From Clostridiaceae bacterium (GTDB lineage Bacteria > Bacillota > Clostridia > Acetivibrionales > DTU013), in the NCBI GenBank assembly GCA_012519745.1, contig JAAYPO010000005.1, positions 1-54,550 on the forward strand: a DNA stretch of 54,550 nucleotides, in the 5' to 3' direction. Positions 1-54,550 of this stretch are shown in pieces (positions within the stretch are counted from its first letter, which is position 1; each line of letters starts with the position of its first letter). A program made the translations under genes and the position numbers. Under the pieces are notes generated by a model. The model was not told the DNA's origin. It ran no database searches and saw only the letters and a program-made list of their open reading frames with translations.

Positions 1-3000
1 GGTAATGTCATGGGCATAGGCTTCTCCAAAGATGTCCGCGGTTATTTGCTCAGCATAGCTTCTGCCAAAGAGGTCTGTATAAGAGACCATCACAGGGCCG
101 TCCTTGTAGATCGGGAGATTTTCATACGTATCAGAATAACCCTTCTCACTGCCCACAGGATTCGTGAGCTTGACCGGCACACTGAAGGTCAGTGCATTTC
201 CATAGGTATAGACTTTGTCAGGATTTGTGACAGCAGGAGCTTTACCGTCGATATTCAGTTCAAGATCAATTTGTGCATCATTGCCTGCTGCATCAGTTAC
301 ATGCAGTACTGCGGATGACAGCCGGACTCCGGACTTGGCATAGAACAGCAGTTCGATCCTGTCGATCACTTCTCCGGGAATCCACTCGTTTTGCATGAAA
401 ATCCCATAAGCCTCGCTGCCTTTTACAGGGAAGCGGATCGGCGAGGTAATATCTCCCGCCGGCACATCCAGCAGATGGGCGGTATATGCCGAATCAAAGG
501 TGATATAGGCGTCGTCTGTATCATCCCCGGTAATGTCGGCATTAATGGTAAAGCTGCCGTTATCTCTGTTGATGGCATAGCTGTGGTCAACAACCGGCGC
601 CTCTCTGTCGATATAATCGATCACATGGCTCACCTCTGCCGCATTACCGGCCTTATCGACGGCTGTCACTTCTATCCTGCCGTTCCGGCTGAATATATAA
701 GCTCCGTTTTCGGGCTGGACAGACGCTCCGTCTTCATATTCCGCAGTAACGCTGACCTCGATATCTGCGGCAGGAGTATCCATGATATAATGCTCTTCAG
801 CCCCGCCTTCGTTTTTGATCCGGCCGTCCCTTACGGTTTGTATGGTCACAGTCACATCATTATTGGCAGCTTCTCTTTCAGAGACATTCAGGATTATTTC
901 CGGCGGAGTCTCATCTCTTGTAAGGTCGATCCTGTATACGGGAGAATATCTCCTTACAGGCAGATAAGTGAGCTCTCCCGGGAACTCGCCGGCAACCTTT
1001 ATTAAATATTCATTGACCAATTGATAGTATGCGCTCAAGGTTTCACCTTCAGCAAGGGTTCCGCCGATATCCTCAAAAAGATTTGCCAGTTCGATGGCGA
1101 AGCTTCCTTCCTGGCACTGTGCCGGTTGCTCGCAATCGATCGTGATGGATTGCCCGTCAACTTGCAGATCTTCAGCAGTGCCATACAAAACATGGTAGTT
1201 ATGGCCCGGAGCGATGGTCGAAGGGTAATCGGTCATACCTGGAGGATCGCTTATATACTCGCCGCTTATGGAATATTTGTAAAGCATGTTAAAGGCGCTG
1301 TCCGGCATATCGACCTTAAGTATGAGCTGTGGATCATCCCCCTTGAAAAACACCCTGTGAGCCGATACGGTATTGTCTATGATCCTGGTATCGATCCCAT
1401 CGCCTTCGGTCGTAAGATTTGCCCGGACAGCCATATCCGTTTCCCCGAAATCATTATCCGCTGTTTTTACTGATTCGAATATAAGCCCAGGTGTTCTGTT
1501 CTCAAAAGCAAACATGGTGAGGATCTCGCTTCTGTCGATCGGACCATATTGATCCTGGTATTCATATTCGATCCAAAATTCATAGCGTATAAGATTGCCT
1601 TCCTCATCGTAAGCATATGGTGTGATAAGGCTGATATCGACAGGCAGCGTAAAGCTGTAATCCATAAGATACATGGAATTGTTGCCGTCCGGCAGTAATC
1701 TGCTCCTGCCGAGCCTGCTGTTTCCCTCCGCCAGGTTCAGCATGCTTTCGGTCAGATACCATGTCTGGATCGTTTCTTCCGATTCCACGGTTTCATTATT
1801 GAACCGGAAGCTGTAGTCATAATCAGTACCCGGATCACCGGTCGCTGAAGGCTCCATGCTTCCGTCAGACTGGAATATCACTTTCTTCAAAATGACTCTT
1901 GTACCGCCAGGTTCACCGGTCAGTTTAAGAGATTCAAGCCCAAGTACAGGATCGTCCTTCAGTACGAATCCCGCCTCCGCAAAATCGTGGAGAGGAGTGG
2001 TATTCAATGCTGTAGGTCTCACACCCTGGGCCATGGAATCTGATAAGGACAAATTGATCGCGTCTAATAAAACGCTTCCCGGACTTTCAGGATAATACAG
2101 CCCATACCCGTAATGAGGCCAGCTGTCTTCGAAATAATCGACAAAGCTCTTGAACTCCCTGTCTATCCTGTTGCCGCCGGCATCGTTCGTTGAGAAACGG
2201 ATCATCTGCACATCATAGGTCCCGGGCGCATACCTGGTATTGAAAGGTATGAATTCAAAGGTATATCTATCCACGCCTTCGATTTCGCTATGATACCTGC
2301 TGCAAATCGCCAGCACAATGGGCCCGCTGATCTCACTCGACTTTGCCTGTCCGGCGCTGTCCCAGCCATAGGAGTAACCCGCACCCGAGCTGTCATAATT
2401 CCTCCATACCAGGGTACTGCTGTCCAGCGTAAAAGTGACAGATGCAGGCGTAGTCGTACCTATCTCATTCCATGCCCCTCTGAATACATTGCCGTCATTG
2501 TTTTTGAAAATTTCACCGCCGTCCTCTTCAAACTCGGTCCCCCATTCTATCCAGGCATGAGCGTATTCTTCAGCATTCTTGAAGCTTACGGCCGCGGAAA
2601 GCTCCATATCTTTGATTATGTCGCCTGTTTCTTCAGGGGATATACTCTCTACATAGATCTCGCTGCTCTGGTTGTCAAAGGTCAAGTTAAGTAATCTAGC
2701 CGTTTTGTTGCCCGATCCGTCTTCAACCTCGACCCAGAGAGTCCTGTAGTATATTTCATTCTCTGTCATGCCGTTTTCAGCATAGTTGTATTCCAGCGAT
2801 TTATACTCGTTCCTTATGGACCCTTCCTCCGTCCAGGCTGAAGGATAATCTGCGTTGTGGTTATCAAGCCACGCACATCTGTATGTCATAGAACCGCTGT
2901 TATCAAATGCTTTCAGCACTATGCTGAATCCGTCTTTCTTATATCTCCTTTCCAGCTCCACTTTTGGGGCTACCGTATCCAAGGGAGGATCAAACCTGTG

Positions 3001-5115
3001 TCCTGCAAAACCATATCCCACATTTCCCGCAGCGTCGGTTACGTATATGTTCGTACCCAGACCGCTCATCTGAGCATCGCTTTCCGGCAGTTTAATAAAG
3101 AGATAAGCATTTTTTGTATCGGCTTCGCCGAGAGGCACAAGGGGAGCATTAACGCTAAAGTCTTTACCCGTAGCATTTTTCCAATCAGAACCATATGATC
3201 CGTTAGTGCTTACTTGATATTGCATAGCAGAGATGCTGTCCAGATTAGTAGTCACTGAAAATGCAGCGTCCCTCCCATGGAGCGAAGCATCGCTGACAGT
3301 GGCCGTTATCTTGAAAATATTATTCACTTCCTCAGAAAAGTCCGCATTAATAACAGGTGCTTTAAAATCCACATAATAGTTTTTATCAAAAGCAGGCATT
3401 ATTTCCGGTGTTGTGAGCAGATAGCCTGATTCATCCATCTCCGTCTCTCCATCGGGTATGCTGATGGATTGGAGTCTGACCGGGCCTTCGGCAGTATAAT
3501 TTCCAGGTCTCCAATAAAAAGCAAATCTATACCTCAAACTGGTGCGAAGGTGGCCATTTCCACCAATTCGCGTTTCTTGTATACGATTAAATAAAGGTTT
3601 TACATAGTTCCCGCTTCCGTCATCTATGTTCAGTGCTATTTCTGGTATGCGGTCCCCTATAGCTCGGATCTTATTATAATTTATTGTAATGGTCAAAGTA
3701 TCGTCCTTGGTCAGATATTCGTCGATATTGCTGCTGCGGGTGATGGTGACACTTTCGACTATAAAAGGTTCAAAGTCGACGGCGGTCTTGGCAGACACCC
3801 ATTCCCCTCTTTCTGATTTCCTGTTGCTAAACGGTACAGAGTAACTTCCGCTCCGGCTGCCGTTCCTTTCTCCATAAGCGTTTCCGGCCATATCTGTAAG
3901 GTGGTTGTAAATGGCGCTGTTAACCGATGAGGATATGTTCACTGATGACAGTTCATAATAAAGATCCTTGCGTATACTGCTTTGGGGATCCTGTATCTCG
4001 TATTCAAAGATCATGACCGGCGCTGAAGTATTCGCATCCGGAGCATATTCCAGAAAATCCGCGTCCAGCGGCATGGCATCGCTCCCGTCCCTGCCGGTGG
4101 TCTGTATTGTCAGCTTCAGGTCCGCAAGCTCTTCCGGGCTGTCATAGTCCTTGTCGAACTTTACCGGTTCGTCGAATATGACTCCTATGTAAACCTTATC
4201 TCCGATCTTATCATCCTTTACGGCCTCGGCACCCCGCCAGTTGCTGTTTTCCGTTCCATCCGGATTGTATTCCCATGGTCCGTTTTTACTGTATGACAAA
4301 TTCACGGCCTTGATCCTGGGTCCATTATAGTCTCTGCCCACCAGCACTCCATTCTCCATCTCCGTGTGCACCGGTCCTCCGTTGTAGGAACTGCCGTAAT
4401 AACTCATTATCAGATTATTGCCGCCCCAGTCCTTCCATGTGCTGCTGCCGGTAAGGTTCAGCTTGTCATACTCTTTATCGCTGTTTACAGTGTAGTTCAC
4501 CCTCTCCCAGCGGTTTCCGTCAGTACCTGTAAATCTCTTTGTTTCTCCGAAAATATTGATTTCCGCGATAGCGGACTTATTTTTACTTTTTATGCCGTCC
4601 TGCGTGTAACGGCGAACAAAGACCCTGTATGCAAAAGCAAACTTCAGGTCTCCCTTATCCAGCATATTTTTGATATTTCCCTGCGTATATCCCCCGCTCC
4701 TGCCGACAAGTATCCTCCTGAAATCATAGTATACCTTGAAATCCTCGTCCATGTCGTCATTAGAAATCGCGCCGTTAAAGGGATCCTTTTTATTTGTATC
4801 CCCGTATGAGCCTGAACTCCGATATGAGCCAAACTTGTTCAGATTCAGCTTGTATGAGTTCAGAACGCTCAGCTGCTGGCTTGATTTGGATTTAGTAACT
4901 ACTTCCTTATCGTAAATAGTCATATCATAGTCAAAGAACATCAGCTCCTGGCCCCCGGCATTAAGAGGCCGCGGTGCATAGGTAACAGGATTGCCATAGC
5001 TGTTTTCACGCTCCGCGTCTGCCGCCGACACCTGTACATCCATTATTAGCTGCAGGCTTAATAGGATAACTGTTGCAAGAATAGTAAATAAAAAACGGCT
5101 GTGTCTTTTCTTCAT
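1..5115 (-). CDS. Very large secreted protein with Ig-like / D-x-A-G-N repeats (3' end beyond window)
   Basis: The frame stays open from an ATG at 5115 to the window edge, giving at least 1705 residues, and the C-terminus lies outside. AAGGAG sits 9 bases before the ATG. Residues 1-31 form a signal peptide: a Lys/Arg start, then a hydrophobic core, with likely cleavage near VSA-A. The rest is acidic, rich in Tyr/Asp/Asn and predicted beta. It has recurring loop motifs of the type T-D-x-A-G-N (TDMAGN, TDAAGN twice, EDGSGN, DKAGN), which are typical of tandem bacterial Ig-like or cadherin-like surface domains. No catalytic motif or cell-wall anchor is visible in the part present; anchoring could be in the missing C-terminus. 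It is transcribed divergently from a TetR regulator, which may control it. The role is unknown; adhesin, S-layer-associated protein or surface scaffold are inferences. Confidence 0.85.
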   Translation of the reverse strand, partial: MKKRHSRFLFTILATVILLSLQLIMDVQVSAADAERENSYGNPVTYAPRPLNAGGQELMFFDYDMTIYDKEVVTKSKSSQQLSVLNSYKLNLNKFGSYRSSGSYGDTNKKDPFNGAISNDDMDEDFKVYYDFRRILVGRSGGYTQGNIKNMLDKGDLKFAFAYRVFVRRYTQDGIKSKNKSAIAEINIFGETKRFTGTDGNRWERVNYTVNSDKEYDKLNLTGSSTWKDWGGNNLIMSYYGSSYNGGPVHTEMENGVLVGRDYNGPRIKAVNLSYSKNGPWEYNPDGTENSNWRGAEAVKDDKIGDKVYIGVIFDEPVKFDKDYDSPEELADLKLTIQTTGRDGSDAMPLDADFLEYAPDANTSAPVMIFEYEIQDPQSSIRKDLYYELSSVNISSSVNSAIYNHLTDMAGNAYGERNGSRSGSYSVPFSNRKSERGEWVSAKTAVDFEPFIVESVTITRSSNIDEYLTKDDTLTITINYNKIRAIGDRIPEIALNIDDGSGNYVKPLFNRIQETRIGGNGHLRTSLRYRFAFYWRPGNYTAEGPVRLQSISIPDGETEMDESGYLLTTPEIMPAFDKNYYVDFKAPVINADFSEEVNNIFKITATVSDASLHGRDAAFSVTTNLDSISAMQYQVSTNGSYGSDWKNATGKDFSVNAPLVPLGEADTKNAYLFIKLPESDAQMSGLGTNIYVTDAAGNVGYGFAGHRFDPPLDTVAPKVELERRYKKDGFSIVLKAFDNSGSMTYRCAWLDNHNADYPSAWTEEGSIRNEYKSLEYNYAENGMTENEIYYRTLWVEVEDGSGNKTARLLNLTFDNQSSEIYVESISPEETGDIIKDMELSAAVSFKNAEEYAHAWIEWGTEFEEDGGEIFKNNDGNVFRGAWNEIGTTTPASVTFTLDSSTLVWRNYDSSGAGYSYGWDSAGQAKSSEISGPIVLAICSRYHSEIEGVDRYTFEFIPFNTRYAPGTYDVQMIRFSTNDAGGNRIDREFKSFVDYFEDSWPHYGYGLYYPESPGSVLLDAINLSLSDSMAQGVRPTALNTTPLHDFAEAGFVLKDDPVLGLESLKLTGEPGGTRVILKKVIFQSDGSMEPSATGDPGTDYDYSFRFNNETVESEETIQTWYLTESMLNLAEGNSRLGRSRLLPDGNNSMYLMDYSFTLPVDISLITPYAYDEEGNLIRYEFWIEYEYQDQYGPIDRSEILTMFAFENRTPGLIFESVKTADNDFGETDMAVRANLTTEGDGIDTRIIDNTVSAHRVFFKGDDPQLILKVDMPDSAFNMLYKYSISGEYISDPPGMTDYPSTIAPGHNYHVLYGTAEDLQVDGQSITIDCEQPAQCQEGSFAIELANLFEDIGGTLAEGETLSAYYQLVNEYLIKVAGEFPGELTYLPVRRYSPVYRIDLTRDETPPEIILNVSEREAANNDVTVTIQTVRDGRIKNEGGAEEHYIMDTPAADIEVSVTAEYEDGASVQPENGAYIFSRNGRIEVTAVDKAGNAAEVSHVIDYIDREAPVVDHSYAINRDNGSFTINADITGDDTDDAYITFDSAYTAHLLDVPAGDITSPIRFPVKGSEAYGIFMQNEWIPGEVIDRIELLFYAKSGVRLSSAVLHVTDAAGNDAQIDLELNIDGKAPAVTNPDKVYTYGNALTFSVPVKLTNPVGSEKGYSDTYENLPIYKDGPVMVSYTDLFGRSYAEQITADIFGEAYAHDIT

Positions 5116-5217
5116 TAAAATCCACTCCTTTTGCCGGACAGTTCTATGAAATGATATTAAGACAAAACACAAACTACAAAAATCAATTCAATCATGGTAT
5201 AATAACTCTAATAATTC

Positions 5218-5233
5218 AATGACTGTAGTCATT
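5218..5233. promoter_or_regulatory. Palindromic operator candidate between the surface-protein gene and tetR
   Basis: AATGACT-GT-AGTCATT is a perfect 7-bp inverted repeat with a 2-base centre, the size expected of a TetR-family operator. It lies 53 bases before the tetR start and about 100 bases before the divergent surface-protein start, so one bound dimer could control both. A second half-matching pair, TTGAC...GTCAA, lies at 5254-5270 just ahead of the tetR ribosome binding site. That the neighbouring TetR binds here is inferred from position and symmetry only. Confidence 0.5.
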
Positions 5234-5285
5234 CATATTAATTATATGGTTTCTTGACCATGACAGTCAATAAAAAGGGTGAAAA

Positions 5286-5924
5286 ATGTTGAAAAAAGAA
5301 GTTCAAAGTTCAAGAAAGCTCAAAGCAGCCAACACCAAGAAAAAAATCTATGAAACTGCTCGTCAGCTGATCCTGGAACAAGGATATGAAAATGTAAGCG
5401 TGGACTCTATAGTAGAAGCTGCAGGAGTAGCTAAAGGTTCATTTTATGTACACTTTGAATCCAAAGATGCCCTGGTAGTTGATGTGATTGAAGAGATCAC
5501 AAAGATGGCAGACCTGAACTATAAATCCTTCTTAACGACGGTTCCCGACGGCAGCTCCACCCTTGATATGCTTCTTCTTCTGGCAGGGAAAATTTCTGAT
5601 TTTATTGAGTTCAACATTAGCCTGGATAACATGAAGGTGCTTTATAAAACACATTTGACAAAAGCTGTAGATACAACATCAGCAACAAGCTATAACCGGG
5701 AACTCTATACATTGTTCAGCAGAGTATTGGAAATGGGAGTTGAACAGGGAGAGTTAAGAGAAGATATGCCGGTCGCTTCACTGTCAAAACACCTTATTCT
5801 TGCAATAAGAGGCATCACCTTCGAATGGTGCATACGGCATCCCGATTTCGATCTGAAGGAACAGGTCCTGGAACACTTCCGGATTTTGCTGTACGGCTTA
5901 AGAAATCCAAGTGTGTCAGAATAG
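5286..5924 (+). CDS. TetR/AcrR-family transcriptional regulator
   Basis: A 212-residue protein with the TetR layout: an N-terminal helix-turn-helix at about residues 18-66 (Lys-rich first helix, then ARQLILEQGYENVSVDSI and EAAGVAKGSFYVHFESKDAL, ending in the family-typical F-Y-x-H-F-x-x-K-D/E-x-L). A divergent all-helical ligand/dimer domain fills the rest. It starts at ATG 5286 behind AAGGGTG. It is the only plus-strand gene of normal size in the window and points away from the giant surface-protein gene. Most such regulators are repressors acting on themselves and a divergent neighbour, so control of the surface-protein gene is the likeliest role. The ligand cannot be predicted. Confidence 0.9.
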   Translation: MLKKEVQSSRKLKAANTKKKIYETARQLILEQGYENVSVDSIVEAAGVAKGSFYVHFESKDALVVDVIEEITKMADLNYKSFLTTVPDGSSTLDMLLLLAGKISDFIEFNISLDNMKVLYKTHLTKAVDTTSATSYNRELYTLFSRVLEMGVEQGELREDMPVASLSKHLILAIRGITFEWCIRHPDFDLKEQVLEHFRILLYGLRNPSVSE

Positions 5925-5970
5925 ATTCCAGCCTATCTTCCTAAAGGTGGCTGTCCCATATCAAGAACCT

Positions 5971-6061
5971 GATTAAAAACAGATAAAACCTGATTAAAAG
6001 CAGATAAAACCTGATTAAAAACAGATACAACCTTATTAAAAGCAGATAAAACCTGATTAAG
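5971..6061. repeat. 21-bp tandem repeat, about 4.5 copies
   Basis: The unit acctgattaaaaacagataa plus one base is repeated with alternating small variants (aaaacagat / aaagcagat / acaacctta) directly downstream of tetR. The copies alternate A and G at one position. No ORF runs through it. It lies between the tetR stop and a hairpin at 6061-6087. Confidence 0.8.
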
Positions 6062-6087
6062 GCCTTGAGTTGTCGACACTCAGGGCC
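6061..6087 (+). terminator. Hairpin after tetR, possible terminator
   Basis: GGCCTTGAGT and ACTCAGGGCC form a 10-bp stem (one G-T pair) around a 7-base loop. The sequence after it is only weakly T-rich, so it may end tetR transcription inefficiently or be a plain structural repeat. Confidence 0.35.
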
Positions 6088-6342
6088 TTGACATTATAAA
6101 GTGTCATCAGTGTTTTGTCAGGCATCATATTTGATTTGTGTCTATTTCTGTTACATAAAATGTGCGAGGATTACGGGTATACAAGGATTACTGAGCATTA
6201 CTCTATCATACGGACACCTTCAATCAGTCTGTTCAAAATATCAAGTAAGTTATGGTGGATTGGGAAATAAACGACCCTATACTTGAATTTTTGTACCATA
6301 ATGTCTATAACTCAGGTGTTATGTTAATTATTTCCTATCTTT

Positions 6343-6506
6343 CCTGCAAAATTGAGCAAACGGCTGACCAAACTTATAACTTACCTGCAAAATTGAGCAA
6401 ACGGCTGACCAAACTCATAACTTACTTGTAAAAATGAGCAGGCGCACTGTCGGAATTATAACTTACTTGCAAAATTGAGCAGGCGGCTGGCTGGAATCAT
6501 AGTTCG
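6343..6506. repeat. 41-bp tandem repeat, 4 copies
   Basis: Four head-to-tail units start at 6343, 6384, 6425 and 6466. Each begins CTTGCAAAATTGAGCA or a near match and ends ATAACTTA. Units 1 and 2 differ by one or two bases; units 3 and 4 are more diverged. 41 is not a multiple of 3 and no ORF spans the array, so it is non-coding. The rest of 5925-6613 holds no supportable gene. Confidence 0.85.
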
Positions 6507-6525
6507 AGACTGCCCGTATCAATGG

Positions 6526-6567
6526 AAGGGGCTGTCTAAAATGAACTTTGAGACAGCCCCTTCTTTA
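6526..6567. terminator. Strong hairpin between convergent tetR and ppdK
   Basis: AAGGGGCTGTCT and AGACAGCCCCTT form a perfect 12-bp stem with a 13-base loop, followed on the plus strand by CTTTATT. It most likely ends plus-strand transcripts. A weaker hairpin at 6589-6604 followed on the minus strand by GATGGTTTTTATTT lies nearer the ppdK stop and may end ppdK. Confidence 0.6.
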
Positions 6568-6613
6568 TTGATTCAAATAAAAACCATCTTCTCTTCCAAG
6601 AGAAACTCCTGTC

Positions 6614-9241
6614 TTACTTCTTGCCCTTGACAACTGCATGGGCTGCAGCCAGTCTTGCTATCGGAACACGGAACGGTGAGCATGAGACATAGTTCAGGCC
6701 GATCTCGTGGCAGAACTCGACAGAGGACTGGTCGCCTCCATGCTCTCCGCAAATACCGAGCTTGATGTCAGGCCTTGTGGCCTTGCCGCCTGCAACTGCC
6801 ATCTTCATGAGCCTGCCCACGCCATCCTGGTCGATCCTGGCAGTGGGGTCGGATTCGAATATCTTCGCCTGATAGTAATCCTCAAGGATCCTGCCGGCAT
6901 CATCACGGCTGAGTCCGTAAGTCATCTGTGTCAGGTCGTTGGTACCAAAGGAGAAGAATTCAGCTTCCGTAGCGATCTCATCGGCCAGCAGAGCTGCTCT
7001 CGGGATCTCGATCATTGTACCCACTGAGTATTCCAGCTGGACCCCGGCTTCCTTGATGACGGCATCAGCAGTGCTTGTGATGATATCCTTCACAAATTTG
7101 AGCTCCTTTATCTCACAAACCAGCGGTATCATTATTTCAGGAATGACATTCATCCCCTTTTTATTGACGTTGATCGCAGCCTCGATTATTGCCCTTGTCT
7201 GCATCTGTGCGATCTCGGGGTATGAAACAGCCAGGCGGCATCCTCTGTGGCCCATCATCGGGTTGAGCTCATGTAGATTCTTTATGATGTCCTTTAGCTT
7301 GTCATTGGGTATATCCAGCTCCTTTGCAAGCTCTTCTATATCTTCCGCATCCTGGGGAAGGAACTCATGGAGCGGAGGATCGAGGAGTCTGATGGTTACC
7401 GGATAGCCCTTCATTTCGGTAAAGATACCTTCAAAATCACTTCTCTGCATGGGAAGGATCTTCTCAAGAGCCTTTTTCCGCTGCTCTACATTACCGGCTA
7501 CAATCATCTGCCTGAATGCAAATATCCTGTCAGCCTCAAAGAACATATGCTCAGTACGGCAGAGTCCTATGCCCTGGGCTCCGAACTTCAAAGCAACTGC
7601 CGCATCATTGGGAGTATCTGCATTTGCTCTGACCTTCAGTTTCCTGACCTCATCGGCCCATGTCATGAATTTTGCAAAATCACCGGTCAATTCGGGATCC
7701 ACTGTAGGCAGCTGTTCGCCGTATACATTACCGGTGGAACCGTCCAGCGAGATCCAATCGCCCTCGTTGTACCTACGGCCATTTTTATCGACAAAATATT
7801 TTTCCTCATCATTGATGGTAACTTCACCACAGCCCGCAACACAGCAGGTTCCCATACCTCTGGCAACAACTGCCGCATGGGAGGTCATTCCGCCCCTGCC
7901 TGTCAGGATACCCTGGGATACATGCATCCCCTCGATGTCCTCCGGTGAGGTTTCCATCCTTACGAGTATCACCTTTTTCTCTCCGCTGTTGTATGCCTCG
8001 ACAGCATCCTCAGCATTGAAGAATACTTTACCTGTAGCCGCTCCGGGGGAAGCCGGAAGACCTTTTGCAACCGGTGCCGCATTCTTGAGAGCCTTCTGAT
8101 CGAAATTGGGATGGAGCAATGCATCAAGCTGCTTCGGATCCACCTTCAGCAATGCTTCCTCTTTGGTGGCCATTCCTTCGTCCACCAGGTCGACAGCTAT
8201 CTTGAGCGCAGCGGCAGCAGTCCTCTTGCCATTCCTTGTCTGCAGCATGAACAGCTTGCCCTTTTCGATGGTAAACTCCATATCCTGCATATCTCTGTAG
8301 TGATTCTCAAGGGTCTGTGCTATCTCTAAAAACTGATTGTATGCGTCGGGATTTATTTCTCTCATCTTGTCGATGGTCTGAGGAGTCCTTATGCCTGCCA
8401 CAACATCCTCGCCCTGTGCATTCATCAGGAATTCACCATACAGCTTCTTCTCCCCTGTGGACGGATTTCTGGTAAATGCAACGCCGGTACCGGAATCATT
8501 GCCCATATTTCCGTAAACCATCTCCTGCACATTTACTGCGGTGCCCCAGTCGCCGGGGATATCATTGAGTCTTCTGTATACTATAGCTCTAGGGTTGTCC
8601 CATGAACGGAAAACTGCCTTAATGGCTTCCATCAGCTGTGCCTTGGGCTCCTGAGGGAATTCAAAGCCCTTTTCATTTTTGAAGAGCTCCAGATATCTCT
8701 TTACTACTTCCTTCAGATCGTCAGCTGTCAGGTCTGTATCAAGCTTGGCGCCCTTCTCTTCCTTTACAGCGTCAAGTATAGCTTCAAATTTCGGCTTTTC
8801 GACCTCCATCACAACATCGCTGAACATCTGGATAAATCTTCTGTAGCTGTCGTATGCAAATCTGGGATTGTTGGTCAGCTTTGCAAGTCCTTCAACGACC
8901 ACGTCATTAAGGCCAAGGTTCAGTATGGTGTCCATCATGCCGGGCATAGATGCTCTGGCACCTGATCTGACCGATACCAGGAAGGGATTTGCAGGATCGC
9001 CGAACTTCTTTCCGACGATTTCCTCTGTAGCAGCAAGAGCCGCATTTATCTGGTTTTCGATCTCTTCGGAAATCTTCTGTCCGTCCTTATAATACTGAAT
9101 ACAGGCTTCCGTCGTAACTGTGAAGCCTCTCGGCACAGGCAGTCCGAGGCTGGTCATTTCTGCCAGGTTTGCACCTTTGCCTCCAAGAAGGTTCTTCATT
9201 GAGGCGTTGCCTTCCTTAAACAAGTAAACAAATTTCGACAT
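6614..9241 (-). CDS. ppdK: Pyruvate, phosphate dikinase
   Basis: Interconverts pyruvate + ATP + Pi and PEP + AMP + PPi in the cytoplasm; in anaerobes it often runs toward pyruvate in PPi-linked glycolysis. At 875 residues it has the usual full length. An N-terminal ATP-grasp nucleotide-binding domain starts FKEGNASMKNLLGGKGANLAEM. The swivelling His domain has the catalytic signature GRGGMTSHAAVVARGMG at about residue 455. The C-terminal PEP/pyruvate TIM barrel includes LCRTEHMFF, MGHRGCRL, FGTNDLTQ and GICGEHGGD, with the active-site Cys. The start chosen is ATG 9241, because GGAGG lies 5 bases ahead; an ATG 12 bases upstream is part of that ribosome binding site. It follows the electron-transfer locus on the same strand but has its own candidate promoter. 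Confidence 0.97.
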   Translation of the reverse strand: MSKFVYLFKEGNASMKNLLGGKGANLAEMTSLGLPVPRGFTVTTEACIQYYKDGQKISEEIENQINAALAATEEIVGKKFGDPANPFLVSVRSGARASMPGMMDTILNLGLNDVVVEGLAKLTNNPRFAYDSYRRFIQMFSDVVMEVEKPKFEAILDAVKEEKGAKLDTDLTADDLKEVVKRYLELFKNEKGFEFPQEPKAQLMEAIKAVFRSWDNPRAIVYRRLNDIPGDWGTAVNVQEMVYGNMGNDSGTGVAFTRNPSTGEKKLYGEFLMNAQGEDVVAGIRTPQTIDKMREINPDAYNQFLEIAQTLENHYRDMQDMEFTIEKGKLFMLQTRNGKRTAAAALKIAVDLVDEGMATKEEALLKVDPKQLDALLHPNFDQKALKNAAPVAKGLPASPGAATGKVFFNAEDAVEAYNSGEKKVILVRMETSPEDIEGMHVSQGILTGRGGMTSHAAVVARGMGTCCVAGCGEVTINDEEKYFVDKNGRRYNEGDWISLDGSTGNVYGEQLPTVDPELTGDFAKFMTWADEVRKLKVRANADTPNDAAVALKFGAQGIGLCRTEHMFFEADRIFAFRQMIVAGNVEQRKKALEKILPMQRSDFEGIFTEMKGYPVTIRLLDPPLHEFLPQDAEDIEELAKELDIPNDKLKDIIKNLHELNPMMGHRGCRLAVSYPEIAQMQTRAIIEAAINVNKKGMNVIPEIMIPLVCEIKELKFVKDIITSTADAVIKEAGVQLEYSVGTMIEIPRAALLADEIATEAEFFSFGTNDLTQMTYGLSRDDAGRILEDYYQAKIFESDPTARIDQDGVGRLMKMAVAGGKATRPDIKLGICGEHGGDQSSVEFCHEIGLNYVSCSPFRVPIARLAAAHAVVKGKK

Positions 9242-9314
9242 ATATACCTCCATTTATGTATTATGTTATTTGGCTTGGTTAACAAAAGAAATTAATCCTC
9301 AAATTACCCATATC

Positions 9315-9343
9315 ATTATAACACAATATTTTTTATTGGAAAC
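9315..9343 (-). promoter_or_regulatory. Candidate ppdK promoter
   Basis: On the minus strand a perfect -10 TATAAT (9315-9320) is preceded at 17 bases by TTTCC-type bases, a weak -35. The -10 is about 75 bases before the ppdK start. The AT-rich 222-base gap after apbE otherwise holds no gene. Confidence 0.45.
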
Positions 9344-9463
9344 AGTTTTTTTGCTTTTTGTATACTTTGTTCATGAAATCCAAAAAGCATCCTTGTTCCG
9401 CATCATAACATATGCTGCACTAGCTTATAATTTCCCAATATGAATGTTTTTTATTACAATTTA

Positions 9464-10564
9464 TCAAGGCTCCCGTATGTAGTCCTCAAAATGGCTGGTA
9501 TACCTGAACCCACCATTTTTCAGCACCCAAAATCCTTCCACCTCCGGGAGTCCTTCAATGAACTCCACAGCCTGGTCGATGTCCATATTGAACACAGCTG
9601 TAGACAGGGCATCGGCCATACCTGAATCCCTGCACAATATGGAAACCGACTTGTAATCGGTGGATGGGAAAAGGGTGTCGGGATCTATAATATGGTGATA
9701 ATCAATACCATCAACAGTATAGTATCTTTCATATATTCCACTGGTGACAAGGGATGCGTCCATTATGTCCAAAATGTGCAGATCGGGCAGTTTCTCGCCT
9801 GTTTCAGGATTCTGTATCCCCACATTCCATGGATGGCCCTGGGCATTTTTACTTCCAATGGCGCGAACATTGCCGCCTACGCTTATCAGGCCTGATGTGA
9901 ACCCGGCTTCCATGGCGATACGACTCGCCTGCTCAGTTGCATAGCCCTTGGCGATGGCACCCACATCAATGCTCATTTCAGGGTCAGCCAGATAGACCGT
10001 AGACTCCGCTTCATTTATAATGATCCTGTTTATATCGGTATGCCTGGCCGCCTCTGCCAGCATGTCCACGGGAGGCAATTCCGCCGAATCGGGGTCATTC
10101 ATCCCCCTTTGCCGGTAATCATGCCAGATCCGCAGGACAGCGCCATAAGCTACATTTACCTTTCCATCGGTTTTATCATGCCACTGCTTTGAAAATTTTA
10201 AAAGATCTATTATTCTTCTGTCCACCTTGACCGGAGCCCTGCCGGCATTGTCATTGACCGTCTTCAGATTGTTTATGCCCTCATAGCTGTTGTATATGTC
10301 ATATAGCTGGTGGTATTCGCTGAGCGTGTCGTATATGAGACGGGAGTGCGCTGCAAACTCTTCTTTGTCATTTGTATATGCAATGATAGTTGTTTTCGTA
10401 TCAAAGAGCTGCAGGAACGTAGCTTCATAGCGTACGGGTTTGCGCATACCGCAAGCGGCAGTGTTTAGCAAAAGCAGCACCGACATGCAAAATAGGCATA
10501 TCCTTTTCACGGATATACAAGCAAGTATATTTTTCCTCTTCATTGCTGTAATATTGTCTATCAC
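9464..10564 (-). CDS. fmnB: ApbE/FmnB-type FMN transferase lipoprotein
   Basis: Attaches FMN from FAD onto Ser/Thr of exported proteins by a phosphoester bond, outside the membrane. The 366-residue protein has a lipoprotein signal (basic start, hydrophobic stretch, lipobox LNTAAC with the lipidated Cys near residue 38). The ApbE fold follows with DVGAIAKGYATEQ, ISVGGNVRAIG (FAD binding) and YHHIIDPDT (metal and substrate site). The start is GTG 10564 with GGTGAG ahead; ATG 10543 (MKRKNIL) is an alternative but has no good ribosome binding site. It lies just downstream of the two-domain lipoprotein that is its likely target and closes the electron-transfer locus. Family is certain; the FmnB role is inferred from context. 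Confidence 0.9.
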   Translation of the reverse strand: MIDNITAMKRKNILACISVKRICLFCMSVLLLLNTAACGMRKPVRYEATFLQLFDTKTTIIAYTNDKEEFAAHSRLIYDTLSEYHQLYDIYNSYEGINNLKTVNDNAGRAPVKVDRRIIDLLKFSKQWHDKTDGKVNVAYGAVLRIWHDYRQRGMNDPDSAELPPVDMLAEAARHTDINRIIINEAESTVYLADPEMSIDVGAIAKGYATEQASRIAMEAGFTSGLISVGGNVRAIGSKNAQGHPWNVGIQNPETGEKLPDLHILDIMDASLVTSGIYERYYTVDGIDYHHIIDPDTLFPSTDYKSVSILCRDSGMADALSTAVFNMDIDQAVEFIEGLPEVEGFWVLKNGGFRYTSHFEDYIREP

Positions 10565-10696
10565 TGCATCAACTCACCGCCGCTCCATACCTGATCATTT
10601 CCGGGTAAGAAAAAAGTCAGAGAGACAAGTCCTGCCTCTCCAACTGATATTACCATAAAGCTGTGATGTTATCTATTCTATAGTTACAATACACGG

Positions 10697-11728
10697 TTAT
10701 TTGGCGTTTTGTGAAGCTTTTTCGATCACCGTGATGAAATCTGTGACATGGACGGTAACTGAGCTTGCCAGTTCGGCATCTGCAGGGGCACCCTCCTTCA
10801 AGGAAATACCCTTGACTTCGCTGGCAGTTTTGCCGGTCACATAAGCCGCAAATGAAGCTGCCTGCTCATTCCATTCCTTCTTTATGCCGGAAGCCTTCCT
10901 CATGCCGTATACATCGCCCAGTTCGTTCTTTGTCTTCACTTCCGCAGTCTTGACGTCAGTGGTCAGTTTACCTGAAGCATTGAAGTTGACATTGGACTGT
11001 GAAGCATCAATAATGCTGCTTGTGATCTTTCCATCTGCCCCGAATGTAGTCGCAGTATACATAGAGTATGCCTGAGCAAGACCATCCTTGTCAGCCGAGG
11101 CATCGGTGGATTTATCCATGGTGGTAACGATCCCAAGGCCGAGCTTGTCGCCTGCTTTTGCTCCCAGATCCTGTGCATTATTGACTGCCTTCTCTATAGC
11201 CTCGATGAGATCGGTAACATGTACTGTGACCGAAGATGTGAGCTCCGCAGCTGTCGGTGCGCCTGCTTCATCCAGTGCTATTCCCTTGACCTCAGCCAGA
11301 GTCTTGCCGGTCACATAAGCCGCAAAAGCATCTGCCTGCTCATTCCATTCCTTTTTGATCCCCGATGCCTTCCTCATCCCGTAGTCGTCCTTCAGCTCCT
11401 GCTTTGTCTTAAAGACAGTATCCAGCGGAGTAACGATTTTCCCTGATGCTGAAAAGTTGATCTTTGTCTGTGCGGCATCGATCTTGCAGGCAGCGATCCT
11501 GCCGTCTGCATCCACAGTTACCGCAACAACAGTAGAATCAGTCTGTGCAAGGCCATCCTTCTCCCCTGCATCTGTCGATTTTGCCACCGATGTGACAACT
11601 GCAAGCCCTGTCTTGAGAGCGCCTTTCGTCGTCCCCTGGGGCGGCGTCTGGTTCGAGCCCTGGCCGCATGCGGTTAGCATAACAATTGACAGAACAAGGC
11701 TCAGAATTAGTGCAATGATTTTTTTCAT
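10697..11728 (-). CDS. pplA: PplA-like lipoprotein with two repeated flavin-carrier domains
   Basis: Predicted surface electron carrier. The start is ATG 11728 behind GGAGGAG, giving 343 residues. The lipobox LTAC puts lipid on Cys21. After a short Gln/Thr/Pro linker come two homologous domains (about residues 41-196 and 197-343). Each carries STDA..KDGLAQ, DA.Q..(I/V)NF.ASGK and GMRKASGIKKEWNEQA, and ends (A)ELxSSVTVHVTD. In FMN_bind proteins the FMN-bearing Thr sits in SGAT followed by a helix. By position SSVT here (Thr168 and Thr325) is the best candidate for flavinylation, one per domain; this is inference. It is followed by apbE and preceded by the Gx-family gene, as in FLEET loci. A transport or binding role without flavin cannot be excluded. 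Confidence 0.8.
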   Translation of the reverse strand: MKKIIALILSLVLSIVMLTACGQGSNQTPPQGTTKGALKTGLAVVTSVAKSTDAGEKDGLAQTDSTVVAVTVDADGRIAACKIDAAQTKINFSASGKIVTPLDTVFKTKQELKDDYGMRKASGIKKEWNEQADAFAAYVTGKTLAEVKGIALDEAGAPTAAELTSSVTVHVTDLIEAIEKAVNNAQDLGAKAGDKLGLGIVTTMDKSTDASADKDGLAQAYSMYTATTFGADGKITSSIIDASQSNVNFNASGKLTTDVKTAEVKTKNELGDVYGMRKASGIKKEWNEQAASFAAYVTGKTASEVKGISLKEGAPADAELASSVTVHVTDFITVIEKASQNAK

Positions 11729-11757
11729 AAAAAGCTCCTCCATTTTTCGAATATATA

Positions 11758-12291
11758 TTATTGGCCCAGCCGGTCAAAGGCCGGAATAATAAACCTCAGC
11801 AGTGTGGCCGTCACAATGCCCGCGACAACTCCGGATATGAGCAGTACAGGCAGGTACGCCACCAGATACATCCCCGTGTAAATAAACGATATTGCAATGA
11901 ACTGGCCCAAATTGTGGGCGACAGCCCCCGATATGCTTTCTATCACATATGATGCCTTTTTGTTGAAGGCTATCATTATAATGATCATCACCGTCAGTGA
12001 TAGTATGCCACCTGAGATACTCAGTATTCCTGCTATCACTCCTCTCGTTGCCGCAACGAAAAGACCCTTTAAAACAGCTATGGAAAAAGCCTGGCTTTTT
12101 TTCAGAAAAAACAATGCATACATCACCGCAATATTCGACAATCCGAACTTGACTCCGGGGACAGGGAGCGGCAGCGCCGGGAAAGCGTTTTCCACCACTG
12201 TCAGCACCAGTGCCAGCGCAAAAAGCAATCCGGTCAGGACAAGGGACCTGGTCTTATGTACTCCTTTGCTGTTGTCAGATTTACCTTTCAT
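11758..12291 (-). CDS. eetB: Gx transporter / heptaprenyl diphosphate synthase component I family membrane protein (EetB-like)
   Basis: A 177-residue integral membrane protein with about five hydrophobic segments. It carries the family signature ENAFPALPLPVPGVKFGLSN near residue 35 and SISGAVAHNLGQ near 118, which match the Hpre_diP_synt_I (PF07456) family. Despite that old name, these proteins look like small substrate-binding membrane subunits. In FLEET loci the homologue is called EetB and is needed for electron transfer in an unresolved way. It starts at ATG 12291 behind GGCGGTAAC..AGG. It lies 53 bases after the NusG-domain-II gene and 29 bases before pplA, clearly in the same operon. 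Confidence 0.85.
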   Translation of the reverse strand: MKGKSDNSKGVHKTRSLVLTGLLFALALVLTVVENAFPALPLPVPGVKFGLSNIAVMYALFFLKKSQAFSIAVLKGLFVAATRGVIAGILSISGGILSLTVMIIIMIAFNKKASYVIESISGAVAHNLGQFIAISFIYTGMYLVAYLPVLLISGVVAGIVTATLLRFIIPAFDRLGQ

Positions 12292-12344
12292 CCTAAGTTA
12301 CCGCCTTTTATCGCCTAATACCTCCGCCGGGCCACACATTCTGT

Positions 12345-12764
12345 TCATTGAGCGCTGCCGGTCTGCTTCCCTCCGCTGCCGATTATGATATCCGGCTCAT
12401 CACCGTTCCAGCCGTCTGCCGGTACGATCTTCACAACGATACCGTTGGGCAGGCAGGCGGCACTTTGTCCGGCCAGGTGGATCCTCCCGGTCTTTATGCA
12501 GACCTTGTCGGGACAATCCGACTCAATAAACTGAATACTGCCATTTGCATCTATACGCAATACCACATCATCATCCTGGGGCACCGAAAACACCTTCTCC
12601 CGGCCCGCCGCCAGTTCGACAGTCTCCACAAGCTGGGAGTAATAGTATATCTCAGCCTTTACCGGCCTGCCTGAAGCCGCTTGGCTGTAGATCAGCCATA
12701 TGGCTGCCGCTGCGGCGATGATGGCCGCTATTGCGATGATGTCGGTTTTTTTGAAAAACTTCAT
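12345..12764 (-). CDS. eetA: NusG domain II-containing membrane-anchored protein (EetA-like)
   Basis: 139 residues: a short cytoplasmic start, one membrane segment at about residues 9-27 (IIAIAAIIAAAAAIWLIYS), and an external NusG_II domain. That domain has the characteristic ESDCPDKVCIKTGRI followed by AACLPNGIVVKI, giving three conserved Cys at about residues 89, 93 and 109. Such proteins are unrelated in function to NusG. They recur beside Gx-family and ApbE/FMN-carrier genes, and the FLEET homologue is EetA. An extracytoplasmic role in electron transfer or cofactor handling is inferred from context; the biochemical role is unknown. It starts at ATG 12764 behind AGGATATTTAGG. The tail is Gly/Gln-rich. 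Confidence 0.85.
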   Translation of the reverse strand: MKFFKKTDIIAIAAIIAAAAAIWLIYSQAASGRPVKAEIYYYSQLVETVELAAGREKVFSVPQDDDVVLRIDANGSIQFIESDCPDKVCIKTGRIHLAGQSAACLPNGIVVKIVPADGWNGDEPDIIIGSGGKQTGSAQ

Positions 12765-12895
12765 CCTAAATATCCTGCCTAACCTTCCAGGCTTCGGCTT
12801 GCGCAGGCCTGTGAAACTTTTGACTCAGCAGCGCAAAATACCTGGATAATATTTACCCCTCATACAGCTAAATAAACAGAATCGCAAAACATACC

Positions 12896-13798
12896 TCATG
12901 AAAAAATCGCAGAAATGAACACCATTGCCGTTAAAGAACCCATTATCAGGACGTAATTCTTTATTGCCGTTATAAAAGTAACCGCCTTGTCCTGATGCTT
13001 CAAAAATACTCTTATATTGCGCTGCACCGGTATCAGCGTCAGCAGCGATACCAGGCAGAGCGGCGACAATATTCCCGTCACAGCCATGACAATGATCGAG
13101 ATATAAGCCAGAAAATAAATGGAAGCAAACACATAAAGCGCTTTCCTGCCCAGATAATATGGCAATGTATATCTTTTTACTTTGATATCCTTCTCGATAT
13201 CACAAATGTTATTTGCAAGCATTATGTTCGCAGTGGTACACACAGGCGGCACTGACAGCAGCAGCAAAGAAACAAGGGGCCACACCATCAGTTCCAGGCC
13301 GATTTTGTCCCAGCCCAGGCCAAGGGTCAGGAATGTCCCGGCAGGCATATTGATATACAAAAGCAAAAACGGTATAAACAATCCGTAAAAGACACCGGAC
13401 ATGACCTCTCCCAGCGGCTGCCTCGAAATAGGCACCGGCCCGTATGTGTACAGCACTCCGGCCAGGAAACACACTCCCCCTGCTAGAAATACAACAATGT
13501 CTGTGATAAGAGCCAGATAAATGCCAAGGAACGCACTGATCGCAAAAAGCACATAAATGATCCTGAGAGCCGTCCTTCTGTTGAATTGCAGCTGCTGGTC
13601 ATTTGTTTTTGTGTCTATGTAATTGTTTATAGCAGTGGTGGTCAGATCGAACACGAACATCGATCCAAAAAAGACCAGCGTCCTGAGCCAGTCAATAGAC
13701 TGATCCTTATACAGAATAAATGCAATTGTCAGCAAAAAAGCAAATGTGCTGGTTATCTTCGTCTTGATCTCTACATAGCTTAAAAATCTTTTTACCAT
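12896..13798 (-). CDS. dmkA: UbiA/MenA-like prenyltransferase (demethylmenaquinone biosynthesis)
   Basis: Expected to attach a polyprenyl chain to 1,4-dihydroxy-2-naphthoate, making a demethylmenaquinone in the membrane. It has 300 residues with 8-9 hydrophobic helices. The two Asp motifs of UbiA enzymes are present: NNYIDTKTND near residue 60 (N-x-x-x-D-x-x-x-D) and NNICDIEKDIKVKRYTLP near residue 196 (D-x-x-D with a downstream K/R-Y-T-L-P). It starts at ATG 13798 behind AAGAGG. It lies directly downstream of a polyprenyl diphosphate synthase that would supply its chain. In FLEET loci this pair is dmkA/dmkB and feeds a quinone dedicated to Ndh2. Exact aromatic acceptor not determinable here. 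Confidence 0.85.
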   Translation of the reverse strand: MVKRFLSYVEIKTKITSTFAFLLTIAFILYKDQSIDWLRTLVFFGSMFVFDLTTTAINNYIDTKTNDQQLQFNRRTALRIIYVLFAISAFLGIYLALITDIVVFLAGGVCFLAGVLYTYGPVPISRQPLGEVMSGVFYGLFIPFLLLYINMPAGTFLTLGLGWDKIGLELMVWPLVSLLLLSVPPVCTTANIMLANNICDIEKDIKVKRYTLPYYLGRKALYVFASIYFLAYISIIVMAVTGILSPLCLVSLLTLIPVQRNIRVFLKHQDKAVTFITAIKNYVLIMGSLTAMVFISAIFS

Positions 13799-13830
13799 AA
13801 CAGCCTCTTACTCTGAGCCCTGCGGCATCC

Positions 13831-14865
13831 TCAGCGCGCAATGGTCTCCGGATTCCCTGATATGTCATGCCGGGCACCTGCGTCATCCCTCCGGAACACT
13901 CTGTATGCCTTATCCAATATCTCCGTCAGACGCATTTTCTTTTCCTCGGTCAGTGCCAGCCTGTCCATAGTCTTAATATATCTGTTGTAGTACTTTTTAG
14001 CCAAAAGTCTTGTGAAACCCAATCCATTGTATCTTTCAACAGCCTGACTCAGCTCAGCCGTGGAGAGGTCATGCTGCGCAGCCCTGTCCTTCAGACCTGC
14101 CTCAGACTGAAACGCCTTGATGATCGGCAATGTAATGACATTCTTCTCAAAATCGGACTGTACAGGCTTCCTGGCAATGCTTTCGTCAGCTTCAAAATCC
14201 ATACAGTCATCGATCAATTGAAACAGCATGCCAAGACTGCGGCCCATCTTTTTGTACAGCTTGAGCTCTGAGCTCTCAGCGCCTGAAAGTACAGCCCCGG
14301 CTAAAAAAGAAGCCTCGAACAATGCAGCAGTCTTTCCGGCAATGATCCTCAGATACTGATAGACTGTCAGGTCGAAATTTCCGTTATTGATATGCTGGTT
14401 GAGCTCGCCGGAGCATACTTTGGAAACATAGTCGGGCAGATCTATCTCCAGATAGTCCTTCCTGGTACGCAATGAAAACACAAGCTTCAGCGATACGCTT
14501 AAAAGGTAATCCCCGCATATCACAGCAGTCCTCTTGCCGAACATCTTCTGCAGCGTCGGAACACCGCGCCTGATATCGGCATCATCAATGACATCATCAT
14601 GTACCAGCGTAGCAAGGTGCAGCAGCTCGATGGCCGCAGCAAATACGACGGCATCAGCATTGACCTGTCCCTCATTGTTCATGGCGCAGGCCAATAATGA
14701 TACGGCACGGATAAACTTTCCCTTAGTTCCGGTCAAATGCTTCACATAGCCCCTTACAAGAGCAGGAGATGAAAAAAGCGCTCTGTCGACCTCTTCCCTG
14801 GACCTCGAAAGAGCGCTGTCAAAATCTAAATAATTGATACCATCAGTCAAATTGACGTCAGTCAT
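13831..14865 (-). CDS. dmkB: Polyprenyl diphosphate synthase (DmkB-like)
   Basis: A trans-prenyltransferase that elongates farnesyl/geranylgeranyl diphosphate with isopentenyl diphosphate. At 344 residues it has the two Asp-rich motifs: FARM in LVHDDVIDDADIRRGVPT (about residues 92-109) and SARM in QLIDDCMDFEAD (about 215-226). GKRTAVICGDYLL lies between them. Its start overlaps the last 8 bases of ndh2 (ATGACTGA), a sign of translational coupling. It is probably the chain-length determinant of the quinone used by the neighbouring Ndh2. The heptaprenyl synthase large subunit HepT is the alternative name for the same family; the Gx-family gene three genes downstream is the so-called component I. 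Confidence 0.88.
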   Translation of the reverse strand: MTDVNLTDGINYLDFDSALSRSREEVDRALFSSPALVRGYVKHLTGTKGKFIRAVSLLACAMNNEGQVNADAVVFAAAIELLHLATLVHDDVIDDADIRRGVPTLQKMFGKRTAVICGDYLLSVSLKLVFSLRTRKDYLEIDLPDYVSKVCSGELNQHINNGNFDLTVYQYLRIIAGKTAALFEASFLAGAVLSGAESSELKLYKKMGRSLGMLFQLIDDCMDFEADESIARKPVQSDFEKNVITLPIIKAFQSEAGLKDRAAQHDLSTAELSQAVERYNGLGFTRLLAKKYYNRYIKTMDRLALTEEKKMRLTEILDKAYRVFRRDDAGARHDISGNPETIAR

Positions 14866-16957
14866 GATATAAATACCACTTTCTAACCCATTTCACATTT
14901 TTCCATTTGCTCTTTAGCACCGGCATGGCGTAATAATCAAGCCCCAGTGTCCTGCCGGCGGCGATGAGCAGCGCGATAGCTGCAAATACCATCCAGAAGG
15001 TGTTCAGATAAAGACCCGTAGTGGTCACAAACATTGCCTGGAGTATCAGTGATGCTGCAGAAGCAGGAGTGGTGAATAAACCGCCGATCAGCGCAAGACC
15101 AATCAGTATCTCAGCCACAACGATGAAAATCTGCATGAACATTTGTACCGATTCGCTTGGGAGTATCAAATTATCAATAAAGGTATTCATCAGAGGCACA
15201 TCCAGCTTGAAAGCATAATCAGCCAGTGTTGAATGGGCCGGATCCTTTCCGCTGACAAAAATCGCTCTGAACAGACCTAAAAAGTCAAAGTTCAAAATAG
15301 CGGTGCCCACTGAGCTGACAGCTTCTCCGGCTGCGGCTGTAGCTGAACTTACCGCGTCAGAAGCGGCACCCGTTGCTGAACTGACCGCGTCAGCGGCAGC
15401 TCCTGTAGCCGAACTAACTGCGTCAGCAGCACCTGTCGCCGCGCTCTGTACAACTCCTGTAGCTGCGCTCGCAGCATCGGCAGTCGCTCCACTGGCGCCG
15501 TCTGTAGCTGCTCCGCCATTGAGTATGCTCTCGTACCATCCATTTGCTCCGCTGAAAAATCCGTTCAGCTTAGGAGAAACAAACCAGCCCTCCGTTATCT
15601 TTTTGATGCCCTCAAACAGCCAAACTGCTCCAAGCCACACTCTAAGAGGCATCAGCAGGAAGCTGGGGGTCCTGTTGGACAAATGACCGCCTACAAAGCT
15701 TCTGCGGTTCCTTATAGTGAAAAACTCATGCTTCACATAGCTGAATATCTTGTTCCACCCAAGCACCTGAATAAAGTACACAATATTTATGAAGTGTTTT
15801 GTAAACATGGCAAGGAAGGACGGCAGACTGAACATCCTGTTAGGAAAGCCCACATGCGCCACACCATAACGTCCTCCCAAGCTCACCATTATACCATGGA
15901 AAGAGGGCTTATAGACCTCCATCTCACCCTTGCCCGTTATAGCACAGGCTATGTTGTGAGCAACCACCTCAGCGCTCTGCTCACAATTCTCTACGACCTG
16001 GGGAACAGGTCCCTTCTCGCCTTCAGCGGTGTAAAGCATATTATCGCCTGCCACATATACATGCTCATCATCTACTGAACGAAGATATTTATCAAGGGTG
16101 ATACGCCCTCTCTGCCCGGATGTGAGCTCCTGTGCGGCTTTTTCGGTGATATCCGCCGCTTCGATCCCCGCTGCCCAGATTATTGTGCCCGATGTCTCGC
16201 GTACGACATCATCGCCTCTCTTCAGATCGATATAGTCCTTCCCAATACTGACAACTCCTGTATCGAGCAGTACTCTCACACCCATTTTCCTGAGGCGTTT
16301 TTCCACCTTGGCAGACAGCTTCTCCGGCAATGCAGGCACTGTGCGCTGCAGCACATCTATATCAGAAATGGAGACAAGCTCCCTGTCTATCTCATACTTA
16401 TCACACAGGATCGGAACATATTCGGCAAGCTCGCCTGCCATCTCCACTCCCGTGAAACCGGCGCCTACGACATGGAAGGTCAGCAGCCTTTTCTTTTCCT
16501 CCGGATCGGTCTGCTTTGTAGCCCTTCTGAAGGTTTCCTGGATATGGTCCTTCAGAATGACGGCATCCTCAAAGCTCCAGAGCTTGAAGGCATTCTCTTC
16601 CGCCCCTTCAACCCCATAATATGTCGGCTTGGAGCCTGCACATATCACAAGATAATCATATGGATATTGCTGGTTCGTCCCTATGACTCTCTTTTTCCCG
16701 AAATCCACCGATGTGACGGTATCGAGCCTGACATCCACTCTCCTGCCTGCAAATATCCTCTCAAGGCTCAATCTGAGGCCTTCCTCATCGACTCTGCCGG
16801 CTGCTACCTCATGCAGTTCGGTGAGCATGGTATGGTAGGGATTTTTGTCGATTATCGTGATCGACACTTCTTTGTTTTTCTTAAGCTTTCTTTCCAGCTT
16901 TTTTGCGGTCAAAACTCCCGCATACCCGGCTCCGATAATCACAATTTTAGTATTCAT
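14858..16957 (-). CDS. ndh2: Type II NADH dehydrogenase fused to a DoxX-like membrane domain (Ndh2)
   Basis: Oxidises NADH and reduces a quinone at the membrane. It has 699 residues from ATG 16957 (GGGAG ahead). Residues 1-400 are the FAD/NAD flavoprotein: IVIIGAGYAGVLTA for FAD, FHVVGAGFTGVEMAGEL for NADH, and YVAGDNM near residue 312. Residues 400-480 start the membrane part (FINIVYFIQVLGW; LRVWLGAVWLFEGIKKITEGW, typical of DoxX). Residues about 482-551 are an Ala/Ser/Thr repeat, mostly 11-residue units like TGAAADAVSSA. Three more TM segments then end the protein. The extra membrane domain is what separates EET-type Ndh2 from ordinary respiratory Ndh. It is first in the operon, overlapping the prenyl synthase gene. 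The repeat insert is unusual. Confidence 0.9.
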   Translation of the reverse strand: MNTKIVIIGAGYAGVLTAKKLERKLKKNKEVSITIIDKNPYHTMLTELHEVAAGRVDEEGLRLSLERIFAGRRVDVRLDTVTSVDFGKKRVIGTNQQYPYDYLVICAGSKPTYYGVEGAEENAFKLWSFEDAVILKDHIQETFRRATKQTDPEEKKRLLTFHVVGAGFTGVEMAGELAEYVPILCDKYEIDRELVSISDIDVLQRTVPALPEKLSAKVEKRLRKMGVRVLLDTGVVSIGKDYIDLKRGDDVVRETSGTIIWAAGIEAADITEKAAQELTSGQRGRITLDKYLRSVDDEHVYVAGDNMLYTAEGEKGPVPQVVENCEQSAEVVAHNIACAITGKGEMEVYKPSFHGIMVSLGGRYGVAHVGFPNRMFSLPSFLAMFTKHFINIVYFIQVLGWNKIFSYVKHEFFTIRNRRSFVGGHLSNRTPSFLLMPLRVWLGAVWLFEGIKKITEGWFVSPKLNGFFSGANGWYESILNGGAATDGASGATADAASAATGVVQSAATGAADAVSSATGAAADAVSSATGAASDAVSSATAAAGEAVSSVGTAILNFDFLGLFRAIFVSGKDPAHSTLADYAFKLDVPLMNTFIDNLILPSESVQMFMQIFIVVAEILIGLALIGGLFTTPASAASLILQAMFVTTTGLYLNTFWMVFAAIALLIAAGRTLGLDYYAMPVLKSKWKNVKWVRKWYLYHD

Positions 16958-16992
16958 TTTAATCTCCCGATTATTAAAAATTAACAATAAAT

Positions 16993-17021
16993 ATTTTCGC
17001 AAAAGTATTATGCCTTGTCAA
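16993..17021 (-). promoter_or_regulatory. Candidate promoter of the electron-transfer operon
   Basis: On the minus strand a perfect -35 TTGACA (17016-17021) and a 4/6 -10 GAAAAT (16993-16998) are 17 bases apart, about 36 bases before the ndh2 ATG. No further good promoter is seen before the next six genes, which supports one transcript down to apbE. Confidence 0.55.
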
Positions 17022-17049
17022 CTAATTAACGAAAATTAATCCATATATC

Positions 17050-17281
17050 CTAATATGTAAATATTTCATTATGTCGTTGCTTTATCCCATAACATTGTTC
17101 ATTCCCATTATAAACATCTTTAAACAGTACTATTAAAAAAAATAATGGAAACCCGAACAGGGAGCATATAAAAAGGCTTGTGATGATCACATTACCAAAT
17201 CCCGACATCTCCATCTCAAAGTTTGGTCCGTATTCAAGCACAAGCCCTGGTACATCTATCGCAGCCGGATACAGCAGAAAT
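17050..17281 (-). pseudogene. In-frame membrane-protein-like remnant after glyS
   Basis: Directly after the glyS stop codon the same reading frame is open for about 76 codons. It encodes Y-P-A-A-I-D-V-P-G then a hydrophobic stretch (NVIITSLFICSLFGFPLFFLIVLF) and a polar tail. The first usable start is GTG 17241 with a weak AGGG ahead, which would make a 63-residue peptide. It may be the degenerate tail of a lost membrane-protein gene or a small translated membrane peptide. I do not recognise it and cannot choose between these. Confidence 0.25.
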
Positions 17282-17283
17282 CC

Positions 17284-18672
17284 TTAAAAATCGAATTTAT
17301 CCTCAAAATATGCCTCAAGTTCATCGATCCTGATCCTTACCTGTTCCATAGTATCCCTGTCCCTTATGGTAACACTGTCATCTTCCAGCGAATCGAAATC
17401 GAAGGTGATGCAGTACGGAGTACCGATCTCATCCTGCCTTCTGTAACGCTTTCCGATACTGCCTGTCTCATCGTATTCGCATACATATTTGCGGGTCAGG
17501 CTTTCATACACCTTTGCCGCATTCTCACCCAGCTTCTTTGAAAGCGGGAGAACGGCTATCTTCACAGGAGCAAGTGCCGGATGGAAGCGCAGCACCGTGC
17601 GCACATCACCCTGGGCGACCTCCTCCTCATCGTAAGCCTCGCACAGGAATGCCAGCGTGACCCTGTCCGCGCCCAGTGAAGGCTCTACGCAGTATGGTAC
17701 ATACTTGGTGTTTTTCACAGGATCGAAGTATGACAGATCATCCTTGGAATGCTCCATATGCTGTTTCAGATCGAAGTCCGTCCTGTCGGCAATTCCCCAC
17801 AGCTCTCCCCAGCCAAAGGGGAACTTGAACTCGATATCGGTAGTGGCGTTGCTGTAGTGGGACAGCTCCTCCTTCGTATGATCCCTGAGCTTCAGATTCT
17901 CTTCCTTCAGGCCAAGGTCAAGAAGCCATTTGTGACAGAAATCCTTCCAGTATGCAAACCATTCCAGATCTGTCCCCGGCTCACAGAAAAACTCAAGCTC
18001 CATCTGCTCGAACTCACGGATCCTGAAAATGAAATTGCCCGGAGTGATCTCATTTCTGAAGGACTTGCCTATCTGAGCGATACCAAAGGGCATCTTCCTC
18101 CTGGTAGTCCTCTGTACATTCTTGAAGTTCACGAATATCCCCTGGGCAGTCTCCGGCCTCAGAAACAATTCGGCCTGGGAGTCCTCGGTAACACCCTGGA
18201 AGGTCTTGAACATCAGGTTGAATTTGCGAATGTCAGTAAAATTGGCCGAGCCGCATTCCGGACACTTGACACTTTTGTCTTTTATATATTCCATCAGCTG
18301 CTCGTTCTTCCAGCCGTCCACCGCCAGATCGATATCGTTCTCCCTGTTCCAGTCCTCGATGAGCTTGTCGGCTCTGTGCCTGGTCTTGCAGTCCTTACAG
18401 TCGATGAGGGGATCGCTGAAGCCGCCCACATGCCCCGATGCCACCCAAACCTGGGGATTCATCAGTATAGCGCAGTCAACACCCACATTATATTTGCTCT
18501 CCTGTACAAACTTCTTCCACCAGGCCTTTTTCACATTGTTCTTGAGTTCAACTCCCAGCGGACCGTAATCCCAGGCATTTGCCAATCCGCCGTATATCTC
18601 CGAGCCCGGATATACAAAGCCTCTGTTTTTTGAAAGAGCAACTATCTTTTCCATTGATTTTTCCGTTAACAT
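17284..18672 (-). CDS. glyS: Glycyl-tRNA synthetase, single-chain class II
   Basis: Charges tRNA-Gly. The 462-residue homodimeric (eukaryote/Firmicute-type) form replaces the alpha2-beta2 GlyQ/GlyS enzyme. Class II motifs are visible: [18 protein letters not shown] at the start, [25 protein letters not shown] (motif 2 region), [36 protein letters not shown] and [13 protein letters not shown] (motif 3). An anticodon-binding domain holds the last ~95 residues. CxxC pairs (CKDC, CPEC) near residues 92 and 142 suggest a zinc site. It starts at ATG 18672 behind GGAGG, 16 bases after coaBC, and is the last gene of that operon. Confidence 0.97.
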
Positions 18673-18688
18673 CTGAAGCCTCCATATA

Positions 18689-19900
18689 CTAAAATATTTC
18701 GTTCTTACTAATCAACCGCAGTTGGTCCAGCACCTTGTGGGCCGCGGCCAGCTTGCTCATCAGCGGCAGGTCCGTAACAGAGCCGTCCCTCTTTATTATC
18801 TTGATAATGTTGGTATCGGTGCCAAAACCCGCACCCTCCATAGTGACATCGTTGGCAACTATCATATCAAGATTTTTAGCCTCCACCTTCTTCATGGCAT
18901 TTTCAACAAGATGATCGGTTTCGGCGCAAAATCCGGCCAATATCCTGCTTCCCTTGATATTACCCAGTTCTTTCAGTATGTCAGGATTCTTTTCCAGCCG
19001 GATGACCATATCGTCATCGCTCTTTTTGATCTTTAGCTGGGAACCCTCTGCGGCCTTGTAGTCGGCAACCGCCGCCGCCATCACTACCGCATCACAGTCA
19101 GGGAACTCCTTCAAAACCGCATCCCGCATCTCATTGGCAGTGTTTACAGATATCAGCTTTACGCCTCTTGGCGCCCCGATGGAAACCGGACCTGACACCA
19201 GCACCACATCCGCTCCCCGCTCTGCGGCTGCCTGAGCGACAGCATATCCCATCTTTCCCGAGGAGTAGTTTGAAATGTACCTTACCGGATCTATGTTTTC
19301 CCTGGTCGGACCTGCAGTCACCAGCAATCTCAATCCCTTCAGATCACAGGCCGGCTTTAGCAGTCCAACTGCCATATCTACTATAGATGCAGGCTCGGGG
19401 AGCCTTCCCTTCCCTGAAGTTCCCTCGGCCATAACGCCGGTGTCCGGTTCCATAAAGATATAGCCCAGTCCCTTCAGCCTCTCTATATTCTGCTGTACGA
19501 CAGCGTTGGAATACATATCGTGGTTCATTGCTGGCACTATCATCACCGGTGCCTTTGTGGCTGTGACAGTAGTGCTGAGCATGTCATCAGCTATCCCCGA
19601 TGCCAGCTTTCCGATCATATTTGCCGTAGCAGGAGCTATTATGAAAAGATCTGCCTTCTTTGCCAGTGAAATATGCTTTATATCCCAGTATTCGGGCTCA
19701 TCGAACATATCCGTTATGACCGGTCTGTGGGATAATGACCGGAAGGTCAGCGGGGCAACGAATTTTTGAGCATTGGCAGTCATGATGATATCCACATCCG
19801 CACCCAGCTTTTTCAGCCGGCTGACGACCTCGACGACCTTATAGGCAGCAATCCCGCCGCATACACCGACTACCACCGATTTGTCCTTCAATTCCATCAT
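18689..19900 (-). CDS. coaBC: Bifunctional phosphopantothenoylcysteine decarboxylase / synthetase
   Basis: Catalyses the second and third steps of CoA synthesis. It joins Cys to 4'-phosphopantothenate (CoaB, using CTP in most bacteria), then decarboxylates to 4'-phosphopantetheine (CoaC, FMN). The N-terminal flavodoxin-like CoaC half has [16 protein letters not shown], the active-site His in FRSLSHRPV and [10 protein letters not shown]. The C-terminal CoaB half starts [27 protein letters not shown], with AAAVADYK and FCAETD. It has 403 residues from ATG 19900 behind AAAGGAGG; an apparent TTG start further upstream overlaps that site. It sits in yicC-remA-rpoZ-coaBC-glyS. Confidence 0.96.
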
Positions 19901-20012
19901 GATGCCTCCTTTCAAAAATACTAATATTGCAAAAAGGTTAAGGTACAGCTTCCGGAACCTTAACCCTTGTCTCCCATCTCATTACCGGGGCGCTTTGCAC
20001 AGGTCCCTGTGG

Positions 20013-20219
20013 CTATTTGATACCGCTTCTGGTCCTGATATATGTGATCTTGTCCTCGTTGATCTCATTGAGCGCTACAGTAACCGGCTTCTCAGATACA
20101 CACCTTGTCAGCTTGTGTGCTCCGTCTGATAGCTGTCTTGCTCTCTTTGCAGTTGCAACCACCAGGGTATATCTGCTGTCTACCTTCTCCAACAGTGAGC
20201 TGAGTGGTGGAAATATCAT
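20013..20219 (-). CDS. rpoZ: RNA polymerase omega subunit
   Basis: A small subunit that helps assemble and stabilise the beta' subunit of RNA polymerase. The 68-residue length is typical. The conserved core reads SRYTLVVATAKRARQL and then NEINEDKI (omega family: S-R-Y-x-L-V-x-x-x-A-K-R-A-R-Q and the A-L-x-E-I-x-x-G/D-K-I motif). It starts at ATG 20219 behind GGGAGG. It follows remA by only 49 bases; the guanylate kinase gene that usually lies between the two in Clostridia and Bacilli is absent. Confidence 0.95.
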   Translation of the reverse strand: MIFPPLSSLLEKVDSRYTLVVATAKRARQLSDGAHKLTRCVSEKPVTVALNEINEDKITYIRTRSGIK

Positions 20220-20268
20220 ATATTGATCCTCCCTTGAAAGTATGATTTATATTGCCAGACAAATAATA

Positions 20269-20550
20269 TTATTCTTCTTCCTCCATATCATGCGGGTCAT
20301 CAACGATCTCGGCATCCTTTACATTCAGCCTGTTTGCCACAGTCTCCGGCTGGACAGCCGACAGGACTATATGATCGCTGTCAGTGATAATGACCGCCCG
20401 GGTCCTTCTGCCATATGTTGCATCGATCAGCATTCCCCTGTCCCTTGCTTCCTGGATGATCCTTTTGATAGGTGCCGATTCGGGACTGACTATGGCCACA
20501 AGCCTGTTTGCCGATACTATGTTCCCAAATCCGATATTGATCAGTTTCAT
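20269..20550 (-). CDS. remA: RemA family regulatory protein (DUF370)
   Basis: RemA-type proteins are small DNA-binding regulators, best known in Bacillus for activating biofilm matrix genes; in Clostridia the role is little tested. At 93 residues it has the family hallmarks: start [16 protein letters not shown](L), [17 protein letters not shown], and [23 protein letters not shown]. The final residues are acidic ([10 protein letters not shown]). It starts at ATG 20550 behind GAAGGAGG, between yicC and rpoZ in the usual conserved order. Confidence 0.93.
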
Positions 20551-20586
20551 ATGCCACCCTCCTTCAACCGCTTGGCTTCAAACTAC

Positions 20587-21465
20587 CTACTCTATGTTTT
20601 GTATCTGCTCCCTGATCTTTTCTATCTCACTTTTGATGTCCACGACCAGTCTTGTAATAGTCAGATCATTTGCTTTGGAGCCGATGGTATTTATCTCCCT
20701 GTTCATCTCCTGGATCAGAAAATCAAGCTTCCGGCCTACGGGCTGATCCATTGCAAGGATCTGCCTCATCTGTCCGAAATGGCTTACAAGTCTGACCAGT
20801 TCCTCATCGATGCTGCACCTGTCGGCAAAAAGAGCCACCTCCATAGCCAGCCTGTTCTCATCAACCACCTGCTGCTCAAGCAATTCTTTTATCCTGGCAT
20901 TGAGTCTGGTCTTATACTCCTTTGGCACCTCAGGGGCCCGATCCGATATCTCAGCGATAACCTTCTCTATGTAATCCGCCCTTTCCAGCAACACATTCTT
21001 CAGGCCTTCGCCCTCAATGCATCTCATGTGGATCAGAGAAGCCAGAGCATTGTCAACAGCCTGCTTGAGTATTGACCACAGCAGGTCCTCATCCTCCTGC
21101 GCCTGCTCTACCCTCAGTACATCAGGATATTTGGAAACAAGGGAGACCGAAATGTCATCATCCAGTTCAAATCTGTCTCTCAGTGCCTCCACTGCCGAAA
21201 CATATGCTTTTGCCAGTGCGTCATCAAACACCACCTGCTTGGAATCCTCGCTGTAATTGCTGTATGTGATAAACACATCGATCTTGCCTCTTGAAATAGC
21301 CTTGCCCACCAGCTCTCTCACTCTGTCCTCAAGAAAGCTTATCTGTCTGGGCATTTTAACAAATATATCAGAATATCTGTGATTCACAGTCTTTATCTCA
21401 ACAGTAAACTCCTTGCCGTCCTGCGAATAGTCTCCCCGGCCAAAACCGGTCATACTCTTTATCAT
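20587..21465 (-). CDS. yicC: YicC family endoribonuclease-like protein
   Basis: YicC proteins are conserved bacterial stress-linked proteins, and E. coli YicC has been reported as an endoribonuclease; the exact role in Firmicutes is not settled. The 292 residues start MIKSMTGFGRGDY, the family signature. An N-terminal domain continues to about residue 155 and a DUF1732 C-terminal domain ends the protein (AMEVALFADRCSIDEELVRL, LDFLIQEMNREINTIGSKA, IKSEIEKIREQIQNIE). It starts at ATG 21465 behind GGGAAGG and is the first gene of yicC-remA-rpoZ-coaBC-glyS. Confidence 0.94.
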   Translation of the reverse strand: MIKSMTGFGRGDYSQDGKEFTVEIKTVNHRYSDIFVKMPRQISFLEDRVRELVGKAISRGKIDVFITYSNYSEDSKQVVFDDALAKAYVSAVEALRDRFELDDDISVSLVSKYPDVLRVEQAQEDEDLLWSILKQAVDNALASLIHMRCIEGEGLKNVLLERADYIEKVIAEISDRAPEVPKEYKTRLNARIKELLEQQVVDENRLAMEVALFADRCSIDEELVRLVSHFGQMRQILAMDQPVGRKLDFLIQEMNREINTIGSKANDLTITRLVVDIKSEIEKIREQIQNIE

Positions 21466-21657
21466 AAATGTTTTACCTTCCCGCCATATTCAATAGGTAT
21501 TATAACACAATCCCTGCCAAATAAAAGGCTGTTTCATTATTTTTTATAAACTATTTTGGATTATCTCCGTTTTACTCATGTTTTCTATACATTACAGTGA
21601 CCACACCTCCGCATCCACAGTCCGGAGGTCCACACGAGAGCAACGCAGCGCCTGGTT

Positions 21658-22449
21658 TCAGCCGCCCATGTCACCGAGCTCATACATCACTATAGACGAA
21701 ACTGCGATACCTGCCGTTTCTGTCCGTAAGATCCTCGGACCCAGCTTCACAGACCGAAAACCGCTCCGGACCGCTTTCTCTGTCTCTGTCCTCTCAAATC
21801 CGCCCTCAGGGCCGATAAATATTGCGATTCTCCGCATTGCGGCATTATCACCAACAGCCCCATTGCCGGCTATGGATCTGCCAAAACTGTGCAGTACGCT
21901 TCTAAGACTGCCTTCGGTCTCCTCTTCGTAAGGCAGCAGCATCAGATCATATCCATGGGCCAGCTTCAAAGCAGCATCGACCCCAACCGGCTCTTCCACC
22001 ACAGGTATCCTGCCCCTGCCGCACTGCTTTGCCGCCTCAAGGGCAATGCGGCCCCACCTGACAGCCTTTACTGCCGCATCCCGGGCATCCCTGAATCTGA
22101 CCACCGATCTTGCAGTGGTCACCGGAACGAACCTGTTCACACCAAGTTCAACACACTTCTGGATGATAAGATCCATTTTGTCCGCCTTGGGTATCCCCTG
22201 AAACAGCGTGATATCAACAGGGGGCTCGGTATGGTTTTCTTTCCGGTCTATGATCCGGGTGATCACATTTTCCTTTGAGATCTGCTCTATAACAGCATCA
22301 TAATCCGTGCCCGCTGCGTCACACAGCACCAGAGGATCGCCTGTCCTGGCCCGTAGGACGCCTGCGATATGCTTTACATCCTCACCGGTTATTATGATGC
22401 GTCCATTTTGCAGATCCGCAGGTATGGTTTTTACAAAGAATCTTGACAT
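21658..22449 (-). CDS. rsmE: 16S rRNA (uracil1498-N3)-methyltransferase
   Basis: Methylates U1498 in the ribosomal decoding region with S-adenosylmethionine. It has 263 residues from ATG 22449 (start MSRFFVKT, usual for the family). A PUA-like N-terminal domain is followed by a SPOUT knot domain with ALIPKADKMD-like FQGIPKADKMDLIIQKCVELGV, FIGPEGGFERTE and LGPRILRTETAGIAVSSI. The start overlaps the end of prmA by 19 bases; an ATG 21 bases upstream (GGGAGA ahead) is possible. The prmA-rsmE pair after dnaJ is a conserved Firmicute arrangement. Confidence 0.95.
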   Translation of the reverse strand: MSRFFVKTIPADLQNGRIIITGEDVKHIAGVLRARTGDPLVLCDAAGTDYDAVIEQISKENVITRIIDRKENHTEPPVDITLFQGIPKADKMDLIIQKCVELGVNRFVPVTTARSVVRFRDARDAAVKAVRWGRIALEAAKQCGRGRIPVVEEPVGVDAALKLAHGYDLMLLPYEEETEGSLRSVLHSFGRSIAGNGAVGDNAAMRRIAIFIGPEGGFERTETEKAVRSGFRSVKLGPRILRTETAGIAVSSIVMYELGDMGG

Positions 22450-23375
22450 CTGAAAACTATCGCCACCCATTCTCCCATTTCATCGACGCTCACAAGCTCA
22501 AAGCCCATGCCGGTATAAGTTTCTATAACCTCTTCCTTCCTCTCCCTGATGATCCCCGAGGTTAGAAGTATGCCGCCCTTTTTAAGGTACTTAGGTACCT
22601 GAGTGGAAAGGTCGACAATTACATCGGCAATTATGTTGGCCACCATTATATCCGCTTGTGCCGGCTCCAGATCCGAAAGCACACCCCTGCTCACAGAAAT
22701 GTCCTTAACCACGCCGTTTATCTCACAGTTCTCCCGGGTGACCCGGACTGCAACCTCATCTATATCGACAGCTGCAACTCTGCCGGCCCCCAGCTTCAGC
22801 GCTATGATCGACAGTATCCCTGTTCCACAGCCCACATCTATGACCTGATCGCCCTTTTCAACATACCGTTCCAGCAGTTGGGAGCAAAGCCTTGTGGTTT
22901 CATGGGTACCGGTGCCAAAGGCCATTCCCGGGTCCAGTTCTATCACGATCTCGCCATCCTGTTTATCATATTCCTCCCAGCTCGGCTTGATCACTACGCT
23001 CTCAGAGATGTGAAAGGGCTTGTAATGCTTTTTCCAGGCTGTTGCCCAATCCTGGTCATCCACTCTCTCATATCCTGTGTAGCCTCGCCCGACCTCAAGG
23101 AACTGTGAGATAAAGCTGAGCTTCTCGTTGATCAGCGCCGCCAGTTCATCCGGCTTATGCTCTTCATTGAAATAGGCCTTTATCGTCACCTCTGTCCCAA
23201 GGGAATCCATAAAGTCCTGATCGGCATAGTCAAGAGACCCGGGGCTTTCGATCTGCCTGCGTATCTCATTTGGATCCTCTATCACCACACCGCCTGCGCC
23301 TATGGTAGTAAGCATCTCTGATATTGCATCGCTTGCCTCTTCAGTAGTCTTGATGTATATCTCTGTCCACTTCAT
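22431..23375 (-). CDS. prmA: Ribosomal protein L11 methyltransferase
   Basis: Trimethylates ribosomal protein L11 using S-adenosylmethionine. It has 314 residues. An N-terminal substrate-recognition domain (WTEIYIKTTEEASDAIS) is followed by a linker and a Rossmann methyltransferase domain with GTGTHETTRLC, the SAM-binding VIDVGCGTGILSI, AAVDIDEVAV and MVANIIADVI (N-I-x-A/L catalytic loop). It starts at ATG 23375 behind GGAGG. It lies 94 bases after dnaJ in the heat-shock operon. Confidence 0.95.
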   Translation of the reverse strand: MKWTEIYIKTTEEASDAISEMLTTIGAGGVVIEDPNEIRRQIESPGSLDYADQDFMDSLGTEVTIKAYFNEEHKPDELAALINEKLSFISQFLEVGRGYTGYERVDDQDWATAWKKHYKPFHISESVVIKPSWEEYDKQDGEIVIELDPGMAFGTGTHETTRLCSQLLERYVEKGDQVIDVGCGTGILSIIALKLGAGRVAAVDIDEVAVRVTRENCEINGVVKDISVSRGVLSDLEPAQADIMVANIIADVIVDLSTQVPKYLKKGGILLTSGIIRERKEEVIETYTGMGFELVSVDEMGEWVAIVFRCQDSL

Positions 23376-23469
23376 CAAATAAGCCTCCGCCTGATCTTAA
23401 ACTCCGCTGCTTTGCAAGCAGCCTCTATGTAATAGGCCGGCAGCGTCTTATCCTGCTGCCAGCCATTGG

Positions 23470-24615
23470 TCACATCCCCAGTGCGTCCTTCATCTTATCA
23501 AAAAAGCCCTTGCGCTGCTCATACACATCATCTCCGCTTATCTCTGCAAATTGTCTGAGCAATTCTTTTTGCTTCTCGTTGAGCTTCTTGGGTACGTCTA
23601 TCTCCACCTTGACATACTGATCTCCCCTGCCGGTTCCTCTCAGGTACGGGATACCCTTGTTCTTCAGCCTGAAGATGGAACCGGTCTGGGTACCTTCAGG
23701 TATACTGTACTTCACTCTTCCGTCCAGTGTCGGTACCTCCAGCTCAGCGCCCAGTGATGCCTGAACAAATGTTATCGGCATTTCGCATACCACATCATTG
23801 CCCTGCCTTCTGAATATGGCATGGGGCCTGACTGCAACAGTGACATAAACATCGCCGGCCGGACCGCCCTTTGAACCGGGCTCTCCTTCGCCCCTCAGGG
23901 ATATGGTCTGCCCATCATCTATGCCTGCAGGGATATTTATCTTCCTCTTGACCGTCTTCTTGACCTTGCCTCTTCCATTGCAATCAGGGCATGGGTTGGT
24001 AACTATCCTGCCCTCGCCGCGGCAGACATCACAGGTCTTGACATTGACAAACTGCCCAAAGGGGGTGCTTTGCCTGTACTGTACCTGTCCTGTACCGTTG
24101 CAGTGCTTGCAGGTCTCCGGACTGGTGCCCGGCCTTGCTCCCGTACCGCTGCAAGTGCTGCAGTTCTCATGCCTGCTTATGGAAATCTCTTTCTCAACAC
24201 CAAAGGCAGCTTCCTCAAAGGTCAGCTGTATGGAATGCCTGATATCTGCGCCCTTCTGCGGCCCATTGCGGCTCCTGGACGAGCGCCCGAACCCGCCGCC
24301 TCCAAAAAACGACTCGAAAATATCTCCGATGCCCCCGAAATCAAAATCGCCAAAGCCTGCGCCGGCTCCGCCGAAGCTGTTTGGATCGACTCCGGCATGG
24401 CCATACTGGTCATACCTTGCCTTCTTCTGCGGGTCACTCAGCACCTCATAGGCTTCATTTACCTCTTTGAATTTTGCCTCTGCATTCTTGTCACCGGGGT
24501 TGACATCCGGGTGATACTGCTTTGCCAGCTTCCTGTATGCCTTTTTTATATCGGTATCCGAAGCGCCCCTGCCAACCTCCAGCACCTCATAATAATCTCT
24601 TTTAGACTGCGGCAA
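23470..24615 (-). CDS. dnaJ: Chaperone DnaJ (Hsp40)
   Basis: Co-chaperone that delivers unfolded proteins to DnaK and stimulates its ATPase. It has 381 residues. The J domain (about 4-70) has the HPD triad in [15 protein letters not shown] Gly/Phe-rich stretch follows ([14 protein letters not shown]). Four CxxCxGxG zinc repeats lie at about 149-215 ([36 protein letters not shown]), then the substrate-binding C-terminal domains. The start must be TTG 24615, because a stop codon lies just upstream in frame; AGGAG is 10 bases ahead. It is separated from dnaK by 241 bases of strongly hairpin-forming DNA, so its level may be set apart from dnaK. Confidence 0.96.
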
Positions 24616-24655
24616 CCTTCAACAACTCCTATCACGCTATTTGGAAAACTCATCA

Positions 24656-24682
24656 AAAGGGGACATTTGAGCTGTCCCCTTT
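24656..24682 (-). terminator. Hairpin in the dnaK-dnaJ gap
   Basis: AAAGGGGACA and TGTCCCCTTT form a perfect 10-bp stem with a 7-base loop, just upstream of dnaJ. No clear T-run follows, so it may act as an attenuator or RNA-stability element rather than a full terminator. Confidence 0.4.
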
Positions 24683-24687
24683 CAGAT

Positions 24688-24838
24688 GCCGGACTGACAA
24701 CTCAGTCCCGGCTTATTATAACGCATCATTCAGAGAAAAAATTTCGATTGTAGAAATTTTTTCTTACCGCAAAAGCGTTTCAATAAGTCGGACTGATACT
24801 TAGTCCGCCTTATTATAACGCATCATTCAGCGGCATTT
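24688..24838. repeat. Interspersed multi-hairpin element, copy A (dnaK-dnaJ gap)
   Basis: A run of hairpins. 24688-24712 pairs GCCGGACTGA with TCAGTCCCGGC. 24734-24764 pairs AGAAAAAATTTC with GAAATTTTTTCT, a perfect 12-bp stem. 24775-24821 pairs GCGTTTCAATAAG..CGGACT with AGTCCG.CTTATTATAACGC, about 19 bp. The sequence TTATTATAACGCATCATTCA occurs twice (about 24712 and 24811). A related copy lies at 35969-36186 near spoIIP, and shorter matches lie at about 28681 and 33820. No ORF is present. Confidence 0.7.
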
Positions 24839-24856
24839 CAATACGATGCCTCAATT

Positions 24857-26737
24857 TCACTCTTTCTTGTCATCATCCACTACCTTGTAGTCGGCGTCAT
24901 ACACATTATCCTGACCAGCGTCCGGGCCTGCCTCAGGTCCGCCGCCAAATCCGCCTGCTCCGCCGTCAAAGCCTGCACCGGGATTGGGGCCGCCGGCTGC
25001 ACCGGGATTCTGCTGATATATCTTGGAGGATATATCGTAGAATGCCTGAGTCAGAGCTTCTGTGGCAGTTTTTATCTTCTCATTGTCGGTACCCTTCAGC
25101 GCTTCCTTCACGTTATTTATCTCGGTCTCGATTTTAGCCTTGTCGTCATCGCCCAGCTTGTCGCCAAGATCCTTCAGCGTCTTTTCGGACTGATAGACCA
25201 TGGAGTCGGCATTGTTTCTGATCTCGATCTCTTCCTTGCGCTTCTTGTCCTCGGCTGCGAACTTCTCGGCTTCCTTGACTGCCTTGTCGATGTCTGCGTC
25301 AGTAAGATTTGTGGAAGCAGTAATGGTCACCTTCTGTTCATTTCCTGTGCCAAGATCCTTTGCAGAGACATGTACGATGCCGTTTGCGTCGATATCGAAG
25401 GATACTTCTATCTGCGGAACACCTCTCGGTGCCGGCGGTATCCCTGTGAGCTGGAATCTGCCCAATGTCTTGTTGTACTGTGCCATCTCCCTTTCACCCT
25501 GCAGCACATGCACCTCCACACTTGTCTGCCCGTCGGCGGCAGTGGAGAATACCTGGCTCTTCTTTGTGGGGATCGTGGTATTTCTCTCTATCAGCTTGGT
25601 AAATACGCCGCCCAGTGTCTCTATGCCCAGTGACAACGGAGTGACATCCAGCAGCAGCAGATCCTTGACCTCGCCTGTCAGGACTCCAGCCTGGATAGCA
25701 GCGCCTACCGCCACGCATTCATCAGGGTTGATGCCCTTGAAGGGTTCCTTTCCGAGATACTTCTTGACTGCCTCCTGAACCGCCGGGATCCTTGTGGAGC
25801 CGCCCACCAGCAGTATCTTGTCTATCTTTTCCGGAGTGAGCCCGGCATCCGACATTGCCTGTCTAGTCGGTCCCATAGTCTTTTCCACCAGATCTGCTGT
25901 AAGCTCATCAAACTTTGCCCTGGTAAGGGTCACATCAAGATGCTTCGGTCCGGTTGCGTCAGCTGTAATGAACGGCAGGTTTATATTTGAAGTAGCAACT
26001 CCTGAAAGCTCTATCTTGGCCTTCTCTGCAGCTTCCTTCAGACGCTGCATTGCCATCTTGTCATTTCTCAGATCGATGCCGCTCTCCCTCTTGAACGTAT
26101 CTGCAAGATAGTCCATCACTCTCTGGTCGAAATCGTCTCCGCCGAGCTTGTTATTTCCATGCGTTGCCAGAACCTCGAAAACGCCGTCACCTATTTCCAA
26201 GATCGATACGTCGAAGGTACCGCCGCCAAGGTCATACACCATGATCTTCTGGTCATGCTCCTTGTCCAAACCGTATGCAAGGGCAGCAGCCGTAGGCTCA
26301 TTTATGATCCTCAACACCTCAAGACCTGCGATCTTGCCTGAGTCCTTCGTTGCCTGTCTCTGTGAGTCGCTGAAATATGCAGGAACAGTTATAACAGCCT
26401 GAGTCACTGTCTCTCCCAGATATGCCTCGGCATCAGCCTTCATTTTCTGAAGGACCATAGCCGATATTTCCTGCGGAGTGTAGGATTTATCATCTATTTT
26501 TACCTTCTTGTCCGTGCCCATATCCCTTTTGATCGATATGACGGTCCTTTCGGGATTGGTGATGGCCTGTCTCTTGGCTACCTGGCCCACAAGCCTTTCA
26601 CCGGTCTTTGAAAACGCAACTACGGACGGTGTGGTCCTATTGCCCTCCGGATTTGGGATAACCACCGGTTCTCCGCCTTCCATGACGGCTACACACGAAT
26701 TGGTCGTCCCCAGATCTATACCTATTACTTTTGCCAT
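24857..26737 (-). CDS. dnaK: Chaperone DnaK (Hsp70)
   Basis: ATP-driven chaperone for protein folding and stress recovery. At 626 residues it has the full layout. The N-terminal ATPase domain carries [32 protein letters not shown] and [13 protein letters not shown]. The linker [16 protein letters not shown] and the beta substrate-binding domain follow, then the helical lid and a Gly-rich tail ending VVDDDKKE. It starts at ATG 26737 behind GGGAGG. It follows grpE by 53 bases. Expression is expected from the CIRCE/HrcA-controlled promoter upstream of hrcA. Confidence 0.98.
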
Positions 26738-26790
26738 ATTTTTTACCTCCCAGTGTTGAATTGTTTATATACTTTTTATTATTTATCGAT

Positions 26791-27408
26791 TCAGTTTGCT
26801 ACCTTTACCATACTGTAGCGAATGACCTTGTCCTTGTACTTATAGCCCTTTTGGAATTCTTCGATGACCACACTATGACCCAGTGAATCATCCTCCACAT
26901 GCATGACAGCATTGTGCCACATGGGGTCGAAGGTCTCGTTCAGTGCCTTTATCTCCTCTACGCCCAGATTCTTCAGCGCATCCCCGAACTGCTTGAAGAC
27001 CATTTCAACACCGTCCTTTAGCGACTGGGCTGAGCTGTCTTCGGAAATTGCCTGCAATGCTCTTTCAACATTATCGATGACCGGCAGGAAGGAGCAAATC
27101 ACATCACTGACAGCCTCGGCATACAATGCTTCCTTTTCTTTTACAGACCTTTTTTTGAAATTGTCAAACTCTGCGGCTGTCCTCTGAAGTTTGTCCAGAT
27201 ATTCCTCACATTTCTTAGACTTATCCTCCAGCTCCTTCTTCACAGCGTCAAGCTCGTCATTTGCTGCCATCTCAACATCTGCCGCACCTGAAGCGTCGCC
27301 ACACTCTCCCGACGTCACATCGCTGCCGCCTGAAACAGCGGTATCCACTTCAGCTGCATTCTCAGCTTTATATTCTTCCGTATTCTTATGCTGCTTCTTT
27401 TCATTCAT
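26791..27408 (-). CDS. grpE: Nucleotide exchange factor GrpE
   Basis: Releases ADP from DnaK and so resets the chaperone cycle. It has 205 residues. A long acidic, low-complexity start (to about residue 50) is followed by a coiled coil (ELDAVKKELEDKSKKCEEYLDKLQRTAAEFDNFKKR) and a beta domain ending NAVMHVEDDSLGHSVVIEEFQKGYKYKDKVIRYSMVKVAN, matching the GrpE signature (V-x-E-E-x-Q-K-G-Y-x-x-x-x-x-V-I-R-x-x-x-V-x-V). It lies between hrcA and dnaK in the usual order. It starts at ATG 27408 behind AGAGGAA. Confidence 0.96.
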   Translation of the reverse strand: MNEKKQHKNTEEYKAENAAEVDTAVSGGSDVTSGECGDASGAADVEMAANDELDAVKKELEDKSKKCEEYLDKLQRTAAEFDNFKKRSVKEKEALYAEAVSDVICSFLPVIDNVERALQAISEDSSAQSLKDGVEMVFKQFGDALKNLGVEEIKALNETFDPMWHNAVMHVEDDSLGHSVVIEEFQKGYKYKDKVIRYSMVKVAN

Positions 27409-27492
27409 TTCCTCTACTCATCCTTTGATTATTTATTTCCCTTCCGGGATAAACAGTCTCAGGCCAATAAGCACGATCCTGGCAGTCTGCCC

Positions 27493-28545
27493 CTATCCGG
27501 TGCCGGGATCCTGCCCTGTCAGCCTGTTGATTTCATCACTCACTATTTTGCTTATATACCTCAACGAGGATATCACCTTGGGATATTCCATCCTGGTCGG
27601 CCCGATTATACCTATCGTACCGCTCAATTTATCTGCGATATTATAGTTCACTGTTATCAGACTGCAGTCCTTTATCCATGTCAGATCATTCTCAGTTCCT
27701 ATCTTTATCGTGAGCCCGTCCTTCCTGGCATTGTCAGCCAACGCTTTGCAGATCGTTGACTTTTCATCGATCATGCTCATTAGCTCCCTCGCCTTTGCCA
27801 CATCCTTGAATTCAGGGTAATTCAATATATTGCTGGTTCCCTCAACATATAGTTCCTGATTGTCTATCTGCTCTATGCAGTCTGCGGCACCGTCAAGTAT
27901 TGGCATCAGGATTTCCCCTGGCACTCCTGTCTCCCTCTCCAGTTCCTTTATAATATGAAGATTCACCTGGTGCAGCGCAAGACCTGAAAGTCTGTTGTTC
28001 AGTATATTGGATATCGTAATAAGTGCTTGGGGCTTGATATACTCCGATATCTTGACCAGACCATTGCGAACAATATCCGCATTGTTCACCACGATGACCA
28101 AAGCCTTGCCGGTCTCTATAGGCACCACCTGTATCGCCTTTATCGTGCTGGCCCTCAGCTGGGGCGACACGGCCATAGATGTATATTGGGTAAAGCGTGA
28201 CAAAACCGCTGAGGCCTGCCTCAAGAGCTGACTGAGTTCATTTATTCGAAACTCCATTTCGGATCTCAGCTTTTCAATATCCTCTATTTTTAGATCATGC
28301 GCCGGCATCAGCTTGTCGACATACAGCCTGTAGCCCTTATCCGATGGCACTCGTCCTGCGGAAGTATGCGGCTGTGCCAGGTACCCCATTTCCTCGAGGT
28401 CGGCCATCTCATTTCTGATAGTGGCAGAACTCAGTCCAAGCTCATGCTTTCTTGCAATAGTCCTTGAACCTATAGGTTCGGCCGTATCAATGTAGTCGTC
28501 GATGATGGCCTGAAGTATCCTTTTTTTCCTCTCATCCATTATCAT
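27493..28545 (-). CDS. hrcA: Heat-inducible transcription repressor HrcA
   Basis: Represses the heat-shock operon by binding CIRCE; folding by GroEL links repression to the cell's chaperone capacity. About 350 residues. An N-terminal winged helix has RKKRILQAIIDDYIDTAEPIGSRTIARKHELGLSSATIRNEMADLE, and the conserved LAQPHTSAGRVPSDKGYRLYVD follows. A GAF-like/dimerisation part and the C-terminal GIIGPTRMEYPKVISSLRYIS end the protein. The likely start is ATG 28545 (GGGGGTG 6 bases ahead); ATG 28539 and an upstream GTG at 28575 are alternatives. It is the first gene of the operon, so the repressor controls itself. Confidence 0.96.
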   Translation of the reverse strand: MIMDERKKRILQAIIDDYIDTAEPIGSRTIARKHELGLSSATIRNEMADLEEMGYLAQPHTSAGRVPSDKGYRLYVDKLMPAHDLKIEDIEKLRSEMEFRINELSQLLRQASAVLSRFTQYTSMAVSPQLRASTIKAIQVVPIETGKALVIVVNNADIVRNGLVKISEYIKPQALITISNILNNRLSGLALHQVNLHIIKELERETGVPGEILMPILDGAADCIEQIDNQELYVEGTSNILNYPEFKDVAKARELMSMIDEKSTICKALADNARKDGLTIKIGTENDLTWIKDCSLITVNYNIADKLSGTIGIIGPTRMEYPKVISSLRYISKIVSDEINRLTGQDPGTG

Positions 28546-28613
28546 CTCATACACCCCCGAAAACTGCCGGTCCACTAATAGTATATATACGTATCATCTT
28601 AATTATTTGTTTG

Positions 28614-28640
28614 TTAGCACTCAGAGTTAGCGAGTGCTAA
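28614..28640. promoter_or_regulatory. CIRCE element (HrcA operator)
   Basis: TTAGCACTC-N9-GAGTGCTAA is a perfect match to the CIRCE consensus, with both 9-bp arms identical to it. It lies between the promoter at 28650-28678 and the hrcA start, so bound HrcA would block the hrcA-grpE-dnaK-dnaJ transcript. Confidence 0.97.
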
Positions 28641-28649
28641 CATATAATA

Positions 28650-28678
28650 AAAATACCACCATGGAATTTTTTTGTCAA
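28650..28678 (-). promoter_or_regulatory. Heat-shock operon promoter
   Basis: On the minus strand, -35 TTGACA (28673-28678) and -10 TATTTT (28650-28655) are 17 bases apart, immediately upstream of CIRCE. This is a SigA-type promoter under HrcA repression. Confidence 0.8.
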
Positions 28679-28793
28679 GATTATAACGCGTCAGTTCGGG
28701 AAGAATTTTTTAGCTGCCGTATCATAAGTCAGGCGCTGCAGTATCAAAGATATCTATCAAAGAATGACCGGCTGGTTGGTTTTACAGGTACAG

Positions 28794-30170
28794 TCAAATA
28801 AATTCAACAAAAACGCTGTTTGCCAGATCAAGTCCCGGTTTAGTCAGCTTGTATGTTACGTTGTCCCTACGGTCATGGCTGATTTCGGCCAAAACCAGTC
28901 CCCTGCTGATCAGCTTATCCAGCTTATCACCATAAACCGCTTCAATGCTCTCGCCAAACCGCTCTCCAAACTCAGCCGAAGATACTCCATCGGTCAATCT
29001 CATGCCGAGTATCATAAATTCCGCCATCGCCTCGATCTTATCTATTCGTTGTTCATCTTCGATCAGCTCTATCTGTACATCCCGTCCAATATCTGCTCCC
29101 GACTTGCCCTCTGTCAGTCCGCTCTGGTTGGATACCGATCCATACCAGTTGCCTTCGAGGCTTGTCCGGCCGTCGCTGCCGGCTTTTTGGGTCCTGTGTT
29201 TGACAGCCATGATATACTGCTCTATTCCGGACACATTGCTAAACCTCACCGAATTCAGGAAAGAGTGAGCACCTGATCCAAATCCGGCGTACTCCCTTGC
29301 TTTCCAATATATCAAATTGTGTCTGCACTCATAGCCTGGGCAGGCAAAGTTTGATATCTCATAATGCCTGTAACCCTTCATTGCTAAAAAATCAACAGCA
29401 TGATGATACATCCGCCTGTCCAATTCATCATCCAAAGGCACCAGTGTACCTTTATCAAGCCTATCGCCAAGAATCGTGCCCTCTTCTATCTTTAGGCTAT
29501 AGCACGAAATATGCTTCAGGAACCCTTTATCTGTTTGCCCATGTCTTCGTGCTGCGTTGGATCCCCATGTCTCCCCGGGAGTCGCTGCCGCTCCGGATCC
29601 TCCCGCTCCGCCGGGTCTCCCCGCTTCAGTCACAGCCCGAAGGGTTTCAGCCCAATCGTCAAATGTCTGTCCCGGCAGACCGAAAATCAGGTCTACATTG
29701 ATGTTATCAAACCCGGCCTCGACAGCAGCATTCAAATTGTCAATAAACTGCTGTCTGTCATGTATTCTGCCAATGCTCTTTAAAAGGTCATCCTGCCAGG
29801 CTTGCAGTCCTATGCTAAGACGATTGATCCCCAACTCTCTGTATAGCTTGAGTCTCTCGTAGTCCAGAGTGCCCGGATTGCTTTCCATGCTTACTTCGGC
29901 ATCCTCAGCAATATCAAGATGCTTTGAACAAACCTCCAGCAATCCTCTTATGTGTTGCGGATCAACAAGCGACGGAGTCCCCCCGCCGATAAAAACAGAG
30001 CTTACACGGCGGTTTCTTATGGCGGCGCTCCTTGATACGATCTCGTCCTTAAGGGCACTGAAATAAGAACCGGCAAGGTGTTCCCTGCCGGAATAGGAAT
30101 TAAAATCACAATAATAACATTTTGATTTGCAAAAAGGTATATGAATATATACGCCAATACTATCATCCAT
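28794..30170 (-). CDS. hemW: HemW-type radical SAM protein
   Basis: HemW binds a 4Fe-4S cluster and S-adenosylmethionine and is linked to haem handling (heme chaperone); it was earlier misnamed a coproporphyrinogen oxidase. It has 458 residues from ATG 30170 (GGTGG ahead). IHIPFCKSKCYYCDFNSY carries the CxxxCxxC cluster site plus the extra aromatic/Cys features of the HemN/HemW family. SVFIGGGTPSLVD, VSMESNPGTLD and NVDLIFGLPGQT follow. The C-terminal HemN_C domain is present. Residues about 177-208 are a Gly/Ala/Arg-rich insertion (RPGGAGGSGAAATPGETWG), and about 335-370 is a Ser/Gly-rich loop; both are unusual. It is followed by hrcA, a common gene order. Confidence 0.92.
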   Translation of the reverse strand: MDDSIGVYIHIPFCKSKCYYCDFNSYSGREHLAGSYFSALKDEIVSRSAAIRNRRVSSVFIGGGTPSLVDPQHIRGLLEVCSKHLDIAEDAEVSMESNPGTLDYERLKLYRELGINRLSIGLQAWQDDLLKSIGRIHDRQQFIDNLNAAVEAGFDNINVDLIFGLPGQTFDDWAETLRAVTEAGRPGGAGGSGAAATPGETWGSNAARRHGQTDKGFLKHISCYSLKIEEGTILGDRLDKGTLVPLDDELDRRMYHHAVDFLAMKGYRHYEISNFACPGYECRHNLIYWKAREYAGFGSGAHSFLNSVRFSNVSGIEQYIMAVKHRTQKAGSDGRTSLEGNWYGSVSNQSGLTEGKSGADIGRDVQIELIEDEQRIDKIEAMAEFMILGMRLTDGVSSAEFGERFGESIEAVYGDKLDKLISRGLVLAEISHDRRDNVTYKLTKPGLDLANSVFVEFI

Positions 30171-30261
30171 TTGATCCACCTATAAGCCGCTCTCACACAA
30201 AACCCGGAATACGTCAAACGGTATTTCCGCTGCTATGCGGCAAGCTTACTCACATGCTCCG

Positions 30262-32070
30262 CTAATCCAGCTTCAGCACGCTCATGAACGCTTCCTGCGG
30301 TACCTCCACCGAACCTATCTGGCGCATGCGCCTCTTGCCTTCCTTCTGCTTTTCCAGAAGCTTCTTCTTTCTTGAGATGTCCCCGCCGTAGCACTTTGCC
30401 AGTACATCCTTCCTGTATGCCCTGACAGTCTCCCTTGCGATGATCTTTCCGCCTATGCAAGCCTGTATCGGTATCTCAAACATCTGCCTTGGTATAGAAT
30501 CCTTCAGTTTTTCCGCGATTCTCCGCCCTCTGGCATATGCCTTCTCAGTATGCACGATAAAAGACAACGCATCGACGATTTCTCCGTTGAGAAGTATGTC
30601 CAGCTTGACAAGCTCCGACTCCTTATATCCGATCAGTTCATAGTCAAATGAGGCATAGCCCTTCGTTCTGGACTTCAATGCATCAAAAAAGTCATATATT
30701 ATTTCATTGAGAGGAAGCTCATATGTCAGAATAGCTCTCTTCTCATCAAGATACGACATATCCTTATACACGCCGCGTCTCTCCTGTGAGAGCTCCATTA
30801 TACTGCCAACATATTCGATGGGAGTCATTATCGTAGCCTTGACGATGGGCTCCTCCATACTGTCTATTGAGGTCAGAGCTGGCATATTAGTGGGGTTGTC
30901 TATATTCAGCTCCTGTCCGTCCGTCAGTGTGATCTTGTAAATAACACTCGGCGCAGTAGTGACTATATCAAGGTCGTACTCCCTCTCCAGCCGCTCCTGA
31001 ATGATCTCCATGTGCAGAAGCCCGAGAAAACCGCATCTAAAGCCAAATCCCAGCGCAACAGAGGTTTCCGCTTCAAATGTCAGCGCCGCATCATTGAGCT
31101 GCAGCTTTTCGAGAGCGTCTCTCAAATCGCCGTACTTCGCTCCGTCTGCCGGATAAATACCGCAGAACACCATCGACTGCACCTTCTTGTACCCGGGCAG
31201 CGGTTCAGAAGCAGGCCTCTCTGCCAGTGTAACAGTATCGCCGACCCTGGTGTCCCGGACATTCTTAATGCTTGCAGATATATATCCCACATCTCCGGCA
31301 AATAGACCATCGCAGGGAACATATTGGCCGGGTCTGAAATAGCCGACTTCAGTAACTACAAATTCCTTTTTCGTGTACATCATCCGAATAGTATCACCGG
31401 GCTTCACTGCGCCTTCCTTGACCCGGATATGGACTATGACTCCCTTGTAGCTGTCATAGAACGAGTCAAAGACCAACGCTTTCAAAGGCGCACTCTCATC
31501 CCCTTTCGGAGGTGGTACATGCTTTGCGATCTGCTCAAGCACTGCTTCTATGTTTATTCCGTTTTTGGCCGATATTTCCGGCGCATCGCTGCAGTCAAGC
31601 CCGATCACATCTTCAACTTCCTTTTTAACATGCTCCGGCTGTGCGCTCGGAAGGTCGATTTTATTGATCACCGGCAACAACTCAAGATTGTGCTCCAGCG
31701 CCAGGTATACATTAGCCAGTGTCTGTGCCTCAATGCCCTGAGCCGCATCCACTACCAGTATCGCACCTTCGCATGCCGCAAGGCTCCTTGAGACCTCATA
31801 GTTGAAGTCCACATGCCCGGGAGTATCTATCAGGTTGTAGATATACTCCTGACCGTCGGAAGCCCTGTACACCATCCTCACCGCCTGTGCCTTGATAGTG
31901 ATTCCCCTCTCGCGTTCGATATCCATGGTATCAAGGACCTGCTCCTGCATTTCCCTTTGGGTCAGCACGCCGGTCATCTGGATCAAACGGTCGGCAAGTG
32001 TGGATTTGCCGTGATCTATATGCGCTATTATGCAAAAATTCCTTATATTGTCCTGTCTGTTGCCTGACAT
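30262..32070 (-). CDS. lepA: Elongation factor 4 (LepA)
   Basis: Ribosome-associated GTPase that back-translocates or helps ribosome biogenesis and stress survival. It has 602 residues. The G domain has [14 protein letters not shown] (P-loop), DTPGHVDF and NKIDLP. The EF-G-like domains II, III and V follow, and the LepA-specific C-terminal domain ends with [38 protein letters not shown]. It starts at ATG 32070 behind AAGGGGAAG. It lies upstream of hemW, and lepA-hemW-hrcA is a conserved order. An extended -10 (TGTTATAAT, minus strand, -10 at 32128-32133) may drive it. Confidence 0.97.
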
Positions 32071-32127
32071 TGATTCTTCCCCTTGTCTATATTAGTTTTG
32101 CAGAAAATACTCATTAAATGCAAAACA

Positions 32128-32136
32128 ATTATAACA
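32128..32136 (-). promoter_or_regulatory. Candidate extended -10 promoter for lepA
   Basis: TGTTATAAT on the minus strand fits an extended -10, about 57 bases before the lepA ATG. No good -35 is seen at normal spacing. Confidence 0.35.
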
Positions 32137-32216
32137 TCAGCATAATTCAAAATAAAGAGAAACATGGAGACGGTACCTACGGACCCCTCCAGCCAATAAC
32201 ACAGTTTGCTTTATCT

Positions 32217-32306
32217 ATGCCTCCTGGAGCCTGCAACTCATTTCGCCTTAACCCATGCCTCCTGGAGCCTGCAACTCATTTCGCGTTAACCCATGCCTCC
32301 CGAGCC
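32217..32306. repeat. 38-bp tandem repeat, about 2.3 copies
   Basis: Units start at 32217 and 32255 and differ by one base (cgccttaaccc / cgcgttaaccc); a partial third unit starts at 32293 (atgcctcc). The unit begins ATGCCTCCTGGAGCCTGC. It fills most of the folD-lepA gap, just downstream of the folD stop. Confidence 0.8.
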
Positions 32307-32311
32307 CGTAC

Positions 32312-33163
32312 CTATACTATCCCGAACTTTTTTTCCGCCGATTCCACCGTCTGGTATATCAGACGATTGATGGTCATTGGTCCGACTCCTCCCGGTACAG
32401 GCGTATATGCCGAGCATTTGCTTATGGCATTTTCAAGATCGATATCGCCCACATTTCCTTCATTGTAGCCTGCATCTACCAGCACGCAGCCTTCTTTCAC
32501 CCAGTCCGCCTTGACGAATTTCGGCTTGCCCACGGCAGCTACTACAATATCCGCCCTCTTTACTATGCTTGGCAGATCCCTTGTCCTGGAATGGCATATC
32601 GTGACCGTTGCATTTTCATTGAGCAGCATCATGGCAACAGGCTTGCCGAGTATCGGACTTCTTCCGATGACTACTGCCTCCTTGCCCTCCAGTTGGATGT
32701 TGTAATGCTTCAATATGGTCATTATGGAGTAGGGAGTGGCACATTTGAATGAATCCAGCTGCATGGTCATCCTGCCGAATGTATTCGTATTGACCCCGTC
32801 AACATCCTTCGATATATCGATAGCATTGAAGCAGGCTGTTTCATCTATATGGCCCGGTACCGGGTGCTGCAGCAGTATGCCGTGAACATTCTCGTCCCTG
32901 TTCAGTTCCCAGATCTTGTCGAGCAGCTGCTGTGTTGTAGTTTCCTCCGGCAACTCCACCTTCAGCGACTGCATCCCAATACGAGTGCAGGCATTCCCCT
33001 TCATTCTTACATATGTCACAGATGCGGGGTCGTCTCCGACAATTATCGTTGCCAGCACAGGGATCGTGCCCGTCCTGTCCTTGATCCTCTGGACCCTGAC
33101 CGCCAGCTCCTGCTCTATGCTTTTTGCCAGAGTCTTTCCATCCAATATAAGTGGTGTGTTCAT
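32312..33163 (-). CDS. folD: Methylenetetrahydrofolate dehydrogenase / cyclohydrolase
   Basis: Interconverts 5,10-methylene-, 5,10-methenyl- and 10-formyl-tetrahydrofolate; in acetogenic Clostridia it also serves the methyl branch of carbon fixation. It has 283 residues. Motifs are [23 protein letters not shown] (the active-site Lys/Tyr region), [23 protein letters not shown], the NADP-binding [19 protein letters not shown] and the C-terminal [16 protein letters not shown]. It starts at ATG 33163 behind AAGGAAGG; a TTG 9 bases earlier overlaps that site. Usual size and no fusion. Confidence 0.96.
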
Positions 33164-33172
33164 TTTATCCAA

Positions 33173-33519
33173 CCTTCCTTTTATGTAAATTGTTCAACTT
33201 GCCCTGTGGTCACTGGATTATCGGACTATCGTCCATAACCAGAATCAAGTATTTTGCTATTGTGCTCATCTGGTAATAATAACTCACTATAATAATATAT
33301 TAAATAATTATTTTTTCAATAAAAACGTGAAATATCTGCTATGCAGAGACAGAGAAATTATCAGAATAAGAAAAGAGATTTATTTGCTTGCTTCACAACA
33401 AAGCCTGGATCCTGCCGGACCTTCTGTCAATGAACTGTCATGAATAATTATATAACAGGATTTGGACAACTGTATGTCATAAATGAAATAGTGATGTAAT
33501 TATTATAATACATTTTTAT
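33173..33519. other. Gene-free AT-rich gap upstream of folD
   Basis: No ORF, repeat or clear terminator is seen. A TTGAAA on the minus strand near 33314-33319 with TATTAT-like bases 17-19 bases downstream may be the folD promoter, but the region is so AT-rich that this is weak. Confidence 0.4.
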
Positions 33520-33786
33520 TTAGAAGAGTTGGCGGAGCTTTTCAATGTCGCGGTTTATATACTCTAAGTTTATGTAAAATGTCCAGTTCATAAAAGTGAT
33601 CTCAAGATAGTTTCCGCGGCTTTCCAATGTGGCTATGGAAAACCGCCGCTGCCCTGCAACAAGGTCGTTTGTGACCTGGTCTACAGTCAGGATCCCGACA
33701 GTCAGTATTAAAACGAACAGTATTACAGCTCCAATGCATTGCTGCCGTCTGTGTCTTTTAGTCTTGTATATATCTACCCTGCTCAA
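33520..33786 (-). CDS. Small single-TM protein after spoIIP, function unknown
   Basis: An 88-residue protein starting at TTG 33786 (GGAGG 7 bases ahead; an earlier TTG at 33807 would put that GGAGG inside the gene). A basic start (YKTKRHRRQQ) leads into one membrane segment (AVILFVLILTVGILTV) and an external part of about 60 residues with aromatic beta strands (FMNWTFYINLEYI). This fits an N-in, C-out anchored protein. It follows spoIIP by about 76 bases on the same strand, so a sporulation or envelope role is possible. I do not recognise the family. Confidence 0.6.
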   Translation of the reverse strand: MSRVDIYKTKRHRRQQCIGAVILFVLILTVGILTVDQVTNDLVAGQRRFSIATLESRGNYLEITFMNWTFYINLEYINRDIEKLRQLF

Positions 33787-33862
33787 GCCATGACCTCCGA
33801 ATATCAAGAGCTATGCTTCGGTTATAACGAGGCGATAACGCATTTCCATTTATTATAACCAG

Positions 33863-35542
33863 TTATTCGCCCTTCATTACATCGCTCAAAACCTCCGCAA
33901 GGTATTTTGTGCTCTCTATGCTCTCACTCAGCAGATTGCCGTCACCTCCGACTTCAATGAGGATGGCATTGTTCGATATCTGCTGATTATATCGCTTTCC
34001 AACGATACGGACCGGTTTTGCCAGTCCCGGATATTTCTCATTCAGCTTCTGCTGCAGCTTTAAAACGAATTTTAGGTTCTCCCTCCACTCCGGATGCGGC
34101 AGCATTCCGTCAGCACCCACAACAAACATGATCTGGGCGCAATTCTTGCCATTGATCTCCTTTGTCATGCGAAGCTTGGGCTTCTTGTCATCGACCGCAT
34201 CCCTGTGAACATCTATATATACCTGTATTGATGGGTAACTCTTCTTATAGCTTTGCAGTGTGTTTATTGAGACACCGTAGGCAGCATCATGAACTTTGTC
34301 ATGGACAGTACCGTTATGCAGTGTGTCGATCCCGTATTTCTCCAGGTGCCTTGCCAGCTCTTCACCGACTCTCACCACATTATACTTCGGATTGCTGTTA
34401 AAGCTTGGTACATCCTTCTTGCCCAGATCAGCTTCCTTCAATACATAGCTTTCTGTTGTATGTGTGTGGTAAATCAGCACCTTGGGTCCTTTCTTTGCCA
34501 GATCGATTCTGAGAGGCTCCTTAAGGAGCTTTGCAATATCGATCTTGTGTTTTGTAAAGTTTTTGATCTGAATTTTATCAAGCTCAACTGTCTCTTTTTC
34601 ATCCCCTTCTTTCTCATCCTCAATTTCGTAGCTTACACTGCTCATTGGCTGATTTCCCAGTGCAAGCTGATTATTGCCGCCGGGATTTCCGCTCTGCTGT
34701 TGATTCCCCTGATTCTGTTGGCCTGCACTGTTATTCGTCTGACCTGCGCTGCTGTTTGTCTGACCTGCCCCGTCATTCGTCCTGCCTGCGCTGCTGTTTG
34801 TCTGACCTGCCCCGTCATTCGTCCTGCCTGTTATATCCGAATTCTGGCCAATAGCATATTCTGTGCCGAAGCTCATACTGCTTTCTGGAGCTCCATCCGA
34901 TTCACTGAATAAATCGTTTCCAATCTGACCATTATTTGTTCCTTCTTTACCTGCACCTTCTCCATTATTCCCGCTAGCTGCACCTCCGCTGCCTATGCTT
35001 CCGCTATCTCCATCCGTGCCAATGCCGCTCCCGCTGTTCCCGCTGCCCGCACTACCGCCACTGCCTGCACTGCCACTACCGCCGTTCCCATTGCCGGCAC
35101 TGCCGCTCCCGCTGCCCGCACCACCGCTGTCCGGCACAGTATTATGCCCGGGTAGCGCATTATCGGCCATGCCCTGTTCTCTCATGGATCTTATTTTGTA
35201 GTAGCTCCTAAAAATCGGTGATTGTGCATTAAAAATCGAAGCAGGCGAATCCAAATCTATATCAAAGACCTTAGTAAACAGCTCTTTGACCTCTCCGGAA
35301 AACGAAACGCTTGACTTACCGCTGTTATATACTGACTCGACAATAGGGATTGACAGACTGATAATGCTCTTAAAGTTATTGGGATCTATACTATAAATGA
35401 CATGTACATCATGCTTGTACCACAAATTTCCCAGCTGGATACCCGCTAGAACTGCTAGAACTGCCAAGATTAATATTGAAACTGACTTTGCAGACTTTTT
35501 CAAAAGTTTCTCAAAAGGTTTTTGCTTATGATCAATATTCAT
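33863..35542 (-). CDS. spoIIP: Stage II sporulation protein P
   Basis: Amidase/endopeptidase of the SpoIID-IIM-IIP engulfment complex, anchored in the mother-cell membrane, which cuts septal peptidoglycan. It has 559 residues from ATG 35542 (GGAGG ahead). A short cytoplasmic start and a TM at about 22-44 (SILILAVLAVLAGIQLG) come first. A normal N-terminal region follows, then a Gly/Ser/Asn/Gln-rich linker at about 131-284, far longer than usual. The catalytic domain has VLIYHTHTTESYV (zinc His), QVYIDVHRDA, AQIMFVVGAD and LIEVGGDGNLLSESIEST. The linker contains near-exact 14-residue repeats (TNDGAGQTNSSAGR/Q). A SigE-like promoter candidate lies upstream. Strong evidence that the organism sporulates or descends from a sporulator. 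Confidence 0.94.
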   Translation of the reverse strand: MNIDHKQKPFEKLLKKSAKSVSILILAVLAVLAGIQLGNLWYKHDVHVIYSIDPNNFKSIISLSIPIVESVYNSGKSSVSFSGEVKELFTKVFDIDLDSPASIFNAQSPIFRSYYKIRSMREQGMADNALPGHNTVPDSGGAGSGSGSAGNGNGGSGSAGSGGSAGSGNSGSGIGTDGDSGSIGSGGAASGNNGEGAGKEGTNNGQIGNDLFSESDGAPESSMSFGTEYAIGQNSDITGRTNDGAGQTNSSAGRTNDGAGQTNSSAGQTNNSAGQQNQGNQQQSGNPGGNNQLALGNQPMSSVSYEIEDEKEGDEKETVELDKIQIKNFTKHKIDIAKLLKEPLRIDLAKKGPKVLIYHTHTTESYVLKEADLGKKDVPSFNSNPKYNVVRVGEELARHLEKYGIDTLHNGTVHDKVHDAAYGVSINTLQSYKKSYPSIQVYIDVHRDAVDDKKPKLRMTKEINGKNCAQIMFVVGADGMLPHPEWRENLKFVLKLQQKLNEKYPGLAKPVRIVGKRYNQQISNNAILIEVGGDGNLLSESIESTKYLAEVLSDVMKGE

Positions 35543-35595
35543 TTTTCCTCCGTTTGCTGTACTAACACAGCATCGTTTGTAAAGGTCTTTATAGA

Positions 35596-35625
35596 ATGAT
35601 ATTCCTGAGTCCATATGTAATATGA
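35596..35625 (-). promoter_or_regulatory. Candidate SigE-type promoter of spoIIP
   Basis: On the minus strand TCATATT (35619-35625) and AATATCAT (35596-35603) are 15 bases apart, a close fit to the mother-cell SigE pattern (KMATATT / CATAYAMT). This agrees with the known SigE control of spoIIP in Bacillus. Confidence 0.4.
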
Positions 35626-35705
35626 CATCAGAATCATAAATAGCGATGTCATATGAGCAGCCATAAAAAACCTGTAAAAATGCGGTCAAAAAAGCGAATT
35701 ACGAC

Positions 35706-35735
35706 TTGCATTACATAACTAAAAACAGATATAAT
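35706..35735 (+). promoter_or_regulatory. Promoter of the 44-residue membrane peptide gene
   Basis: TTGCAT (35706-35711) and a perfect TATAAT (35730-35735) are 18 bases apart, 36 bases before the start codon. Confidence 0.7.
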
Positions 35736-35771
35736 TGTTATGCTTATAAAAAAAAGAAAGGTGAAATCGAG

Positions 35772-35906
35772 ATGTCTTTTCAAGCTTATTATTTTATAGC
35801 TATTATTGTTATATTAGGAGCCTGCGCTCTTGCAATGAATTTTTCGATCAAGAAATATAACGCAAAAATGGCAACTGCGAAATCCAAAAGGCCACGCCGC
35901 AGATAA
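35772..35906 (+). CDS. 44-residue single-TM membrane peptide
   Basis: The ATG at 35772 has AAAGGTG ahead. The peptide is M-S-F-Q-A-Y then a hydrophobic segment (YFIAIIVILGACALAMNF) and a strongly basic tail (KKYNAKMATAKSKRPRRR), i.e. N-out with positively charged C-terminus inside. A promoter (35706-35735) and a terminator (35939-35970) frame it exactly, so it looks like a complete transcription unit pointing away from spoIIP. I do not recognise a family; small toxins, sporulation peptides and membrane-complex regulators share this shape. An upstream in-frame ATG at 35706 falls on the promoter and is not used. Confidence 0.65.
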   Translation: MSFQAYYFIAIIVILGACALAMNFSIKKYNAKMATAKSKRPRRR

Positions 35907-35938
35907 TCATGCCACAAGCAATAAATTTTGGCACATAG

Positions 35939-35970
35939 AAAGCAGATACTATATAGTACCTGCTTTTTAT
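35939..35970 (+). terminator. Intrinsic terminator of the small-peptide gene
   Basis: AAAGCAG-A-TACT and AGTA-C-CTGCTTT pair around ATAT with one internal mismatch, followed by TTTAT. It lies 33 bases after the stop codon. Confidence 0.75.
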
Positions 35971-36186
35971 ACGCATCGTTCAAAGAAAAATTTCCGCTTG
36001 TAGAAAATTTTCTTACCTCTGCGCGTTTCAACGAGGCGGTAGATATGCTCGCATCGTTTTCTTTCGATTTATCTAAAGGAAATATCTGAAAGGCAATCGG
36101 TACCTGCCACCAAGGGTTTATAGCCTGAAGTCTGAAAATACGTAAAGATGCGGGTGACATCATTCGCCTCGTTATAACGCATCAAA
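35969..36186. repeat. Interspersed multi-hairpin element, copy B
   Basis: Related to copy A at 24688-24838. ACGCATCGTTCA leads into a hairpin at 35984-36013 (AGAAAAATTTC / GAAAATTTTCT). Then comes GCGTTTCAACGAGGCG at 36023 and its near-complement CGCCTCGTTATAACGC ending at 36180, enclosing about 126 bases. The order of parts is the same as in copy A, but the second stem has different bases that still pair. No ORF is supported inside it. Confidence 0.65.
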
Positions 36187-36229
36187 CAAATCACCGTCAC
36201 CATTAAGCTATGGCAGCCAGCCATAACTA

Positions 36230-37114
36230 TCAACTATTTTCGGCCTTAAGCACAGGCTTCGCCGTAGGCAGCAATTCCCTCAGATGGACATGCATCTTAT
36301 CAAAGCTCTTCGTACGGATGTTTATACGTTTATTGAGGCGGGCTGCAAGATTATGGGCAAATAATCTGCAAGCATCCCTGTCGTACAATTGAATGGTATT
36401 CATTTTAATTACCTGTATGCCCTGTGCTGCAAGAGCATCTGCTCTTATGCTATCCTTTCCCTGTTCCATTGGACTGCTGTGATGCGTGTAACTATCATAT
36501 TCAACCGCTATTCTTTCTTTTTTGTAATATAGGTCCGGGTAGCAGCAATTTTTGTAAAGGAGCTTTCTTGCCTCACTATTCAACTCAACCCTATAGTTAA
36601 AAACTGCACCATTAAGCCCATACCCTCCCAACGCATAAGGCAGTGTCAGGACCATATACATTAGTGATTCCATTATTGATGCAGAACCATTTTTCACATA
36701 CTTCACAGCCCGTATGGCTTTGCGTTGTCCCCTGTGTCCTGCAGTATTAGCAAGGAATGACTCAAGCTTTTCCTTTGTCGTGATCGCCTCGTAGGGCTTT
36801 CCATGCTTATGAGAGCACAGCTGCAAACCCAGCAAGATAAGCCGGTGTATGCTCAGTTCAGAAGCAAACTCCAGGAACAGCAACTCCGGCGAGGCAACCA
36901 TTTCGCCGTTTCGGCTTACTATCGCACTTGCTGGCAGATCAAGCTCGCATGAGTGGATCATCTTCCTTCCAGTGCGAAACCTTACACTATTTTGTGGCAC
37001 TGTGACCTCGACCTTGTCATCTCCGATATTAGATCGACGATCGATGACAGTATCAATATTTGGTACATTCCACAATTTTGCCGCAGATAAATGACTTAAA
37101 TAATACTTTTTCAT
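36230..37114 (-). CDS. DUF559/Vsr-like nuclease-fold protein with AbiEi-like N-terminus
   Basis: 294 residues, starting MKKYYLSHLSAAKLWNVP, which resembles the short winged-helix start of AbiEi-like proteins. The C-terminal third has a restriction-endonuclease-like (DUF559/Vsr) pattern: YPDLYYKKERIAVEYDSYTHH (D...E-Y-D, candidate metal ligands), then KDSIRADALAAQGIQVIKMNTIQLYD. The same layout occurs in many uncharacterised standalone proteins of anaerobes and actinobacteria. There is no methylase or toxin partner beside it. The flanks are repeat-rich (copy B on one side, an inverted-repeat element on the other), in keeping with transfer. A defence or DNA-repair role is a guess from the fold; catalytic activity is untested. 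Confidence 0.75.
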   Translation of the reverse strand: MKKYYLSHLSAAKLWNVPNIDTVIDRRSNIGDDKVEVTVPQNSVRFRTGRKMIHSCELDLPASAIVSRNGEMVASPELLFLEFASELSIHRLILLGLQLCSHKHGKPYEAITTKEKLESFLANTAGHRGQRKAIRAVKYVKNGSASIMESLMYMVLTLPYALGGYGLNGAVFNYRVELNSEARKLLYKNCCYPDLYYKKERIAVEYDSYTHHSSPMEQGKDSIRADALAAQGIQVIKMNTIQLYDRDACRLFAHNLAARLNKRINIRTKSFDKMHVHLRELLPTAKPVLKAENS

Positions 37115-37213
37115 GTGATTATGTTACAATAAAGTCTTTACAATTACAAGTATAAAACATTATTGGGTATTTATGTTTGTGAGACATGCTTGTATACCCT
37201 TGGTCTTAAGGGC

Positions 37214-37343
37214 TGTTCCAAATTGCAGCTAAAGTGTGTATTTCCCATTTGCATATCGGGAATGAGGCCAGATTTCGGCCGATAATGGTGGATGATTCGA
37301 TGTTATGTCTACAGGCATAACACTTTACTTGAAATTTGGAACA
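37214..37343. mobile_element. Small inverted-repeat element (MITE-like), 130 bp
   Basis: The ends TGTTCCAAATTGCAGCTAAA.. and ..TTTACTTGAAATTTGGAACA are imperfect inverted repeats of 23 bp (20 match). The interior has no ORF. A second copy of the left end and interior starts at 37359, 145 bases on, and matches for about 110 bases, but its right end has degenerated. No transposase is present and no clear target duplication is seen. Confidence 0.6.
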
Positions 37344-37358
37344 ACTGGGTTGTTGCTC

Positions 37359-37468
37359 TGTTCCAAATTGCAGCTAAAGTGTGTATTTCCCATTTGCATA
37401 TCGGGAATGAGGCCAGATTCCGGCCGATAATGGTAGTTAACTTGATGTTATGTCTACAGGTATACACT
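37359..37468. repeat. Second, end-truncated copy of the 130-bp element
   Basis: Identical to 37214-37290 except for one T/C change, then diverging, and matching again at GATGTTATGTCTACAGG. It lacks the right inverted repeat. The remainder of 37115-37525 holds no gene. Confidence 0.75.
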
Positions 37469-37525
37469 CTGTTCTCTGAAATTTCAGTTACACGCGGTGG
37501 TCGGTACAATATGGACGTGTGGCAC

Positions 37526-40500
37526 TTAACTGCTCTCACCGTCTGATATACTATTTGACGGGTCAGCGGATGCCGCACTTTCCGTTATGGCCTCTCTCAA
37601 CACTTCCACCGCTTTAACAGCGCTTCCATTCGGCGCCGCATAACCATTCAATACCGTCGTCGTATTACCATTCAATGATGTACTTCCATTCGTCATCGCA
37701 TTGCCATTATTGATTCCTTTACCGTACATTGTCACGTTGTTGTCCACTACTTTCTTATCGGCCTCTGCTGCAACTGTGCTGCTGGCTTCCGCTGTAACTG
37801 CTACTTTACCGAGTTCCGCTGTAACTGTACTGCCGGCTTCTGCTGCAACTGCGTTGCCGCGCGCCGTTGAGGCATCTGCGCCGCCGTTGGCTATAGCCGA
37901 CTCGGCTTCCATGTTTCTGAATGCAGCAGCAAGCATCAGCTTGATCCTGTTTAGCTGATTTACCTCGCTGGCGCCGGGGTCGTAATCCACCGGCACGATA
38001 TTCGCGTTGGGGAATTTCTTCTTCAGCGCCTTGATCATGCCCTTGCCTGTCACATGGTTGGGCAGGCAGGCAAAAGGCTGCATGCAAACGATGTTTGCCG
38101 CACCCTCCTCGATCAGTTCGATCATCTCGGCAGTCAGGAACCAGCCCTCTCCGGTGCAGTTGCCAAGGGAAAGCAGCTCCGATGCTTTTGCAGCGAGCTT
38201 GTATATTGACGATGGCGGATCGAACCGCTTGCTGGCCGCCAGCACCCGCTTCATATGCTTCCGGTAGTATTCGATCGCCGCTATCGCCAGGTTGTTGGCA
38301 AGCTTGACAACAAATCTCTCTGACAGATATCTGCGCTTGAAATTAGCACCATAGGCGCAATACAGGAAAAAGTCGATCAAATCCGGCATTACAGCTTCGG
38401 CACCTTCATTTTCAACAACATCAACTACATTATTGTTGGCAGTGGGATGGAATTTAACAAGTATCTCTCCCACCAGGCCAACACGTGGCTTTTGTACATC
38501 TACCAACTCCAGACTGTCAAAGTCCTTCACTATCTGTGTGATATTTCGCCTGAACGTGCTGTGCTTCCCGCTTCTGACAGATTCCTTGCATCGTCCTACC
38601 CAGCTTTCATACAGCCGATTGGCAGAACCCCGGACTTTTTCGTATGGCCTGACCCTGTAGAGCACACGCATAAGCAAGTCACCATAAACCAGGGCAATCA
38701 GGGACTTATTCAGCAGGCCGAGTGTTATCCTGAACCCGGGATGGCTCTCAAGTCCCAGCGCATTGAGTGAAATCACCGGTACATTGGCAAAGCCCGCATC
38801 CTTCAAAGCCTTCTTAATAAAACCTATATAATTTGTAGCCCTGCAGCCGCCGCCGGTCTGAGAAATGATCACAGAAACGTTGTTGATATCATATCGGCCC
38901 GACTTCAGTGCCTCGACCAGCTGCCCCGTAGTTAGTATAGACGGATAGCAGGCGTCGTTATTGACATGCTTCAAGCCCTCATCCACCGCGTCCCTGTCAA
39001 CAGAAGGAAGCACCTCCAAATCGTACCCCGATTCCCGGAAAGCCTCCTCCACAAACTGAAAATGGATCGGTGACATCTGCGGTGCCAGAATAGTATGTCT
39101 GCTTCGCATCTCATCAGTAAACTGGACCTTATTGAACCCATAAACGCTGCCGGTAAGCTCGTAACCGTTACTGTCCCTCTCCTCCATCGCAGCCTTCAGA
39201 GAACGGAGCCTGATCCTTGCTGCTCCCAGGTTGCTGATTTCATCTATCTTCAGGACCGTATATATCTTTCCGGCCGTGTGGAGGATCTCCTGCACCTGAT
39301 CCGTTGTAACGGCATCAAGCCCGCAGCCGAAGGAGTTCAACTGGACCAGTTCCAGATCAGCTCTTGTCCCGACAAAGGAAGCAGCTGCATAAAGCCTCGT
39401 ATGATACATCCATTGGTCAACTACACGAAGAGGCCTGGCGGCATCTGCCAGATGTGAAATGGAATCCTCCGTCAGTACAGCCATCCCAAATTCAGTAATC
39501 AGGTTAGGGATGCCGTGGTTGATCTCAGGGTCGATATGATATGGCCTTCCTGCCAGCACGATCCCCTTACCTCCGGTCTTTTTCAGCTGCTCCAGAACTT
39601 CCTCGCCCTTCTTCCTAATAGCTGCCTTAAACCTCTCATCTTCCTCCCATGCCATATCGACTGCCGCCTTGACCTCCGCTTTTGACAGGCCGAAGCCCTT
39701 CATTTCCTCATACAGCCTCACCGCAAGACGTTCCTTGTCGTAATACGGTAAAAACGGGTTTATCAAATTGATGTGCTTCTCCTCAAGCACCTCCATATTC
39801 GTTCTGATCACCTCGGAGTAAGAGGTCACAATCGGGCAGTTAAAGCAATTGTCAGCATTTTTGTCCTCTTTTTTCTCATATGGCAGACATGGATAGAAAA
39901 TGTTCCTGACGCCGTTCTTCACAAGGCTCATAATATGGCCATGCACCAGCTTTGCGGGATAACAAACGGATTCAGAGGGCATTGTCTCAATACCCATCTC
40001 ATATATTTTTCTGTTGGATCGCGGCGAAAGCACGACCCTAAATTTCAATTGAGTAAAAAACGTATGCCAGAACGGGTAATTTTCATAAATATTCAGAACC
40101 CGGGGAATACCTATTACACCACGGGAGGCATCCTTCTCAGCCAGCGATTTATATGAATTCAGCATCCGGTATTTATAATCGTACAAGTTGGGTACATCAT
40201 CTCTGTGCAGCTCGGCACCTGTAGCCCGCTCACAGCGATTCCCCGTTACGAATACCCTTCCGTCGGCAAAATTATTTATCGTCAGCAGGCAATTGTTGCT
40301 GCACTTGCCGCAGCGCCGCATCGTGATCTCCGTCCTGAAGCCCTCCAGATCGGCAGCACCCATGATGCCGCTCCTTTGGCCTTCCTCACTGCGATCCCGC
40401 GCGATCAGCGCTGCGCCGTACGCACCCATGATGCCTGCTATATCAGGCCTGACGGCCTCTCTTCCGGAAATCAGCTCAAAGCTCCTCAGCACGGCGGCAT

Positions 40501-42127
40501 TATAGAAGGTGCCGCCCTGCACGATGATCTTTTTCCCGATTTCCCTGGGATCGCGGATCTTGATGACCTTCATCAAGGCATTCTTTATCACCGAATAAGA
40601 CAGGCCCGCGGAAATATCGCCAACGGAGGCCCCTTCCTTCTGTGCCTGTTTCACTCTCGAATTGATAAAAACCGTACATCTGGAGCCCAGATCGACAGGA
40701 TTCTCCGCCAGCAGCGCTTCCTTTGCAAAAGCCTCCACCTCCATATTAAGGGAGTTGGCAAAGGTCTCGATAAAGGAACCGCAGCCCGAAGAACAGGCTT
40801 CATTCAACATAATGTTGTCGATAACACCGTTCTTCACCTGCATACACTTCATATCCTGTCCGCCGATGTCAAGTATGAACTCCACGCCGGGCAGAAAATG
40901 CTCCGCCGCCTTATAATGTGCGATAGTCTCGATCTCTCCGAGATCCACATTCAGCGCGGCCTTGATCAGGCCTTCACCATAGCCGGTAACTGTCGAATTG
41001 GCAATATAGCTGTCTGCCGGCAGCTTTGCATACAGCTTCTTCAGTTCCTTTATAACAGATTTCAGCGGGCTGCCTCTGTTGCTGCCATAGTGATAATACA
41101 TCAGCGCGCCATCGGCGTCCGTCAGCGCAAGCTTGGTAGTTGTCGAGCCTGCGTCGATGCCAAGATAGCATGGTCCATGGTGAGACTCCAGAGCCTTTCT
41201 CCTTACAGTATGCCTGGAATGCCTTCGGTTGAACTCTCCCAGTTCGATCTCGTCCCTGAATAGAGGGCTGAGCCGCTCAACCTCCTTGACATTTACAGTA
41301 TTCAATGCCGGCAGCCTGCTGCGCAGCGCTTTGAAACTCATGGGACTGGTCTTTTTAGAGTTCAGTGCCGCCCCAGCCGCAACAAAAAGCTGTGAATTCT
41401 CAGGAAAAATAATTTGCTCTTCAGTTAATCCCAGGGTTTCCACAAATCTTTTGCGCAGTTCGGAAAGGAAATACAGCGGACCTCCGAGAAAGGCCACATT
41501 GCCTCTGATAGGCCTGCCGCAGGCTAACCCGCTTATGGTCTGGTTGACAACGGACTGAAAAACCGATGCCGCTATATCCTCTTTTGCAGCTCCTTCATTC
41601 AGAAGCGGCTGAATATCGGTCTTTGCAAAAACGCCGCACCTGGCAGCTATCGGATAGATCACCTTACAGCCCTTAGCAAGCTCATTAAGTCCGGCTGCAT
41701 CCGTCTGCAGCAGCGAAGCCATCTGATCGATAAATGCTCCTGTGCCGCCGGCGCAGGTGCCATTCATACGCTGCTCGATGCCCCCTCTGAAAAACGTGAT
41801 TTTTGCATCCTCTCCACCAAGCTCGATAGCAACATCAGTATGAGGGATGAGTTTCTGGATCGCGCCGGTGGCAGCCACTACCTCCTGCTCAAAGTGCAGC
41901 CCCAGCCACTGGGCCACAGAAATGCCTCCGGAGCCCGTCAGAGTTACCGTCAGGCTGTCCTCCTCAAACATCGCACAGGTCTCATCCACCAGCTGATAGA
42001 TAGTATTCCTGATATCTGAAAAATGTCTTTGATATTTGCTGTAAACCGCTTTGTCGCTGCTATCCAGCACAACAAGCTTTACTGTTGTCGAGCCTACATC
42101 CAGGCCCAGATGAAAAAGTCGTTTCAT
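37526..42127 (-). CDS. Fused 2-hydroxyacyl-CoA dehydratase activase-like protein (BcrAD/BadFG x2 + DUF2229)
   Basis: A 1533-residue protein starting at ATG 42127 (GGGAG ahead). It has two tandem ASKHA ATPase domains: residues 5-265 ([40 protein letters not shown]) and about 322-590 ([41 protein letters not shown]). The Cys in each C-x-G-G/S-x-G motif would hold a bridging 4Fe-4S cluster, as in HgdC. A DUF2229 region (about 670-890) and a part like the dehydratase B/C subunits ([34 protein letters not shown]) follow. Residues ~1407-1533 are a low-complexity Ala/Thr/Val then Asn/Gly tail. Such long proteins are common in Clostridia but their substrate is unknown; ATP-driven one-electron reduction is the expected chemistry. 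It stands alone, without dehydratase genes beside it. Confidence 0.88.
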
Positions 42128-42141
42128 TTGATCTCCCAAAA

Positions 42142-42280
42142 TACTTAGTACATTAACCCGGTGCTCTATAAGTGAAACAGTGCTTTATAAGCGAAACCAG
42201 TACGTAATAAGCTAACCTAGTACTTAATAGGCGAAGCTAGGGCTCTATATGCGAAACAAGTGTTTTGCAGGTAAAACCTG
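42142..42280. repeat. 20-bp degenerate tandem repeat, about 7 units
   Basis: Seven units of 19-20 bases on a regular grid (42143, 42162, 42181, 42201, 42221, 42241, 42261). The consensus is about TGCTTTATAAGCGAAACCAG, and each unit is diverged. It begins 15 bases upstream of the activase start, so it lies in that gene's leader or promoter region. Confidence 0.75.
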
Positions 42281-42424
42281 CAAAACCTGGTATGTCAGTC
42301 TAGAAATATTGTATCACATCAAAACAATACGAGTTTTTTCCTGTTTTGTCTTTAGCCATCAGCTTAATATCCATTCGTCGGATCAGTTGGTTACAAAATT
42401 CATCCATTCGTCGGATCAGCTGGT

Positions 42425-42665
42425 CACGGTATTCGTCTCCTCGGTGCCTCAACTGTGCGGCAACATATCACGGTATTCGTCCCTTCGGTGTCTCAACTGT
42501 GCAGCAACACATCACGGTATTCGTCCCTTTATTGCCTCAACTGTGCGGCAACATATCACGGTATTCGTCCCTTCGGTGCCTCAACTGTGCAGCAACACAT
42601 CACGGTATTCGTCCCTTTATTGCCTCAACCGTGCGGCAACACACCACGGTATTCGTCTCCTCGTT
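42425..42665. repeat. 44-bp tandem repeat, 5.5 copies
   Basis: Units start at 42425, 42469, 42513, 42557, 42601 and 42645. Each begins CACGGTATTCGTC and contains GCCTCAACTGTGC. Units 2 and 4 read CCCTTCGGTG where 3 and 5 read CCCTTTATTG, and GCAGCAACACAT alternates with GCGGCAACATAT, so the array is built of 88-bp double units. 44 is not a multiple of 3, so it is non-coding. It is preceded at 42370-42423 by two copies of CATCCATTCGTCGGATCAG. Confidence 0.9.
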
Positions 42666-42684
42666 CCGACAATATATTAGCATA

Positions 42685-42727
42685 AATAAAAAAAAATAAA
42701 AGTATCAAATCATGGATTGATACTTTT
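42685..42727 (-). terminator. Intrinsic terminator after lepB
   Basis: On the minus strand AAAAGTATCA and TGATACTTTT form a perfect 10-bp stem with a 10-base loop, followed by ATTTTTTTTTATTT. It lies 30 bases after the lepB stop. Confidence 0.9.
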
Positions 42728-42757
42728 GTATACCTAATGTACACCTGCTTGCTGTGG

Positions 42758-43324
42758 TCAGTCAATAGCCCCAAATCTGCCGAAGGGATATATCCTGAAC
42801 AATGCCCGGCCGGTTATCCATTTCTCTTCTATGGGTCCGAACTCTGTGCTGTCATGGCTGTAAAGCCTGTTGTCCCCCAGCAGATAGACCATGCCCTCAG
42901 GCACTGTAAGGTCGGTATACTCCGGGATATCGCCTTGCGGGGTCTCCGGTTCATCCGGCAGACCTGTCAGGAAGATCTCACCATTGACATACACCCTGCC
43001 GTCTCTGACCTCGACCCTGTCGCCCTCTACGGCAACAAGCCGCTTTATCAGCAGTATGTCGGCATCCGGAGACTTGAAAACTATAATATCACCGCTTTTG
43101 AGCCAGCCAAAGCGGTGCCCCAGCTTCTCCACAAACAGGTTATCACCTTCGGTCAGAGTAGGTTCCATTGAAATATCATGCACGATAGTTCTCTGAACCA
43201 CAAAAGTGACAATGAGTACTCCCACTATGACTGCAATCCCGATATGCAAAAACCAATCAAGGATCTCGTTCTTCTTCTTTTTTTCCTGAACAACTTTCTC
43301 CCGCCCCGTAATAATCTCCTCCAA
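42758..43324 (-). CDS. lepB: Signal peptidase I
   Basis: Membrane serine protease that removes signal peptides. About 188 residues. A basic cytoplasmic start is followed by one TM at about 25-43 (IGIAVIVGVLIVTFVV). The catalytic Ser lies in DISMEPTL (near residue 53) and the general base Lys in LLIKRLVAVEGD (near 93). GDNRLYSHDSTEFGPI is the C-terminal signature, with Thr where DSR is usual. The start is uncertain: the only in-frame candidate near the strong GGAGGAG is the TTG at 43324, which overlaps the GGAGGAG, so that site cannot serve it. It precedes the terminator at 42685-42727. Confidence 0.92.
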   Translation of the reverse strand: MEEIITGREKVVQEKKKKNEILDWFLHIGIAVIVGVLIVTFVVQRTIVHDISMEPTLTEGDNLFVEKLGHRFGWLKSGDIIVFKSPDADILLIKRLVAVEGDRVEVRDGRVYVNGEIFLTGLPDEPETPQGDIPEYTDLTVPEGMVYLLGDNRLYSHDSTEFGPIEEKWITGRALFRIYPFGRFGAID

Positions 43325-43395
43325 TCAGAAGCAAGTCGACAGCTCCTTTACTTTCATCTATCCCGGGAATCAATTATCTATCCCGGCTATCAAAT

Positions 43396-43481
43396 AACAA
43401 CTATCCCCGCGAAACAAAGACTGCCCCTGGAAGTAAGGGAACCGCCCCATCAAGCAAAACAACTATCCCCGCGAAACAAAA
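43396..43481. repeat. Direct repeat in the aspS-lepB gap
   Basis: AACAACTATCCCCGCGAAAC occurs at 43398 (within ATAACAACTAT..) and 43458, 62 bases apart, each followed by ACAAA and by a CCGCCCC/CTGCCCC block. Non-coding. Confidence 0.65.
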
Positions 43482-43501
43482 GAACCGCCCCTCTATTTCA
43501 C

Positions 43502-45280
43502 TTATTCGGTCACCTCAAGGTGCAGCTCTTCGAGCTGCTTCAGTTCGACCACATCCGGCGCGTTGGTCATCAGATCCGACGCGTTCTGCACCTTGGGGAA
43601 TGCGATAACATCCTTGATGCTGCTCTTGCCGGCCATCAGCATGATCATGCGATCCAGACCGTAGGCTATACCGCCGTGGGGCGGAACACCGTATTTGAAC
43701 GCCTCCAGCAGGTATCCGAACTTCGCCCAGGCCTCCTCCTCAGTAAATCCAAGGAGCTTGAACATCCTGGACTGCAGCTCCTGCATGTGGATCCTGATGC
43801 TGCCTCCGCCCAATTCAGTACCGTTGAGCACGATGTCATAAGCCTTTGCGCGGACTCTCCCCGGGTCACTTTCAAGATACTCCATATCCTCATCCATGGG
43901 AGAAGTGAACGGATGGTGCTTCGCCACCCAGCGATTCTCCTCATCATCATACTCCAGCAGCGGAAATTCCGTCACCCACAGGAATTTGAAATCCCTATTG
44001 TTCAAAATGCCAAGCCTCTTTGCGATCTCGCCCCTCAATGCCCCAAGCGAATCATAGACCACATCGTTTTTGTCGGCGATAAAGCAGATCAGGTCCCCGG
44101 GCTCTGCGCCGGTCATATCCAGCAGCGCCTTCATCTCATCATCGCTGAAGAATTTTGTGATGGACGACCTTACCTCGTTCTCATCCACAATGATCCAGGC
44201 CATGCCCTTAGCCCTGTACGTCTTGACGAATTCCACCAGGCTGTCAATCTCCTTGCGGCTGAATTTGCCGCAGCCCTTGGCATTTATTGCTCGAACGCTG
44301 CCGCCGTTTGCCACTGCATCTGCAAACACTTTGAAACCGCACCCTGCAACCTGGTCAGAAACATCCACAAGCTCCATACCAAAACGCATATCCGGCTTGT
44401 CCGACCCAAACCTGTCCATAGCCTCCTTATAGGACATTCTGAGGAACGGCGTCTCAAGCTCCACGCCAAGCGCCTCCTTGAAAGCCCTCTTTATGAACCC
44501 TTCATTGAGGGTAAGCACATCATCGACATTCACAAAAGACATCTCCAGGTCGATCTGCGTGAACTCCGGCTGTCTGTCAGCCCGCAAGTCCTCATCCCTG
44601 AAGCATTTAACTATCTGCATGTATCTGTCAAAGCCCGAAACCATCAGCAGCTGCTTAAACAGCTGAGGCGACTGAGGCAGAGCGTAGAATTTTCCCGGGT
44701 GGACTCTGCTGGGCACCAGATAGTCTCTGGCCCCTTCGGGTGAGCTCTTTATCAGCATGGGGGTCTCTATCTCCAAAAAACCATTGCTGTCAAAATAATC
44801 CCTGGCGATCTTTGCGACCCTGTGGCGCAGCATCAAGCCTGCCTGCATGTCAGGTCTTCTCAGATCAAGGTATCTGTACTTGAGCCTCATGGCCTCATTG
44901 ACTCCAGAATCTTCTTCAATATGCATCGGCGGTGTCTCCGACTTGCTCAATATCCTCAGCTCGGATGCGATCACCTCGATCTCACCTGTCTTCATAGACG
45001 GATTCAAAGCCTCCGGAGCCCTTCTGGCCACCTCACCGACAACCGCCAGCACATACTCGTTTCTGATGCTCTCAGCCTTTTCAAACACAGCCTGGTCGGT
45101 CAGATTGTTGAAAACTATCTGCAGCAGGCCCGTCCTGTCTCTCAGATCCACAAATATCAAGCTGCCCAGGTTCCTGCGCTTCTGGACCCAGCCCATAACT
45201 GTCACCTTCTTGCCTGCATCCGCTCCACTGAGCTCGGTACATCTGTGAGTCCTATTCAATCCGTAAATCGTCTCTCCCAT
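43502..45280 (-). CDS. aspS: Aspartyl-tRNA synthetase
   Basis: Charges tRNA-Asp. At 592 residues it is the bacterial-type enzyme. An N-terminal OB-fold anticodon domain (VTVMGWVQKRRNLGSLIFVDLRDRTG) comes first. The class II catalytic core has FLEIETPMLIKSSPEGARDYLVPSR, LPQSPQLFKQLLMVSGFDRYMQIVKCFRDEDLRADRQPEFTQID (motif 2), the GAD insertion domain and GIAYGLDRMIMLMAGKSSIKDVIAFPK (motif 3). It starts at ATG 45280. It follows hisS by 58 bases; hisS-aspS is the normal Firmicute pair. Whether it charges tRNA-Asn too cannot be told here. Confidence 0.97.
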   Translation of the reverse strand: MGETIYGLNRTHRCTELSGADAGKKVTVMGWVQKRRNLGSLIFVDLRDRTGLLQIVFNNLTDQAVFEKAESIRNEYVLAVVGEVARRAPEALNPSMKTGEIEVIASELRILSKSETPPMHIEEDSGVNEAMRLKYRYLDLRRPDMQAGLMLRHRVAKIARDYFDSNGFLEIETPMLIKSSPEGARDYLVPSRVHPGKFYALPQSPQLFKQLLMVSGFDRYMQIVKCFRDEDLRADRQPEFTQIDLEMSFVNVDDVLTLNEGFIKRAFKEALGVELETPFLRMSYKEAMDRFGSDKPDMRFGMELVDVSDQVAGCGFKVFADAVANGGSVRAINAKGCGKFSRKEIDSLVEFVKTYRAKGMAWIIVDENEVRSSITKFFSDDEMKALLDMTGAEPGDLICFIADKNDVVYDSLGALRGEIAKRLGILNNRDFKFLWVTEFPLLEYDDEENRWVAKHHPFTSPMDEDMEYLESDPGRVRAKAYDIVLNGTELGGGSIRIHMQELQSRMFKLLGFTEEEAWAKFGYLLEAFKYGVPPHGGIAYGLDRMIMLMAGKSSIKDVIAFPKVQNASDLMTNAPDVVELKQLEELHLEVTE

Positions 45281-45338
45281 AAGCCAACACCTATCCTTAT
45301 CTGAAAATGTTATCCTTCCTTCAAGAATGCTCCACAGC

Positions 45339-46610
45339 TTAGAGCTGCTTCGCTGCCTGGTTCTTCAGCCTGTCTACGATGGAGTCCAGACTCACATCCT
45401 TCTGATCTCCCGTGCGCATATCCTTCAGGACTCCCTTTCCCGCTTCGATTTCATCATCCCCAAGCACGATGGTAAAGGCAAATCCCTTTTTATCCGCGTA
45501 TTTCATCTGGGCCTTCAGGCTTCGGTCCATCAAATCAGTCTCTGCCCATACATTGCAGCCTCTCAGTTTATAAACCAATTGCTGTGCAAAATCCATTGCC
45601 CTCTGTCCCAGAGCCGCAATATAAATATCCGGCGCCGGCGGCTCCTCTATCATGACGCCCTGACTGTCAAGCTCCATCAGCAGCCTCTCAACACCCAGTG
45701 CAAACCCAATGCCCGGCGTGGCAGGCCCGCCGCATTCTTCCACAAGGCCATCATACCTTCCTCCTCCGCAGATAGTGCCCTGTGACCCGCCATTCTCCGA
45801 AACAAACTCAAAAACAGTCTTTGTGTAATAATCCAGGCCTCTGACGATATTGGGATCGATACTGTAGTTGATGCCCAAATTATCAAGTCCCGCCTTCAGC
45901 CCTTCAAAATGGCTCCGGCAGCCCTCGCACAAATTGCCCAGCAGCCTCGGGGCTCCTTCGATAAACCGTTTGCAACCTTCATTCTTGCAATCTATGATCC
46001 TCAGCGGATTCTTCTCAAACCTGCTTTTACAGTCATCACAAAAATACTGCAGGTTCGGTCTGAAGAAATCCTTCAATTTATCATGGTATGCAGACCTGCA
46101 TTCAGGACAGCCGATACTGTTTATATTCAGACCGGTCTGTCTGAGACCCAGTTTTTCAAAAAACATATAAAGGATGCTTATGATCTCCACATCTATCTGC
46201 GGTCCAACAGCTCCAAAGGCTTCGACACCAAACTGGTGAAACTCCCTGTAACGCCCTTTCTGAACATTTTCATACCTGTAGGCAGTAATGTCATAATAAA
46301 GCTTTATGGGCATTGCCAGTGAAAACATGCCGTTTTCTATGTAGCTCCTGACCACTCCGGCTGTGCCCTCGGGTCTGAGAGTTATACTCCTGCCTCCCTT
46401 GTCGTCGAAGGTGTACATCTCCTTCTGCACAATATCCGTAGTATCGCCTACACCTCGCTGAAAAAGCTCCGTATGCTCGAACACAGGTATCCTGATCTCT
46501 TTATATCCAAACCTTTCACAATGCTTTGCAAATACACTGCTGACATATTGCCATTTGTGTATCTCCGAAGGGAGGATGTCGCGTGTCCCCTTTGGCGCCT
46601 GAATCTTCAT
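45339..46610 (-). CDS. hisS: Histidyl-tRNA synthetase
   Basis: Charges tRNA-His. It has 423 residues. IQAPKGTRDILPSEIHKW is the family start. Motif 2 lies in LRPEGTAGVVRSYIE and YRYENVQKGRYREFHQFGVEAFG. The histidine-specific GLDYYTKTVFEF and GGGRYDGLVEECGG follow. Motif 3 is PGIGFALGVERLLM, and a C-terminal anticodon-binding domain ends the protein. It starts at ATG 46610 behind AGGAGG. A terminator-like hairpin at 46664-46695 lies just upstream. No T-box antiterminator sequence was recognised there. Confidence 0.97.
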   Translation of the reverse strand: MKIQAPKGTRDILPSEIHKWQYVSSVFAKHCERFGYKEIRIPVFEHTELFQRGVGDTTDIVQKEMYTFDDKGGRSITLRPEGTAGVVRSYIENGMFSLAMPIKLYYDITAYRYENVQKGRYREFHQFGVEAFGAVGPQIDVEIISILYMFFEKLGLRQTGLNINSIGCPECRSAYHDKLKDFFRPNLQYFCDDCKSRFEKNPLRIIDCKNEGCKRFIEGAPRLLGNLCEGCRSHFEGLKAGLDNLGINYSIDPNIVRGLDYYTKTVFEFVSENGGSQGTICGGGRYDGLVEECGGPATPGIGFALGVERLLMELDSQGVMIEEPPAPDIYIAALGQRAMDFAQQLVYKLRGCNVWAETDLMDRSLKAQMKYADKKGFAFTIVLGDDEIEAGKGVLKDMRTGDQKDVSLDSIVDRLKNQAAKQL

Positions 46611-46650
46611 AGCAACCTCCTGTTATGCAACTATATTTCCCAGTTCCCTG

Positions 46651-46695
46651 TTAATAAATAAAACTCTCGTCAGACTATCAAGTCAAGGACGAGAG
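46651..46695 (-). terminator. Intrinsic terminator between the MBL gene and hisS
   Basis: On the minus strand CTCTCGTC and GACGAGAG form a perfect stem around 16 bases, followed by TTTTATTTATT. It lies about 95 bases after the MBL gene and 54 before hisS, so it ends the former or attenuates the latter. Confidence 0.7.
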
Positions 46696-46788
46696 GTTAA
46701 TTAATATTTTAGCACAATGGATTCAGTTGTCAATACATACCTGTTGCTGCGGGCAATGCCCGTACCTGCGGCGGGCAACGGCCTTCAC

Positions 46789-47454
46789 TCATATCCAGGG
46801 ATTGTTCAGCCGCTCAAATTCAATAGTCGTCACAGGCCCATGTCCGGGGTAAACCTTCAGAGAACCCTCCAGCTTCATCAATCGCCTGAGTGACTCAATT
46901 ATTTTTCTATGGTCACCGGCTCCGAGATCCGTCCTTCCGATACTCAGCCTGAACAAGGTATCGCCCGTAAAGATGCAGCTTTCGCCTTCGCCGCTTCCTT
47001 TACCTTCGCTACTGCCGGTGCCTTCGCCTTCGCCGTCGGTTAACATAATGCAGATGCTGCCGGGAGTATGCCCCGGTGTATGAATGACCCGAAGCTTTGC
47101 TCCACCAAGCTCCAGTACATCGCCATCCTTTACCATAATATCCGACATACCAAAGCTCTGTCCGTGGCCAAACAAAGCCGACCCATTCAACATACGGTCT
47201 CCCAGCAGCGGCGCATCCTCTCCATGCACCACCGTTTTGCCGCCAAGGGCCTCCCGCAGATTATCGACATTTGAAATGTGGTCGATATGGGCATGGGTCA
47301 AAATAATATATTTAAGTTTCAGTGAATGCTCGTCAACTACCTTTGCGATATCCTCAACATCCGCACCAGGATCGATAACCGCCGCTTCCCCGCCGTCACC
47401 CAGTACATAACAGTTAGAGTCGAACATGCCATTCAATATTGCTTTCAAAATCAT
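46789..47454 (-). CDS. Metallo-beta-lactamase-fold hydrolase (glyoxalase II-like)
   Basis: A zinc hydrolase of the GloB-like MBL group, usually acting on thioesters. It has 221 residues. The metal site is LTHAHIDHISNV (H-x-H-x-D-H), followed by VIHTPGHTPGSICIML, the bridging Asp in CIFTGDTLF and the last His in YPGHGP. Start MILKAILNGMFDSNCYVLGD, GAAVIDPG and ATG 47454 behind GAGGG are typical. Residues about 137-156 are a Gly/Glu/Ser loop (EGEGTGSSEGKGSGEGE) inserted between two core strands, longer than usual. This small single-domain form commonly sits beside rel and hisS in Clostridia; the substrate is unknown. Confidence 0.9.
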   Translation of the reverse strand: MILKAILNGMFDSNCYVLGDGGEAAVIDPGADVEDIAKVVDEHSLKLKYIILTHAHIDHISNVDNLREALGGKTVVHGEDAPLLGDRMLNGSALFGHGQSFGMSDIMVKDGDVLELGGAKLRVIHTPGHTPGSICIMLTDGEGEGTGSSEGKGSGEGESCIFTGDTLFRLSIGRTDLGAGDHRKIIESLRRLMKLEGSLKVYPGHGPVTTIEFERLNNPWI

Positions 47455-47589
47455 TACTATCCCTCATTCACTATCATTATTAATATATCAACTTCATTCA
47501 TAACCTTTTTCAGCCAGTACTTTGCTGATATTTATTCACTCGCCCGCTACTCTTTCAGGCATCCATACCTCTTGCTGCTTCCAAATTAT

Positions 47590-47738
47590 TCGAGTGTACA
47601 AAATTTCAGTTAATGTCGGCTTTTTGGGAAATATAATGTAATATGGCCATAAACGGGTTACATAAGTAGGTAAATTCTGGAATACGTCAACTCACATCCG
47701 GGAAATATCTTACATTAATTGAAATTTTGTACACTCGA
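47590..47738. mobile_element. MITE-like element with 27-bp terminal inverted repeats
   Basis: The left end, TCGAGTGTACAAAATTTCAG.., and right end, ..TTGAAATTTTGTACACTCGA, are inverted repeats matching at 26 of 27 bases. The element is 149 bp, with an AT-rich interior and no ORF. No transposase gene is present; such elements are moved in trans. No target duplication was recognised. Confidence 0.75.
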
Positions 47739-47882
47739 CCTCGTTTCACCAGTTATGTCCGACCTCGTTTCACCCGCCACTAGTTGAACTTTTGTACACC
47801 CGACCTCGTTTCACCCGCCACTAGTTGAACTTTTATACACCCGACCTCGTTTCACCCGCCACTAGTTGAACTTTAGTACACT
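47736..47882. repeat. 41-bp tandem array built on the inverted-repeat end
   Basis: Units start at 47760, 47801 and 47842, preceded by a 24-base partial at 47736. Each contains CGACCTCGTTTCACC, CACTAGTTGAAC and TTTTGTACACC. The part TTGAACTTTTGTACACCCGA is the right end of the adjacent 149-bp element with two base changes. The remainder of 47883-48038 holds no recognisable feature. Confidence 0.85.
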
Positions 47883-48038
47883 CCCTGCTGAAAGAGGTTT
47901 GGCTTAAGGTTTAAACTACGGCTCGCCAATGAACTGTACGCTTGAGCTGCACTAACCATGCACCGGCTACGTACCAGCCTTGCACGGCCATGCACCCACC
48001 ACGCCAACGCCTTCGAAATAAGCTCCGCTTCTTCCCTA

Positions 48039-50231
48039 TCATCCCTTGCTGCGGGTCACTTCAAACACACCATCCACCTTTCGCAGCTTTTTGATGATCT
48101 TATCAAGCTGCTCTGTGTCCGTTATCTCCAGCGTCAGGCTGATAAGGGCGATCTGGTCCCTGGTAGTCCTGGCATTCATCGCCTTGAGGGGTATCTTCGC
48201 CTCGCCGATGGTGTTGGTCACTTCCATCAGCAGCTGGGTCCTGTCATTGGCCATGACTGTGATATCAGCCTTATACGCCACATTGCTGGCAGTATACCAC
48301 TTCACCTCGATGAGCCGTTCCTCTTCCCCCGCACTGTTGGCAACATTGATACAGTCGCTCCTGTGCACCGAAACACCGCGGCCCCGGGTGATATATCCGA
48401 TAATATCGTCCCCCGGCACCGGGTTGCAGCACCGTGAAAGCCTGACCAGGCAGTTGGCGATACCCTTTACGATGACACCGTTCTCGGGTATCTTCTTTTT
48501 TTTCCTGTCCTTGTCCTTATCCTGCCTCAGCAGCTGCTCCTTCTCAAGTTCCTCACGAAGCTCTTCGGGCTTCAGCGTTTTCCTGTATTCCTCACGCAGC
48601 CGGGTAACTATCTTACTGGCTCCGATGCCGCCATAGCCCACCGCAGAAAACATATCCTCAAGGGAGTTGAAATTGTACTTTTTAAATACGATCTCGATCC
48701 ACTCGTTCTTAAACAGCTGATTATACTGAAGCCCCTGTTTCTTCAGCTCCCGGTCTATGGATTCTCTGCCCCTTAATATATTCTCTTCCCTGTTTTCCTT
48801 TTTGAACCACTGGTTGATCTTGTTCCTGGCCTGGGAGCTCTTGACTATCTTCAGCCAGTCACGGCTGGGCCCGTGAACATTCGAGGAGGTAAGTATCTCA
48901 ACGATATCGCCGTTTTTCAGCGAATAATTCAGCTTGACGATCTCACCATTCACCCTTGCACCCATCATTTTATTGCCGACAGCACTATGTATGGCATATG
49001 CAAAATCGATAGGCGTCGAACTAATCGGAAGATTGACCACATCGCCCTTGGGAGTGAAAACGAACACCTCATCTGCAAACAGATCGACCTTTACCGTCTC
49101 AACAAACTCATTGGCGTCGCTGGCCTCCTTCTGCCACTCCAGCATCTGCCGCAGCCATGCCAGCTTGTTGTCCAGCTCGCTCCTGCCCGATGCCGATCCC
49201 TCTTTATACTTCCAGTGGGCCGCAATACCGACCTCGGCCACCTTGTGCATATCCCAGGTCCTGATCTGCACCTCAAATGGGTGCCCGTCGTGTCCGATCA
49301 GCGTAGTATGCAGCGACTGGTACATGTTCGGCTTCGGCATGGCGATATAGTCCTTGAACCTGCCCGGCATGGGCTTGTAAAGCTCATGGACCAGACCCAG
49401 CACGGCATAACAATCCTTAACGGAATTTACTATGACGCGCACGGCAAAAAGATCATATATCTGATCAAGTGTTTTGTTCTGCGCCTGCATTTTTCGAAAA
49501 ATACTATAGAAATGCTTGGGACGGCCGTCGATCTGCGTCTCGATGCCGAGTTCTGTGGTTTTTTCGTTTATCTCAGCAATAATGCTTGAAATATATGCTT
49601 CACGTTCCTTGCGCTTTTTTGCGATCTTCTCGACCAGGTCATAATATTCCTTTGGATGCAAATACCGAAGACAGCTGTCCTCCAGTCCCCACTTCACCTT
49701 TGAAATACCCAGCCTGTGTGCCAGCGGCGCATATATCTCCAGTGTCTCCCTGGCCTTTTCGATCTGCTTGTCATGGGGCATGAACTTGAGGGTATTCATA
49801 TTATGCTGACGGTCAGCCAGCTTTATCAGTATCACTCGGATATCCTTGGCCATAGCAAGGAACATTTTCCTCAGGTTTTCAGCCTGCTGCTCCTCCTTGG
49901 TGGTGTATGGGATCTTATCCAGCTTCGTGACACCATCAACAAGCATGGCCGTATCCTCGCCAAACAGCTCCCTAATCTCCTCATACGTGCAGTTTGTATC
50001 CTCAACAGTATCATGCAAAAGGCCGGCAATGATCGCTGTGCAGTCCAGCTCCAAATCCGCCAGGATGTGCGCCACCTCTACCGGATGGATAATATACGGC
50101 TCACCCGACTCCCTGAACTGGCCCTCATGTGCCTTTTTGGCCATACCATAAGCCTTGTCGAGCAACGTCGTATCACAGCCCGGATTATATTTATTGATTT
50201 TGTTGACAAGCTTTTTGTACCGGTTGTCCAT
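48039..50231 (-). CDS. rel: Bifunctional (p)ppGpp synthetase/hydrolase
   Basis: Makes and degrades the stringent-response alarmone. It has 730 residues. The N-terminal HD hydrolase domain has an intact site (HPVEVAHILADL, GLLHDTVEDTNCTYEEI). The synthetase domain has RPKHFYSIFRKMQ and YDLFAVRVIVNSVKDCYAVLG. A TGS domain (VFTPKGDVVNLPISSTPIDFAYAIHSAVGN), the conserved RCCNPVPGDDIIGYITRGRGVSVHR zinc-finger region and a C-terminal ACT domain complete it. Both catalytic halves look functional, so it is the Rel/SpoT type rather than synthetase-only RelA. It starts at ATG 50231 behind GGAGG, 22 bases after apt. Confidence 0.97.
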   Translation of the reverse strand: MDNRYKKLVNKINKYNPGCDTTLLDKAYGMAKKAHEGQFRESGEPYIIHPVEVAHILADLELDCTAIIAGLLHDTVEDTNCTYEEIRELFGEDTAMLVDGVTKLDKIPYTTKEEQQAENLRKMFLAMAKDIRVILIKLADRQHNMNTLKFMPHDKQIEKARETLEIYAPLAHRLGISKVKWGLEDSCLRYLHPKEYYDLVEKIAKKRKEREAYISSIIAEINEKTTELGIETQIDGRPKHFYSIFRKMQAQNKTLDQIYDLFAVRVIVNSVKDCYAVLGLVHELYKPMPGRFKDYIAMPKPNMYQSLHTTLIGHDGHPFEVQIRTWDMHKVAEVGIAAHWKYKEGSASGRSELDNKLAWLRQMLEWQKEASDANEFVETVKVDLFADEVFVFTPKGDVVNLPISSTPIDFAYAIHSAVGNKMMGARVNGEIVKLNYSLKNGDIVEILTSSNVHGPSRDWLKIVKSSQARNKINQWFKKENREENILRGRESIDRELKKQGLQYNQLFKNEWIEIVFKKYNFNSLEDMFSAVGYGGIGASKIVTRLREEYRKTLKPEELREELEKEQLLRQDKDKDRKKKKIPENGVIVKGIANCLVRLSRCCNPVPGDDIIGYITRGRGVSVHRSDCINVANSAGEEERLIEVKWYTASNVAYKADITVMANDRTQLLMEVTNTIGEAKIPLKAMNARTTRDQIALISLTLEITDTEQLDKIIKKLRKVDGVFEVTRSKG

Positions 50232-50253
50232 CCATTCCTCCGAAAAAGCAAAT

Positions 50254-50769
50254 CTAGAACTGAACTACCGATGTCACATCATACCCCTTCAGCCTTTCCC
50301 TGCCATTGAGGAAGCCCAGCTCAATAAAGAAGACCAGCCCTGCAACCTCGCCGCCAAGCTTCTCGATCAGTTTGATGTTGGATTCGGTAGTGCCGCCAGT
50401 TGCCAGCAGGTCATCTACGATAACTATTCTCTGCCCCGGCTTGATGGCATCCTCATGTATCTCCAATATATCAGTGCCATATTCAAGCTGATACTCTATA
50501 CTAACCGTCTTATACGGAAGCTTTCCCCTCTTTCTGATCGGAACGAATCCTTTATGCATAGCGTAAGCCAGCGGCGCTCCGAATATAAATCCTCTCGATT
50601 CAGGCCCGATTATCAGGTCGAAATCCCCCAGCCGTTCAACCAGCTTTTTCATTTCATCAACACTCTGCTGCAGCGCGTCTGCATCCTGCAAGACAGTGGT
50701 GATATCGATAAAATCGATGCCTTTCTTAGGAAAATCCGGTACATGCCGCAGTGCTTCCTTAAGATCCAT
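50254..50769 (-). CDS. apt: Adenine phosphoribosyltransferase
   Basis: Salvages adenine with PRPP to AMP. It has 171 residues from ATG 50769 (GGAGGG ahead; upstream in-frame codons belong to the leader). Motifs are [52 protein letters not shown] and the PRPP loop [15 protein letters not shown]. recJ ends 16 bases upstream and rel starts 22 bases downstream. The recJ-apt-rel order is conserved in Firmicutes. Confidence 0.96.
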
Positions 50770-50785
50770 GTGAATACCCTCCGTT

Positions 50786-53278
50786 TCAATGGTCAATACA
50801 GTGCCTGGCTCCCTGGAGCCCTGTGTATAGTCTCGAGGACTCAAGCTCAACCTTTTCAGTCCCCTGCGGGGCTTCGACTGCTATGCTGCCTGCTCCTGTT
50901 TCCCTTATGACAAGCAATCCAAGCTCCTGGAATATTTCAAGTGACCTCTTAAGTTTAAAAAAGTTCATTTCGATCCTGCAGTTTTCAGCCAGCCGGGCAC
51001 TCAATTCATACAAATCTTCAATAACAAAGCCGCCGCCTGCTGCCTTCGACCTGGATCGTACATATTTGTACACCGTCTCAAGCTCATGTCTCTCAGGTAT
51101 CAACACAGATGAACTGAGCCTGTATTGGCCTTTCATGCTTTTAACGGTCTGTACAATACTATTATTATAGTCATTAGGTATAGTAAAAACAATATTTTTG
51201 TCGAGATTAGTAAATATGCAAGGTTTAATGTCTCTTATTATCAGTTGGAGTCTTTCTGTTCCCCTCCAGACGTTTATGTCGGGAGTAAAAACCACATCAA
51301 TAGCATCACCGACACGATACCGGCCAGCCATAGCACCAAATCCGAACCCTATCGCCTCAACACAAAAACTGGCATCAGTGAGTCTGAGCTTCAAATGCTT
51401 CCCTCCGCTAAGGGTCGCTATATCGGCGATTTTCAATGCCATATACCCGAAATGGGGATTGGGATTGGACTCACCGAAAGGAGCCATTTTACCTATTTCC
51501 TTCACACTCTCCACCGTGATCTCGCCCCGCCCGACAAACGCATCGACCCTCAGGCACGGCAGCATATCTGCATCGGTAAGAACGCTGTCGGCATATTCAT
51601 TTATTCTTTTTCTAAGCTCCTCTATCCTGCTGCTCTGAATGGAAATACCCGCCGCCATCTCGTGCCCGCCGAACCTGTCCAGCAGATCCTCGCAGCAGGT
51701 CAGCGCTTTGAACAGATTGAAGCATTTGATACTCCTGCCCGAGCCCTTCCCATTGCCCTCTTCATCAATAGCAATAATAATGCTCGGCCTGTTGTACCGC
51801 TCAGTTATCTTTGAAGATACAATACCGACCACGCCATGGTGCCAGCCCTCACCACAGACCACCAGCACCTTTTCCCTGTCAGGGTCCAGCTTTTCCTCAA
51901 CGTAGTTGATGGCCGCCTCCAGTATCAAGTTTTCAGTTTCCTGACGCTGCCGGTTCTCCTCATCCAGTTCCTTGGCCAGTGCCTCCGCCAGCACCCTGTC
52001 ATCGACAGTAAACAGCCTGACGCCCCTCTCCGCGTTGCCAAGCCGGCCTGCAGCATTGACTCTTGGAGCCAGTCCGTAGGCCGCGCCGTATGACGTGATC
52101 TCCTTGCCGCCTAACCCTGCTGCCCTTATCAATGCTGCCATCCCAGGGTTTTGAGTTGTTTTCATAGCCTTCAGCCCAAGGCTGGCGATTATTCTGTTTT
52201 CATCCAATAGCGGCACAATGTCGGCTATTGTCGCAAGCCCAGCAAGATCGATGTACTTGAGGAAATCATTTGATCCGGCGGTTTGTGGTTCACCTGCGGT
52301 CTGTGGATCTCCGACGGTTTGTGAATCTCCGGCGGTTTGTGGTTCACCTGTGGTCTGTGGACCATCTATGGCCTGTGGATCTCTAGCAGTTTGTAGATCT
52401 CCTATGGCCTGTGGCACGCCAGCGGTCTGTGGATCTCCGCCGTGCAAACCAGTATTAACTGCATTTCCGGCATCTCTCATATTTGCTTCCCTGATGCATA
52501 TAGCCTGCACCAGCTTGAATGCAACACCAGCCCCGCAAAGCTCCTTGAACGGATAACCGCAGCCGGGCTTGTGGGGGTTCATCACTGCTATAGCCTCCGG
52601 TAAAGCATCCTTGCACTCATGATGATCAGTCACGATGACATCAATACCCGCCTCAGTCAGAAACCGCACTTCATCAACCGATGTGATACCGCAATCCACG
52701 GTCACCACCAGAGACGGTCCAAGCTGCCTGACCTTTTCCGCGCTGGACATCGTCAGACCGTAGCCGTCCTCCATCCTGTCGGGTATGAAATATCTGACCT
52801 TTGCCCCCCGGGATCCAAAAAAACTATATAGAATGGAAGTGGCTGCCACACCATCCACATCATAATCGCCATATACAAGTATATCCTCCCGGCGGCCGAT
52901 AGCCTGCAGGATCCTGGACACTGCCTGTTCCATGCCATCCATTAGAAAAGGATCATACAGATTCGATATATCAGGCTTCAAGAAGCTCCTGACATATTCT
53001 ATGCCTGAGACACCGGCACTGACAGTCCCCTCACCGGCTTTCTCAGCACCAGCTGCGCTCACATCACCTACCTCCGCGCCACCACTGCCCTCAGCACCAG
53101 CCGCGCTCACATCACCTGCCTCCGCGCCACCACTGCCCTCAGCATCAGCTGCCGTACCGGCCGTGATGCCCCGGCTCACAAAAATCCTCGCTGCCAGCCT
53201 GGAAATACCCGCGCCTTCGGCCAGCCTGTCCACTTCCTCCTCATCGATATCCTTATAAGCCCAAACCTTCTGCAGCAC
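50786..53278 (-). CDS. recJ: Single-stranded-DNA exonuclease RecJ
   Basis: A 5'-3' exonuclease in recombination and mismatch repair. About 830 residues. The DHH domain has [29 protein letters not shown] and [22 protein letters not shown] (motif DHH). The DHHA1 domain has [11 protein letters not shown], and an OB/C-terminal domain follows. Two in-frame repeat expansions stand out. One is at about residues 38-86 (a 16-residue unit, [16 protein letters not shown]). The other is at about 278-336 (a six-residue unit, mostly GDPQTA/EPQTAG, some nine copies) inside the DHH region. The start is uncertain: GTG 53278 has AAAGGAG 11 bases ahead; GTG 53326 is the longest option. The yqeY terminator lies just upstream. 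Confidence 0.93.
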
Positions 53279-53368
53279 CTCTGCGACCACTCCTTTACAC
53301 CAGCATGGGCACAGTGACCGAGGCACAGGAACCGTCCCCCTGCCACACCTCTGCTTCTGTGTCCAATG

Positions 53369-53398
53369 AAAAAAGCCCGACTTTCATCGAGCTTTTTT
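53369..53398 (-). terminator. Intrinsic terminator after yqeY
   Basis: On the minus strand AAAAAAGCTCGA and TCGGGCTTTTTT pair (one G-T) around TGAAAG, with the T-run inside and after the stem. It lies 10 bases after the yqeY stop and upstream of recJ. Confidence 0.9.
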
Positions 53399-53408
53399 CA
53401 TATTATAT

Positions 53409-53852
53409 TTAACCTAAAATCCTTTTAACGATCATATTGATCATTTTGCCGTCTGCTCTGCCCCTGACTCTGGGCATCACAGCCTGCATCACCTTGCCCA
53501 TGTCCCTGACCGAAGCTGCTCCTGTCTCATCCACCGCCTGGCGGACCATGACCTCCAGCTCCTCTTCGGTAAGCTGCTGGGGCAGGTACTTCAGCAGAAC
53601 ATCCATCTCAGCCTTCAAGCTGTCCACCAGATCCTGTCTGCCGCTTTTCTCATACTCCGGCAGAACATCCCTTCTCTTTTTCACTTCTTTTGCAATGACA
53701 TCGATTATACCATCATCATCAAGAGTTATCCTATTATCCTTTTCAATCTGAAGAATTGCAGCCCTGGCCATCTGGATCGTGTTTTTTCCCACCGTATCCT
53801 TTTGCTTCATTGCATTCTTCATATCTTCAAGCAATTGCTCCTTAAGGGACAT
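53409..53852 (-). CDS. yqeY: GatB/YqeY domain-containing protein
   Basis: 147 residues from ATG 53852 (GGGAGG ahead). The protein is a small all-helical domain related to the tRNA-binding tail of the GatB amidotransferase subunit (MKQKDTVGKNTIQMARAAILQIEKD, KRRDVLPEYEKSGRQDL, LKYLPQQLTEEELE, MGKVMQAVMPRVRGRADGKMINMIVKRIL). It is nearly always found next to rpsU, as here. A role near translation or tRNA is supposed; no activity is established. Confidence 0.94.
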   Translation of the reverse strand: MSLKEQLLEDMKNAMKQKDTVGKNTIQMARAAILQIEKDNRITLDDDGIIDVIAKEVKKRRDVLPEYEKSGRQDLVDSLKAEMDVLLKYLPQQLTEEELEVMVRQAVDETGAASVRDMGKVMQAVMPRVRGRADGKMINMIVKRILG

Positions 53853-53900
53853 TGTCAAGCCTCCCGCGTACAAACTGATCTGCAGACCTCTGATACGGAC

Positions 53901-54077
53901 TTATTTAAACTTCCTTTTCCTAGCCGCTTCAGACTTTTTCTTCCTCTTTACGCTCGGCTTCTCGTAGTGTTCTCTTTTTCTAACTTCAGCCAGTACGCCC
54001 GATTTTGCGCACTGACGCTTAAATCTCTTAAGTGCACTGTCGAGAGATTCATTTTCTTTTACCCGAACTTCAGACAT
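53901..54077 (-). CDS. rpsU: 30S ribosomal protein S21
   Basis: A small basic protein of the 30S subunit near the mRNA exit. It has 58 residues from ATG 54077 (GGAGGG ahead). [42 protein letters not shown] and the Lys/Arg-rich end are the full family pattern. It is first in the unit with yqeY. A promoter lies at 54177-54206. Confidence 0.97.
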
Positions 54078-54176
54078 GTATATCCCTCCCTCCGATGGTA
54101 GCAATTGTGCCAGGTATAAACCATATTTATTGCTTCAACTACTTGTGGGAATCAAGCTATTTGTAGCACACAGTAT

Positions 54177-54206
54177 ATTATATATTATTCTTCAAAATAA
54201 AGTCAA
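54177..54206 (-). promoter_or_regulatory. Promoter of rpsU-yqeY
   Basis: On the minus strand -35 TTGACT (54201-54206) and a perfect -10 TATAAT (54177-54182) are 18 bases apart. About 100 bases separate it from the rpsU start. Confidence 0.75.
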
Positions 54207-54406
54207 TAGAGATAAAGCATAATTGAAATATGGCGAAGTCTGTGACCTGTACATGGATCCATTCCGTATACCCTTCCGGACCCAGTGACTATTTTTTACT
54301 CCATCAATCCTTCAACACAAAAAATGCGATTTTTTATGGGTTCAAGGGCCAAGCAGACATCAAGCAGGCAACGCTTGGGCAATACTTTTTGGGCAATATA
54401 TGGTGG

Positions 54407-54550
54407 GTGTGCAAAAACCACGTTACCTGGGCACAATTTCATTGATTTTATTGAATACATTCAATAATTTAGACCTTTATATGAGATTTTACCGAGATTT
54501 TGAGCCTCCAAAATCGTGTTGTGCGCCCAGACAATGCGTTTTTTGCACAC
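54407..54550. repeat. Inverted-repeat pair at the window edge
   Basis: GTGTGCAAAAAC at 54407 continuing through CCTGGGC is matched, in reverse complement, by GCCCAGAC..GTTTTTTGCACAC ending at 54550. The arms are about 30 bp with some gaps and enclose about 80 bases. No gene is supported in 54207-54550; an ORF at 54230-54445 on the plus strand has no ribosome binding site or family features. Confidence 0.4.

Follow-up and report, generated by a model that had tools for sequence, protein, structure and literature searches.

Sequence analysis of the window, the 54,550-nucleotide stretch of DNA studied here, revealed an array of flavinylation motifs in a predicted extracytosolic loop of Ndh2, encoded by the first gene of a seven-gene locus. 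This array is the new element of the present analysis and had been overlooked in an earlier note on the same DNA. The families, gene content and relationships of the seven genes support that the locus is a clostridial flavin-based extracellular electron transfer (EET) operon. Its Ndh2 is probably flavinylated at multiple positions of the outside loop, suggesting that the dehydrogenase itself acts as a covalent flavin wire. As read from the sequence, the locus also differs from its Listeria counterpart in three respects: a lipoprotein that is not PplA and has predicted V-T acceptors, a quinone headgroup that would be scavenged, and an ApbE that would be shared with other substrates. How flavin-based EET carries electrons across the Gram-positive wall once they have reached the membrane quinone pool is unsettled; should the outer face of Ndh2 indeed bear covalently bound FMNs in an array, the dehydrogenase would itself make up part of the conduit.

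Gene content and relationships of the locus

The window corresponds to contig C31 in a genome of 3.07 Mb and 99.99% completeness. As the earlier note had claimed, seven consecutive co-directional genes are present, all on the minus strand and spanning positions 9464-16957 in our ORF check. The first, ndh2 (14858..16957), encodes a cytosolic type II NADH dehydrogenase domain (residues 1-430; Pyr_redox_2) followed by a DoxX/DoxD-like membrane domain (residues 430-699; weak DoxD/DoxX match). Its start was placed at the ATG at 16957 behind a GGGAG ribosome-binding site, and a TTG start at 17002 was rejected in its favor. Then follow dmkB for a polyprenyl diphosphate synthase (13831..14865; PF00348, polyprenyl_synt), dmkA for a UbiA/MenA-type prenyltransferase (12896..13798; PF01040, UbiA), an eetA-like gene for a membrane protein (12345..12764; PF07009, NusG_II), an eetB-like gene for an ECF-S protein that is the predicted FAD exporter subunit (11758..12291; PF07456, Hpre_diP_synt_I, the sole gene of this family in the genome), a gene for a two-domain, FMN-bind2-like lipoprotein (10697..11728; lipobox Cys at 11666-11668), and apbE for an FAD:protein FMN transferase lipoprotein (9464..10543; PF02424, ApbE). 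The HMM searches that the earlier note had proposed as a check thus agree with its family assignments, with no Pfam family found for the lipoprotein.

From ndh2 to apbE the intergenic gaps are -8, 32, 131, 53, 29 and 153 bases. A promoter-like site, TTGACA - 17 nt - TG.GAAAAT, is predicted on the minus strand 5' of ndh2 (16993..17021; 10/12 matches in a consensus scan), with TTGACA at 17021-17016 and a weak -10 element, GAAAAT, preceded by TG. The single TTGACA promoter put forward earlier is therefore present, but between apbE and the lipoprotein gene the unit behind it is interrupted by a hairpin resembling an intrinsic terminator (10615..10645, minus strand; a 13-14-pair stem plus T-run), which is kept at the same place in 7/7 family genomes examined. 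Given the strength of this hairpin, apbE may be read through at a reduced level or have its own promoter. In most family genomes the hairpin sequence (GTCAGGGAGGC..GCCTCTCTGAT followed by the T run) is conserved beyond the needs of the stem. The block glyS-[ndh2 ... apbE]-ppdK is conserved in family members with proteins 54-77% identical, wholly or partly syntenic MAGs including Clostridiaceae AS22ysBPME_286, Bacillota all_maxbin.063 and Hungateiclostridiaceae UBA1305. The assignment to a spore-former also holds, with SpoIIP in the window (33866-35614) and Spo0A in the genome.

BLAST comparison with Listeria gave 35% identity over 677 columns for Ndh2, 33% for DmkB, 32% over 69 columns for EetA, 33% for EetB and 33% between ApbE and FmnB. 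DmkA was assigned from UbiA and from its nearest family, NF009926, at 260.6 bits, which is below the cut-off of 316. The placement of Ndh2 in a tree had been singled out beforehand as a point on which the EET reading might fail. Our maximum-likelihood tree groups the window protein with EET-type Ndh2 of Clostridia, Listeria and Enterococcus (support 99/95) and not with the seven ordinary NDH-2 included.

Like the Listeria locus (L146), the window locus brings together an Ndh2 with an added membrane domain, homologues of DmkA, DmkB, EetA, EetB and ApbE/FmnB, and a two-domain lipoprotein with two predicted flavin sites. The order differs, in agreement with the earlier note. In the deposited Listeria record, fmnA, dmkA, fmnB and pplA diverge from ndh2, eetA, eetB and dmkB, whereas the window genes run in one direction in another order, without fmnA and with a terminator before apbE. 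Lipoprotein homology yielded 80 clostridial loci. At least 21 of them match the window locus in all seven genes and their order; dmkA or eetAB is displaced in others. The arrangement is thus a widespread type and the ordinary clostridial order. Ruminiclostridium cellobioparum (L074/L075), which can be cultivated, is among the relatives that carry the locus. A related module in Clostridia was already noted in a 2019 paper (PMC7074142).

The extracytosolic loop of Ndh2

Residues 481-553 of Ndh2 (15299..15517, minus strand) form an Ala/Ser/Gly-rich loop between predicted membrane helices 1 and 2. The flanks are rich in K/R and the loop is acidic, fitting an outside location. It holds five ApbE-type heptapeptides, namely DGASGAT, DAASAAT and three copies of DAVSSAT, with predicted acceptors at Thr492, 500, 518, 529 and 540. 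DGASGAT conforms exactly to the canonical ApbE motif, D-x-x-[ST]-G-A-[ST] (PMC12052999), and the other motifs have A or S at -2. DAVSSAT is identical letter for letter to the RnfD site of the same genome, and within the heptapeptide its three copies differ only by synonymous codons. The window loop exceeds that of Listeria Ndh2 in length and abounds in D..[ST].AT motifs.

Such a loop might also be expected if the system were an ordinary FLEET with flavin attached to the lipoprotein alone, the loop serving as a flexible Ala/Ser-rich wall spacer and the heptapeptides being a by-product of low-complexity repeat expansion. The compositional bias of the loop and its greatly varying length and repeat number would suit a spacer, and, of the proteins encoded in the EET locus, the literature examined names PplA as the substrate of FmnB. 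However, the motif is far more frequent than composition predicts. In 57 clostridial EET Ndh2, 85 instances of the pattern D..[ST][GSA]A[ST] are spread over 43 loops, as opposed to 1.3 in composition-preserving shuffles; in 47 non-redundant loops, 77 motifs in 37 loops compare with 1.9 expected in dipeptide-preserving shuffles (maximum 6), the motif counts being non-independent events because the clostridial loops share ancestry. Stretches rich in A/S/G/T/V elsewhere on the same contigs yield 1.6 motifs per 1000 aa, against 31.6 in the loops. A pattern-free scan of the positions after Asp ranked T at +6 (106/135, expected 17.8), S at +3 and V at +2 at the top, with A at +5 next. Repeat periods vary among species (about 7, 11, 14 and 20) and yet converge on the same heptapeptide, which reaches up to seven sites in one Ndh2 loop (L165). 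A single [ST]GAS is moreover found in each of the three Bacilli Ndh2 loops examined, from Listeria and two Enterococcus. No motif was found in the NDH domain of the 57 clostridial proteins, and 14/57 loops lack any motif of the tested form. With these results we consider the spacer reading possible but doubtful, and the enrichment in the loops indicates that Ndh2 itself is probably multi-flavinylated.

The seven-residue motif is reported to suffice for tagging by ApbE, also in loops, though less completely there, and in a Klebsiella substrate G-to-A and A-to-V changes each cut flavinylation to about 50% (PMC12052999). In view of these effects, occupancy of the V-T and S/A-A-T sites may be incomplete. 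As far as can be read from the protein sequence, no FMN-binding fold surrounds the loop sites, so flavins attached there would be solvent-exposed. Known extracytosolic proteins with multiple FMN-bind domains similarly have several ApbE acceptors along one polypeptide; there, however, the acceptors belong to folded FMN-bind domains, whereas in the Ndh2 loop the heptapeptides would stand bare, within a low-complexity linker belonging to a membrane dehydrogenase. None of the papers brought up by our literature search reports flavinylation of Ndh2.

The two-domain lipoprotein and its association with ApbE

The earlier note had called the lipoprotein PplA-like, on account of its two domains and its position next to apbE. 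Both features stand, but the implied identity does not. The lipoprotein has no BLAST match to Listeria PplA, no match to the NCBIfam PplA model NF041941 at E up to 10 (cut-off 325 bits; Listeria scores 436 and E. gilvus 492), and no Pfam FMN_bind domain (PF04205, FMN-bind1), for which two of 21 related domains gave matches only at E 0.21 or worse. The expected match to PplA or FMN_bind was accordingly rejected.

The protein consists of two 150-aa domains that are 64% identical to each other, and two domains are found in all 80 homologues. A relative in genome G001 is a single-domain lipoprotein, which may be a collapsed repeat in a draft assembly. The predicted FMN acceptors are Thr173 (11225-11227) and Thr330 (10754-10756), on the minus strand and numbered from the ATG at 11743. 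The acceptor heptapeptide [DE]-L-x-x-x-V-[TS] is in register in 236/236 domains: the acid at -6 and T/S at 0 are invariant (236/236), Ala at -1 never occurs (0/236) and Gly at -2 is seen in 4/236. By sequence, the predicted site thus keeps the register of the ApbE motif and not its letters, and is never the textbook GA[ST]; where Listeria PplA has VSGAT, the window lipoprotein family has [DE]Lx[SA]SV[TS].

Remote comparisons hint at a relation of this family to FMN-binding proteins. The lipoprotein profile matches 2kzx, itself an FMN_bind protein, at E 0.0018 with the acceptor Thr aligned with SGAT. Profile-profile comparison with the Listeria/Enterococcus PplA domains alone gave a probability of 5%, and with RnfG and 2kzx added 52% with the acceptor Thr aligned, a value that is suggestive only. 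For the single-domain model (pLDDT 96.5), the best fold match is the FMN-bind protein 3o6u (Z 8.2, rmsd 3.2, 107 aligned residues), followed by IscU as the next fold family (Z 6.5); a Foldseek search against the PDB gave no significant fold match for either lipoprotein model. The lipoprotein resembles the published FMN-bind2 type (PMC11334425) in its domain size of ~150-160 aa, acceptor spacing of 157 aa, even copy number, invisibility to Pfam FMN_bind and apparent relationship to FMN-bind1 (3O6U). The published example is an Erysipelotrichaceae protein, with which the comparison is by description. Given that description, the notion of a wholly undescribed lipoprotein family was withdrawn.

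An ApbE is encoded in the same locus as the lipoprotein in 74/80 cases, and 24/29 sampled loci without Ndh2/Dmk genes pair the lipoprotein with ApbE alone, which makes the two a portable pair. This pairing would also be expected if lipoprotein and ApbE formed an envelope redox module independent of EET, used for example to maintain the redox state of surface proteins or to take up iron, and were later linked to a quinone-reducing Ndh2, so that the output is not extracellular acceptors. Lipoprotein genes beside ABC exporter genes in Sedimentibacter-type genomes and near Rnf genes (L119) are in line with such a module. Loci with Ndh2, however, usually have Dmk/Eet genes too, in one direction, and their Ndh2 belongs to the EET clade; we therefore regard an EET-independent output as unlikely for the window locus.

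In the sampled phylum, two-gene modules of V-T lipoprotein and ApbE (L169-L195) are commoner than the full operon. The Sedimentibacter-type genomes (L087, L088, L089, L093, L095, L100-L102) encode the lipoprotein often without a nearby ApbE, adjoining conserved genes, namely an ABC-exporter-like pair and a regulator-like gene. Close by the lipoprotein gene of L119 (9365-14811) are rnf-like genes, again hinting at sharing between the lipoprotein and Rnf.

Quinone headgroup, flavin supply and the proposed electron path

The earlier description of the locus as complete did not hold. The searches of the rest of the genome for FmnA/Ecf and menaquinone genes, which that description had left as a check, detected neither MenD nor MqnA/D and, on the FmnA side, a housekeeping EcfT only, so that a dedicated FmnA and synthesis of the DHNA/menaquinone headgroup are both missing, the latter in contrast to Listeria. 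Neither MenD over its cut-off nor MqnA/D was found in the window genome and 45 other lipoprotein-bearing genomes; 16 of these 46 have the operon, whole or truncated by a contig end. Two weak MenD-like matches (70 and 55 bits, cut-off 244) were taken as other TPP enzymes. Given these absences, the headgroup must be imported or scavenged for DmkA to prenylate it.

Since the headgroup cannot be made, the locus might be vestigial or non-functional. The genes are nevertheless all intact and conserved in the family between glyS and ppdK (54-77% protein identity), and quinone-auxotrophic L. plantarum performs EET with exogenous DHNA (PMC10746273), which together make decay of the locus highly improbable. 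The FLEET system of Lactiplantibacillus plantarum (PMC10746273, PMC8837199) indeed likewise has DmkA/DmkB without DHNA synthesis, implying a scavenged headgroup; that organism, however, is a member of the Bacilli with pplA, whereas here auxotrophy extends to all 16 operon-bearing Clostridia tested. In these Clostridia, EET would then depend on community quinone cross-feeding.

The best match to Listeria FmnA, on contig C2, was rejected as FmnA because it is the housekeeping EcfT, located between ecfA genes and truA near rpoA; a second ECF-T (25% identical) is found on contig C12. The transmembrane and ATPase (ECF) subunits of Listeria are partly redundant (PMC9973259).

ApbE is present in a single copy in the genome, and the FmnB catalytic triad, Asp-Ser-His (PMC8906456), is kept: S257/H273/D301 of L. 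monocytogenes align with S275/H291/D318 of the window protein. The genome encodes one FMN_bind protein, RnfG, within the rnf operon, and hence no other flavinylated protein of FMN_bind type. As the only copy, ApbE must serve RnfG and RnfD too. The earlier ApbE/FmnB assignment is thus right as to family, with a shared enzyme in place of a dedicated FmnB.

Flavinylation, the electron path and its acceptors are inferred from what the sequences show: which genes are present, their families and relationships, how the motifs are conserved and enriched, and that headgroup synthesis is missing. An EET operon with FMN on the lipoprotein, the Rnf subunits and the Ndh2 loop is the overall explanation that we hold to be reasonably probable. 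Electrons from cytosolic NADH would pass through the NDH-2 domain of Ndh2 to a prenylated naphthoquinone, built by DmkA/DmkB from an imported DHNA-type headgroup. By analogy with Listeria, EetB and the housekeeping EcfAA'T module would export FAD. Outside the cell, the lipoprotein ApbE would put FMN on both domains of the lipoprotein at their V-T acceptors, on RnfG and RnfD and, most unexpectedly, on several threonines of the extracytosolic Ndh2 loop. Quinol would then reduce a flexible FMN array on Ndh2, which would pass electrons to the two-FMN lipoprotein and from there to acceptors outside the cell, such as soluble flavins or ferric iron. The more specific proposal, in which Ndh2 is an ApbE substrate whose variable-length FMN array is a flexible wire from a quinone pool with scavenged headgroup to the two-FMN V-T lipoprotein, is put forward tentatively, at slightly short of an even chance. 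L. plantarum can do without PplA for some acceptors (PMC8837199). If the proposal is correct, the ApbE acceptor rule would widen to V-T and S/A-A-T, pointing to flavoproteins missed when one searches for GA[ST] or with Pfam FMN_bind.

Three further features of the window lie outside the locus. At 1-5115, a large, seemingly secreted protein (at least 1705 aa) extends past the start of the contig; its only match is a weak one to PKD, and it adjoins a TetR regulator. Near dnaK, dnaJ is seemingly cut, with only the DnaJ_C part open (23473-23781), which may reflect an upstream frameshift or an error in sequencing. Finally, 37529-42127 encodes a 1533-aa protein of the CoA-dehydratase-activator type in which BcrAD_BadFG and DUF2229 each occur twice.
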